Source: Ischnura elegans (Eukaryota > Arthropoda > Insecta > Odonata > Coenagrionidae). From it: a DNA stretch of 64,000 nucleotides. The stretch is from assembly GCF_921293095.1 (NCBI RefSeq), contig NW_025791691.1:1-64000 (forward strand), given 5' to 3'. The translations under genes and the position numbers were made by a program. Every line of letters begins with the position of its first letter. Positions within the stretch are counted from its first letter, which is position 1. Below are positions 1 to 64,000 of this stretch, piece by piece. The notes below the pieces were generated by a model. It ran no database searches, was not told the DNA's origin, and saw only the letters and a list, made by a program, of their open reading frames with translations.

Positions 1-584
1 ACTCTTATATAAGTTGAATGGAACTTTTTTGTACTTGTTTTTCATATCATTATCATTATCATCATATTTTGTTACTAATGTATGGTTTGGGCCACGATCA
101 GGTGAATACAGGGTCCATTGTGAAAGTAATGCGCACGAATATTACAGGAGAGGATACTCAAGTCGGCTTCTAAATGCTTTCAACCACCGCGCATTTAAAT
201 GGGTTTACAGAAATCGCCACTCGTGTCGCTGGCGGACGAATAGATCCGAGTTTCACGGGGAAATAAGGTATAATTAGGGGTGTTAACCGAAATTTATATA
301 GGGACATGATGATGCGATCTATCAAATTCATTACTTTTCGATGGTATTCCTTGCAATTATAGTGATTATACTTCAAAATATTGGAAAAAAAAGTCGATCG
401 AATTGCACTCATAACCGCTCCGCGGAGATTTTTGAAAACCGATAAAATTGCGATCGAAGTGGCAACAGAAATCAGCCCACTTTGGGAAGGAGAATTGGGC
501 CTCCTCTATGCGATCCCCTTGCTAATGCGCATGATTTTATTGTCATGCGACAATCCAACACAGTGGGCTAAAACTGGTTGGTAA

Positions 585-1375
585 ATGTGGAGGGAAATCT
601 GCTCTTCCAATGCATTTGGTCGTCATTGTGCTCCGAGGAATCTGAGTGGAATGTCGTGCCTCCGCGTGAAGTTTGTTTTACGAATTTGTAATACGGCACT
701 TAAAAGGACGGTATGGACTTTGCGCTGTCAAGAATTGTTGGATTTGATTCAAAATTGGCCGGTCTACCTGAGCTCTGTCGTAACCGGAGACGAATCCTGG
801 ATGTTCGAATACAAACCAGAATCGGAAAGGCAGAGCAGCGAGTGGCACGCACAATCATCCCCCAGCACCAAGAAAGCGGGAATGAGCAAGTCTTGTATGA
901 AAACGATGCTCCTTGTAATTTTTGACGCCCGAGGAATCGTCCATTTTGAGTCTGTGCCGCAGGTAGAAACTGTTAACTCAAGTGTTTAACTGCAGGAGCT
1001 CTAGAGATTGAAATGCCGGGACGCGCGTGTGAGTGATGATATCAAAGACACGCTCAGGCTCCACCATGACTATGCATCCAGCCACACGGCCACCATCGTT
1101 ACCAACTTCTTGACCCGGAGAAACACCCGGAACAAACCCCGGTGGTCCTCCCTTTCAGTCTAACTTGGCTCCGTACGACTTTTTTTTCGTTTCTCGACTG
1201 AAGAGTGAGCTAAAATGAAAGCATTGGGAGTCCGTGGAAAACATCCAAAAGCATGTTACAACGTTCCCAACAGACATTCCCGTAGAGGTGTTTCAGGGTG
1301 CCTTTCAAGGATGACAGACACGTCTCCGCAAGTGCATTGATGCTGGGAGAGAGTATTTTGAAGAATTTTAAGCAT
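585..1375 (+). pseudogene. mariner-family transposase remnant
   Basis: This is the decayed coding region of a Tc1/mariner-superfamily DDE transposase, the enzyme that cuts and pastes the element at TA sites. Seen in the sequence: the block TGDESWMFEYKPE with the first catalytic Asp (about 783-825), followed by RGIVHFESVP. In a shifted frame comes HHDYASSHT (about 1063-1090), matching the family's HDNAPxHT motif with the second Asp. A C-terminal stretch resembling FQGAFQGWQTRLRKCIDAG lies near 1290-1350. The frame is broken by a stop after residue 134 of the longest open stretch and by at least two later frameshifts. The N-terminal helix-turn-helix part is not clearly recognisable upstream. 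No intact terminal repeats were identified. It cannot encode an active enzyme. Confidence 0.88.
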
Positions 1376-1989
1376 TGGTATAATTACGATCAATAGGTAT
1401 ATTTTTCTTAGAAAATGCGCGTTACTTCTAAAATGGACCGTGTATTGTATAATTGTCTTAATGAGACGTAGAGGATTTTTTCCACTGCATTTATTTAACG
1501 CTGTACACGAAAAGTTTTATCATTCAAATATTGGAATATGCTAAATAAGACAATAAATAGTGACTAAAGGAAATTCATTGGAAAAGAATGCTAGTGATCC
1601 ATTTGAATAAATATTATGTCGGATTTTTTTCGGTACTATTGAGTCTTCTGCTATGTGCAAATCGATCACCTCCTATTACTTCACCACATAGATACAGTAA
1701 ATAAATGGAAATATATAATATTGCCCTGTATCTAGCTGCAAATGATCAACATTGACGATTTGCTGGCAAAAACGGGAGTAAACTCAATACATCAGAAATC
1801 GGATAAAATATACCGATGTACTTTCGTTGCTAACAAATAAGTTTATGGAAATATATTTTCCTTTGAAGTGTCAGGTAAGGGTTTAACTGGGATTAAGATA
1901 CAAAAATAAAAATCATCCGTTTCTATAGATAATATTTTGACGGCAATGTAATAAACGCTATTATAAGAAGTCGGAAATGTGGTACATAC

Positions 1990-2040
1990 CTGTACATGGG
2001 CACAGATGATCAAGACAACAGCTACTAAAAAGGTATTCAT
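1990..2040 (-). CDS. Signal-peptide exon 1 of a secreted-protein gene running off the left edge
   Basis: The minus strand has an ATG at 2040-2038 followed by 17 codons, MNTFLVAVVLIICAHVQ, and then a canonical donor (CAG|GTATGT) at phase 0. The peptide has the short polar start and hydrophobic core of a eukaryotic secretion signal. A TATA box lies 67 bp upstream. An exon of this size and phase is common as exon 1 of small secreted arthropod proteins, including digestive proteases. That the gene is a protease is inference only, prompted by the protease exons at 13.9-16.9 kb on the same strand. Downstream exons would lie below 1984, and none was recognised between 1 and 1980, which holds the mariner remnant. 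Reading on past the donor meets a stop, which supports splicing. Confidence 0.55.
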
Positions 2041-2106
2041 ATCCGAAGTTTAAGTATCAGTGTGAGTCCATGAAGTGCGAGTAAGGAATGGTGTGTAAGA
2101 GAAAGC

Positions 2107-2113
2107 ATATATA
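2107..2113 (-). promoter_or_regulatory. TATA box of the signal-peptide gene
   Basis: TATATAT on the minus strand lies 67 bp upstream of the ATG at 2040. A start site about 30 bp downstream would fall near 2080, leaving a leader of about 40 nt. This spacing is typical of TATA-driven arthropod genes for abundant secreted proteins. The promoter role is inferred. Confidence 0.45.
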
Positions 2114-3308
2114 TCTATCGAAAATATCCAGAGATAATCATCGGCAGAAATCGCAAAATGCCAACCGATATCTTGAAACTCAGTAATCTAGCGATCGAAG
2201 ATTATATTTTCCTAGAACAGTTTCACGTATTCATCCTTTTTTTTTAGCAAACTGCATATCTGCTTTTCATGGTTCCCATTGTTATAAGGTTTATAGCTCA
2301 TCGATCAAAACTGTCGTCAAGATGATAATATCAATCCAATGGCACATTTGGTAAAAAAGTATAGTGATACTCGCTATGAATTTTGGTAGCCCTAACAATA
2401 ACCCTTTATTTTGTTGAAGATAATTTTTTATGTCTGGTATTAATATATTCAGTTTTTCTTGAGGGTTTCCTATTATCAAATTGCAGGTACAGAAAACGAA
2501 AAACTCCTAAGGGTTTCTTGAAATCAGGAGGTCTAAGATTTTAATTTGGAAAAAAATTCTGGAATTCGTTATCTTTAATTAGTTTGTTAAATGTTGATTT
2601 ATTAATTTTTTATTTTTGAAATCAAGATTGAATTTTGGGAATAGCGTCTCGGGTAAGAGTTCCCTTCAGTTAAATTGCCTAACTGATTACAGTGGATTCC
2701 ATTGTATTAGAGATTATAACTCATCAATCAATTTTCGTAGATTAATATTACTCCATTATATCATTTGGTCAAAATGTAAAGGCACGAAAAAAAAACGAAA
2801 CAAGATTCAGTATTATCCCTAAAAAGGGGTGCGTTCCGAATTACGCATCATGCTCGTCGATGAACATTAGGCCGTTCCTAATCGAGCATCACAGAGCATT
2901 GATGCGGCCCCGCATCGAGCATACTTCGAGGTTCGGGAAGTATTTCTAGACTAAAATCTCCGATCTGAATGACGTCATCAGCCAATATGGCCGACGTATC
3001 GAGGATAGTGCTGCGATGACAACATTGGTGTAATGGGATGAATCGTCGAGCCACTGCGAAAATTAAAATAAAAAATATTAAGGAAGGTTTTTATTGATTT
3101 TGAGGAGGTATTTAGATACCTGGGCGGAACGACAAATAGCAGTAAAGATTCAGGAATTCATAACTTATGTCTGAAATATCGTCTAATAACTTACGGAAAT
3201 TACTCAAAGACTTCATAATGGCAATAAATGCGTGACTCCGATTAAAAAAAGCACTATCATTAGCAAGGTAGAAAAGAAAAGTCCAAACCACAAATATAAT
3301 TAGAAAAA

Positions 3309-3487
3309 TTAGAAAATACCAAACAATCGCAATGATTTGTCAACGTGTTTTCCTTGTGTAACAGCTTGGTATCCTCGGAGCTTTACTTCCGAATTCGGCC
3401 GATAGTTGGCGTATTGCCTGTCTGGATTCTCGATGAAGTCGCTCCGAATGGAGAAAGAGTGACCGTCCGGTATACCCGACAGCGACG
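3309..3487 (-). CDS. Possible internal or terminal exon, family not recognised
   Basis: The minus strand shows a strong acceptor, a T-rich tract ending ATTTTAG at 3490-3488, opening a frame that reads SLSGIPDGHSFSIRSDFIEN and continues through NPDRQYANYRPNSEVKLRGY to a stop at 3309. Its codon use and polar composition look protein-like, unlike the surrounding AT-rich DNA. There are no cysteines and no motif I recognise. The only possible donor seen before the stop is a weak one (CAC|GTTGAC near 3338), so it may be a last exon. It lies about 1.3 kb upstream of the signal-peptide exon and, if real, belongs to a different minus-strand gene. Confidence 0.3.
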
Positions 3488-4349
3488 CTAAAATGGAAAA
3501 ATAAACAACTACGTGAAAATACTCAGGACCACCACACAAACAAATATAAACCACAGGCGGGTAAAGCAGAAAGATAACCAAGGAGCAACCTTTGAGGAAT
3601 ATAAATTATGTTCTAATATTTAGAGCAACGATGAACGCTAAAATAAATATCTGAGCAAAGGCCGAACATTGTAGTATTGCTCAACTGTATACAAATAGGT
3701 AATTAAATTCTGTGCCATAATGGGCACTTTCTCAATCCCTCCGAGATCTCAATCCCTCTGAGACTTGACCCCTCTGAGACTTCACCACGAGGAGACGATT
3801 TGCGAGCTCCTGAGTACCAATCTCGCGAAGCTCCAGAGTACGTCGTGCCTGCCTGATCCACGCGTGCCGCTGATCCTCGCGTCCTGTGAACTGCTCACAA
3901 TTTATAGTGAATTCACCAACGGTGTCGGCCTCCTTACGGCATGTGTGAACTTCAATTACTTTCCGCCACCGTTTACCCAATTGTAAGGTGAATCGTTAGC
4001 GTGAAACCTGTTTCCCCTCCTCTGCCTACACCTCCCCTCTCACGCCTGCTTCGAGCGCGGCCGCGATCTTGTAAGCCGCCTGGCTGGCTCTCTCTGCTAC
4101 TGACCGCAGACAAGGAAGGAACTCTCCCTCGTGCCCGGCTTCTTCCCAACGGCAAGAGTACATTATCCTCAGGCAATTTAGTATTTTATGTATTGTGCTC
4201 CTAAAGCTTACTTTGGTTATTAAATGTATTATTACTGTTGGAAATCAACCATATTGTTTGTTAATTTTTCACTCCTAACCGCCTATTTCTCGTCAATTCA
4301 TTCTCGCGACGTGTGTGCGTTGCAATTCTTTAGAAGTACATGTAAAAAA

Positions 4350-4800
4350 ATGGCAGAAAGAGTCCACCTTATAGGCATACTCAACTTTGAATAACGAATC
4401 CCGTTAACAATTCCGCAGTAGGTCCTTAAAAAATCAACCGAAACAGTCAACCTTTCAGGTAGACTCAATATGAACTTTAGATTTGGTTAATTCCTCCACA
4501 TTAGATTCAAAACAAATCGAAAGAGAGAGTCAACCTTTTATGTAGAATAGGCTATGAAGAACGAATTAATTATATTCCTTCGTAGGAGATTAAACTATAA
4601 TTCCACAAATTCCTTTAATACCTTCGTAGTTAATCTAAACAAATCGATAGAAATCGTGAACGTTTTAGGTAGACCCAAAAATTAACCAAAGATTTAGTAA
4701 ATTCTTCTACATACGATTCAAAACAAATCCACGGAAAGAGTCAAGCTTTCAGGTATACTCAACTGTAAACAATGACTTTGGATGATTCCTCAGTAGAAGA
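4350..4800. repeat. Degenerate tandem array, ~80-120-bp unit
   Basis: Five imperfect units begin near 4355, 4444, 4524, 4646 and 4733. Each has a core like GAGTCAACCTTTCAGGTAGA followed by a GAATTAAT/TTCCTTCGTAG-like half. Part of the array recurs inverted at about 56110-56416 in the other copy of the duplication, so the array existed before the duplication. Confidence 0.6.
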
Positions 4801-5999
4801 TTCATGAGAAAAATAAGCACAATTCAAACATAATGTAAGGATCATTTCTTCTCAAATATGCGGCTGCTAGTGAATTCATTTCGTATTTTAAGAATCATAA
4901 TCCACCTCAAAAGCAGAAGTAGGTCATGTGTGCCATCAAAGTTTCCAAAGAGCCAAACATGGTCGCTGAAGGTTTCCACATTAAATTTAAAACTAATTAT
5001 ATTAATTAGCAATTCAACAAATTATTCCTCGGAAACGTATTAGCACTGGCTCATCGAAGAGTGTCGTCACGGCATACAATGCGGAGACACGCAAATTCAA
5101 AGTCCGTATGAGTGACTATTTCGCGCGTGTGATATTGAAAGATTTTGTGGCGGAAAAAGAATTTTTATTGGAGATGAGTACAGTCATGCTGTGTCCACAT
5201 TATTTATAAACAATGTAAAGGCTGAAGTTTTTGAGGTGTTTCAATCAGTGGAGATATTCTCCTACGCAGCAACTACGTACGTACTAGCAAAAATCAAAGA
5301 GTGAAGGTGGCTAGGAAATAATGTCTCCGTGTTTTGAAACGACCAATTATATATTCCCTTCAATTGTGGTTCAATAGTGCCTGCTTATATTATTTTTTTA
5401 GGGTAGGACGAGAAAAATATGAAAATAGCGCCATTTTTGGTGTGCAAGTCAAGTGTAATTGGGTATTAGATTACATAAGGGTATTGATCAGGCTCGTATG
5501 TGCTCTCAGCATTAAGTTAGAAAAAAAGGATATGCGAAGGAAGCAAATAAATGAGAGGGAAGGGTAGTAATGATGTTACATTTTAAGGAATCGTTTAAGA
5601 AACAATATCGCCTTCCTACCCTACTGATATCCACTTGTCAAGAAAATAAAATAATGCGTGATTATTTGGAAAAAACAAAATGATATCCATCTTGAAAGAA
5701 ATAATCGATGACTTTAAGAAAGAGCTGTATGATAATTTATATCCAGGAAATGTGTAAACAAAATCTAACTTTTGTCTCCAACATCTATGTCAACACTCCG
5801 TATTGCAGTGTTATAGAGAAAGGGAATCACTAAAAAAGTAAACTATAGTAACTGGCATTAAACAATGGGAATTTTTTCTTGCACTGAAGTGGTATTTACT
5901 AATCCACACGGCTGATTTAGACGAGTCCCCTACATCTATAATTTCCCATGTAACATTTTTATAATCGAAAAACAATATTTATTTGATGAAATCCCTGAT

Positions 6000-6740
6000 G
6001 CTTTATAATTTTTGGAACTCCTCTCTCTTATCCGCTAGCCTCCTCAGAGCGACGTATTTCTTCTCTTTTACATCCTTTATAACGAGTCCCATATAACTCA
6101 TTCGGGGCCGTCCCTTGCCCTTCTTCCCTTCCACATGTCCTTCTGCAATTTTTTCGTATGGCCATTATGTCTCCTAATGGGGCCAATTCAGTTATCCCCT
6201 CTTCTGCTTATGGGTTTTAGAAGGCTTTTCCTTTCTCCCTTTTTTCTCAGCAATTCCTCATTACTTTCATGGTCCATACATTTTATCCTAATCATTCTTC
6301 AGTTGCACCATATTTCGAACGCGTCAACCCTTGACGTTTCTGCTGCTGTCAACGTCCAAGCTTCGCTTCCACAGATGAAAATGCTCCATATGTAGCATCT
6401 GATGAATTGTTTATTTACTTCTATGCCTGTTCTCTTGTATTAGATGTAGATGATTCTTTTTTTTGTAGACAGCCCTCTTCGCTTGCGGTACTCTACTGAC
6501 TATTTCTTTCTTGCTTCGTCCATCGTCGGTAATTCAGCTTATCAGGTGAGCAAACTCTTTTTCCTCTTCAAGCTTATGCTTCCTTGATTGATGTTCATCT
6601 AAGACTCCTATATTTTGCTGCATACTAATATTTTAGTCTTCTTTTAGTTGATTTTCAGCTGATAACTGGCCATTGCTCTTCCCGTATTTATCAGTCTTCT
6701 TCAAATCCTTCTCTGTCTCGGCTATGATGAGTAGTGACGT
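6000..6740 (-). pseudogene. LINE ORF2 C-terminal fragment (in duplication copy A)
   Basis: On the minus strand, translation across several frames gives the C-terminal region of a non-LTR retrotransposon polymerase. In order it gives pieces resembling IVSRIAKAKRAF, a CGSEAWTL-like stretch, FEMWCWRRM, and an ending like YVALRRLADKREE near 6010-6060. This is the zone after the reverse-transcriptase domain in RTE/Jockey-type LINEs with a conserved Trp-rich core. It is 5'-truncated, riddled with stops, and part of the inverted duplication (counterpart at 52170-52930 on the plus strand). A third copy of the same lineage is at 42670-43690. The family assignment rests on motif recognition only. Confidence 0.75.
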
Positions 6741-7094
6741 ATGGCTGTCCATAAAGTTACTTTCTTAAGTATATGCAACGGAGGAATAGTAAGAGAGGCG
6801 TGGGATGAATTTGAAGCTGGGGTAAAAGTTGGGGTAATGATGCTTAAATTAGTGAGCTAGGAATTCGAGAATCAAGGTAAAAGTAGGTGGGTGAACCTTG
6901 AGCAGACCTGCTCAAGGTTCCCCCACCGAGATCGTGTGTTCCGCACCGCAATTTTAGCTAATTTTAAACTAGCATCGATATGACAGTAACATTTAAGCGA
7001 CACTAGAAGGTATCATAATAACAAATTACATAGTGAACAACATTTACAGTATTTTGAAAAAGATAAAATATGTATACAAATTAATATACCTGTA

Positions 7095-7660
7095 GAGTTT
7101 TTTAACTATTTAGGCAGACCATAACAGGAAAACGGATGTAGGAGTAAAGACATCGGGAAGAGAATTGGGTTAGCAAAGATGGCGTTCATGAACATGGAGG
7201 AGCTTATCAGAGCATCGTCATGTAAGAGTTTTAAGGAAAGGTTAGTGAAGAAGCAGATCTGAAGTGTAGCGCTTTTCGGTACGGAAACATGAATACTTAG
7301 GAATGAGGAGGATAGGAGGCCTCCTGTCGTTCGAGATTGTGGGTGTGGAGAAGAATGGAGAAGGTGAAGTGGACTGAGAGAAGGAACATGAAGTGCTGGA
7401 TATGGTGGGTGAGGATAGGCAGCTTTTTGATGGTATACGGAGGAGACAGATGTTATGGATGGAGATAGTACTTCGCGGGCAGGGGATGTTAAAAAATGAG
7501 TTAAAGTAGAATGTTGGGTAAACGAGGGAGAGGAAGGATGAGAATATGATTCTTAGATAGAATGAAAGGGAGTAGGCCCTAGTATGAATTGAGGTGGGAA
7601 GTCCATGAAGGGACGGGTTCGGAATGCTTCGTGAATGCTCCATGAAAACCTACCTTAATT
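7095..7660 (+). pseudogene. Second LINE ORF2 C-terminal fragment (in duplication copy A)
   Basis: The plus strand translates to pieces of a different LINE C-terminus: IGKRIGLAKMAFMNMEELI, SVALFGTETWILRNEE, RRRQMLWM and a basic tail, ending near CFVNAP. The order and Trp-rich motifs match the post-polymerase region of RTE/Jockey-like elements. Several frameshifts and stops are present. It lies tail to tail with the fragment at 6000-6740, and the pair is preserved in reverse at 51430-52930. The open frame on the opposite strand here (7242-7643) is an antisense shadow of this domain. Confidence 0.7.
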
Positions 7661-8559
7661 GGTTGAATGCTTTGGTAATAGTAATGCCTTAGAAGTTATG
7701 TTTACGTGTTACATATGCACTAGTATAAGAAAATAACAGGTAAAATATTAGGATACCTTTTTAATATTTTTATTTGTTTTGATTTTGATCTTCATATTAG
7801 AAAAATTTAAACTTTGTTAGGAATGATGTTATTGATTCATTAAAAATAGTAGAAATAACGTGTATGAATAAATTATACAAAATAATTTTAAAATATTTAT
7901 AAATAAAATAGCATAACATAATTAGGAATTTAGCAAAGTAGACGGATAAAAAATTCACAAATATTCTTCAAACACATGTCTGCATTAAAGTTTTTAATTT
8001 AAGTGTATGTTTTTAAAAATGCAGATATAAACTTGTTCAAAAATAGAGGTACTTACTAATTTTATAGAAAAAATTAACCCTTAAACAGCGTAGTTTTTTT
8101 TTCGGAGTTTTATTTTGTTTTTCCATTAAAAACTGCTTAATTACCCCCGGAAGGATTCAGATAAACACTTAGTTTTAAAATTCTGTCGATTCGTTCTTGC
8201 TAGAGGGGGTGTGCCCATATGGGCTCGCTAGCTGTTCCGGCCACCGGTCTGCATTCTGCAGAAGAATCTCTCGAACCATCATAATTCTTATTTTTACTGC
8301 GTGATACGCCATATATTTTCGCATTTACCTATAATACTTCTTTTATTTGGCAATTTGAAGTAATTTCAAATCATTATACTATATTTTTTGGTTTAAACAT
8401 TTTTTGGCTGTCCAAAGATCTTAACAGTATAAAACTCAGATTTGAAAACAGTTATTGAATAAAAAAACACGTTATCGTTGAGTTTATTTACAAAATTAGT
8501 CCTATTTTGCTGGTAGAGTCTTTGAATACTATATATTAGGTTTTCAATTGCCGAGTATG

Positions 8560-9575
8560 ATAGTTAGAATTTCATTGAAGGCAAAGACCTGGGCACTTAG
8601 CCTGAGTCTGAGCGCGCGCGGGAAGAATATTCTTCATAAGAACATCGGCGTCTAATGAAACGGGACAAATTGGTTATCCCTGCCATCATACCTTATGTCA
8701 TCAGACTTTCTATGATTAGTTGCACTTGATAGGGAATATTAAATACGACCACCAGGTCTGGGAAAGGTACATCTTCGTTACAAAAACACTTGTGCAATCT
8801 CTCGCCTAAAGGTTTACTGCGGTATATTTGAACCAGAATTTTCCATATAGATCCAGGCATTTACAATGACGGCATCAAGGAAATAGCTTCATGTGGACCA
8901 TCACCATTTTTTCCTCTGATAACATTCCTGCACCTGTTGATATTTTGATCCGTGAGATCAGTTCCGCCTATCTAAACATTGTAGCTAGAGACCACTGCTG
9001 GCTGCCTAACTTGTACCATTTTTGAGGTAAAACGCGGGAATCTCGTGACCTTTTTGAGTGGGTGTACACATTGGCAAGGTGACTTGACAGTCACTACCGA
9101 AAAGTCATTCTATCTAACAACAACAATATTCCCTTTTTTCTCCCGTGCGAAAGCATGGGAGCACCGGGGTAGCTTAGCTAGCTGATTTTTCGACCTTTGA
9201 GTATCCTTTTTCTCAGAACTGTTCCAGTACCCTCACATCCTTGAGATTTTAACTGACTTATAAGAGGAAAGCTTGTAAACCAATTGTCAAAATAAATGGA
9301 AAAGATATATCGCTCGCTCTAGTAAATTGTCCAACATGATAAGCAAATACGAATAGCATTTACCTACGAATTTATGGTAGTTATTTTTTTCTTCAGCACT
9401 CAGTCCCTGCTATATGCTGAATTCCACCAAGTAATCTTGAGGAGCATTCAAGCACTATATTTTAAAGCCGAAACTTATAGGTTCACCCCGTATGAGCTGT
9501 TTGCAGCCATGAATGCCAAAATATTTTATCATGGATTCATCATGTTTTAGCTTTCTCATCCTTAACCCTTCCACC
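8560..9575 (-). pseudogene. piggyBac-family transposase remnant (PGBD-like)
   Basis: The minus strand encodes, across frameshifts, the DDE_Tnp_1_7 domain of a piggyBac transposase, which excises precisely from TTAA sites. Motifs in order from 9560 downward: [20 protein letters not shown] (first catalytic Asp present), ISFGFKI, YLVEFSI, then LKGRKIS, NIVVVR*NDFSVVTVKS, the HPLKKVTRF block, VSSYNV, GGTDLTDQNINRCRNVIRGK with the conserved Asp residues, KWWW, and a C-terminal RYDGRDNQFVP-like piece. The segment that normally carries the second catalytic Asp (family IDNLFTS) reads HLF*QLV, so that residue is lost. At least three stops and several frame changes make it non-functional. A 12-bp palindrome GCCCATATGGGC at 8213-8224 lies downstream; whether it marks the element end is unclear. 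Confidence 0.85.
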
Positions 9576-10079
9576 ATGCCCTTGATTGTTGGGTATGTAT
9601 ACCCAGGGCCGCCGCGTGGTGTGGCCGCGCCCGGGGCGAGATTCTGTCAAGTGCCCCCCCCCCCACCCGGGCGACCGCACCTCAACTTACACTCAAAACC
9701 AAACACAATGCGAGCGGCAGGTGTTTACAGGGGGCGCACAACTGCAGTGATTGAGTAGGTGCATAGGGGCGCCCCTTTAGAAAACGTAAACGAAAACTTT
9801 ACTAATGTCAATACTTGGAGGTAAAGAAATATACCCATCATACTCATTGTCGTTGGGTGATTAAATGCGTCTTTTGATCGAGGTTCTACGATGATAAATA
9901 AGGATTTTACGAAAAGGCATCAAATTTACGCCCATTGCCTCCGCTGAATTGGCAACGCCGAAATTTTGTGAGTGGAGGGGGGAACGCAAAAAGCTCCTTT
10001 TTCTCCCCCCACTCCAACTTTAAGCTTGTCCACGTGTATGAGTGTATCCCGAATTCTTGTGACTAAGTTTCGCAAAGGT

Positions 10080-10893
10080 GTTTGGCAGGGTGTGAGCTTT
10101 CGCTGACCCTCACTACTTCATTTATTCTTCTATATCTACATAGCTCCATGCGAGCCAAGGGTGCCTGGCAGGGGGTGACAAATCACCAAGATCACCACAA
10201 GCGCATGGAAAAATGAAAGCATGTAATCGCCATCTACATAATACCCTTAGAGCCACCTCTAGGGTGTTTGGCAGGGGGTGACAAATCACCAACATGCAGC
10301 ATGAAACAGGACCGCCACATGCACACCGCACAGTCATAGAAATATTACGCATACTAGCAAAATATGAGTGCTTATTCATTAAAAAAACTTGCTAATGGTT
10401 AGTAATTCCTAGAGCAAATACATGCAAGATTAGAACTATGAAGAAAAACACGCAATGAGTGACCCTAGCGAGCGACGCCATTAATCCTATCAATTGAGAC
10501 AACCTTTGATCAATTGAGATATCCTCAATAGTTACGAGGGAAGAATGACATTTTAAATCTCTGTTTTGCAGTCTATTTCTTTTATTTTATTCTATGATCA
10601 CGTCTACTATAGTACGATGGTAAACGAATGATATGATTCACGTCGTTTTAGAAAATATCTTCTTCCAATTTTCTAAGTAAGTTAAGCCTATACTTCGATC
10701 TACGCTCTTGTAAAGATTCCCATCATAACTCGTGTAACATACTGGGAACGCTGCACTTTTTGTCGTAAAAACTCATCACAAATTTGGCTGCCTTGCGCTG
10801 TACTAGATTGATTTCAGCTATTATTCCTACTTCATAAGGGTCCCCTACGCTAGCAGCATACTCTAAGTGAGGCCTCACTACATCTGCTCACAG
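10080..10893 (-). pseudogene. 5'-truncated LINE insertion, copy 2 (ORF2 end plus 3' UTR)
   Basis: The reverse complement of 10570-10893 is nearly identical to plus-strand 13125-13335. It encodes HLEYAASVGDPYEVGIIAEI, VQRKAAKFVMS, KKCSVPSMLHEL and RRSKYRLNLL, the C-terminus of a CR1/Jockey-like polymerase. Going further toward 10080 on the minus strand comes an untranslated tail with repeats of a CACCCCCTGCCAAACACCCT-like unit (at about 10082, 10165 and 10268) and a TATGTAGATATAGAAG-type end. The truncation at 10893 is typical of target-primed reverse transcription that stopped early. It is oriented opposite to the longer copy at 11905-13335, 1 kb away. Confidence 0.85.
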
Positions 10894-11904
10894 CTGAACA
10901 TTCAACCACTTTTGGTAATAACAATCATAATTTCACGGATGACATTAGCATTCGAAAGGGTCCAATAAGCCTGAAAAAATACTTTAAAAAATCTTAAATA
11001 GTGAATAACCTCTTTTCATGCCAATGATAATTCATGTCATATTTCAACATTTATGTAATGATGAAAACGATGGGAAAATCGCATCACACTTTCTAATTCT
11101 CTATACATTATTTTAATGCACACATTGAACTATTTTACACATTTTGTACCGCGACTCGAATACCGAACGATTCTGATCTGATTATGTACTGTAATAACTT
11201 AATTGTACATTGCCTTTTTTCTTTAGGTTCATTCAATATTTTTTATAAAATAAGTAGTTCCGACATGTCGATTTAATGCTGTAGCGCGTGGAGTAATTTA
11301 CGGTATGGCCTTTAAGGTTGCAATTTATCTAATAAGATTCCAATTTTGAGCGTTCAGCCGTATACTTCGTCTCCATTCACAATACAAATGTGAATATTTG
11401 TAAAGATAAATGTGATGATAAGCCTTACTGCCCCGTCATTCTTCCCAAGTACCTTCATTTTACAGCATGTCTTGCAGTTATTCTCTCGTTCACATCCCAT
11501 TCACCCAATTAAAAAACGTAGCGCTCGAAATAAATTGACTGATGTAATGCGATGTTCAGCGTATCCTCTTAAATTTCATTTTGTACTTAGGACTTCATAG
11601 GGTAGTCATTGCATTTTTTTGAATCGTAAATAAATACTCCGTTCAAAAATACTATAATTAGGGACCTTTGTTTATTAAATTGAGCGTAAAAACAAGTTAT
11701 TATCTTCGGAAGGTCGCAGCCGTCCTACACGCGGTTCAGCTTACCCTCCGCGGTTCAGCTAACCCTCCGCGGTTGCAGTGAGTCCTTCAGTACTTGTTCG
11801 TTCTACATCATAGAAAGTTTCATTATGCTTTTACAAGTACGTGTTTGGGTAACAAATTCATATGTTTTCCTTGAATAAATCTGACATTAGATAGGCGGAA
11901 CAAC

Positions 11905-13335
11905 CATTCCGGTTAGTGGTAGTTTTCTGGGGCCAAGAAATGGTCAGGTATACTGGACGGAAGGGCGACCCTTTTTCGAACCCTTTCTCGGGGTCTCAGA
12001 GATAATCCGATAATCCAATATATCAACACCTCTACCTCGACTCTACCAAGAGCAGATGCCGTCTATCTGTATTTCAAGCAGTGGTTTAGAAAAACAACTC
12101 AGCTCTATTGATTCAAAGAAATCGACAGGCACTGATCTCATTCCAGCTCGAGTGTATAAGGAATCAGCGTCAGAGATAGCGCCTTACTTGAAGATAGTGT
12201 TCGAAAAATCCCAAGCAGAACACACAGTCCCTAAAGATTGGAAAACAGCGAACGTCACGCCTATATTTAAAGGTGGGGATAGGAAAAAGCCTAGTAACTA
12301 CCGTCCAATTTCACTTACTTCCATTTCTTGCAAAATATTGGAACATATTATTTTCAGTTCGATAATGGCTCATCTTGATAGCCAAAATCTGTTAGCAAAA
12401 GAGCAGCACGGGTTTATAAAAGGGAGATCTTGTGAAACTCAACTTGCTCTCTTCGTTCACGATATCTTATCCGCGGGTGACAGATATGTTCAAGTCGACG
12501 CCATATTTTTAGACTTCAGAAAAGCATTCGATAAGGTTCCGCATTTAAAGCTGATTCAAAAGTTGGAAGCATACGGCATAGATACACACGTTATTGGTTG
12601 GATCAAAGATTTCCTAAAGGATCGCGAACAGAGAGTTGTTTTGGATGGAGTTAGCTCGGATACAATTCAAGTTACCTCAGGCGTACCCAAGGAAGTGTTA
12701 TCGGCCCTCTTTTGTTCCTTCTTTACATAATGATATAACCACCGTGGTCACGAGCAAAATCCGCCTCTTTGCTGATGATGTAGTGGTATACCGTAAAATT
12801 TACGACCTTAGCAATAGATTAGCATTACAAAAGCACCTTGTTGCCGTAAATGACTGGTGCAGTCCTTGGGAGTTAGAATTAAATCTTGAAAAGAGTATGA
12901 TGATGAATTTTTGGGAAAAGGATATATCTTCAAGAAGGAGCTACACCGCTAACGGGATTCCACTACCAAATGCTGAATTCGTTAAATACTTGGGGGTCAC
13001 CATTACCCGGGATCTTTCGTGGGGTAAGCACATACGTGAAGTATGCGGGAAAGCTAACCGTAAACTTGGATTTGTAAAAAGAATTCTTGGTAAATGCCCA
13101 AAAAAGGTGAAAGAAATAAGCTACCTGACTCTAGTGAGGTCTCACTTGGAATATGCTGCTAGCGTAGGGGACCCTTATGAAGTAGGAATAATAGCTGAAA
13201 TCAATCGAGTACAGCGCAAGGCAGCCAAATTTGTGATGAGTTGTTACGACAAAAAGTGCAGCGTTCCCAGTATGTTACACGAGTTAGGATGGGAATCTTT
13301 TCAGGAGCGTAGATCGAAGTATAGGCTTAACTTAG
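11905..13335 (+). pseudogene. LINE ORF2 reverse transcriptase, copy 1 (CR1/Jockey-like)
   Basis: This is the longest LINE polymerase piece in the window. From about 12060 it reads KSTGTDLIPARVYKE, KDWKTANVTPIFKGGD, NYRPISLTSISCKILEH, EQHGFIKGRSCETQLA, IFLDFRKAFDKVPH (first catalytic Asp) and VTSGVP. Two small deletions near 12690-12730 shift the frame, after which it resumes as DITTVVTSKIRLFADDVVVY, containing the F-A-D-D form of the polymerase YxDD motif. It continues through the C-terminal KYLGVTITRDLSWGKHI and SHLEYAASVGDPY blocks. It stops at 13335, where a G-tract begins, whereas copy 2 continues into a full 3' UTR. The endonuclease domain is absent, so the copy is truncated at both ends. 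The good motif preservation suggests fairly recent origin. Confidence 0.92.
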
Positions 13336-13402
13336 GGGGGGGGGGGGGGCACAAGCAAGGCAGTATCCAGGATTTTGTTCTGGGGGGGGGGGGGGCACAA
13401 GG
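13336..13402. repeat. Duplicated poly-G/CACAAG segment
   Basis: Two runs of about 14 G, each followed by CACAAG, lie about 47 bp apart and enclose AGGCAGTATCCAGGATTTTG, which resembles the CAGTGGCGGATCCAGG termini of the hAT-type MITEs elsewhere in the window. It probably derives from such a MITE. It truncates the LINE at 13335. Confidence 0.45.
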
Positions 13403-13584
13403 GTACCTCGTCATATAAAACGAACGTAATGATAATGGAACCGTATTAAAAATCTTGCATATTTTACGGTCTGGGGGGGTTTCCATTCGTTAAATTTGTT
13501 ACCCTCTGCGTTGCCGTCCATGACGAGCCCAAAGAACTTGGTATCCAGCATCGTATACCTCGGTAAAATTGCTCCACGAATTTG

Positions 13585-13655
13585 GGAACCTGGATAGCGC
13601 AGTGGTATGCGCTGTGGCCAGGAAAGCCAAAACTTGGTTCCGAACCATGCTAAGC
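13585..13655 (+). repeat. tRNA-derived SINE head
   Basis: Box A-like TAGCGCAGTGGTATGCG (about 13595-13611) and box B-like GGTTCCGAACC (about 13637-13648) are correctly ordered and spaced for an RNA polymerase III internal promoter. The acceptor and anticodon stems do not fold convincingly, so it is read as a SINE or tRNA pseudogene rather than a functional tRNA. Confidence 0.5.
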
Positions 13656-13791
13656 TTAGACGAACTATAAAATCCGGTCTGTGGATCGATTCTCGCTCAA
13701 GGGAAAGTTTTTGCAGAGGCATTAGATGTGAAATCACATGGTAGGGTTGAAAAATACCGAGTGTAATAAGTCTATGGAATTTACTTAGATT

Positions 13792-13797
13792 GTTTAT
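13792..13797 (-). promoter_or_regulatory. Poly(A) signal of the serine protease gene
   Basis: AATAAA on the minus strand lies about 60 nt downstream of the protease stop codon (13858-13860). The position fits the end of its 3' UTR. Confidence 0.55.
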
Positions 13798-13857
13798 TTC
13801 ACTTAATCATACAGTTTCAACGTGTAAACGTGTAGTTTCTGAAAATCTTGAGATTAT

Positions 13858-14019
13858 TCAGTTCACATGACTAAGTATCCAATCTCTGTGGTAACTTACT
13901 CTCGTGTAACCATCTGGTCCAATGCCACATCCCTCCTCGTTCGAAAATAATATTATTCCAATCAAAAGATTTGGACCACCTCTGTTAAAATCTGTATAAA
14001 GTGGTCCACCAGAATCACC
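13858..14019 (-). CDS. Serine protease (trypsin-fold, S1) C-terminal exon
   Basis: The exon reads GDSGGPLYTDFNRGG, then NLLIGIILFSNEEGCGIG and PDGYTRVSYHRDWILSHVN before TGA at 13858: 53 residues. GDSGG carries the catalytic Ser. The Cys in EGCGIG and the DGYTRVSYHRDWI block are the classical C-terminus of chymotrypsin-clan (S1A) proteases. The acceptor CTACTTTAG|GGT (intron AG at 14021-14020) gives the exon start, and an intron just before GDSGG is frequent in S1 genes. A poly(A) signal follows. The exon is open and its structural residues are intact, so it may be functional. Its probable upstream exon is at 16715-16859. The expected middle exon with the catalytic Asp was not found in the LINE-filled 2.7 kb between them. 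Confidence 0.88.
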   Translation of the reverse strand, partial: GDSGGPLYTDFNRGGPNLLIGIILFSNEEGCGIGPDGYTRVSYHRDWILSHVN

Positions 14020-14221
14020 CTAAAGTAGAAAGGAAAAAAAATAGAAAGGAAAAAAAGAAAATATATCAAAAGTGAGTATCATTACAATGTCCTTATATTA
14101 TAAAGAAAGTATCATTACATGCCATTAAAACATAAACATTGTCTCCTATATTTCTTGTAAAAGGCAAAGCAAAGCAATTTTCTGATTTGATAATTTTAAA
14201 ATATCATCATCAGCTGGTTTT

Positions 14222-14840
14222 CTGCCTTTCATTGGCATGTCCCAAACACCAAAATCGTTTCCACCTCACTCAGTCCAAGGCATTGGCGGATCTATGGGAA
14301 GGGGGTGGGGCTAAGGGGACTGTAGCCTCCCCATTGAATTTCCAATTTACGCTAGATAGAATGGTAATATTGTTCGGACCCGCAATACTGCTGGGAAGTT
14401 ACCCCTACTTAGCCCCCCCCTTGTCCCTATCCTGGATTCGCCACTGGTCGAAGGTCTCCCTTTTAGTTTCCGTGTTGCTTCTTCCTAACCTCACTGCGTC
14501 TGTCATCCTCAGTCTTCTTCTTCTTCCTCTTCCCTTCTCTCCTTCCACTGTTCCCCCGACTGCTGCATTCAAAATCCCCTTCCCTTTTAAAATATTCTAG
14601 ATTCAATTCCCTTTCTCTGTATTACAGTTCTCAATATTGTTATTTCCTTTTACAAATCATACAAGCACCTCCTCATTCCTTTCTCCATGCACCCACCTCA
14701 CTCGCCCCAGCCTTCATTTCAAAAGCATTGTTCCTCTTTTTTCCCAAGGTCAATGTTTCGCATCGATATAACCTAGAACTCCACACGTAGCAGTTCACCA
14801 TTCTCTTCCTCATCCATAAGTTCATGCTGCAACACAACTA
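14222..14840 (-). pseudogene. LINE ORF2 C-terminal fragment split by a MITE
   Basis: On the minus strand, 14840 to 14450 encodes KRMVNCYVWSSRLYRCETLT, FEMKAG, a degraded middle, KGKGILNAAVGGTVEGEKGR, GRRRLRMTDAVR and NTETKRET. After the MITE at 14281-14446 it resumes as GGNDFGVWDMPMKGRKPA. This is the Trp/Cys-rich C-terminus of an RTE/Jockey-like polymerase. Frameshifts are present. The MITE inserted near its 3' end with an 8-bp target duplication. The region lies in the putative intron of the minus-strand serine protease gene. Confidence 0.72.
14281..14446 (+). mobile_element. hAT-type MITE, 166 bp, 8-bp target duplication
   Basis: Terminal inverted repeats read CATTGGCGGATCTATGGG at the left and, in reverse complement, CAGTGGCGAATCCAGGAT at the right. 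It is flanked by GTCCAAGG and GTCGAAGG, an 8-bp duplication with one mismatch. An 8-bp duplication and CAG-starting termini are hAT-superfamily traits. There is no coding capacity. A second copy is at 34532-34696. Confidence 0.82.
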
Positions 14841-14881
14841 GAGGATTGTATTAAATATTTTTTTAATTTCTCTGAGACATT

Positions 14882-14940
14882 GGGGGGGGGGGGGGGGAGG
14901 AAATCAACCCTCATCCCCCCATAGCTACGCCACTGGTATA
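14882..14940. repeat. Poly-G tract and hAT-MITE-like terminus
   Basis: A run of 16 G (14882-14897) is followed by CCCCCATAGCTACGCCACTG, whose complement CAGTGGCGTAGCTATGGGGG resembles a hAT-MITE terminus. The matching other end was not found, so it is likely a truncated element. Confidence 0.35.
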
Positions 14941-15724
14941 GAGGATGATATTCATGGTAGACAAGAAATAGCATATAAACTAATGTAAAATCTCATCAAA
15001 GCGGAGACAGATACTGCTTAACTAAATGGTATACCGAAGAAAGAATAGGGTGGTTTCCTATTATTTTTTATTGCCGAAATCGAAAGATTATTACTCCTGG
15101 AGTGCGCTTTTTCGAATGACGATATATATTTTTCGCGATTAAACGAAAAGCGAAATATTTCAAGCGCGCGAAAATGCGACGGCTAAGTAGGAATGATGGG
15201 AAAAGTCCGTGTGACGTAATTCTGGTTCCAGCTGTCGGCGTGTGAGTTGACCTTGGGGCGAGGCTTGAGCGCTGATACGACGCAGGCTGCTAGCAGGTAG
15301 CAGAGTACCCAGCTAGCAGGTGGCGCTTGGCTTAATTAAGGGTTGTTATTTCCCTATCAAACGAAGGAAACTTTCCGAACTTAGGTATTTATAATGTGTG
15401 ATTATTAAGAGATGTTTCCCTGAGCTCTGTGCCTCATGCATGCATTATTAATCTCAGACAATGTAAAACTCCTATCCACTCGTATAGAAACTAGGTCCCT
15501 GTGATGTCACGTGGAGTGGAATCGCATTGGCGCCAATCTGGCCTTTTTCAAATGAGGTTAAAATTGACCGTTGCCATTCGTCTATACTGGGATTTGTAAA
15601 ACCAAATAATTTTTATATTATGTATAGACGAATGGTGGGTAAGGAATCGCAATCAATGCATTTCGTTATCTTTAATGAAAGAAACTACACTATTGATGGA
15701 ACACTATTAGAGGTTATGACATGA

Positions 15725-16280
15725 TCCGACATTAGATGATACGTTCAAAACTCCAGAGGAAACAATAGGAGTGGACCATATTGACTTGAAAGAACTCGAA
15801 TATGCTCTGAATAAGACAATAAAATAGAAGGATGTAGGCATAGATGCAATTGAATCAGAGGTAATAAAATATGGAGGTACATCCCTTAAGAGAAGAATCT
15901 TGCATTTATACAACATGTGTTGGATAAAACTTGTAATCCCGAAGGATTGGAATGTGGCTAAGGTTGTTTTACTGTTTAAAAATGGAAAGAAAAAACCCAT
16001 AGAATTACAGAGGTATAAGTCTGCTAAATGCTGCATATAAAATGTACAGTAGAATAATCAATGCTAGGATACAAAATATCTCTGATACCTTTTTATCTGA
16101 CGATGTTTTGACGATGACGATGTTTTCACTTAAAAACAAATCATTAAAAAACGAAGAGAGTTTAATTTAGAAACGCATCTTGCATTCATAGATTTTGATA
16201 ATGCAAGAAATTGTCATAAACTAAGGAGTTTGACCGGGTTGTAGACTATCCCCAACCTTGTTTAATATATTGCAATGGTC
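15725..16280 (+). pseudogene. LINE reverse transcriptase fragment (RTE-like)
   Basis: The plus strand reads TPEETIGVDHIDLKELEYAL, KDVGIDAIESEVIKYGG, SLKRRILHLYNMCW, VIPKDWNVAKVVLLFKNGKK, a remnant of the RPISLLN block, FTLKQII-like and LAFIDF-like pieces, and finally GV*PGCRLSPTLFNI, the polymerase QGxxLSPxLFN motif. The F/YxDD box is absent because the fragment ends at about 16280. Several stops are present. The lineage differs from the LINE at 11905-13335. It lies in the putative protease intron, in the opposite orientation to the gene. Confidence 0.8.
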
Positions 16281-16714
16281 CGACGCCATCACAGTCTTTT
16301 TAATTTTTGATATGTACTCTTGAGAGCCGATCGTGGGAGATGTTCGCGATTTTTACAAGGGTTTATTTTTTTTCTGATCTTTGTCAAAAATTGTACATTA
16401 TTTTTTACATGTAAAATCACTGGGTTTATTTTTGTTTTGTGTTATGAAGTGCAAAATCAGTGCAGTGATGTTGGTCGCCTGCGTTCGAAATACCCGCTGA
16501 AAAAAATGAGTATCGAAAGTGCAGACGACAGTGTGTGTGGTGCAATATGGGAGGCAATGCGACTTATGTAAGGCTTTCTCAGAGGATAGAAGAGGAGAGA
16601 TAGAGGATTGAGGATAAAAAAGTGAAGGTTTTGAGAAGGAGAGAGCGACCAGCGAGAAGGAGAGTACGGGAATCAACCATTCTCCACCTTAAATATTCAC
16701 GAAATTCGACTCAC

Positions 16715-16859
16715 TCTGATGCACATGTGGCCGATGTTATCACATATGACGGATGAATGATTACGCCTGCACAGAAATAACTTTCATCAGAGATCGTATA
16801 AACCTGGAATGGAATCTGTCCCGGTGTAGCTGTCAAACCACCAGTTACCTTTGGCCGGG
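16715..16859 (-). CDS. Serine protease N-terminal (mature-start) exon with catalytic His replaced
   Basis: The exon reads ARPKVTGGLTATPGQIPFQV, then YTISDESYFCAGVIIHPSYV and ITSATCASE, ending at a consensus donor A|GTGAGT (16714). K|VTGG is the activation-cleavage and mature N-terminus of S1A proteases (usual R/K|IVGG). PGQIPFQV and FCAGVIIHPSYVIT align with the first beta-barrel. The following TAAHC motif is instead S-A-T-C, so the catalytic His (chymotrypsin His57) is Thr. The Cys pair of the His loop is kept. The acceptor AATCAG| at 16861-16860 is poor in pyrimidines, so the true 5' edge is uncertain and the signal-peptide exon upstream was not seen. Pairing with the GDSGG exon at 13858-14019 is inferred from strand, order and distance. 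The gene may encode a protease homolog or be a pseudogene. Confidence 0.8.
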
Positions 16860-16914
16860 CTGATTCGTACCCAGAAATATGACAATCCACATATTAGAAT
16901 GCTGACAGCAAAGG

Positions 16915-17990
16915 CGCAATTTGTAATCAATGTGTATGTACATATATTAAGAAGTTTGAGATCCATTTTTGATAAATTTGTGTTATACCTAAATAATATG
17001 TTAGAAAAACCTCACATAATTGTCTTATCTGAAATTTGTATATCTGATTATGAAAATACGGCCTATAAAATTATGAATTATAATGTTTTCGCAGAATGTA
17101 ACAATGAGAAAAGGGCTGCAGGCGTAATAATTTATGTCAATGAAATGTATTCTTGTTCGACTGACAAAATTTATGACTTAAAATCCGCTGACATGATCAA
17201 GGTAACAATATATCTTACCTCTACGTCATCAATCTCGGTGATTGGAGCGTATCGATACAATTTTCTACATACAGAACTATTTTTGACTGAATTGGAAATC
17301 GTTCTTAACTTCTCGCGAGAAAATAATTTGATGTTAATAGGAGATATCAATCTGTGCGTCTGAAAAGATAATGATGTTGTCTGCGACTACAAAGCCATTA
17401 TGGCGAGTCACGGATTCGATCAACCCATAAACACGCCTACTAGAATTACTATGAACAGCAGGACGTGCATTGACCACATTTTTGGTAGAAGTAGAGATAA
17501 TTTTAGTTGTATGGGGAAATCGATTGATATAGGTCTGACCGACCATCACATGATTTCATGTGTAGTTCAATCACATATAGCAGAGAAAACTCCGAAATGG
17601 ACAGAAAAACCTGTGTACAAAGTTGATTTTTATCTTCTGAAAGATCTTATTTTGAAATGTGATTGGAAAGATGCCTACTCAGAGGTTAATGTAACTGCAG
17701 CAAATGGAATATTCATTGACAGTTTGAAATACTATGTTAATCTAGCAAGTTACCTTGAGATGAGTAGCCAAAAACACCACTTAATTCAGCCATGGATGAC
17801 TGGAGCCTTGTCTATAAAAATTACTCGGCGAAATATATTGCATAAAAAATGAAAAAACAGCTGAACAATGTAGAATTGGCTCGTTATTATAAACCCTATC
17901 AAAGGAGGCTAGATAATGCTATTAAAAATTGCAAAGAGGATTATTACTTACGCCAATTCAGCACCCTTCAGCAATTCAGCAATTTTACCG
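16915..17990 (+). pseudogene. LINE apurinic endonuclease domain (EEP) fragment
   Basis: The frame encodes the N-terminal endonuclease of a non-LTR retrotransposon, which nicks target DNA. Motifs: SLRSIFDKFVLYLNN, KPHIIVLSEICISDYE (catalytic Glu region), NVFAECNNEKRAAGVIIYV, NNLMLIGDINLCV (the GDxN motif), DQPINTPTRITMNSRTCIDH, and IGLTDHHMISCVV (the terminal S/T-D-H motif). One in-frame stop (17361-17363) interrupts an otherwise good frame. A linker leading toward an RT domain, with pieces like ARYYKPYQRRLDNAIKNCKE, runs to about 17990 and then breaks off. The element inserted immediately upstream of the protease exon, in the opposite orientation. Confidence 0.85.
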
Positions 17991-18014
17991 CACGTGAGAT
18001 TGGATGAGAATCAG

Positions 18015-18420
18015 CTTGACGCCTTGACCCACTAAACGCCTCACGTAATTAATGGATGCCCCCTTACCTATGACGGTATAATCACGACAATCATCAAACA
18101 TCGAGTAGTCCAAGCTAAGGCGGCGTTCATGGCATAGAAGCCACAAATATGTTCGTTAGGCATAAAAATATGGAACAGGAAAGAGTACGTGAAGACGTTG
18201 GTGTGTGGTTGGAATGGCACTCTTTGGTTCATGAGATTGGACCATTGGAAAAGGTGATCAGGAAAGAATGGAGGCCAACGAGATCTAGTGCTGGAGGAGG
18301 ATGCGGAAGATAGAATGGTGGAGAAATGACGAGGTATATAGAAGAACGAGTCGATGGGCGCTTGAATTCATCAAGCGGGTAGTTAGGGGGGTGGGAACAT
18401 ATTTGTGTCACCTGTGTTCA
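18015..18420 (+). pseudogene. LINE ORF2 C-terminal fragment
   Basis: Plus-strand pieces in shifting frames: PLTYDG, RVVQAKAAFMA, EYVKTLVCGWNGTLWF, CWRRMRKIEWWRNDEVYRRT and RWALEFIKRVVRGV. This order matches the post-polymerase domain of RTE/Jockey-type LINEs. It follows the endonuclease fragment but may belong to another lineage, since the polymerase core is missing between them. It is heavily frameshifted. Confidence 0.65.
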
Positions 18421-19054
18421 AGTATTGGGTCCATAAGTTGCTAAAAAAAGCGAAAAAAAACACTCAAAATGTCATTGAAATGGGCCGAATGGGCGAACAA
18501 CTCGCTTATTCGCCCTCAACAATACTTAAGGTCGTCTTAGTTACCATGATGATGTGAACGTTAGGAGAACGATTTGAACTTAATATTTACGTAATGGAGA
18601 GAAATTTATATTTAATGACGGATGTACTTGTGAAATATAGCCAATTTTCGTATTATAGCCCTTACCCTAGGATTGTAGCACCTCCATTTTTTGATATGAG
18701 CGTTTGAACGCACCAAACTGAATTAAATTAAAAACATCATTTTTAGAAAATAAACGCACAGAGACTAATTCGGAAATGACTATCGGCATTAATATGTCTC
18801 GAATAATGAAGTAATGTTCGGATGTCACTGACGACGTATGTCTATTAATGCTGCCACATTTTTATATCTGAGGAAGGTTTAAACAACAAACGGAATTGAT
18901 CACAATAAATATACGAATACGGTTAAGAAACTTGAATTGGAGAAAGAACCAAAGAATGCTCAACTATCCCCGTATATGTTAAACTCTATTGATAATAGCA
19001 GTTCGGCATATTTTACGAAAACGCAGATTCGAAATGTGTCGAATGGGAGCGTAG

Positions 19055-19352
19055 TAAGCAAATATATTTCAATAATATAGCATATAGGATTTTACATCCA
19101 AGGACATAGTTGACTAGGAATTATATAGTAGATACCCATAGACTGGAAGTTAAACCAATAGGATTGCGGACTTTACCGCACAGATGACAGTATGATCGAA
19201 AAATTGATTCGATTATTAAGGCAAATGCACTAATTGGCATAACTTGAATAGTATATCCGTTGGAACAATGAAATTTGGCGAATAAGTACATCTTAGTATT
19301 TCTCAAAATGCCCAATGGAAACATGTTTTGTATGTAGTCTCACGTTCGATAT
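19055..19352 (+). repeat. Single unit of the ~315-bp satellite, left part
   Basis: This matches the units at 28456-29412: ATAGGATTTTACATCCAAGG, GACCATAGACTGGAA-like, CGATTATTAAGGCAAATGC and TGTATGTAGTCTCACGTTCG. The unit is interrupted after CGATAT by the solo LTR and resumes at 20024. Confidence 0.8.
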
Positions 19353-20023
19353 TGTAACCAGCCCGTTCAATGGGTCCTCCCTTCCCCTGATGCCTACGTC
19401 CCAAGGAAGTGGTTATTTGCAAGAAATAAAAAAAAATTGGAAAATTTTGAAATCCCAGATGGGTGTTGGGGTTCGCCCACGAGTAAAATACGCTGATGAT
19501 TCGGATGGAAATGACGGTTAGCCACCTTACAATACAGAAATAACAATTTATTATAGCATCAAAAAAGAATTGTTGAACAATGAAAGGACCAAGTTATAAC
19601 AACCAAAGGGAAATCAAAAAAATGGTTGAACAATGAAAGGACCAAGTTATAACAACGAAAGATAAATAAAAAAAATCCCTTTTCCCACACACGAACAGTG
19701 TTCACCGTATACGAGGAGGGGGGGTCTTCACTGTGGGGGGGGGATGGAGTGCAGATACTTTACGTTCTGTCCTTGACGTTACTGCGTCCGTATGGCTCCG
19801 CGGTGTCGAACTTCCTTTCCTTGGTTTCACTCACCACTCACTACAACATCATTGCACTCGTTTTTCTGTCCTCAGTCCTCACACGCCGCACCTTTTTATG
19901 CCGTCCCTAGGGATGGCGGCGTGCGAAAACCAGCCATGCTATCGAATCATCCGATTCGATAGCCCGCGAGTTCAAAACAAAGCATACAACATAAAATAAA
20001 ATGGTTGGTGGCTAACCGTTACA
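19353..20023. mobile_element. Solo LTR, 671 bp, TGTAAC...GTTACA, 4-bp target duplication
   Basis: The left end is TGTAACCAGCCC and the right end CTAACCGTTACA, forming the short TG...CA inverted termini of an LTR. It is flanked on both sides by ATAT. Uninterrupted satellite units elsewhere (for example around 28725-28740) read CGATATATATCGAA, which is the expected empty site. A solo LTR is left by recombination between the two LTRs of one element. A 4-bp duplication fits Gypsy-type integrases. No coding remains; reading frames inside are not gene-like. Confidence 0.75.
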
Positions 20024-20074
20024 ATATATATCGAATATACTTTTTCTTAAAATATATCGAATTGCTATAACCAT
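20024..20074 (+). repeat. Satellite unit, right part after the solo LTR
   Basis: ATATATATCGAATATACTTT through ATATCGAATTGCTATAAC completes the unit interrupted at 19352. It then meets the 28-bp flank shared with 28423-28450. Confidence 0.75.
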
Positions 20075-20102
20075 GGCCCTTATATACTGGTTACTAATCT
20101 TC
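20075..20102 (-). repeat. 28-bp inverted flank with TATA-like core (partner 28423-28450)
   Basis: GGCCCTTATATACTGGTTAC plus TAATCTTC is the exact reverse complement of 28423-28450. Both copies directly abut the GCTATAAC edge of satellite units and both contain TATATAAG. It could be a terminus of one mobile repeat or a duplicated promoter core. Confidence 0.6.
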
Positions 20103-22960
20103 CAAAAGGTTCTCATTGAAATCGGTAGGGGGCGCTGTTGCCTCAATCTTCCGACACCAAATAGTTCCTCTTTTGAACGAGTGGCAGCGCGAGGGTGCCC
20201 ATGGTTTCTAGTTGTAGGAAAATTAACATGGCGAGTATAGGCTAAACGCTGACTTGTGGTGTTTTTTTCCATTTTTTCAGTGGTAAGGAGGCCTTCTGGA
20301 GGTTTCATTTTTTGACAGTACGAAACTGAGTGTAGTGGCTAGAAAGTGGTGCTATTAGCTCAGAAAAGTCAGCGATGGTTCAGGAGTAGTGACTTGAAAC
20401 AAATCCCGTGCCCTCGCTCGTAGTGGGATCCCGTTTGCTTAACTGTGAACACCATGGCTTACGACAAGGGATCGTTTTTGTGCGTGGTTTTAAGTCGGTA
20501 TATAATGCTAAGAAGAAATAAAATTCCAAACTGGGCATTATAAACTCCCATTTGTGGAAGGCGGCGGTAAGTACACTGAATGTTTACATGTTGCATTTTT
20601 GAATAAGTTGTTTCTTGTGCATGGTACCTAAGTTATGATAACGGTGAAGGCCCGAAGTGTCACTAATCTTAGCAATTAAGTTTAATAACAATGCAAATGT
20701 TTCAACTGCGTGTCCATATTACAGCATTTGTCGAAAATGAAACACCTATCCCGCTCAACATTTTTAGCCGACCTTATTCCAAGATGGCAGAATGTGGTGG
20801 GCACGTTAATTTTAATTTTGTAAGTAATGTGTGCCGCCTACTGTCCATCGCATGGCACAGTGAGTATTCGCATTTAAAGTTGATATTTTTTAAACATTGT
20901 TTTGCTCTATCGGAAGTAGAATCAAACTCTTGAAAAGTTATTTTTAAGTTTTTTTTTATCTGGAATGGACCTGATGTTTTGGTTTGGGTTTCTTGTTTAT
21001 ATACATTACTAGCTGAGAAGCCCTTTGATTTTGAGCAGCTCGGAGATGAGTTAGAGAATTTGCCTAATTCTTTGTGCATTGAAGTTGGCCGTTGTGCGTG
21101 AAAATGCTATTGTTTATTTCTCTTCGTCACAAGGTTTATAAGTTTTGTTCATGGCTGCAGAGAGGAGTACTCCTCGATCGTATCCTACTACACACAGCAA
21201 TTAAGTGTATTTTTTCTCTATCTTGGCCTCTATTTTTAGCGTATATTAGTGCCTTGCAGGGTTAATAGTCTTGAAGAATTTAAATGCATTGCAATTTAAA
21301 CAACCGATAAATATTCTTTTACGTTATTTTAGCTCGATCGGATAAAAACCACATTTATATGATGATTTTTGTATGACAGACACAGGCAAACATTAACTTT
21401 TTATGTAGGATTCATAGATAAAGCGTAACAGGTATCTCGCAATGTCGCGCACAAGAATTTCCTTTGGTTGATTTTGCGTTTAATGTAATTAACTTCATTT
21501 TTGCTCTGCCATTTCGAAGTGTTCTACGTTCTACTATGATGTGATATTTTGGGAATTACAATTAATTATAATCAATGACCGGAACCAATGACTGTTTTAC
21601 TCGGGAGCTTTTAAAGACCAGATGCGTGAATTAACAAATTGAAATAGTTATTTAATAAATGCCTTGCAATAAATTTTCTGGAAATAATTGGATGTCGAGG
21701 TTTATCAATTTGATCTGCTTCTACAATTGCTGAGATTTATCGATTCGGTTCAGTGCAAATTATCTGGATAATCAAGAGAAATTGGCCATCTTTCCCTGCC
21801 AAGTCATAAATGGCCTACTAACTAGCCAGTTGCTGACAAGCCTTACACATCCTGCATGTTTCATGAACAATTTCTGTCTAACCGTACTACTATTTGAAAA
21901 TACATGAATGCATATTGATGTTGGATCTGTAAGTGGCTTTGAGAACTAATTATTCTTTATTTTTCCCCAGGATTAACTGATATATAAAACCAGTGATGAA
22001 GCATGAAACTTTGTGAATGTAATTTAATGTGAAGTAATTTTTGGAGATGAAACCTAATAATACCGTCTGGAGGAGTCGAACATTTAGATACAAAGAATGA
22101 TGTAGACCCTCAGATCCAAATATACTGTATGTCCTCAAGAGAAATACAGCCGCCTTCCAGCAATGTGAGTAAATTTGAAAATATGTAAATGTATATTGAT
22201 GTCTGATCTGAGCTTGTTCTTTTGAACATTTGTGTCCCGATTTACTCAGAGAAGTAATATGAAAATTTTGCTCTCATATTTATGAATATCACTATTATTG
22301 TTTATTAATTTAAGTAAGGTGACATGAGCCCAAGTTTTATTTTATGGATAATTTTTACAACTTCAATGTCCAACATCTGTGAGAGGTTTAGGTAGTTTAG
22401 ACCATTAAGCATAACATAAAAGTTGGTATATGTACTACCAAGCTTGGGTGATCAATCACCTATTAGAGTATGTATCAACGATGTGTAAGCACACCTTACA
22501 TCTCGCCATCTTTATTGTTCATCACTCTTACACCGGAACTCTCATTCCCAACTTCTGAGCATGGTGGCAAACCTTAGGACTCAACATCCCTTTTCTCCTT
22601 TAAGAGACATTCTTACCCTTACATAAACGTAAAGTCTTGAACAAAAACAAATGCAAATCCTGATACTTACTACACCAATTCACTTATAAACCAAAATAAC
22701 ATTCTTCATTCCAGATAAATCAAAAGTCTTTTTACAAGCTTGGCATATGTTAAATAATCAGCGCATGTTAAATACTGAGTGTTCAGTAAATAAATAATAA
22801 ATAAATAAATACTAGTTATTCAGTGATCTACATTTTATAATACTGCAAAGAACTAGATTTATTACATTCTCTCATTGACCTCATCTCTCCTGGAGAGTCT
22901 CCTGTTTTCCTGTAATTGTTTCCTGCCATCACAGGATTAGGTTGCAAATTCTTTCCTCCA
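20103..22960. other. AT-rich stretch, no confident gene
   Basis: No domain was recognised. A Kozak-like ATG at 20453 opens only a 29-codon frame. A GCGGCG|GTAAGT donor-like site lies near 20571 and a short ATG frame before TTT|GTAAGT near 20823. These could be first exons but have no supporting partner. The rest is unrecognised AT-rich DNA. Confidence 0.4.
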
Positions 22961-22964
22961 TCTA

Positions 22965-23279
22965 CAGTTGAGGACCTCAAATCCGGAAAGCTTGGGACCA
23001 AAGGGTTTCTGGATTTCTGGTCTTCATGGTATGTTTTGTTAATTAATTAATTTATAAATGTGTTCAGGCTCTTGTGCTTGATATTTGAGATCCCTAAGTG
23101 CCCAGGTTGTTAGTGTATGTTTACAGAGTGTGCTAACATCCTACTCGTCCCAGAACAAGGCTCAGAGGCCGGTGCCACGAGGTGTCTAGTCGAAACCCTA
23201 TGCAGAAGAATTTTCAAACATTTTAGATTTCTGGTTTTTTTTTTGGGTTTCTGGATTCCGTATTTTTGGTCCTCAACTG
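22965..23279. mobile_element. pogo/Tigger-type MITE, 315 bp, TA target duplication
   Basis: The left end CAGTTGAGGACCTCAAATCC and the inverted right end CAGTTGAGGACCAAAAATAC share an exact 12-bp terminal repeat. TA lies outside both ends. Internal TTCTGGATTTCTGG-like repeats resemble the TTCCGGATT repeats of pogo-like MITEs. It abuts the 3' end of the Gypsy remnant at 23281, so the last residues of that open frame are actually MITE sequence. Confidence 0.75.
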
Positions 23280-23280
23280 T

Positions 23281-24260
23281 ACTATATCCTCCCTTGGTGT
23301 TAGCTCAATGTAGTTCTCTTCCTTATTCCCATTCTCTTGTTCCCTCTGAAGATATGGTTTAGCATGAGAAGTATTCCTTCTATGAGGTTTCCCTTGATTA
23401 TCATAAATCAACTCCGAATTTCCATTAGATTCTATAATGGTCACAGGATCTTGTCTAAAGGGAGTGGATAGTTTGTTTTCCCAAGCTTGTTTCATTAACA
23501 CCACATCCCCTGGTTCCACAAGACTAGGCTTTGCAAGACAGTTTAAATGAGCATACAATTTACCATCATCTTTCAACATTAACTCCCTGTCTCTAATTAT
23601 TACAGCTAATATCAGGTTCACCTGCATACATAACTGTAAATCAGGAATTTTTTTACCAAATCTTGCATCCTAAAAACAACGCTGCTGGTGGGCAACCTGT
23701 TACCAAGTGGGGAGTGGATTAATATGAGGATAGGTATATCAGAAGTTCCTCTATCCAACTTATCTTTTATGCACCAGCAATCCTTAATCTTTTCATAATT
23801 TTCCTGTTTTGGCATCCTACCGCTCCATTTGCACGGGGCCAATATGGTGTAGAAAAATGATGGATAATATTTAAATCTTTCAGAAACCTCTGAAATCCTG
23901 CATCTTTAAATGGTGGTCCATTATCTGATGAAATAGATTTTAGCAAACCATACCGTGCGAACAAGCCTTTAGACAAATAAGGACTGTGCAAATCTAACAC
24001 TATCAACAAATTGCCACCTGATGGTTAGGGGCCAAGGAAATACAAACTTACAATGGTTGACATGGCAATTCAGATCGTACTATTGGTTCTAGTGGGTCAC
24101 TCCTAGCCACTAACTGACATTCATGGCAGGATCTACACCACTGTTCAACATCTTTTTGCATACTTTTCCTCCAAACCTTGGTTCTTAAAATTTTCTTCAT
24201 ACTAACAACCTCCATATGACCTTTGTGAACTACGACTTGACTTACACTCCTGGAGAACTT
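23281..24260 (-). pseudogene. Gypsy-family integrase remnant
   Basis: Reading down the minus strand: VVHKGHMEVVSMKKILRTKV and WCRSCHECQ form the His-His-Cys-Cys zinc domain (24230-24130). After a gap with stops come YGLLKSISSDNGPPFKDAGF (second Asp of the DDE triad), FLKDLNIIHHFSTPYWPRAN and GAV, where the third catalytic Glu of the usual GAVER reads Gly. Then come NYEKIK, a degraded core, and a C-terminal region with PGDVVLMKQAWENKLSTPF and a DPVTIIESNGNSEL-like GPY/F-type module. Several frames are used and the first Asp block is destroyed. It is much older than the Gypsy element at the right edge. Confidence 0.88.
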
Positions 24261-24562
24261 TTGGTAATACGTACTATTCTTGCCCCTCTAAATTAGCAAT
24301 TAATTAATTTCACCCAATTCATGTTGGATAAGCTCATAAAATCTTAACTCTTTTGGCCAATTGTCACTATGAAGACAATTTTTTATCACTTTTTATTCAC
24401 TGTCCTGCTCAGAAGCCTTTTGAATTTATTGTTAAGCCATTCGGAATTGATGCCTCTACCAAGCACATCACTATCCACAGTTCATAGTAAAGTTACCATC
24501 AAAGTTTATAAATGTGAGCGTATACACTCTGAATATACAGTAGGGCACCACAGTTATTTGAA

Positions 24563-25635
24563 GCCGATGTCCAAGGGTCAAATTTGCATCAAAATTTGAT
24601 ACAACTGACGTTCACCCTATCACACGGTCAAAATTTCATCCAACTGGCTTTTGGTCCTTTGGTTTGTACAAAACACGGTTTTGTCCAAATGGGTAGGACA
24701 GGTTCTAAATTTTCATCCAATTGGATGAAACCAAACAATCACTGGACCTTTGACAAAAGAGAAGCGCCAAACGCTGACACACAGGCCACATAGGTTATTT
24801 ATCGTTTGCATGAGCATATTAATTAATAAATATATATAATGGACACAAAAATAAAATTTGTTGTGTTCCATACAGTATGCATCAAAAACCCAACCGGTTT
24901 CTACCTTTTCAGGTCATGTTCATTATCGTTCACCTCTTGATAAGACCTGAAAAGGTCGAAACCGGTGGAGTATTTTTCATAAATACTGTATGGAATACAC
25001 GATGGAAACTCTCAACTAGGAAATCTGTAATGTGTAAATGAGTTCATGTTTAATGAGAAGGAAGCTTTCTTTTAGACTCACAATACAAGGAGGGGGTGTT
25101 TTGGAAAGAATAAAAGATTTACTTTAGGTATTAAAGCACTATTAATTCATAACATTTCAATGACCATGTCCATCACTTATTAATAACATTTTCCTTGCGG
25201 GAATAAACTGCCTCACGTTTGTATCCTGGCATTTTATTCTGCCCTCAACCTTGCTTATAAGGGACATGAAAATATCCTCACTTATCGTCAATTAATATCA
25301 GTAATATACAGGAACATCAGTGAGCAACTCCTTCTCCAATATGTTAAGCACGCTTACTCCAACGCTTTCCAGCCAACGCCAAGTTCAGCATTCCTTCTGT
25401 TTTCTTTCTCTTTAATGTTCAAGAGGCCTGTTCAGATGATTTCAACTGCTAAAAAGACAGAATACTTCACTTCCACAAGCTTCCAAATTTGTATACATAA
25501 ACATTGTCTTTCGTTTGTTTTTGGTCCATCGTGGGGAACCCCTGTCCCATTGAATGCAAATTTTTGCAACAAAATTTTTATTCCAAACATATTGAGGCAA
25601 ATATTTGGATGCAAATTTGACTGTGGGACACCGGC
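24563..25635. mobile_element. Non-autonomous TIR element, ~1.07 kb
   Basis: The left end GCCGATGTCCAAGGGTCAAA and the inverted right end GCCGGTGTCCCACAGTCAAA continue into matching TTTGCATC(A/C)AAAT, giving imperfect terminal repeats of about 36 bp. Related words (CAAATTTGCATC, TTTTGGTCC) recur subterminally in opposite orientation. No transposase is encoded. The target duplication is unclear. A Penelope-like hairpin (24863-25000) lies inside. Confidence 0.5.
24863..25000. repeat. Penelope-like hairpin 1
   Basis: Arms 24863-24915 and 24944-25000 are imperfect reverse complements around a 28-nt loop. The right arm holds GACCTGAAAAGGTCGAAACC, the CTGA...GAAAC arrangement seen at termini of Penelope-like retroelements, where hammerhead ribozymes occur. 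There is no coding region nearby. Confidence 0.6.
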
Positions 25636-25639
25636 TTGA

Positions 25640-26990
25640 TTTATTTAACCGAGTTTTCTGCACATTTGCCCCAGAGGAGGGCTTACCTTAGCATTGAATT
25701 GAGATGGGGCAATGTCCTTATGGGCCATGTTCTCATCTCTAGCAAATTCCAGGTTTTTAAAATGATCACTGGCAAATCTATTATATATTGGATCATGAGA
25801 TACATTTCACCTGCATCTATCCTGCTTCTCAATTCCATTCTCACAGTCTAGAGAAGGACTCATTATTGTTCATATTTCCACATGATAAACTGGTATATGA
25901 AACCAGTGAACCATGAACTTGTGAAAATAATTTGATGTGATGTAGTTTTGGGAAATGTGTTCTAATAAAACTTGCGCTTTCAGTGGGATAGTGTTTACTG
26001 CTGATGACTCAATTTTTTTAGCTCATGCTATGAATTTTACATTTTGACTTTTAGGAATTCATGGATGACTATTTAATTATTTATAAAATCATTAAGAAAT
26101 CATTACTTTAAATGCCAAATTTGTGAACTAATTTTGTTTATTGATCATTATCTAATTGTAAGCCTGAATATTTATTTTTTTCCTATTCTTATTCAGTTTA
26201 TTCAATAATTTACTCTCACTCACATTACTAATATTTGTGTTCTTTGTGACTTAATATGTTTTAAATGCCTTGGTCTAATTTCTTAAATTTTGGACATTTT
26301 TTATTTTAAATTTCTTATGGTTTTGTTATTAGCCCTTATACTTGTACTAATCCTTTTTTATTATTTGTTCTATCAGCTAATATGATGTCTGTGAAACTCC
26401 TTGAAGGCTGTTCCTTAAGATGATTCATCAGTGGACTTCAATATTCAAGACCTATGGTGGCTGTTTCATACTAGAATTCAAATGAAGAACTTACAGTCAG
26501 CTTTTATTTAATCCGTTTTCAGGAGAATAATTGATGCTTTTTATGGCTGTCTGTTTCATGACATTATAGAGAGATGTTGTTTGACGAATTGATGTGGAAA
26601 TTTACTTCCTTTTGATAGAATGTATACCTGAAAATGTTTGCTTATCAATTTTTCTCGGAAATAAATGTTGGTAAGCTTCAAAAGGTGTTTTTTTTTCCTG
26701 ATAGAGGTAATCCTAGTGATTATTTCCAAAAGATAAGAGAGAACTTTTCACTCTCTCAGATTTTTCCTAACACTGGAGAGTAGTGCATTGAAATGGTCTT
26801 GTATATTTTACAGCCGCTCTATATTTCTAATTCAATAAATGTTATAGGGTGCACTTCTAAAGAGACATTAAATAGCATAGGTTAATAATTAACTATATTT
26901 CCTTTGTGATCTGGATATTGTGTCATTAATTTAGAGTAATAAGAAATTGATTAAGTACTGTCTTTAGGCCTCTGCACATTTTTTTCCAGC
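25640..26990. other. AT-rich stretch, nothing recognised
   Basis: No open frame with protein character, no inverted termini and no RNA gene were seen. The composition is strongly AT-rich with many short T-tracts. Confidence 0.4.
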
Positions 26991-26999
26991 GACTGTGCT

Positions 27000-27303
27000 G
27001 TGACTGAGTACATGCCCAAGGAGGTTTCTTCGGAGGCTTCTCGTAAGGTCTTTTTCATGGCTGTTTGTATCTCTTCTATGGATGAAGAATGGGTTCATTT
27101 CAGGGCTGCCTTAATCCTAACTTGCACAAAAATATCTGATGGGGTGACCTCCGGACTACAGGTGAGGCAGCATACGAATCTGGTGTTTGGCCAGGAACCA
27201 GGGTGTGGATTCGTAGCATGTTGTGGCAAGGAGCCCTTCAATAGGTGGAAGAGGGGACTTCATAGTCTCAACCTCGCCTGAATAAAGGCATATTATTATT
27301 ATT
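27000..27303 (+). repeat. Retroposon 3' end with AATAAA and (TTA)n tail
   Basis: The end CCTGAATAAAGGCATATTAT continues into TTATTATTG, combining a poly(A)-like signal with a trinucleotide tail typical of LINE/SINE 3' ends. The preceding 280 bp has an open frame with no recognised domain and is probably repeat body. Confidence 0.4.
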
Positions 27304-28422
27304 GTAAAGGCTTTTAACTCCCTCAAAACTTGTGAGTAGGGCAGAACAGAGTCGCTAGAAGCCTCACAACTTATTTCGTTTCCTAAAGATATTTAGCATA
27401 AAACTTAAACTTTGCTCGACTGTTGATTCCATTATTTCCTTGACAAGGTCGGCCAAGGGGGGGTTTATAATAACTTAGGTCCTTCCATAGCTTAGAAAGC
27501 GATCAGATTGGTCTTGCAACAATGATTAGAGTCCATTCCTCCTACTCCAAGTAGTTTGATCCCACTCCAACCAATTGGGGTGGCAATGGGTTATTCAATT
27601 GCATCACTTTCAGAATTCACCCTGTATGTTATGTAACTGCTTGCATAACATAACCCTATATAAGCATGCGTAAGGTGAACTGATCAATCATATCCTCACC
27701 ATACGTTGGCATCTGGGAGACCGGACCCTAGGCGACGAGAGAGTGACTCTTTGTTGTGTTTTGTTAAAATGACCATTGGAAGTGTTGACTCACTCTGTAA
27801 AGAAGACTAGCAGTGGAAATCATGAGATCTTATTCTATCTCCATCTGGCGTGCAATTGCACGGATATTTCAATGAAATTAGAATAGGGGCTATTTCACCA
27901 TCTTGCATGTATTCGTTCTAGCACTTTATCGCTTTGCACGATGTTATTTTGACAGCGCCTTAGTAAATTCATCAGTTTGTGCAATTATGTGCACGGTGTA
28001 AAATGGCCGTTAACGGGAGAAATGCCTTTTAATGTACCTATATGTTTTTTTCCAACTGCCGCCGCCTTCGATCATAGCATTTAATCAGAAAATTCCGAGA
28101 GTTGGGTAAAACCCTAATGCAGATAAATTTATTGTTACTTTGGCCTCACTAGGTCCTATTTACCCGCCGAAACTAAGAAACTAGTGATTTACAGCCCATA
28201 GCGCATTTTAATGGTGAAATTATTCAATTAATCTAATCGTTCCTCCTATAATTCGTCCACATCCGACTCTTATCACTCCATCTCGTCCCGATTTGCTTTC
28301 GAACCGCCGCCGAGACCGCAGTTAGTTCCATATTTCCCCTAGTGGTAGCGCCACCGCGCGCCAGAGTTTCTCTGAAGGGGTTTGAGGGGTGGGAGCGTCA
28401 GTCAAGGCAACAACATTGAGCC

Positions 28423-28450
28423 GAAGATTAGTAACCAGTATATAAGGGCC
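28423..28450 (+). repeat. 28-bp inverted flank with TATA-like core (partner 20075-20102)
   Basis: GAAGATTAGTAACCAGTATA followed by TAAGGGCC directly precedes the first satellite unit. It is preceded by a GC-rich, CpG-containing segment (28290-28400), unlike the flank at 20.1 kb beyond these 28 bp. Confidence 0.6.
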
Positions 28451-28455
28451 TTGGC

Positions 28456-29412
28456 TATAACATATAGGATTTTACATCCAAGGACATAGATGACCAGGAA
28501 TTATATAGTAGATGACCATAGACTGGAAATAAAATCAATGTCATTGCGGATTTTACAGTACAGATGTCAGTATAATCGAAAGATCGAATCGATTATTGTA
28601 GTAAATGCGCAAATTGGCCTAACTTAAATAGTATATCCGATGGACCAATGAAATTTGGTGAATGGGTACATCTTGGTATTCCTCACAATTCCCAGTGGGA
28701 ATATGTTTTGTATGTAGTGTCACGTTCGATATATATCGAATATGCTTTTTCTTCAAATATATCGAATTGCTATAACATGTGGGATTTTACATCCAAGGGC
28801 ATAGTTGACCAGGAATTATATAGTAGATGACCATAGACTGGAAATAAAATCAATATCGTTGCGGATTTTACAGTACAGATGTCAGTATAATCGAAAGATA
28901 GATTCGATAATTATAGTAAATACACAAATTGCCATAACTTGATTACTTTATAAGTTGGACCAATGAAATTTTGTGAATGGGTACATCTTGGTATTCCTCA
29001 CAATGCCCAATAGAAATATATTTTGTATGTAGTCTCATATTCGATATATATGAATCTTCATTTTCCTAAATTATATCGATTTGCCATAACATTTAGGATT
29101 TTACATCCACGGGCATTTTTGACCAAATTATTAAGTAGATGACCATTAACTTGAATTAAAATCTACAGCATTGCGGATTTTACAGCACAGGTGGCAGTTT
29201 AATCGAAAGATCGATTCCATTATTAAAGCAAATACGCGAATTGGAATAACTTGATTGGTATATATGTTGGACAAAAGAAATTTGGTGAAGGGGTTCATCT
29301 TGGTATTCCTCACAATGCTCAATGGAAATATGTTTTGTATATAGTCTCACGTTCGATATATATCGATTCTACTTTTTCTTAAAATATATCGAATATGCTA
29401 TAACACAAAGTA
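28456..29412 (+). repeat. Tandem satellite array, three ~315-bp units
   Basis: TTTTACATCC recurs at 28470, 28785 and 29099 (spacing 315 and 314), and a decayed fourth start lies near 29413. Each unit also has a CATAGACTGGAAATAAAATC-like block, GCGGATTTTACAGTACAG, an ATCGAAAGAT...GATT palindromic region, and CATCTTGGTATTCCTCACAA, and ends at TCGATATATATCGAAT. A fourth unit is at 19055-20074. There is no coding capacity. Confidence 0.88.
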
Positions 29413-29678
29413 TTTTTCTTCCAAGCAGACAAAAATTTTCTACAAACATAGTGCGTTATATTTACTGTTAAACAAATGAACTGAGAATAGAAACCGTCAT
29501 AGATTATGCCTAAAACGTTAATAGTTGGCTAAATTTAACTTTAAGCATAAATATGTATAAATTTTCTATGTGTAGCAAGAAAAATCTTATAATTCACTGC
29601 GAGTGCGTTTATATATTAACCAAATAATATATTGTATTGCAATTATTTTCTTAAAGGAAACTGATTAATCAGCTATGT

Positions 29679-30150
29679 TCTCAATTACAATGGCAACCGT
29701 TGATACCAGATAGATATTTTAATTCCAAGTAAGTCATCCCCGAAATATGTTCAGTTAAATCTAATCTTCGATGTCCTGAATACAGAGTTTCAAGATACAG
29801 TTGGGTCTTTCGCAATTTTCATACTTAAAATTTGCAAATACGAAGCTCTCAAGAAAAGCTGAATTGATAAATGGAAAACAATAAAATTCATTCGGCTATC
29901 TTAAGCCTCTGCGACGAGGACCATATTTTTTACCAAATGTGGAATTGGATTATTATCATTATCATGATGAAAAATGAATTGGTGTTTTAGCTATATCTCA
30001 ATTACAATGGGATTCATTGAAAGCAGATGATAAGTTTACTTAAAGGTAACTAATTCTTGAAATACCTCCACCGAAATATAACCTTCGATCTCTAGGTTAC
30101 TGAATTTCTAGATACCGGTCGGTGTTGTGCAATTTCTGTGGATAATTATC
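29679..30150 (+). repeat. Second tandem repeat, ~317-bp period
   Basis: TCTCAATTACAATGG occurs at about 29679 and again 317 bp later. Downstream blocks match in order (AACCTTCGAT-like, CTAGATACCGGTCGGTGTTG versus AAGATACAGTTGGGTCTTTC). The segment 29850-30145 also recurs in the same orientation at 56418-56706. Confidence 0.6.
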
Positions 30151-30404
30151 TCGCCATATTTTCGTACATTATAATACTTTGTCCTACTTCCATTCCTTAT
30201 TCCCATTACGTAAACTCACACTGATATTTCTTTATTACGAGTATTTTCATGAGTCCCCGAACACATAATCACTTAGAAGTAAAGCACATAAAATGTTTGA
30301 AGTATTGATTGGGTTCATTAATATTTGACAGTTAAGTACTGATAAAAAATACTTTTTTTCACTACAGATTCTCTAACACGAAGATTAATAAAAAAATAAT
30401 TAGG

Positions 30405-30520
30405 ACCCTGAAGACGATGGACAACTCGCCCATCGAAACGTCGTCCGAGATGGAGTTGGAGAACCTGACCCGGTGGAAATCCCGTGTAACCTTCCACAAT
30501 TCTACACGCCGGGAAAGCCT
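30405..30520 (+). repeat. Penelope-like terminal motif
   Basis: CCTGAAGACGATGGACAACT, then CGCCCATCGAAACGTCGTCC, followed by GATGGAGTTGGAGAACCTGA. The same sequence type forms the right arm of the hairpin at 60871-61062. CTGA...GAAAC spacing is reminiscent of hammerhead cores, but the CUGANGA box is degenerate here (CTGAAGA). Confidence 0.5.
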
Positions 30521-30539
30521 ACGATCATTCTTTAAAAAA

Positions 30540-30740
30540 ATTAAAACTATATCCTAATATTTTACCTGTTATTTTCTTCTCTACTCGACAGTTTTAATAG
30601 ACCAACTGATTTAAATGGGCAAAAAAATTGTTAAAAATTATCCTTAAAAATTGTTTGGGCTATGTTTTATTAAATTCAGGTTTAAATTTCTCTGAAAATC
30701 AGTAAGTATCTCTATTTTTGCACAAGTCTTTATCTGCACT
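30540..30740 (-). repeat. Dispersed repeat, inverted relative to 57540-57735
   Basis: AATATTTTACCTGTTATTTT and TCGACAGTTTTAATAG followed by CAACTGATTTAAATGGG match the reverse complement of 57600-57700. A related block is at 7735-8010. Confidence 0.55.
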
Positions 30741-30899
30741 TTTAAAACAATAACCAACGAGTATGGATAGAAGCTACATGCTTTTGACTATATATCCCAT
30801 GCAAAAAAATTTCGCATAGTTAATTCATAAGAACCAAAAGTCTTTATCCACCTCAAAATGTGCTTTCGTAATATATTGCATCTCTACTGTTGCTTTTTG

Positions 30900-33200
30900 A
30901 AAATGTTATTTGACAAGGGGATTTTAGGGGTTTAAATTTATGCCCTGAAATAATCATCGCCACACCTATTCGCGATGGGCGTCCCGATTGCTGCTCCGGC
31001 CAAGGTCAAACTGCGGTCCGTCAATAGGTTTTGCATGCCGAGAAGGTTGCTTCAATTTAAATTCATCGCCAATTGGAAGAAGTATCATGGCCGAATTGCA
31101 TACATTTTTCGGGAGTGGTGCCGGAAATTTACTTCTTGCCGCCACAGCGTTCATGACGAGCAGTGGAATCCTCAATATCAGCGGGCAAGATTGCGGCCTT
31201 CTGGGGGTCTATTCTGGTTCTTTCTGGCTATAGCAACAGCGATTTGTCGAAAAAATTGGCGTACGGTGACTGAACTCATATTCTCGTTTGCATTCGTTAG
31301 CTATTTCGCCAGATAAGCTTCGCTTAGTTCCTCTAGCGACGAAAAAGTTATTCTCGTTCTGTCTGGCGAGCAATTATCGAATGTAAACATTCGCCAAGAG
31401 CGAATTTTGCTAGCGACGACAATGAACTCGCTCTAGCGACTCGGCGAAGGAATTGGTGAGAGAACGACTCGTGATTTAATTTCAGCCATACACCATTATT
31501 ATGTAATATTTTTGATCCCAATTAGTTTAATTGTTATTCAAATGCTCGGCATACAGCCTGTGTGTTGTTTAACCCGTCTTGTCGTTCTACGTAATTCAAT
31601 AAATGGGATATTAAGTGGGTTATACCGTATCGGTGGCTACGGTTATACGCTACTAGATCCTTACAAGCCTCTCAACTTTGATAATAATCACCATCCAATA
31701 AATAATTGCCTATTTTGTGGACTGCAGTCGGAGATCGTGTGCTCAACCCCTGAAAATGTTGAAGTTATGCAATATTTGTGCCGAAGGAGGCGTTTGTTAT
31801 GATTTGTGCCAGCCGAGAGGAAAGCTAGGAGGTGAAACAGGAGTGTAGGTTTATAAATCTATTATTACTTGGTTTTGCTGACTTCATCAATGAATTCAAA
31901 ATGTGACGGTGTTTACGAAGACAGTTTGAATTAGAAGAACAGCCAAGTTTCGTATTGGCAATCGAAAGTGAGAAAAAGATCGTACCCACTATTTGCATTC
32001 TGATTTACTAGCATGAGATGTAACTATAGAATTCATAATTAATTGTGAGTATATATATTATGAAGTGAAAGGGGGTAAGATGTTGAATGTTTTCGTTATG
32101 CCTTTTCCGAAGGATATGTTTGTCAAAGTACTAAAATAAAAATTACAGGTCCATAACAATAATCCAATAGCAATATGTGGCGTACGGCTTGGTATTTCTT
32201 GGTGATAAATATATGGGAATGAGTGGGGCTAGTGAAAGATTGCGTGAAAAAGAAAGGAATTTGCACATTTCCTACGTAGTTTATAGTAGATACTGTTTGA
32301 GTTTTCCTTGGAAGTTGAGAAATGCAAATTGATGCAGTCAATACAGCTCGTGTGGGTAAAAAAAGTAAGAATGACTGATTTGCTCACAAGATGGTTTGAC
32401 ATATTAATTATAAATGAACTCGTTTGGCAAATGAGCATTTAGAGTGTGGAAGTTTACTAATTATTGTAATTTTTGTGACTAAGTAATGACCTCTCATCCT
32501 TTTGATGAACCTTAAGCAAAAGAAGTCTTCCCTTCTATGCAAATTTTCTGTTCCAATGCATTGCCTTCTACGGAAAAAATAGTAAATTCATAACCTAAGT
32601 GTTGTTCGTAGCCAAACACAGGTTATTTACTACTGTTAAAATCTCCTAGCAAATTATCTACCATGAAAAGTAGCTTCCGAGTCATAGAATCAGTGGTGCC
32701 TATCTAGATACCTCAGGTTAATACATAAGAGTGCCAGTTTGGTTACCAATACTTAGTTATCTTATTTCAGGTTTGAATATTTTAATATAGTGAAAGTAAA
32801 CAAATTGATACTTTATCCTGAAAAAGTTTGATTTTATTCCACATAATTGAGCCTTAATTCAAGGAGAGAATGTGGACCCTTACACCAGAAGAATCATAGA
32901 ACATCAAAGCCAGATTAATCAAAGAAATACTATATTAAGGCTCTCAATCCTTGTCTGCTAATGGAATGTTTGAAACAATCAGAGTCAGTTGTATTTCTTA
33001 TAATATTGAGCCAGCTGGGCTATTGGGGGAAGCTGTTGTCCGTATACCTATGTATTTGCTAATGAGGCTGAATTTACAGGAAATGACTGCATTCACCACC
33101 CATTATTTTCCATGCTCATCAGTGACCACTGAAAATTTTTCATCGATAAGCTCTTTCAAAGTATGTTGTATGGCGTTGGGCAAGATATGGTGGAAGTTCT
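30900..33200. other. Mixed repeat-like DNA, no confident gene
   Basis: A CpG-richer patch at 30965-31470 contains overlapping open frames on both strands and repeated GCTAGCGA/TCGCTAG-like words resembling those around 36840-37000. No domain was recognised. The rest is AT-rich. Confidence 0.35.
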
Positions 33201-33205
33201 TCATA

Positions 33206-33296
33206 TTAGTAAAATTAGAGTTTGCAATATTTCTACTGAGTTTTAGCATAATAAACTCATTGTCAGTGGAAATATTGCAATTTCAAATTTTACTAA
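33206..33296. repeat. Fold-back repeat, 91 bp
   Basis: TTAGTAAAATT...TTGCAATATTTC forms a near-complete hairpin with GAAATATTGCAA...AATTTTACTAA around a short loop (about 33246-33249), with a 5-nt deletion in the left arm. It is probably a small MITE. Confidence 0.7.
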
Positions 33297-34531
33297 TAAC
33301 TATTTCAAAGTCTTGAATGGAATTCTTGGCGTGGTTTTTTCCTAAAATATTAACCTTTACTACTACTTGTCGACATTTTACTAATTAATATGTTTAATAA
33401 GTTTCAAAAGGATAAGTGAAGACATATTCCTATAAGTCATTTTACATCACATATCTGGTACACATGTTAGTTTCTTGGGATTTCAATCCCATACATAGCT
33501 TTTATTAATTTTTTTCATTTTCTATCCATTGGACTATCACTAATGAGTGAAAAATTTCAAAAATCCATTAGGTATAATATCTTCAACACTTATAACAATG
33601 TATGACAAGATATCTCATTCCATTACATACTGATCTACTCATTAAGGTTGACATAGTTCTTTGTAACATACATAGTTCTTCCATTAATTCCAGAACTATT
33701 GTCTCCCTGCCCTTGCTTGTTACTCAAAATCCTTACCTTAATCACTTTTGTCTGCATTTCAAGCTTGATGCACACTTCATCTACATCATTTATATCTAAT
33801 TTATCTCCTGCAATTATTCCCTTTCCTCACTTATCAGGTTTCCTACTATCACTTCCTACTTTCTTTTCCTATGTCAATGTTATCTATACATTCCTGTATA
33901 CCTCTATTCTTATCCTTCTTCTGGGTCAAAAGTACCAGTTTCATACTAAACCGTATTCCATATCTCTTAATCAACTTCTTTTTGCACTTTGGTGCTGTTA
34001 TTTTCCCTGTGATTCTCCTCTTTTTATTTATTCCCTATCTGTCTCGCTCTGATCTGCATTGCTAGAGATATATTTTAACATGCATAGCTGCAATGCATGT
34101 AATGAGAATCAGTCTATGATCATGTCACATAAAAGGCAAATTTTCTTAATAGATTTATGAAAGTGGAGTGGATGTGAGGGAAATTGCTTCTATAATCACT
34201 TCATAAATAGAACATGTTGCGATAAAATTGTTTGAGGAATTCATATTATCGCATTTATGATAATGGAGGCACATACATTAATTATAAGTGAGTGATGTCA
34301 ATGTGATGCATTCAGAGATTACTTGGTGCAGCATTTGAAAGAATGACCCCAGAAGGGAAGGGTAGTAAAAAAAATTATTTACTGTAACACCAGGTAACAA
34401 CATAATTCCTTTGAAAACCCACATCCCAAAAGGACAGGTGCAATGAAGGAGTCATCATGATGGAATCCTTATGCTTTACATTTGATACGAATAAATTCTT
34501 CAAATGCTGTATAAATAACTGTATCTTTGTA

Positions 34532-34696
34532 CAGAGGCGGATCTATGGGGGGAGGGGGGGGGGCTATCCAATTTACTCCACTTGGGTATCCAATTTGCAC
34601 TAGAGGGAATGGTGATTTTTTCTGACCCCCGCTACAGCTGGATTTTAACCTCACCTAGACCCTCCCCCTGTTGTCCCTATCCTGGATCCACTACTG
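34532..34696 (+). mobile_element. hAT-type MITE, 165 bp, second copy
   Basis: The left end CAGAGGCGGATCTATGGGGG and inverted right end CAGTAGTGGATCCAGGATAG match the MITE at 14281-14446, including the internal AATTTACTC/CACTAGAGGGAATGGT block. It is flanked by TCTTTGTA and TCTCTGTA, an 8-bp duplication with one mismatch. A poly-G tract lies inside. Confidence 0.85.
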
Positions 34697-34910
34697 TCTC
34701 TGTATAATTTAGTACTCAGCTAAATATTTCAAACATGCTCAATGAAAGCTTCATATATTTGTGCTGAGAATAAAAGAAAATATGGATCACATGTATAGTA
34801 TAGTATCCATAAACACCACTGAGAGTTGAAATTTCATGCTTTCATTCTGATTAGATATGTTTTTCAACAGATTTTATAATAAATTGAACCCAGCAACTTT
34901 AATATCTTAT

Positions 34911-35098
34911 AGAATAAATTAAATAACTTTGTTTTATTCCACACTTTATTTTAAATAGCACCACCCGGGTTCCAGCATCTCATGCTATCATCAGATGAAA
35001 GCAGGTACTTTCACCTGATGATAACATTAGATGCTGGAACCGGGGTCATGCTATTTAAAATAAAGTGTGGAATAAAACAAAGTTATTTAATTTATTCT
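34911..35098. repeat. Penelope-like hairpin 2, 188 bp
   Basis: Near-perfect arms 34911-35000 and 35009-35098 surround an 8-nt centre. Both arms contain TATTTAAAATAAAGTGTGG-type sequence and the TTCCAGCATCT block. The right arm reads CACCTGATGATAACATTAGA then TGCTGGAACCGGGG, keeping CTGATGA followed by GAAC. The arms are very similar, which suggests recent formation or gene conversion. Confidence 0.8.
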
Positions 35099-35199
35099 GC
35101 AATGAAGCAATTCCACAAAATAACACCAGAGACCGTGTCTTATATTTAATATCTTTGCACCCCATCTCTTTTCCTTAAATCTTTAATAGAATACAAGCC

Positions 35200-38130
35200 T
35201 TCGCTGTTGATAAGATATGAAGTCTAGTTACGATAGCACTTAAAACATATTCTAACACAAGGTTTGCAAAAATAGTCTTTACATAAACAATAGATCCCCC
35301 ATCCCAAGCTATGAGCCAAAAAGAGTAGCAATATTTTGTTACAGAAGCATATTGTTGTAACAACATGCAGCCTACTTGTAAAGTATGAAAGGTTTGCTGC
35401 AAAATTTACATTTATTTAATAATTGGATGGCAAGTTTACTAGGCCATGAGCCCTTGAAGTAACTGCTGTAGGGTTATGCATAAGTATTCAAACTATATTC
35501 AATCTTCTCTAATTTTAATTTTAGACAGTGAAGTTATGTTCATAATAAGTGATTTCTGAACATCAATTCAATTTTATGATGTCAATGAATACATTCTCAA
35601 CGGCATTACCTTTAAGACTCACAGTCCTCCCTATTACAATATCAACTACACTATTGACAGCCAGTATCACAATATGTTTCACCTTATATTTCGATGGTAA
35701 GGGCTAATTGGTGTCATGCAATAGGTTTTTGTATCTCTAATGAATAAATTTAAACTTAGTTCTGTCCCTTATTGAAATTTTATTTGCCAGAGATTATGGA
35801 TTTCATGAAACATATTGCTTCTCAACAGTATATCAACAGTAATAAATAAGATGAGATAATTTAAAGTTATGAAATATCTGCTGCTAGCTGACAATTATAT
35901 GGCTCAATTCTTTTTGTGTCTGTTACATGAGTGGCATATGCCTGAAGATACCTCCTTATTGTGAACATTTTAATAAAACTGAAAATGCTTCTATAAAATC
36001 ACAAAAATAATCAAAGGAATTACAATGAATTATTTATGAATTAATTATTCATAACAATGACATCTTCAGTGTGACAGAAGTCATTCTGCACGTTATCATT
36101 TATAATGAACACAGATTAATTTGTCTATTAGACGGTGGTTGGTTATAAATTCTGTTATTGAAATTATGGCCATGGTGAGTACTTTGAAAACAGGAAAGGC
36201 TTTGATTATTCACAACTTGCAAGGTGTTCTTAATTCCGTAAGGAACGCAGAGATGATGATATGATAGCGTAGGGGCCAAACTAACGCTAAGAAGATATAT
36301 CTTACTGCAAAAGTATGATTAAAATTTATCGTCATTGATTACATTGTAGCCACAAAATGTTCCTAAAATCGCTCTGGTGGTCTACTCAATAGAAAGCCAT
36401 TTCAATTGGTTTCACAATACAAATGAGAATCTTCGTTCCCGTGTAATAAGCACAAACAGGGTTAATTTACCACTATTTCTTGCAAAGGAACTCCAATTTC
36501 ATCCGATCCACAAATAGTCATTCATTATCTCCGTGTAATTTATGGCTTACTCGTATCGCAGCACTCATAAAATTAACACTTTTACTTACTAAATATTCAC
36601 AAATCGACGCGAGTACTTTTATTTAACGACACACAGATGATTGACCATATTAATCGTCAACGATTAAAACCGAAAATATTGGCTTCATCTTCATTTTTAA
36701 GGCTAACCATCACTTCATAACAAACGTAAACAAACCTTTCACCATACTCCACACTCGATTTTCCAATTCCGACTTTCGTTTGTTTCACTTTTCGCGTTCA
36801 ATTGTTGGTATGAGAATTATCGACTTACGGGTATTCTTTATTACCTACGTCACAGTATTTCGCTAAGAGAACGAAGTTACCCGAACTGTAGCGATAGGAG
36901 GAGCGAAAAGAACGAGAATAATCGCGGAGAAAATTTTCGCTACGCTTCGAGTTGCCGTAGCGAAGCGAGGACCCGAGCGAAGGGAGAACGAGAATCACCG
37001 CCCTGGGCAGGCATGGCAAGCGAAACTAAACTTATGGGTGTTCTATCCTAATTCAAAAATCCAAATTCAACCGTCGCCGGATTTTAGTTGCGAAGTCGGC
37101 CGCTACGGCCAGTGGAATGGGAAGCCTCCTTGGGTGGAGGGGAGTTGTCGCTGATCGAAGGAAAAAAAAGGAAAGGAGGAGGGGTCGAGCTTCGCTCCGA
37201 ACGAAAAAAACACCCGACGCTGTATCAAGTTTCACTGCGGAGGGCGATATTGAGAGTGGTCAGGATTCGGAGGTTGATTTTTGCTCTCTGGCGGCATTTG
37301 TCCCACCTCAGCCACTCGGTTGCCGTTTCTTGGAAGAATCCAAATACGCACGCTCTCGAAGAGGCTGGGAAGTACGGCCGGCTTCTATTAAGAAAGGCGA
37401 TTACTTGCATTGTTCTCTCCTTATGCACTCTCCTCGAAGGGGAGAGCTGGTCAACGTTCATATTACAAAATTTTTAAGCGCTATTCAAAGCATCGTAAAA
37501 GTCAACTACGCTAACCAAAATGCCCGTACTTCGTGAAATTTTTTTAAAAGTACAACTTTACATTTTTACGTTATTCCTCAGTATGAATGAAATTGTAATC
37601 ACCCACGTCCATTTGAAAACGTATATTCAATACAGTTACTTTCCGAAACATGTTTATTCAGTAATCATAGCGCTGCAGGGAGAACACTAATGAGACATAT
37701 GACAAATAATGAATGAACGAAAATTGATGTTCTATCATCTTTAATATTTATTGATTTATATGGTAAGAACATCATAAATTCCATATTGCATCAGACATCA
37801 CATACAGCTTTAATAAGGCCAATAACCCTGAATAGATCGCATCGAGTCATATTTACTTTTTCTTCGATGTTTTTTTTTTAAATGATGCCGTTCGAACTAG
37901 AGTTTATCTGGTCTCTAATTTCTTGTAATTCTAACTCTAAGTAACGTTTAATATTCAAAGTGTTCCCTAGTTTTGCTGCAACCGAAGTTTTGACCCGATG
38001 CGATCGAAAGTATGACAATTTATTCTCGCTTCCGATCCATCGTGAAGACGATTAAAATTCATTCGCTCGCATTTGGCTTGATGAAATCGCCGATTACTCA
38101 TCTTCCTGGAATACACCCATGTGCAAAAAG
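35200..38130. other. AT-rich stretch with one CpG-rich island, no confident gene
   Basis: The island at about 36830-37540 is richer in G+C and CpG. It holds an open frame on the plus strand (37117-37536, 139 codons, reading RGRASLRTKKTPDAVSSFTA and further) with no recognisable domain. It could be a promoter-exon region or a repeat. Outside it nothing was identified. Confidence 0.3.
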
Positions 38131-38157
38131 TGTGTGTGATGAATAATCAGCATTTCG

Positions 38158-38885
38158 CCTCTTTTTGCGCAGAAGTATTAGATATAATTGTGAAAATCAC
38201 AAATCTCTACTTTAATTATGTTTCTGGAAATTATACAAGAGATCGTGATACTAGGCAGTTGAGTGAAGATGAATAACTAGCTCTTATTAGTCTCCTTTTT
38301 CTCTTAGGTGCGTATAAAATTTCCAATGTTGATATTAGGGAGATTTGGAGCAAAGAAGTCTATAAGAAATTTTCCCGTACACTGGGCTATTTTTTTTTTC
38401 TACGGTGCATTAGTTTTTATGACCTTAGCACTAGACTAGAAAGTAAGAAAAGTGACTAGTAACCCGCAGTTACTGAGTTCATTAATAAAATATCCAAAAA
38501 ACTTGAATTTACTAATACACAATCAGAGTACATCACGATCCTTGATCAACTTATACCAATTCGAGGCCGATGCCCTGTAACGCAGAATCTATCCAAAAGC
38601 CAAAGAAATATGGTATTGAAGTCATTGCTGTGGTGGATGCTAGGAAATTTTACCTAAAAATTGAAATTTATATGGGCACGTAGCCAGATGCCCTTTCAAA
38701 GAATCCAATTCACCTCATGAAATTGTCTAACGCATAGCAGAGCACATTGAATGCAGAGGAAGAAATATTACCAGTGACAAATGGTGTACCAGCCTGCCTT
38801 TAACAGAAGAACTTAATCAAAAAAAGATTGGCTACAGTAAGGACGATAATTAAGAACAAAGCAGACGTTCCTCCTGAATTTCCCC
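38158..38885 (+). pseudogene. piggyBac-family transposase remnant, second lineage
   Basis: The plus strand shows NLYFNYVSGNYTRDRDTRQL, ALISLLFLLGAYKISNVDIR and EIWSKEVYKKFSRT (N-terminal half). Next comes LDQLIPIRGRCPVTQNLSKK, the family's DEQLVPFRGRCPFxQY block, with the catalytic Asp replaced or displaced. It continues with KKYGIEVIAVVDARKFYLKI, GRNITSDKWCTSLPLTEELN (family D-N-F-F-T-S carries the second Asp; here D-K-W-C-T-S) and, after a frameshift, TVRTIIKNKADVPPEF. Internal stops and shifts make it inactive. Sequence resembling a GC-rich MITE follows immediately after PPEF. Confidence 0.85.
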
Positions 38886-39488
38886 CAAGAAAAAATAGAA
38901 CCTTACATCATAGGCGAGAGGCAAGGGGGGGCGGGCAGCTGCCCCCTCTCCAGAAGCAAAAATCGCAAAAGTCTTTAAGCAAAATCAGTACTGAATTGAA
39001 ACGAAAGTATTCAACAAATTTTCTTTAAACCCACGAAAAATGATATGCATTAGTAGGTATAATATGTGTAACTAAAATAAAAATATTTTTTCTAGGAAAT
39101 GATATCATAAACTAATAATGCGCTGTTATAATTTTCTTAAAATATTTGTCTCATTCACCTTTTCCATGCTAAAATGTCACAACTTGTCTTGCGCCCCCTT
39201 CTACTAAAGACTATGGCTTGCCCACCCTCCCTAGTTATGACCCTGGGTATGTCCATGTCTTACATCCTTCCCTTTTTGGCTTTACTCCCGACATTTCCGC
39301 GTTGTAATACCTACGTTTCAATAAAATCCATGCAATACTTACTTCTGCCATTATCCATGACGCAAGTATTACTGCCTCAAGTGGTAACAAAATGCTTCCT
39401 GACATTATATCATTTTACAATACTATCAAGGGGGTGTGGATTCAAATGATCAGCTTTGCTCAAATTATAATTCCTTCGAATTCACGTG

Positions 39489-41883
39489 TAAAATGACCTC
39501 CTAAATCCGAATATGAACTCTGTTTTACTCCATCACCCACCATTTTCGGGGGAGCTCCCCCCCTCCAATTTTCATCACTTTTCGGTCATTTGGAGAAATT
39601 GAAAGGATTATTTTAGCATTTAAATTTTTTCTATGGGTTTTGAGGGGTGCAAAATTCTGAAAAAATAATATTAATGGTAAAGATGTAGATTTGAAGGGAA
39701 TTAATCTCCGTAAATTGTGTAATAACGCATTAAAATGACCAGTTTTGCCATTTTTTCGCAAATTTTCAAGTATTTTAAAACATTTCCAGCTTCTATTTCA
39801 CATCATCCCCCCGAAAGATAATAACACATAACAGCAAGGAACAGCAGTATTAATAAAAATATTTTGCTGTATAGCATAGCAACAATAATTAAAATATGTA
39901 GCAATAGCTCGGAAGATTCACTTTACTACACTGGCCCTCGCAGTGCCTCTCCCGCTCAGGCTTGGACGGCAATTCTCTTGATTTCGCAGCTAAAAAAAAG
40001 AAATGTAATACTTTCTAGTTCCACGCAGAATATAAAACTGAGATTTTATATTTTCATTGGATTAAAAAAGTATTCTTTCTCCTTAATCATGGAATTCCAC
40101 AAAGTATCAGCCTCTCAAATCAATTATGCATATTGAAGTTGGCATCATCTTCCCTCGGTATACCTCTTGTGATCGCAGAGTCAACTCTTTCGGTGTTCTG
40201 GACAAGGATATTTTTTTCCAAGTAATTTAAATAGTGCAAAACAGTAAAATACTTGGTCAAACTAATGTAACATGTGGCACGAAGTTGCGCCTATATGGAT
40301 GCCAATCTCTAACGAAGGGGCATAAAAATCTTTTCCTGTAGGACAAGAGCGCCAACACTGAAATTACTTTTTACGTTAGATGAAGGCTTGGTTTTTTTAC
40401 TGTAATTAAATGCATTGTTGATAGAAATGATGATGCCATGTGACCCAGAAAAATGGAGACTGTTTATGGATTCATCAAAGACAAGCTTTGAAGTGGTCCT
40501 GTTGGCCAATGGGAATGAGTTACCTTCTGTCCTATCTGCATACTCTGCTTTTATGAAGGATACGTCCGGAAATATCAGCCGAATCCTTGAAAATACTAAT
40601 TATCGTGATTATAATTTGTAAGTTTGCGCTAATCTGAAAGTTGTCGCTCTACTCACGGGACTGCAACCAGGCTTCACGAAATACTGCTGCTCCCTTAGTG
40701 AATACAACAGCCGCGCCCGAGAAAAACATTGCATCTTACGGAAATGGCCTCTGCGAGAAAGTCTCACCCATGGTTGTAAAAATGTTGCTCGTGTTTCTCT
40801 GGTTTCGACAGAAAATATTCACTTGCCACCATTGCACATCAAACTAGGACAGATGAAATATTTTGTGAAAGCAATCGACAAGACAGTAGCTGAATTTGAA
40901 TTTTTAACTAAAATTCCTTGTCTTAGTGAGGCTAAAACCAAGGAAGAAATTCGTGGGCCCCAATCATTGGAAACTTTTCCAAGATTCAACGTTTATGAAA
41001 CACCTGAATCATGAAGAAAGTCGAGCTTGGCTTGGATTCTGAAAAGTTTTAGAAATGTTTGGGTGACAAAGAAGTGATGATTATGTCGCCCATGTCGAGG
41101 AATTGCTGCCAGCGTATTAGGCCATGGAGAGTAACATATCACTAAAAATGCATTTCCTACATTCACACCTACCAATATTTTGGAGCAATTTAAAGTTAAC
41201 ATTGGGAACGGTTCCATGAAGATATCACCATAGGAGAGGAGATTTTAAGAGAAGTTGAATGCGGGCATGTTGGTATGTACATTAGGCCTACTGCTGGTTT
41301 ATGTAAGAGAAACTTCTACCTCAGTGTATAAAAGGAAATCAAATACCAAATTACTTATGTTATTTATCGTTCTTCACATTTGTTATTTTTCTCTTTGTTG
41401 ATGCGCATGTGACATTGAGGGCGCAAGCGTGGTAGCGTACCTTCTGAAATATTGGCACACATTTTTATTATTTTTACCATGTCGTGTTCATAAATATTTT
41501 TATCATTGCTGATACAAGCTGTTTATATACTTTTCCATCATTTTGGGATATTTTGGGTAGAGTAAGATGAAATGGGAGCTGAAATATGAAGAAAATAAGT
41601 CAAAAAAAGCGAAAAAAGGAAAGGTTGATGATTTTCAAAGTGTTTTTTTTTTACTCATTAACAGAAACTAATCCCCCTAAATGTAAATCCTTACCATTAA
41701 TCATCGCGTTTTAGAACTTTTCTACTCTCAAAAGCCAAATAAAAAATATAAATTCTAAAATAATCCTTTTCATTTCTCCAAATTATTGCAAAATTGATGA
41801 AACTTGAAGGGGAGCCTTCCCCCCAAAAATGGTGGGTGATGGAAGAAAACGGATGTCATATTCGGATTCATGTGGTCATTTTA
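39489..41883 (+). mobile_element. 2.4-kb element with ~300-bp terminal inverted repeats
   Basis: The left terminus (39489-39790) and right terminus (41578-41883, inverted) align along their length: TAAAATGACC, ATCCGAATATGA, CCATCACCCACCATTTT, a GGGGGAGCTCCCC-like stem, ATTTGGAGAAAT, AAGGATTATTTTAG, TTAATGGTAA and TTTC(C)AGC. TA at both outer ends may be the target duplication (the flanks otherwise differ), which would make AAATGACC the terminus. Between the repeats lies the decayed ORF described separately. Right next to it, outside, is the Mutator-like remnant (41925-42420, minus). The termini do not match a transposon superfamily I can name. Confidence 0.72.
40330..41265 (+). pseudogene. 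Decayed ORF of a conserved arthropod protein family of unassigned function
   Basis: In one frame from about 40415 the sequence reads PCDPEKWRLFMDSSKTSFEV and VLLANGNELPSV, one TAA at 40619, then NLKVVALLTGLQPGFTKYCC, LSEYNSRAREKHCILRKWPL, IHLPPLHIKLGQMKYFVKAI and CLSEAKTKEEI, ending at 41014. Farther on, in shifted frames, SLKMHFLHSHL-like and HWERFHEDI appear (about 41140-41230). I recognise this as a family found in many copies in arthropod and cnidarian genomes, typically annotated uncharacterized, with blocks like WRLFIDSSK, GDLKVV, LPPLHIKLG and GERFHQDI. The conserved acidic residues (D of DSSK, D of GDLK, E of GERFH) could be an RNase H-like catalytic set; that is inference. Here D of GDLK is Asn, so the copy is dead. 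Confidence 0.65.
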
Positions 41884-41924
41884 TATTAGAATCAGCAGGA
41901 ATGGTATCAGGGCTCGAGGATATT

Positions 41925-42420
41925 GTCTCCCTTTTCTGACGCAAAGCGACTGGTACCCTTCCCGTATTATGTTTAATTTCTTTGCGATTTCCCTCCACCT
42001 GTTGCAGTAGTTGCTCAATAAATGATTTATGCACTCTATACTATACTATACTGGGCAGTTGATACCGTAGGGTGGTACTTCAATCAATTTCTTCGTAACG
42101 CTGCCCTCGCCATCACCTACGAATGAAATTACAGTAATATAGTATCTTCCAGAGCAATAACACTGAATTATTCCGTGCCTTATATTATCGTACCAATTAT
42201 TCAATGATATTTTAATTCGCGCATCTTTATACCTGTTTTGAACCCTTCGACTAATATGTCAGCTTCCATTGCTGTCGAGGATTCGCTCCAATTTTTGTAG
42301 CATTGCTCTTTCACCTCCAATTTTGTATCCCTACTTCTCGCACAAATACAGCAGTATCTGTTCCTCACTTCAATAAACAAGACCTTCTGAGTTCGAAAGC
42401 CGACAATACGGGCCTGTGAA
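41925..42420 (-). pseudogene. Mutator-like transposase domain remnant
   Basis: On the minus strand, 42420 to 42215 reads ARIVGFRTQKVLFIEVRNRY, CCICARSRDTKLEVKEQCYK and NWSESSTAMEADILVEGFKT. After stops and a shift it continues as VGDGEGSVTKKLIEVPPYGI and VECINHLLSNYCNR-like pieces down to about 41930. These blocks match the Mutator-like transposase domain family (Pfam 'Mutator') of animals: the KVLFxGVRNKxCxxC zinc-knuckle, the NWxxxSxxMEADxxVEGF motif, GDGDSSV with a catalytic Asp, and NHLLRNYC. The open frame extends to 42632 without recognised motifs. It ends next to the TIR element's right end at 41883. Confidence 0.78.
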
Positions 42421-42669
42421 ATGAGAGAGAATTTTAATTTTAATGCTATCAAAATGCAGTTTAAAATAAAAAAAATTACATCCAATATTGTCCTACAGAA
42501 GAATCTCTCTCTTACTCCAATAGTAGATATTAATGCCGATGTGTTGACAAAATTCATCCTGCTACGTTTGGGCAATAGTAAACTTTGTTGGACTAGTATG
42601 CTTCTGAATATTTCTTCTCTTCTAGGTACCAAGGGATTATAGGTATGAAATCATAATTATTAGTCAACA

Positions 42670-43690
42670 ATCCTAAGATTGATTTGTCGCAGCTCTCCAT
42701 TCTTCCCTCCTATCCGCTAGCCTCTTTAAAGCGACATATGTCTTCCCTTTTGCATCCTTTAAAACCTGTCCAATGTAACTCATTCGGGAGCGTCCCTTGC
42801 CATTCTTCCCTTCCACCTGTCCTTCTATGATTTTTTTGATCGGGCCATCATGTCTCATAATGTGGACAAGTAAGTAAACTTCTTCTGCTTAAGGTTTTTA
42901 GAAGACTTATTTTTTATCCCACTTTCTTTGCACTCATTCATTATTTACACGTTCGATCAATTTTATATTCATCATTCTTCGGCAGCAACACATTTTGAAT
43001 GCTTCCACTATTTGACTTCTCTGCTGCTATCAACGTCTAAGCTTCACTTCCTTTGAGAATCATACTCCATATGTAGCATATGATGAATTGTTTCCTTACT
43101 TCTATGCTTTTATTCTCAGATGTAAGAAGATTCATCTTTTTGTAGTAAGCCCTCTTCGCCAGCGCTATTCTACTGACTATTTCTTTCTTGCTTCGTCCAT
43201 AGTTGGTAATTCAGCTTCCCTGGTAAGAAAACGCTTTCACCTCTTCTAACTTTTGATTTCTTAGCTTAATGTTTGTCCTAGCCTCCTCTCTTTTGCTCCA
43301 TACTAATATCTTAGTCTTTCTTTTGTTGATTTTCAACTGATATCTGGCCATATTCCTTTATATATTTGTCAAAGTCTTCTTAAAATTCTTCTCTGTCTCG
43401 GCTATGACTGCTATGTTGTCAACGAATCCTAGCATACTATTTTCTATCCGTTAATATTGACACCCAAAGCCTTCTCCTTACAATCACCTAAAATTATAAG
43501 GTTTTCTTCACCTCTTACCTGTTTGATTACTGCTGTGATATCTTCATAGACGCCTTAAACTTCTTCATCCTAGTAGTCCGTCGTAGGTATGTTAACATGT
43601 ACCACTACTATCTACCGGCTTAGTCTCTAGCTTTACCATAATTATCCTTTTATTTAGCGCGGAACCTTTTTCGATGAATTTCGATCGTAT
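42670..43690 (-). pseudogene. Internally deleted LINE (endonuclease end, RT end and C-terminus)
   Basis: Reading the minus strand from 43690: IIMVKLETKPVD and VIKQVRGEENLIILGDC from the AP-endonuclease domain. Directly after come SMLGFVDNIAVIAETEKNFK and MARYQLKINKRKTK from the late polymerase domain, where the YADD box reads F-V-D-N. The C-terminal domain ends in MRHDGPIKKIIEGQVEGKNG and YVALKRLADRREEWRAATNQ near 42680. The bulk of the polymerase is missing, indicating an internal deletion. Same lineage as the fragments at 6000-6740 and 52170-52930 (RTE/Jockey-like). Confidence 0.82.
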
Positions 43691-44326
43691 GCTCCTTATC
43701 TTTTACACAATTAACGGAAGGAGGAATATTTCTCGCAGTTTTTCAAAGTAAATTAGTAAAGGCATTAGAAATAATTTATCCCCTACGAAATTAAAGCGGG
43801 CCAAATGTTGGCAAAGTCGAATCCATTAGTTAGTAATCAGACATAGCTTAGTCCCAAGAAGATACATTGAATGAATTACACACAATTTGTACGTTGAAGA
43901 TGGTGTTATAGCATTGAAATCTAGGTCACATTAACTTTTCTTATAATCGTGGAAAATTGCAAGTGTTTCTTTCAATATGGAAAAATTCCGCTCCATCACG
44001 TTTGAATCTTCGGATTTTATTTGTAAGTTGAATTAAGTATATGTTTTTATGTAGAGCGTTTTGAAAATCATTAATCATTCTACCAAATAAAGTTGTTAAG
44101 CATGGAACGGCAACTAAAAATTATCTACCGTGTAGTGGTTAGAGTTATTCGTAAAAGAGGATATTCCTTCGTCGCATGCAAAAGGTTTTGTGCTCTCACT
44201 CATACAAAGTACTGAATCGAACAAGCAAATTTGTACGCAGTCACGCGCACGAGTGCATAGTTAAATACACTAGTGCATAGTTAAATAAGTATGATAATCG
44301 ACATGAAAAAATCATTTGACTAACCT

Positions 44327-44398
44327 GGGATTCGAACCCGGATATCCCCGATGGCCGGTCAAATATGCTACCACTTAAACCACGAAGCAACCTTTTTC
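44327..44398 (-). repeat. tRNA-derived sequence (SINE head), minus-strand member of an inverted pair
   Basis: The reverse complement contains TGGTTTAAGTGGTAGCATA (box A-like) and CCGGGTTCGAATCCCAGG (box B with most of a T arm). The acceptor stem does not pair, and position 50/64 of the T stem is mismatched, so a functional tRNA is unlikely. Confidence 0.55.
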
Positions 44399-44465
44399 CT
44401 TGAATATGAAATTTACTGACTCTTCAATGACTCTTTTAACTTGTGTCTAAGATTCGCCTAGAAAA

Positions 44466-44530
44466 TAATTACTTGGTAATGTTACTGACCGGCAATCGGG
44501 AGGATCTGGGTTTAAATCGCGGCTAACATA
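44466..44530 (+). repeat. tRNA-derived sequence, plus-strand member of the inverted pair
   Basis: ACTGACCGGCAATCGGGAGG then ATCTGGGTTTAAATCGCGGC aligns with the reverse complement of 44327-44370. It keeps a box B-like core (GGTTTAAATC). The two copies face each other across about 70-140 bp. Confidence 0.5.
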
Positions 44531-46938
44531 AGCGAAATGTTTTTTTTTTCGTGGCAAATAACAGTCTTGGTATATATGTATTCTCATTCATATTTAATAA
44601 TAGTGGGGTATAACAACTAAAATTCCCTTCGCAATTAAAAAATGGGAAACATATCAAGTACAAGACCTGACTTCAATGTAGGATTCCATCCCGGAAGGGT
44701 CATACAGTGTACTGAGGGGTAGAGAAAAATTGATCGGGTAATGCTCCTGAGAAATTTTAGTTTCTTCCCAATGACTACAACCGCTCTGCGGTGATGTTAG
44801 TGTCATTCTAAACTGAAGAACTTTTAATGAAATTACATTTAGTTGTCATAAATTTCTAGACGTATTATTATGCCGATTAATTTCAACAGTTAAATATAAT
44901 GAGTCTACCTGATCCTACGCACTAGTATTTTACATGAAGTCTCACATATTTATATCGCAATGTGGTCGTTAACTCTGGCACGAAATCGTAATTTTAGTTA
45001 ATAATTCGGTGGATGGATGGGTAAAAATTACTAACTACCTCGTTCAGTCATTCTCACTAAAATTAGCATTGAAAAATCGCGGAAGTTGCCGCCCACTTCT
45101 GAGAAAAGTTGCATTCATCATCAGAGTTTCGGTTCATTACAACCTGTAGTGAGAACCATTAATTGAGAGAATCAATCGCTCAGAAGAGTGTAAGCAGCAC
45201 GTGAAACAGGTTGTTGGTGAGAGATATAACGCGAAGTTAGTTTGCATAACTTCACTCGAGCGGAATAAATATCCCACATTCGAGTTTTATCCGCGTGTAT
45301 TGTTTGTTTTCTCGTCACTCCTGCTGCACAAGTAAAATTCTTGTCTTATACTTGTAAAACTGGTTCGCAGGTTCATTGGATCTCGTGTATCTATTTTTTG
45401 CTTACAACAAGCATATTTACGCAAATAGGAGATAGTTAACGATTAAATTCGGTCATCTAGACGTCATCGCTGTATTACATCGACCAAACATCAACCCCTG
45501 CTTAGTGATACGGTGGTTCAAGTTCAAATTCTTTCTTTTGCGTGACTCACGTAATGATTAATAGTAGTAATTTTAATAAATAAGAATATTTTTATAAGAA
45601 AATAACTTTTCGAAGTTTTCTCCCTCGGTTGCAAGTTATCGAGAAACATACATGTCGGAAATGCGAGACAAATAAACCAACGTGATGCTTTTCATATCGT
45701 GTTTTGATGACATAACGGTTACTTTTGAAAATATTTAGACACGAAATGAAGATATGCACGTTATATTACCTACTCGGTGAAATATTTATTCTTGGTTAGC
45801 GTCAGCAAGAACTTAAAAGGCAATGGTGTAACCTAAAATCTAATTGATAATGTGCAGTATATTCTCTATATTCATCTTATTTTCAATGCTTGGTTACAAA
45901 AAATTAATATATGATAGTCATAGCCAATACATTATCGAGAGGTACTTACTTTAAAGCAGTTTCTCCTTCTGCAGTGTAAATAACATCTATTGTTGCAGGT
46001 TTGTAAAGACTAAAATCGTTAAAATAATTTGATAGTCTATTTCTTAGCTGCATCACGTTTTTACAGATTTTACGTGGATGAAAATACGTGTCTAAAGATA
46101 TACTAACTGTTAATAATGTAGCACACTTAAAAAGGATTTATATATTCACCATTATTTCTAGTACTTCTTTTCCACCTTCCCACAAAAGATATGCTTCCTC
46201 TTTGATTTCCTTTCACTTTCCATGCATAAGAACAGAAAACTTGAAAACTCGCGCTAGCCCCGTTTCAAACATGCCGCTCGCAACACAAGAACACAGGGCT
46301 TCGGATAATAACGAAAAAAAAACTGTTGCCCGTCTGGGGCCCGACCACGGGTCAGACGGGCTTCTTAGGTCGAGGAAAGCATAGAGGAATAAAAACAGAT
46401 GTAGGGGACACAAGAGACGATGGAGGGGAGGTAGTAAGAGAGACTGCTGTGGGGTGAGAAGCTCTTTCTCCGAGAGTGGGGGATCATACAGCAGCGCCAT
46501 GGAAGAAAAGATCGTAAGCGCTTGACGTTGAGAAAACACGCTCGGGAAATTCAGCTACAGCGTGGTTATTACAAAGATTACATTGATGAAACGTATTTTA
46601 TTTCCAAGAAGAAGGACGAATGTTCTCATTTCCCGAAAAAAAAATTCAAATCGCGTTTTCTACGTGGCAGAATTACATCGAGAAAACAGGCGTTTTATGG
46701 TGTTTTTGAGCGCCAATAGCTAATTAACAAATGCTTTACAAATAATTTTTATTCGCTCGCCGAGAACAATAATCTTAGCTTAAACCATTTCCAAAACAAT
46801 TTTTCTCCAGAGTGTATAATAAGCGAGCAAATGGCGAGCAACCTGAAGCCTGCAGAGCCGTTTTTCGCGGAGGTATAGAACACCCTTAAGTCAGAACCAG
46901 TAAAATTTCTGGAGTTAAACCCGTGTTTGGTAATGTTT

Positions 46939-46955
46939 GAGAGAGAGAGAGAGAG
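46939..46955. repeat. (GA)n microsatellite
   Basis: A pure GA dinucleotide run lies in a G-rich patch upstream of the BEL/Pao gag remnant. Confidence 0.85.
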
Positions 46956-47390
46956 GCCGCTAGGTGTCCGCCTACCACTCTACAAATGGCATAATCGCTC
47001 CCATGGTTTAGAGGAGCGAGGCAGGCCAACCGACTCACGGTTTTTAGTGTATTTATGTGGCCGGAGTGGTGAGTTTCAGTTTGTACTTTGTGTAAAGAGA
47101 CCAGGGGCTCCGAGCCAAAGCATCGGGGGTGAGAGGAGAGACGGCTGCGCAGCTGAAGGCAGGTTGGACATGTGGGCGTTCTCTCTCTCTCCTATTCTTC
47201 TAATGTTTATATAGATTCCTTTTTCATCGGGCACTCCCATTTTGGGGCGAAGTATTAATTTTCAAAGGTGCAAATATATTGCCCCAACTATTTGTTGGTC
47301 CTTCGGGCCTGATACGAATCTGGCATATCTCATGGTTGGATCTGTTCTCCAAAAGTGCTATATCAATTTCATAATTGTGGGATAATGACA

Positions 47391-49790
47391 AAGGGGAAGG
47401 GAACAGCAGGTGAATTTATGGATGAAACGCGTGGTCAACGCTTCCTGAAGCTTAAGAAAGTTCGTAGGGACATGTTAATTCATTTGATTGGAAGACTTTA
47501 TGCCCTCACACTAGGACACGCGATTGATATACCGATGTTTAAAGCAAGGTGCGAATATCTCAAAGAAAAATATAGCTCTTTTTTGACACCTTGCGATGAA
47601 ATTCGAGAAAACCTAGTTGAGTATTACGGAATTCGGTGAGGAATTCAGGATTACCAATCGCGTTGAAGAACTCTATTACGAGATCAGGGCGGTTGCAAAT
47701 CGGTTGCCACCAACGGAAATTAGTAATGCGAACACGGAGCCGTCTAATGTTTCTCAAACGGCCAGATTACCAAAGATGAATATTCCTACGTTTGAAGGGG
47801 AGATTGGCTAATTTCAAACAATTTCATGATGTTTACCGTAGCTTAATACACGATAGCACTCAATTGACCGATATCAAGAAGTTCCATTGCTTGATAAGTA
47901 GTGTTAAGGGAAATGCGCGGAAAATAGTAACGGGTATTTCACAAGTCTCCGAAAATTACCCGATCGCGTGGAAAACTTTGGCACAACAATAAGCGAATAT
48001 TAGCTTTAAATTATCTAGAAACAATAATAAATATCCCTAATTTGACCAATGACCAGGTTGAATGTTTCCAGTCATTAATTGTAAATTTGTCTGAAAACGT
48101 TACTGCTTTGAAGGCAATGAATACCTATCCAAAATTTAGCTGATTTGTTCTTATTTGTTCTGGCAGTAAGAAAGCTAGATAAAAATTCGCGGAAACAATT
48201 TGAGATGGAGCACCATGAAATGGAGTTTCCACTTATTGAGGATCTAATGAAATTTGGCCAAAATCACATCAAATTACTCCAATCAGTAGGATCGAGGTCA
48301 AATGTTTCTTCAAATCCTAGGTTGGCTCAAGCAAAGAGGAGTCTTACTAGCCCAAGAACTTTGGTCTTGGCAGCCAGTGAAAATATAAAGTTGCTCGCAT
48401 GTCCTCTATGCAAGGAACAACTTCGTTTATATTTATGCAAAACATTTATTTCGATGTCGGTGGATGAAAGGAGACTCTACGTCAAGTCTAATAGCATTTG
48501 TTTCAATTTTTTAGGTGGAAAACAAAGCAAGTGCTTGCCAATCACGTATGTCTTGCCGTAACTGTGCTAAGGGGCATCATAAATTGCTGTGCAAAACCAA
48601 AGTTTCGGAATCCAATTCGCGAATAACCTAGTATGGCGCAAGCACGGCAAGAAACGATCGTAAAGGAGGGGAAAATATAACACCAACGACATGAGTGAAA
48701 TTACATCGCATAGCAGTGAAAGCAGCATTCCAAACGAATTAGCCTGTCCAACGAATCACATTATTTCTCAAAACTCAATTATGTTATTGAGAACATCCAT
48801 TGTTGCTGTGGAGTCGGCATCTGGCGAGCTCCGATTGATCCGCGCCCATAAGCTAGTTTCATTACCACGGCTTGTCAACAAAGGCTGGGTCTCCCGCGAA
48901 AGCAATCCATGATCGCATGCAAAGGCCTTGCTGAAAATCCCGTCACCACCACTAAGGGAATTACGTCTTTGGTCGTTCGGCCTCATCAATGAGGCGAGGA
49001 GTTAGTCACAAACGCTATAGTAATTAAAAAATTACCTCAAAGCAACCTCTAATTCCAGATGGTATACGTGACAGTTCCCGCTATTTGATGAAGGCGGATC
49101 CAGATTTCCATAAGCCTGGGGATATTGATATTTTAATTGGCGCAGAATTATACTCACAAATTATGGTTGACGGACCCTCGATTCGCTGCGAGGGCAATCC
49201 TACTGCGTGGCCCTCGAATTTTTGTTATATCTTAATAGGACCTGTAAAATCTGCCTATAATTCTTTGAATATGTGCGCAAACATTTCCTCATGTATTATC
49301 ACGAACGAGGAACGTGATTTGGGTTATTTGTTAGAGCATTTCTGGAAGGTCGAAGAGATTCCGAACAATTCACCTGCTCTCAAGAGACAACGATTAGGCG
49401 GGATCGCAGTTCAAATCACTTCATCACAGAGAAGAAAATGGGAGATATGTTGTACCCATTTTATTCAAGGAAGAGTTCCATCACGGTTCTCTCGGTCACT
49501 CTCGGACCCAGGCATTAAAGAGGTATTCTAACATCGAGCGGAAATTAGCTCATGATGGCCATTTACAAGCTGAGTATAATAAATCTTGTAGATAATAAAT
49601 AAATCTCAAAATGGGGCAAATGTCAAGTTCCCTATGGGGATCTGGAAAATATCTCATTCCGCATCATGCTGTGATTAAGGAGTCTAACTCAACAACAAAA
49701 GTGCTTTCAGGTACAGTGTTGAAATTCTCGTCGGGTGTACTTCCTGTGTGTGGTTATTTTTATTTATAATTGGGGATCCTACGAAATGAG
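47391..49790 (+). pseudogene. BEL/Pao retrotransposon gag-protease-RT remnant
   Basis: Gag: ARCEYLKEKYSSFLTPCDEI, then, frameshifted, LPKMNIPTFEGEIG and FHDVYRSLIHDSTQLTDIKK plus FHCLISSVKGNARKIVTG, the DUF1759-type capsid region of BEL/Pao. PLIEDLMKFGQNH follows. CFNFLGG, SCRNCAKGHHKLLC (about 48500-48592) is the zinc knuckle. Protease: LLRTSIVAVESASGELR (about 48781). Then PDFHKPGDIDILIGAELYSQ and LEHFWKVEEIPNNSPA, typical BEL linker motifs, and RTQALKRYSNIERKLAHDGH with YLIPHHAVIKESNSTTKVLS at the RT N-terminus. Many frameshifts and stops occur and the polymerase core is lost past about 49790. A leader-like TTGGTCCTTCGGGCC lies at 47302-47316. No LTR pair was confidently delimited. Confidence 0.88.
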
Positions 49791-49799
49791 AATAGTATT

Positions 49800-51340
49800 G
49801 AAAGTCAAAAAAGAGACTCGGAAGTCTGGTTGCTTGTTAGGTTATAATATATTTATCGGTATGGCGGCTCTCATGGAACTTTTGTTGCATTCGTACCTAA
49901 TGGAAATAAAACGTCATTATAAGTGGTGTATGAAATTATTTAGGAGACTTGAATTCCGCAGTCCTAAATTCATATGTTATTCACAGGGAAAACAAGAATA
50001 AAAGAATTACCCTATTATCACTTCTCATGCAGCTGGTTGAGGTAATATATTTTTGAAAATATGCAACTCCATACGGACAGTTTGGACATGGCCGTCACTA
50101 CCTAGACAATTTAGTACCAAGACCCACCGACACAAACTCAAGATTCCATGACGTCAAAGTTGCTTTTGATATTGCGGTACCAGTGAGGTCAGTGACTCAC
50201 CCAATCAGTAAGTTTATGTAAACAATGTATTTTTAGCGCATATCTTTGCGTTGACGGTAATAAGTGTGGCTTGTATGAAAAGGGGGAGGTCCGGGGGATC
50301 AGGATACCCCCCGCTCCGAAACATAAAAACACCATTTCTTTCCTTCATAAAAAAACAAAATACTTATTGAAAAATCATGAATTTGCAAAAGATTTCTTTG
50401 AAAATTGAAGTTTTTTCGATTATGAAAAGCGATCAAATTAGTTTTTAACCCTTTACTTTAAGCCCTGTTTTTCACAAAATTTTCACCCTGGATTTGAACC
50501 CCTCATCAAGAACGAAATTTTTCTAAAAAATACTCACGGCTACTCCACTGTCTCCAGAAACTCTGATAATACCAATAAGCCGCACCAAATAACAAATTTA
50601 AACCGTAACACGTCTACCACTCATACAGTAGCGCAAACATTATGAAATTATGTCTTGTCCTGGCTATATCCAAACCACCACCGGGGTGTGTGGCACGTGG
50701 TGATTCCACACCAAGCAGGCAGCACTCATTCTAGCCACCAATCAGACACGCGCTCGCTTGCTAAACACAGGCCAAGGGCACACGACAGTGAGATGCGTTA
50801 GACGTTAGACGAGAAAGTTGGAGAGTGCGACACTTGCTTCAGAAAGTTTGCTCCTTCGGTGTGCGGCCGGCTTAAGTACACGGAGTATATTTATTCATAA
50901 TGTACAAGCTACAAGTTGGCTATTTGCCAGGTGGCAACAGTTTATATAAAATATAATACATAGTAAATGATAAATACATCACCAAAATGAAACCAGACAG
51001 TGAATATTTAAAATACAATGATAATAATTTTCCAATATAAATCCTTAACACCTTTCAACACCTCCTTACACCTCTTCACATGAATGTATTACCATGAAAA
51101 TAAAGCAACTAGTTAGTGATAGAAAATGAAAATTTAACGTTAAAGCTGATTAATTTATGACTTATAATATGCCAAGAACTAATAAATAACTGTAATAGAG
51201 TTTATTGACTGGTGAGTTACCCATTTAAATATTTTTTACAGTTATTTAAAGAAATATTAGTGACGCAGTTGTTTAAATAGCTCTTACAATATAGAGCCAC
51301 ACATAAATTTCTGTAAAAACAAACATTTGATAAACAGAAA
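49800..51340. other. Region after the BEL remnant, no confident gene
   Basis: A GGGGGATCAGGATACCCCCC-like stem at about 50290-50312 suggests another small MITE. A CpG-richer stretch at 50680-50880 could be LTR-derived but lacks a recognisable partner. Nothing coding was identified. Confidence 0.3.
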
Positions 51341-51429
51341 AATGATGGCCAAATACGCAACACAGCATATGCAACATATAAAAAATAACTTCTATGGCAT
51401 TACTAAAGTATTCAACCTATTAAGGTAGG

Positions 51430-51990
51430 TTTTCATGAAGCATTCACGAAGCATTCCGGCCCCGTCCCTTCACGAACTTCCCTCCTCAATTCATACTAGG
51501 GCCTACTCCCTTTCATTCTAAAAAAAATTCAAAGAATTCATCTAACAATCCTATTCTCATCCTTCCTTTCCCTCGTTTACCTAACATTCTACCCTTTTAA
51601 CTCAGCTTTTAACATCCCCTGCCCGCGAAGTACAATCTCCATCCATAACATTTGTCTTCTCCGTGTCCGATCAAAAAGCTGCCTATCATCACTCACAACG
51701 TCCAGCACTTCGTCGTCCCTTCTCCTCTGACTCCACTTCACCTTCTCCATTCTTCTCCACACCCACAATCTCGAACGACAGGAGGCCTCCTATCCTCCTC
51801 ATTCCCAAGTATTCATGTTTCCGTACCGTAAAGCGCTACACTTCAGATCTGATTCTTCACTAACCTTTCCTTAAAACTCTTACATGACGATGCTCTGATA
51901 AGCTCCTCCCTGTTCATGGACGCCTTCTTTGCTAACGCAATTCTCTTCCCGATGTCCTTACTCCTATATCCGTTTTCCTGTAATGGTCTG
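51430..51990 (-). pseudogene. LINE C-terminal fragment, copy B equivalent of 7095-7660
   Basis: It is the reverse complement of the fragment in copy A. The antisense open frame ending SKYSCFRTVKRYTSDLILH mirrors the copy-A shadow frame. Sense motifs (SVALFGTETW-like, RRRQMLWM-like) are partly preserved. Inactive. Confidence 0.68.
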
Positions 51991-52169
51991 CCTTAATAGT
52001 TAAATTGCTCTACCTGCTCAAGATTTCCCCACCTAAGTTTACCTTGATTCTCGAATTCCTAGCTCTATAATTTAAGCATCATTACCCCCACTTTTGCCCC
52101 AGCTTCCAATTCATCCCACGCCTCCCTTACCATACCTCCGTCGCGTATACTTTATAAAGTAACTTTATG

Positions 52170-52930
52170 GACTGCCATTCCTCACTACTCATCATAACCG
52201 AGACAGAGAAGGATTTTCAGAAGATTTTGACAAATATAAAAAGAGTAATGGCCAGTTATCAGCTGAAAATCAGCTAAAAGAGGACTAAGATATTAGTATG
52301 CAGCAAAAGATATGAGGCTTCGACGAACATCGACCATGAAAGCATAAGGTTGAAGAGATGTAAGAGTTTTCTTACCTGGTATGCCAAATTACCAACGATG
52401 GACGAAGCAAGAAAGAAATATAGTCAGTAGAATAGCGAAAGCTAAGAGGGCTGTCTAGGAAAAGAAGAATCTCCTTACAGCTAAGAGGACAAGCCTATAG
52501 AAGTAAGGAAACAGTTCATCAGATGCTACATATCGAGCATTTTTATCTGTGGAAGCGAGGCTTGGACGTTGACATCAGCAGAGAAGTCAAGAGTGGAAGC
52601 ATTCGAAATGTGGTGCTGCTGAAGAATGATAAACATAGAATTGATCCACCAAGTAAGTAATGAGAAAGTGCTAAGAAAAGTGCGAGAAAAGAGAAGTCTT
52701 CTAAAAACCAGAAGCAGAATCAGAAGACGGGATAATTGAATTGGCCTCATTATGGGACATATTGGCCAGATGAAAACGATTGCAGAAGGACAAGTGGAAG
52801 GGAATAAGGGAGAGGGATGGCACTGAAATAGTTACATAGGACAGGTTATATAGAATGTAAAAGAAATGAAATATCTCGCTCTGAGGAGGCTAGCGGATAA
52901 GAGAGATGAGTTCCAAAATATTATAAATCA
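52170..52930 (+). pseudogene. LINE ORF2 C-terminal fragment, copy B equivalent of 6000-6740
   Basis: The best preserved copy of this lineage's C-terminus. It reads RNIVSRIAKAKRAV, KKNLLTAKRTSL, KQFIRCYISSIFICGSEAWT, LTSAEKSRVEAFEMWCC, NEKVLRKVREKRSLLKTRSR, IGLIMGHIGQMKTIAEGQVE and YLALRRLADKRDEF in one strand with a few frame changes. These are classic post-RT motifs of RTE/Jockey-type LINEs. No polymerase core precedes it beyond a short YQLKINKRKT-like piece near 52250. Confidence 0.82.
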
Positions 52931-54094
52931 TCAGAGATTACGTAAAATAAATACTGCTTTTTGATTCCACGAATGTTACATGGGAAATTATGGATCTAGA
53001 GGACTCCTCTAAAGAAGATTGTATCTCCTAAATCAACCGTGTTGTAAGTACCACTTCAATGCAAAAATTCCCATTGCTTAATGCTAGTTACTAGAGTTTA
53101 CTTTTTTAGTTATTCCCTTTTACTATAAAACTGCAACGCTGCTATAACTTGGCATAGATTTTGGAGACAATAGTTAGCTTTTGTTTACATATTTTCTGGA
53201 TGTGAATGATAATACAGCTCTTTCTTAAAGCCATTGATTTTTTTCCAAAATGGAAATAATTTTTTTTCCCAAATAATCACGCATTATTTTATTTTCTCGA
53301 AAAGTGGAAAACACTTGGGTACGAAGGCGATATTGTTTCTTAAACGATTCCTTAAAATGTAACATTTTTATCCCCTTTCCTTCAATTTATTTGCTCCCTT
53401 AGCATATCCTTTTTTTTCTAACTTTATGCTGAGAGAACATACAAGCGTGAACAACACCCTTATGTTATTTCACTTGACTTACGCACCAAAAATGGCGCTA
53501 ATGACATATTTTTCTCGCCCTACCCTAAAAAAATAGCATGAGTAGGCACTATTGAACCACAATTGAAGGGAATACATAAAGGGTCGTCTCAAAACACGGA
53601 GACATTATTTCCTAGCCACCTTCACTCTTTCATTTTTTGCTTGTAGGTACGTAGTTACTGCTAATGTAGGAGAATATCGCCACTGATTGAAACACCTCAA
53701 AAACTTCAGTTGAAAATCATGTTTGTTAAAACACTTATAACTCGAGAACGGCTGCACTTATTTTTATAATTTTAGGTTCTTTGTATTCGTATCAGCCCCG
53801 GATAACATATAGGGCATTAAAAAAGGATAAATTCAGAAAAAAATCATCTCTTTCGTAGTGAAATGTTTTTAGGAGTAAGTAATGATACAACATTTGATAA
53901 GTCGGTCAAAACTACAAAAAAATTATTTGTTTTGTTTTTACCAATTTAATAACTGAACTTCGTTACAATATAATATTTTAATTACTAAACATATTAAAAA
54001 TATTGAAATTGTACATTAAAAATTTAATTCTAGCTAATTGTAAGCCCAGCTTGAGTGGACTCTTCACTACCGTGTTTGTTAACCAATCTCCAAG

Positions 54095-55190
54095 CAATTG
54101 TTGACAAACGGTAATGTCCGTGTTCCTGTTCAGGAGCCGAGGAGTTTGATTTCTCTTACTCCGAATACTTGCAAATTAGTTTCATCGGAAGGGGAGCTTA
54201 TCAAAAAAGTGTTCCAGAATATGATTATCACCACAAACACCAAAAATGGTTCATTGAGCGAACAATTACAACGGCCTAGATCGAAGATGTGGATGACTCA
54301 AACTAGGTACATCAGGATCAAATAGTAGGTGCTCTGCATGATTTCAAATTTTTAACGGTGTAACAAATGAAGAAGATATCACCAACTATCTATCTGAATA
54401 TTTTAAGTCCTTGGACGTGCCTGGCTCACCAAGGCACGATTTACAGCTAAATATAGGCTCTGTGTTCATGATCTTTCGAAATCTAAACCAACCAAAACTA
54501 TCCAACGGAACGCATTTGGTGATTTTAAAAAATTGATAATGAATGTGATTCACGCGACTGTACTCAAGGGAAAATACAAAGATGAGGAAGTTCTCATTCC
54601 GAATATTCCATGATCTCTACTTATATGCCCTTTTGAGCTTAAACGTATTCAATTTCCAAATCGTGTTGCATTCGTGGTAACAATTAACAAATCGTAAGGT
54701 CAGTATTTCAGTTTTTGTGATGTTTATGCTCATGTGCTAATGAAAACCCGTGATTTTCTCATGGTCAATTTAACGTGATAAGTTTACGATTCGGTACCAT
54801 CCGCTGTATTTCTTCCTTCGCTTCAAGGGCGCAGCTAGGAATTAAGGATAGGGGGTTTTAGACGCATCTAATACAACAGGTCTGTAGGATATAGAAAACT
54901 CGCAGGTAAGCGAGAGGTGTGGGGGCCCTCCCCCCAGATATTTTTAAGATAAATGGTTCGAAATAGAGGGTTTTGTGGCTGTGTGAATAGTTAAATATGT
55001 TTTGTTTGTTACACATCTGTTCTCCTAATATTAGTAACAAAAGTTTTTATAAAAAATTCTCTTAGCTCTGGGGGGGTGGTGTTTAACTCCCAAAAACCCC
55101 CCTCGCTGCGTCATTTCTTCGCTTCGCTGTACTTATTTAGCTTCATCCGCTTAATCTTTCGCCTGATAACAAAACAAAAACTGTTGTTTA
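54095..55190 (+). pseudogene. Helitron Pif1-like helicase C-terminus, split by a MITE
   Basis: Pieces in order: LISLTPNTCKLVSSEGELIK; DITNYLSEYFKSLDVPGSPR; LQLNIGSVFMIFRNLNQPKL; SNGTHLVIL; VIHATVLKGKYKDEEVLIPN; PFELKRIQFPNRVAFVVTIN followed by KS*GQ (family TINKAQGQS). After the MITE comes LSPDNKTKTVVYQKVL, matching the family's terminal DNKTKNVVYHKAL. These are diagnostic of the RepHel helicase used in rolling-circle transposition. The Rep HUH nuclease and the Walker A half are missing, and stops and shifts are frequent. Confidence 0.85.
54824..55116 (+). mobile_element. hAT-type MITE, 293 bp, inside the Helitron helicase
   Basis: It is flanked by a perfect 8-bp target duplication, CTTCGCTT (54816-54823 and 55117-55124). 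The left end CAAGGGCGCAGCTAGGAATT pairs with the inverted right end AAATGACGCAGCGAGGGGGG. Subterminal GGGGG/CCCCC blocks also pair. A related copy in the opposite orientation is at 58387-58818. Confidence 0.88.
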
Positions 55191-55719
55191 CCAGAAGGTG
55201 CTTGACACAAGACATTAAACCCGAATGAGTAGGGCACTCCGTGGTGCGTTTACGCATGCATCACGTTTACGCAGTGCATTTTTTCCAAACAGAGATACCA
55301 TAACTGGCAGGCGTAAATTCATTTGATACGAATGCTGCTTGATAGGGGCTTTTCTTACACGATTTTGAGCATCAGTCAATCGTCGTTCTGGCGTTGTGTT
55401 AACCTGCCCCGTGAACGGGCCAAGTTTACGCAACAGACTTGGACCTAAAAACATTTTTTAACGGTTAATAGCACAAATAGCCAACAACTTAATGCGTATA
55501 AGTTTTATTTCATTAACTGCTTTGTAAAACCACTCTGCTCAAAATTTCTTAAGCTATTTTGATACTCATTTAGGCTATTTTATTGAATTTGTGTACTTAT
55601 TTTATTATGATAAATTAAACATTATTATAAACGATACAGCCGCTCTTGATTTATAAATAGTGTAACTAAACTGTAAGTTCATTTATTGTTAGGCAGCACG
55701 AAATTCGCCAGGTCAGCTA

Positions 55720-55800
55720 GTTGTTTATGAATAATGTGGACACAGCATGACTGTACTCATCTCAAATAAAAACTCTTTCTCCGCCGCAAAAATCTTTCAA
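55720..55800. other. Helitron 3' junction in copy B
   Basis: CAGCTAG|TTGTTTATGAATAATGTGG: the bases after the bar match copy A (complement of 5195-5213). This is the diagnostic junction for the empty-site comparison. Confidence 0.8.
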
Positions 55801-56417
55801 TACCACAAGCGCGAAACAGTCACTCGTACGGAGTTTCAACTTGCCTGTCTTCGCATTTTATGCTGTGACGACACTCTTCGATGAGCCATGGCAATACGTT
55901 TCCGAGGAATATTCTGTTGAATTGCCTATTAAAATAATAAGTTTTAAGTTTAATTAGGAAACCTTCATCGAACATAATTGTCTTTGTGGTTACATGTGGG
56001 AAACTTACATGGCACACATGACCTACTTCTGTTTTTGAGGTAGATTATTTATTCTTAAAAAACGAAATGAATTCACTGGCAGCAGCACATTTGAAAAGAA
56101 ATGATCCTTACATTATGTTTAAGTTGTGCTTATTGTTCTCATGAATCTCCTACTGAGGAATCATCCAAAGTCGTTGTTTACAGTTGAGTCTACCTAAAAG
56201 CTTTACTCTTCCTGTGAATTTGTTTTGAATCTTCTGTAGAGGATTTTACTAAATCTTTGGTTAATTCTTAGGTCTAACAAAAAAGTTCACCATTTCTGTC
56301 GATTTGTTTAGATTAACGACTAAGGCAGTAAATGAATTTGTGGTAATATAGTTTAATACCCTACTAAGGAATATAATTAATTCGTTCATGATAGCCTTTC
56401 TACATAAAAGGTTTACT

Positions 56418-56920
56418 CAAGAAAATCTCAATTGATAAATGTTAAGCAATCAAATTCATTCGGTTATCTAAAGTCTCTGCGGCAACGACCATATTTTTAC
56501 CAAATGCGATAATGGATTAATATCCTTATCGTGATGAAGAACGAATTGGTTGATTAGGTATATCTCACTTACAATGGGAGTCATCAAAACAGATGAACAG
56601 TTTACTTAAAGAGATTTAATTCGTGAAATACCTCCACTAAATTATAACCTTCGATCTCTAGATGACTAAATTTCAAGATACAGGTCAGTGTTTTGCAATT
56701 TATCTGGATGTAGCATTATTTTTGAACTTAGAAATGAAGTCTTTGATTCAATAAAAATAGTGGAAATAACGTGTATAAAGTCATTATTCAAAATAATTTA
56801 AAATATTAATAAATAAAATAACATAACATAATCAGGTATTTAGCAAAGTAGATGCATAAAAAATTCACAAATATTCTTCAGACACATGTCTGGATTAAAG
56901 TTAGTATATGTTGGGAAGAG
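56418..56920 (+). repeat. Dispersed repeat related to 29850-30145 and 7790-8000
   Basis: 56418-56706 matches 29850-30145 in the same orientation (TTCATTCGG, CCATATTTTTACCAAATG, TATAACCTTCGATCTCTAG). From about 56735 the match switches to 7830-8000 (GAAATAACGTGTAT, AAAAAATTCACAAATATTCT). The two partial matches suggest one longer ancestral repeat. Confidence 0.6.
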
Positions 56921-57452
56921 CTGTTGTAGTAGATACGTTTGACTCTAACTTTTGGTGTTATGTGAAGGCTATTAAAAAGTTACTCCAAAAGGAGAGAGGC
57001 GGGATGCTAAAATAGATTTTTTGGGGGATTTTGATTACAGTATGAGACGAATCTTATTGCTTCCATTTGTACCAGATCAACTATTTTTATTTTTTTGAAA
57101 ATTTTTTGGAAAAGTACGAATATACAATTATGCATATAACTTCCACGAAGTGAGGTTGCTAAACAAAGATGATGATGTCAAAATTAATGTTAATTGTTAA
57201 TTTTACATCAAAATTAATGGTAACCTAGGTTGTGGCAATACCTTAGAAACAAAACATCAATAATTATGTTCAAAGTTTAGGGGTATGTCAAATTTTTTTT
57301 AATATTCCATTCTGTTCTTATATATATGTTTATATATACATATTTCTTTAAATTATATTGTATTAAAAAAATCAATTGTTCCTTTTTTATGTATAAATAT
57401 TGTGCATCGTCTTATTCTCTGTATTTTATATTGTTTCACACTTTTTCTAACT

Positions 57453-57495
57453 TAGCCCTGAAGATGTATTAAGAAAATTAATCGAAACGTTGGCT
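57453..57495 (+). repeat. Penelope-like terminal motif
   Basis: CCCTGAAGATGTATTAAGAA then AATTAATCGAAACGTTGG: a CTGAAGATG...CGAAACGTTGG arrangement as at other Penelope-like ends, with a potential TTAA-containing stem. Confidence 0.5.
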
Positions 57496-57978
57496 GCTAA
57501 CTTTTGTATAAATGACCTATACTGCAGGAAATACCATATTATATAGAGGAATTTGAGTCTGAATTTACAAAAATATCTCAAACTATTTTTTAAGGATACT
57601 GTTAAACAATTTGTTTCACCCATATAAATCAGTTAACCTATTAAAACTGTCGGGTAGAAAAGGAAATAACAGGTAAAATATTAGGATTATTTTTTTCATA
57701 TTTTTATTTGTTTTGATTTTTATCTTCATATTAGAGAAGCTGAAGTGAAAAAAGTATGTCTTATCAGTAACTGCAAAATTTTGATGGACTGAATAAGTAC
57801 TTCACGTATTTTAGTGCTTTCCTTGTAAGAGATTGTGTGTTCGGGGACTCATAAAAATACCCGAAATATAAGTAATTACAATTTTATTACCAACTTCTAC
57901 GCGCTTAAGATAAAAAATGCAAAATAAGCAATTAAGGTTAACTCTAACCTATTGAAGTTCTTTAAACATTGCTGATAT

Positions 57979-58386
57979 TTGAAGGAAACTGAACTTGAAT
58001 TGAACAGACTCTCCGAAAACTCCCTTCAAGTGGCAGATGAGCTGGGGTTTGAAATATCAACACAGAAGACATACATCGAAGAAACAGAAGAAAAGCGCGC
58101 GCAGAAAATCTGGAGAATATTTCATGAGATCAATTTCCTACCTTTTTTGCATCATTTTATTTCAGAGATAGATTTAAGATAGACAACAGATGTTTCTTTG
58201 GTGCCCTTCCTCTTGAGGACCTCATTCCCTCCAGCCTATCAAGAATCGCGTTTCGTCAAAAACTGCTAAGGGCGTACAGAAAACATTACTCAGATGTTAA
58301 ACGAATTGGGTTGGCAGCCGCTAAAGACTCGGAGGCTGCGTGCTAGGCTTAGGTTGCTTGAGAAATTGAGAATGGATGCTTTTCTT
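57979..58386 (+). pseudogene. LINE polymerase-end fragments
   Basis: ELELNRLSENSLQVADELGF then EISTQKT resembles the polymerase segment after the YADD box (LxINxxKTK type). After a shift, MLNELGWQPLKTRRLRARLR and LLEKLRMDAF match the extreme C-terminus of CR1/Jockey-like LINEs (compare MLHELGWESFQERRSKYRLN at 13.3 kb). The two parts may come from different elements. Ends exactly at the MITE starting 58387. Confidence 0.5.
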
Positions 58387-58818
58387 CAGTGGTTCAGCGG
58401 AGGGTGAGTTTTGGGGGATAAATTCCTCCCACTCCCAGAGTTCAGAAAAATTTCTAAAAGAAAAGTTATGTGATCATAAATAAATATTACCTGAGGTAAT
58501 TTTATAGCATTCAATAATTTCAAAGCTCTTTAAAATTTCTGTTTATTGTTATTATAAAATACTTCAATGTAAATCTATTTTAATAATTTCATTAATAATA
58601 CTTATAGACTAATGTAAGGATTAATAAAATATCCCTCAGAAAGCCGCAAAACTAGCCATTTCGAACCATTTATCTTAAAAAAAATTCTGTGGGAGGGCCC
58701 CCGCATCTCCCGCTTACCCTGTCAGATATGGCATACGTATATCTGGGGGTACTCCCAGGCCTCCCAGTATTAAATGCACCTGAAACCCCCCTAGCCTTAA
58801 TTCCTAGCTGCGCCCCTG
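58387..58818 (-). mobile_element. hAT-type MITE, 432 bp, relative of 54824-55116
   Basis: The right end (minus-strand start) reads CAGGGGCGCAGCTAGGAATT and continues AAGGCTAGGGGGGTTTCAG. The left end, CAGTGGTTCAGCGGAGGGTG, matches the inverted right end of the 54.8-kb MITE, including the CCAGAGTTCAGAAAAATTT block. The target duplication is poor (CTTTTCTT versus CCTATCTG), so an older insertion is likely. Confidence 0.7.
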
Positions 58819-58829
58819 CCTATCTGTAA

Positions 58830-60740
58830 GAGCGACACGGAGATAATCATAATAGAACCCCACTACATATATTTCTTTGGTACGAAAGAAACGATAAAAT
58901 AAGGGAGATATATAGGGGAACGGATTAGTGCGGGAATTGGCTATTTCCTCCGCACGACAAAGGACGTTTATAAATGCTACGTGTAATTTCGACAGAACCT
59001 TTCCTTTTAATATGAATACGGTTGGTGTCCTATATCCCCGAACCCCCCTTCGGCAGCGGGGAATTCCCCAGACGCCCGGTTCCCCTTTCTTTGGTCCAAA
59101 CTTAGATCCACCTCTGGTATCAGTCGTATCCATGCAGGTTTTGAAACTGTTGATCATTTCTTTCCTTTGCTTGCGTTCGGCATTATATATTAAAACTAGA
59201 ATCTAAGCGCTCAAAACATTAAAATCTATGCACAAAACGCACTAAAAAATAAACGTGATTATGGAGAAAAGAAAGAAGCTCATGGCAAGTTGACTCGAAG
59301 CGCGTCACAAGACGATATTTTTTAAACTATTAAAATGAAAATACGAATATTACAACTTACCTGTACCTGTGTCTAAACTCTCATTGTGTAGAAAATCGGT
59401 ACAGGGACCAATGTTATTTTTCAGGCAAGCACTTTTGAGATATTATTGACATATGATAGTTTTCTCTTCTTCTCATTTCTTTTCTGCGCAACGCTTTTGT
59501 ACGCACGTTTCATAACAGTTCTCTGAAATCGGAGACTCTCTCATTTACCAAACCAGCATTCACTGAACTACTTATGATTTCGCGATCTTTCTGAGGAAAA
59601 ATAGAGAATAGTTGTGGTGCGCGCACGCAACTTCCCCCTCCAACAACGATACGATTCCTTCCCTACTTACCGGCCGTGGCTCTTAGTCCCAACGTAATAA
59701 ATAAAAGTCCCTTGGTCAAACACTCAGACAAGTGAGATGCGTAACTATACCCGAACTATGGCCCTTATATCATTGTAATCTGACATTTTTTCTCGATGAA
59801 TAAATTGGAATGTCGACTACCCAGATATATCTGCGGGGATATCGGGTTTCGCCACGGAACTGGAGACTTTGGAATGAGTGAACGAGGGAAAAATGGTATG
59901 TCACATGATCCGAATAAGTCCCCAAAATATGCTGATATATACATACGTCGTATATGAGGTTGCCGCCGTGGTCTCATCTAACAAGGGAGATTCACACGAT
60001 CTCATCGTCGTATTTGGCCAAAGCGTGGGACAGGAGAGAGAGCCCGGCGATTGCCGACCAGCCTACCTGGCCAGACCACAGCTGCGGGCAATCCCGAGTT
60101 GGGTGTGACCTTAGGGTATATAGTTCAATTTTCTTTGATAACTCTATGGGTGTGACCCACCCTCGCAAGGGTTGCTATTCAGAGATCCTCTCCTCGAATT
60201 GCTTATGGCCTCTCCTCCTGACCCTCAAAGCGGGGGTCTCCCCTCCTAAACTGACCACTCTGACAGCAATTTTAAATTTTGTAGCTAGGAAATGCAACAA
60301 AAATATGATATAATCCAAGTAACTATGGAGGAAGCTTCGCACTTGGCCTTCGATGTGACCCGTTTTAGCTGCGCGAATTCGCTGGAATGGAGGCATTATT
60401 TCTCCCTCCGCTAAGCGAAAGTCTTGCTTTACGCTACATGCCTCTCTGGCTAATCTTCATTCGGATATTGCCGGGGCAAAACATAATTTTTACCGTGCGT
60501 GTGGTTGTGTACGCGTGGCCGATGTGATGTGGTTTGATTGTGTGGTTTTTGTGCGTCTTATTGATGTTCTCAGACTTGCTGAAGAGGATTAGCTTGAATA
60601 TGGTGATCCTCTGCTTCCATCCTATTCCGGTATGCATCGGTTTAAATGCTGTGCGACGCGGTCGAAAGGTATGTTGCGCTCCCTGATCACGTTCATTGTA
60701 TTTAATAATTATTGGGGTTTATCAATATTTATCTTACCCA
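58830..60740. other. Unassigned region with CpG-richer patches
   Basis: A GATCCACCTCTG word at 59105-59116 looks like one hAT-MITE terminus without a partner. CTATGGCCCTTATAT at about 59757-59771 shares 13 bp with the 28-bp flank at 20075. A pyrimidine- and CpG-rich block at 59950-60250 has overlapping open frames but no recognised domain. Confidence 0.3.
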
Positions 60741-60747
60741 TTATGCA

Positions 60748-60863
60748 ATAAGGCTGATAGCTGAAATCAATGGAGTACAGCGCTGGTCGGCCAGATTCGT
60801 GATGAGTTGTTTCGTTAAAAAGTGTAGCGTTTCCAATATATTGGGCGAGTTAAAATGGGATTG
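60748..60863 (+). pseudogene. LINE copy 3, short C-terminal piece
   Basis: GCTGATAGCTGAAATCAATG and VQRW-ARFVMSCFVKKCSVS-like translation match 13190-13310 of LINE copy 1 (IAEINRVQRKAAKFVMSCYD). It is more diverged than copy 2 and stops next to the hairpin at 60871. Confidence 0.75.
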
Positions 60864-60870
60864 ATTTTGA

Positions 60871-61062
60871 AGTTGTTTCGTGTTTCCGAGCGGGTGAAGT
60901 TCTCCATCTCTGCCGACGTTTCGATAGCCGTGTCGTCCATCGTCATCAGGGCTTTGATGTCATCAGGGCACCGCCATCAAGCCCTGATGATGATGAACGA
61001 CACGGCCATCGAAACGTCGTCAGAGATGGAGAACCTCACCCGGTGAAAAACACGAAACAGCT
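60871..61062. repeat. Penelope-like hairpin 3, ~192 bp
   Basis: Arms 60871-60957 and about 60977-61062 are reverse complements with few mismatches: AGTTGTTTCGTGTTT, CGGGTGAAGTTCTCCATCTC, CGACGTTTCGATAGCCGTGT. The right arm reads CCCTGATGATGATGAACGAC then ACGGCCATCGAAACGTCGTC, so it contains CTGATGA, a GATG...CATC stem and GAAAC followed by GTC, all elements of a hammerhead-like core. Confidence 0.75.
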
Positions 61063-61649
61063 TCATCATCATACGCCGGGAAAACCTCAGATCTTTTTAA
61101 ATTGCGATTGTTTTCAGGATTGAAGAGCTAACTAGACAAAATTTACTTGGTAAATTGGGAGATGATTTGGATGGTGATTATATTAAAATACGCTTTCTTT
61201 ACTGTTGCACTAACGGTAGAAGTATGTCGAGAAGAACATAAAAGAAATTGACTACAAAACAGAGATTTAAAATGTCATTCTTTCCTCGAATCCTTAAGAA
61301 TAGTAATGGGGACGCGATTGATAAATTTAATGGCATCACTCCAATGGGAGACTCAATGCATGTTTAAAAAAGTATTTTTCCGTTATGCTAACCTTGCGAT
61401 AGAGTTGCAATAGTAATTACCAATCCCTTGCGAAGTTGTGCCTTTGCATGTTTACGCATTTTTGATGACATGCGTAATATATTTATGACCATGTGGTGTG
61501 CATTTGAGGATCCTCTTGCGTGCTCTACATTAACGGTTGATCACCCCGGGCCAATATTTGATATTAAGATATTTTTTTATTTTATATTTTAAGGCATTTA
61601 ATGCCTTAGAGTATTATGCAGATTTAGAGCTCAGTTAGGCTAACAAGAC

Positions 61650-62013
61650 TGTTTCTCTCGCTTCGCCGTCGCACTTTCCTAGTGTAGCGCCGGTTCGCTG
61701 GAGAAGGATATTCAAAATAACGTTCGCTCACTTCGAGGCTCAAAACACAACTCCTTTATTCTCTCTCTTTAACAACGGGCCCGAAAGCCTTTCTTCCGTT
61801 GAGGGCTTCACGCCCCCACCTCTTGGGTTTCCTCCAAGAGTCCATGCCCTGAGCAGTCGACCGCGCTCTCCTACACTGCCCCCTCCTTTCAAAGGCGTCG
61901 CGCCCTCGCGACGGTCAGCATAGCGGGAACCTTCGCTGTCTTCGGACCTGGGAAAGCTGGCGCCTTTATCTCCTTACCTCTGAAACGAAAGGAAAAGAAA
62001 GGAGACCACCCCC
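61650..62013 (-). mobile_element. Probable 3' LTR of the Gypsy element
   Basis: After the pol stop, the sense (minus) strand has a purine-rich GGGGGTGGGGGG tract next to TGGTCTCC, where an LTR would start. AATAAA occurs at about 61756-61761 within the interval. A CA end is placed near 61650 (GAGAGAAACA) by inspection only, because the 5' LTR is outside the window. Confidence 0.45.
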
Positions 62014-62035
62014 CACCCCCGGCATTACTCCTTCC

Positions 62036-63793
62036 TCAGAGCCCAGCTTGAAACCTTTGTGGTTCCCTTGTCACCCGTCTGGGATATCGCATGGTCGGCT
62101 CAATAACCGCTTCAGCTGGTGGCTCCTCTCTCGCTGCCGGAGTCGCTTGGCCCTCATGTGTTGGTGGAATGGAGAAAAACTTCCATCCACCCCCTCCGCG
62201 GACGACAGGTTTTTCCCTCGCTGTCTCGGCCTCTCTTGGCCCATCTTTTGTCTCTTCAACTCCGTCCGTATTCTCACATTCCTTTTCCGTGTCTCCTCCC
62301 GGTCTTTCCTCCCACCTTTTGAGTCGGTTGAAGTGTACCACTAGGCGGCGGCGAGGATTATCTACCTTCTTCACTCGGTACGTGACCTCGGACAATTTCC
62401 GTATGATTTGGAAAGGAACCGTCCAGGGGCGATGGAATTTGCGACACTTCCCTCTTGCCGTAGCGGGATCGTGGAGCCATACCATTTCCCCTTCTTCAAA
62501 GGGTGCACCGTGACACCGGCGGTCGTATTGTTCTTTTTGCCGGAGGTGGGCCGACCCAAGCCTCTGCCGTGCGAGATCATGGGCTTTCTCGAGGCTCTCT
62601 CGCAAGCGTCTCACAAAGTCGCCTTCTTTCTGATGCGCCACCCCCCTCTGCACGTCAGGGATCCCCCACTCCAACTCAATGGGGAGGCGCACTTCCCTCC
62701 CAAACATAAGAAAATACGGTGTAAATCCTGTGCTGCTGTGTTTGGCCGACCGATAGGCTAGCATGACGGAATCCAAATGCTCATCCCATTCGGCTTCCTT
62801 CTCCGTCCACTGACTCAACATAGCTAATAATGTTCTATTGAACCGCTCGACTTGGCCGTCCGACTGCGGGTGGTAGGGTGATGTTCTTGTTTTAACCGCC
62901 CCAATCACTTTACACATCTTTTGGAATAGGCGGGATTCGAATTGGCGTCCTTGATCAGTGTGGATTTCCCGAGGCACTCCCCACCTGCACACGAAGCCCT
63001 TAACATGATGCGCCACAGTTTCCGCCTCTTGATTATGCATGGCGTACGCTTCGGTCCACTTGGTGAACTCGTCAGCGACCTCCAATATATATTTATTTCC
63101 TGTCTTTGTTTGAGGAAGTGGTCCTAAAATGTCCATGGAAATTATTTCCATCGGTCCTCCCGTCGGGCAATGACCCAGTGGTGCTCTTAGCGGGTGAGGC
63201 GGGGATTTCCGACGCGAACAATCTTCACACGTGCGGCACCAAATATCCACGTCTTTTGTGTATCCGGGCCAATAGTAGCGCTCTCTCACTTTACCTAGAG
63301 TTTTCTCATACCCTAAATGGCCTCCGACGGGCGAATCGTGCAAAGCCCGAAGAATTCCGTCCCTCGCCTCAGCAGGCACAATTATCTGTAAACGTTCGGC
63401 GTCTCTTCCTTCTTCTTCCCACCTTCGGAAGAGAGCCCCATCCTTAAACACTAGCCTATCCCATTGTGTCCACAAAGCCTTCGCCTTCGGGCAGTCACGC
63501 CTCCTTTCTCCCTCGGACGGCCGAATTCCTGCTTCGAGTGCTTCCATTACCCTTCTCAGCACGGGGTCTTTGCTTTGCCTGTCTCTCACGCTTTCACTGG
63601 GGGCCTCTAAGACGGCGTCGATTTCCGCTGAAATCAGCTCCCCCTCTCCCCGAGCGCACTGTTTACAAACAGACCGGGATAAACCGTCGGCATTTCCATG
63701 TTTGTTTCCCGGCCGATGCACCACTAAAAAGTCATACTCCGACAAAGCCAGCGAGCAACTTGTCCTTCCGGTTCTCGAAACGATCTCAACCAC
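62036..63793 (-). CDS. Gypsy retrotransposon pol: RNase H end and integrase
   Basis: The 585-codon frame begins in the late RNase H/linker region (SEYDFLVVHRPGNKHGNADG, residues about 18-37). The zinc-binding domain has H152, H159, C189 and C192 (HDSPVGGHLGYEKTL...CEDC). The integrase core shows D221 (ISMDILGP), D280 (IHTDQGRQFES) and E316 (GQVERFNRTLL), a complete DDE triad with 35 residues between D280 and E316. PWTVPFQIIRKLSEVTYRVK forms the C-terminal GPY/F-like module, and no chromodomain is seen. It integrates the reverse-transcribed element. The frame is open to its natural stop and is the best preserved TE gene in the window. A small deletion near 63738-63745 separates it from the upstream RNase H frame. 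Confidence 0.95.
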   Translation of the reverse strand: MVEIVSRTGRTSCSLALSEYDFLVVHRPGNKHGNADGLSRSVCKQCARGEGELISAEIDAVLEAPSESVRDRQSKDPVLRRVMEALEAGIRPSEGERRRDCPKAKALWTQWDRLVFKDGALFRRWEEEGRDAERLQIIVPAEARDGILRALHDSPVGGHLGYEKTLGKVRERYYWPGYTKDVDIWCRTCEDCSRRKSPPHPLRAPLGHCPTGGPMEIISMDILGPLPQTKTGNKYILEVADEFTKWTEAYAMHNQEAETVAHHVKGFVCRWGVPREIHTDQGRQFESRLFQKMCKVIGAVKTRTSPYHPQSDGQVERFNRTLLAMLSQWTEKEAEWDEHLDSVMLAYRSAKHSSTGFTPYFLMFGREVRLPIELEWGIPDVQRGVAHQKEGDFVRRLRESLEKAHDLARQRLGSAHLRQKEQYDRRCHGAPFEEGEMVWLHDPATARGKCRKFHRPWTVPFQIIRKLSEVTYRVKKVDNPRRRLVVHFNRLKRWEERPGGDTEKECENTDGVEETKDGPREAETAREKPVVRGGGGWKFFSIPPTHEGQATPAAREEPPAEAVIEPTMRYPRRVTREPQRFQAGL

Positions 63794-63996
63794 TGTAGGG
63801 AATTATGATCGGTGCGCACCACAAACCGTTTGCCTAATAAATATTGGCGAAAATGGTGGGTAGAATTTACTACCGCCAAAAGTTCACGCCTCGTCACACA
63901 ATATTGTTTTTCGGCACGTGAGAGCGTCCGACTATAATAGGCCACAACCCTTTCCTCACCTTCCTGTCTCTGGCTGAGTACGGCCCTGATAACCAT
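63724..63996 (-). pseudogene. Gypsy RNase H domain (continues beyond the right edge)
   Basis: Reads ERVVAYYSRTLSRAEKQYCV, TRRELLAVVNSTHHFRQYLL, FVVRTDHNSLQWLRSF and EGQVARWLC, the central and C-terminal RNase H region of Gypsy/Ty3 pol (E of the RELLA block and D of RTDH visible). The frame then ends RSMTF-stop, while the integrase frame starts in another phase with LSEYDFLV. A RWL..LSEYDF continuity is expected, so a short deletion of non-multiple-of-three size disrupts pol. The reverse transcriptase and gag lie beyond 64000. Confidence 0.85.
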
Positions 63997-64000
63997 CCCG

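Follow-up and report, generated by a model that had tools for sequence, protein, structure and literature searches.

The locus considered here raises the question of what kind of element, if any, is represented by a decayed open reading frame (ORF) lying between two long inverted repeats in a stretch of 64,000 nucleotides of the Ischnura elegans genome (hereafter, the window). The first-pass annotation had seen in it a candidate DNA transposon family not yet described, bounded at positions 39489 and 41883 by termini of about 300 bp that matched no nameable superfamily. We attribute instead a probability of about 0.93 to the reading that the feature is a Chapaev3 (CMC group) cut-and-paste DNA transposon, now dead and with internal deletions, and that the copies retrieved through its arms multiplied as passenger DNA in a 9.85-kb TTAA element.

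The inverted termini flanking the ORF are confirmed by BLASTN (73% over 339 columns, E 6e-48), and they are longer than had been supposed: by local alignment the left arm runs from 39470 to 39945 on the forward strand, its outermost tens of bases being beyond recognition, and the right arm from 41413 to 41903 on the reverse strand, so that each measures approximately 480 bp in this copy. No further arm match was found within the 64-kb window at E<=1e-3. The window also contains a separate pair of long inverted repeats about 45 kb apart (4425-8084 and 51365-57876; pieces of up to 1.7 kb, 83-87% identity) and, at 12014-13418 and 62039-63802, retroelement RVT_1 frames together with a long integrase-bearing frame (Integrase_H2C2, rve).

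Neither of the two proposed bounds is an end of the element. The right end, GTCCAGTG|TTA, is read in eight sibling TTAA copies just past the position equivalent to 41918 (CAGTG in 8/8 of the siblings displayed), and in the window it is deleted: at the deletion point 41918..41919, about 67-78 bp of these siblings are missing, the CAGTG right end with its TTA among them. Several other siblings, L010 included, also lack GTCCAGTG|TTA, through a different deletion. Two candidate left ends were considered, CACTGGGC at 38380..38387 on the forward strand and another near 39434, and neither was accepted because shuffled sequences reach the score of their alignment with the right end by chance (148/2000 and 319/2000 shuffles, respectively). 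Since the right end is deleted and no left end is supported, a target duplication is not demonstrable in the window copy itself.

The single decayed ORF described earlier does correspond to a real protein family, but it is broken over three frames by four stops and two frame changes. On the forward strand, a transposase fragment in frame 2 (40406..40951; one stop, at 40619-40621) retains the first D of the family motifs (FMDSSK) and the LH pair (LPPLHIKLG), has N in place of the second D (CANLKV) and reads CCSLS at the C(2)C position; it is followed by a fragment in frame 3 (40950..41192) with three stops, in which H(4)H is retained (MHFLHSH), and by a stop-free fragment in frame 1 (41200..41304) preserving the block of the catalytic E (HWERFHEDI). 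The N-terminal segment of the transposase is absent from the window copy, and at the deletion point 40247..40249 about 220 bp that contain an N-terminal part of the ORF in the independent copy L057 are gone.

When read through its interruptions, the ORF matched 127 of 517 candidate proteins at E<=1e-3, the best at 64% identity, with hosts among the listed matches as diverse as a spider (Araneus), a beetle, an ant, a fly, turtles, lamprey and fish; no Pfam domain was present in the matches listed (120 of the 127). Another protein search returned 2235 matches at E<=1e-3, whose source names, among the 120 listed, were just ‘hypothetical’ or ‘uncharacterized’; a lamprey protein and a Helobdella protein are among the family matches. 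In the alignment, D259, D313, C332, C335 and L380-H381 are invariant in 64/64 rows, H489, H494, E508 and E511 in all 62 rows with letters at these positions and, toward the N-terminus, the cysteines C13 and C16 in 45/45 and C93 and C96 in 60/60 such rows. The conservation of D, D and E anticipated in the first-pass annotation is thus found. Pfam searches across the 64 members gave nothing better than E 0.0033. With regard to the N-terminal Chapa zinc domain of Chapaev3, the matches were weak ones to zf-AD (4/64, best E 0.0033) and RAG1_imp_bd (2/64, best E 0.32). The predicted structure of the transposase has its best matches in RAG1 and Transib, and a non-nuclease fold was not found in the prediction; no viral structure matched at E<=1e-3, against a viral origin, and by sequence the PDB gave no match with the fragment and one weak row with the profile (E 0.78). 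From the conserved residues and the predicted model, the proteins called ‘uncharacterised’ resemble transposases whose D-D-E core is RNase H-like and whose fold is that of RAG1/Transib, the role that had been suggested for them. The LPPLHIKLG motif was not found in the literature searched, and no other name for this protein family was met in the portions of the literature surveyed. In the family tree, the lamprey protein and two turtle proteins group with 100/100 support and are separated by roughly 0.2 changes per column along the branches, a close grouping that horizontal transfer could explain.

When the same genome was searched at the protein level, 97 matches were obtained, with 93 of 3567 candidates scored; several have open frames of about 570 aa, and the relatives studied fall into subfamilies A, B and C. 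Three copies of subfamily A (L029, L030 and L031) are 99.9-100% identical over 2584-2589 bp within unrelated flanks; they start with CACTGTTCAACAA, finish with its imperfect inverse, giving an imperfect terminal repeat of 13 bp, and have TAA, TTA and TAA, respectively, as flanking triplets. L031 is inserted in a 315-bp satellite, and the empty site is visible in the adjoining units; an array of a 315-bp satellite 79-86% identical to it occupies 28454-29425 of the window. With three further copies, which show a TTA duplication, subfamily A has CACTG..CAGTG ends and a TWA duplication in 6/6 cases, in a context with T at the 3′ side in all six and A at the 5′ side in five (G in L029). Subfamilies B and C have CAC..GTG termini, with the exception of the B copy L038, whose right end is ATG and which has C at the 3′ side of the insertion. 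The duplications in B are TTA (L038, L058, L060), TAA (L039), CAA (L044) and TTC (L059), L045 having no 3-bp repeat and TTATAAT at both sides (a 7-bp match); in C they are TAA (L040, L043) and TTT (L042), with none in L041. Overall, a 3-bp repeat accompanies 15 of the 17 insertions and is TWA in 12, the non-TWA repeats being three (TTT, CAA, TTC) and the insertions with none two (L041, L045). The target duplication in intact copies is therefore 3 bp and mostly TWA, and not TA as had been tentatively proposed.

The ORFs of these subfamilies are a single one of 568 aa in A, one of 482 aa starting with MNFAVP in B and one of 478 aa in C. The stop-free copies L058-L060, considered as intact copies of the window's own subfamily, turned out to belong to subfamily B. 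Copies of the ORF without the window's termini, named beforehand as evidence that would count against the transposon, do occur, with the short imperfect repeat in A and a different terminal inverted repeat of 315 bp in B (93-97% identity between copies); they do not refute a transposase function because they are other subfamilies, and the repeats of B indicate that long termini are not foreign to the family.

Membership in Chapaev3 is assigned because ends, target, motifs, size and fold fit the published descriptions of that group. The available text of one study lists as hallmarks ends of the form CAC..GTG, a TWA target lying between A and T, and the C(2)C, LH and H(4)H motifs, with full-length transposases of 461-562 aa encoded either in a single exon or in two, of which the second has 477-484 aa, and reports lampreys (in a table) and the leech Helobdella (in a tree legend) among the hosts (PMC4079192). 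In the accessible parts of two other papers, Chapaev3, cited as Repbase Reports 2008, is placed in the Transib/RAG1 superfamily (PMC4411706) and within a CMCT clade, in which C(2)C and H(3-4)H are common property and the ends are mostly CA..TG (PMC12730594); the predicted RAG1/Transib fold agrees with both placements. The window copy is in all likelihood a member of this already known group, and its superfamily would then not be an undescribed one. The features common to these lineages, and a predicted model that matches RAG1 and Transib best, would also suit a relative elsewhere in the wider CMCT clade, towards Transib or EnSpm, instead of Chapaev3 itself; we consider this improbable, since the duplication is TWA and not the 5 bp given as typical of Transibs in the accessible part of PMC4411706, LH and H(4)H and the lamprey and leech hosts fit Chapaev3, and so does the second-exon-like ORF of 478-482 aa in subfamilies B and C.

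For the Chapaev3 element, we infer the chemistry of the transposase from the family, while intact relatives show the ends, the duplication and one empty site. Each of these relatives, which lie in the same genome, encodes a single transposase of RAG1/Transib type; this would bind to the CACTG termini, excise the element by means of its D-D-E site and integrate it at TWA, those 3 bp being duplicated. On this reading the window copy lost activity, and the copies retrieved through its arm multiplied as passengers of the TTAA-targeting 9.85-kb element.

The first-pass annotation saw one copy, which holds within the window; in the genome (1.72 Gb), a search with the left arm scored 40 matches from 898 candidates, window included, the 39 others at 92-96% identity. 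Twenty of these 39 loci were fetched (7.8-9.0 kb each), and 19 were oriented (L019 was left out). Both arms with remains of the ORF are found in nine of the 20; seven are short forms that run from arm to arm in about 0.85 kb, while four have one arm only (L009, L013, L015, L028). Homology extends leftward to about 37.5-38.0 kb or further in 18 of the 19 oriented loci (L023 ends at 39404) and past the right arm in 18 (the exception being L009), and the copies are therefore copies of a larger repeat. Its right limit lies at 46889-46896 in seven of the nine loci displayed against the whole window (L027 ends at 43645 and L009 has no right flank). In the window this host element occupies 37036..46885 (9,850 bp), encloses the whole Chapaev3 feature and has the ends GGGTGTTCTAT...ATAGAACACCC, with TTAT (one change) at the left and TTAA at the right. 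In other copies TTAA is present at 9/10 left ends read and at 7/8 right ends found; the remaining one, in L024, was a stray match, and a separate reading of that locus gives TTAA. From these outer ends flanked by TTAA it follows that the Chapaev3 copy is nested in a 9.85-kb TTAA element, and the arm-fetched copies are thus uninformative on how the inner element moves.

The open frames seen inside the 9.85-kb element are short, and one has a Mutator-like match: a 149-aa frame at 42204-42650 on the reverse strand (Pfam Mutator, PF20700, E 1.2e-17), whose segment is missing from several sibling copies. piggyBac and Kolobok are TTAA-targeting transposons, and the host element resembles them in its TTAA flanks. 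It is conceivable, though we think it unlikely, that this element, bounded by GGGTGTTCTAT and duplicating TTAA, represents a TTAA-targeting family not yet described. It would have taken up a Chapaev3 transposon early and spread the arms to many loci, leaving parts of itself still open to a live Chapaev3 transposase, and the arm-to-arm deletion forms inside some copies may be traces of such action.

That the whole 2.4-kb unit is carried by the TTAA element bears out one half of the earlier caveat about cargo, and might suggest that the ORF itself is captured cargo between arms owned by an unrelated element. The arms are nonetheless its own, as had been supposed. L057, the one independent copy with the window's arms that was found (L056, a rearranged copy, was left out), is 87-88% identical to the window over 39470 to 41918 and not outside, its left homology beginning at the same base as the window's left arm. 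It carries arms and ORF between CACA..TGTG termini, with TAA at the right and without a clean 3-bp repeat; relative to P0004 it retains residues 23-68, in the N-terminal segment absent from the window, and lacks residues 69-195. On this comparison of DNA, the long arms are those of the Chapaev3 element, since L057 has them within unrelated flanks; with CAGTG|TTA directly outside the arm in the eight siblings, the cargo reading becomes very improbable. Least probable of all is the superfamily with long terminal repeats and a TA duplication first proposed, for which speak the lack of any Pfam family better than the E value given above and arms that find no DNA-level match in the 11 A-C copies tested, where coding stretches alone match, and against which stand the 315-bp repeats of subfamily B and the agreement with Chapaev3 in the ends, the TWA duplication, the motifs, the fold and the size of the protein.

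With the Chapaev3 reading, a name becomes available for a large group of proteins that had none, since they resemble Chapaev3 transposases of RAG1/Transib fold. Intact copies that are almost identical to one another are present in the genome, and for one of them the empty site can be seen, which makes this cousin of RAG1 testable. Furthermore, the case illustrates how an inverted repeat with an ORF in one window can mislead if it is nested in a larger element.

Compared with the Chapaev3 elements Merrow, Garfield and Conan, as far as they are described in the available text of PMC4079192, the family shares the CAC..GTG termini, the 3-bp, mostly TWA duplication and the C(2)C, LH and H(4)H motifs; its elements measure 2.6-3.0 kb against the 1.9-2.5 kb published for full-length ones. 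The ORFs are either single, of 568 aa (A), or of 478-482 aa and similar to the published second exon (B and C). The window subfamily differs in its inverted arms of about 480 bp, and the window copy in being broken and devoid of ends and N-terminus. With Transib and RAG1 (PDB 6pqx, 6xnx) the family shares the predicted fold, at 13-14% identity over the aligned fold, and it differs from Transib in a duplication of 3 bp, mostly TWA, instead of the 5 bp given in the accessible part of PMC4411706.
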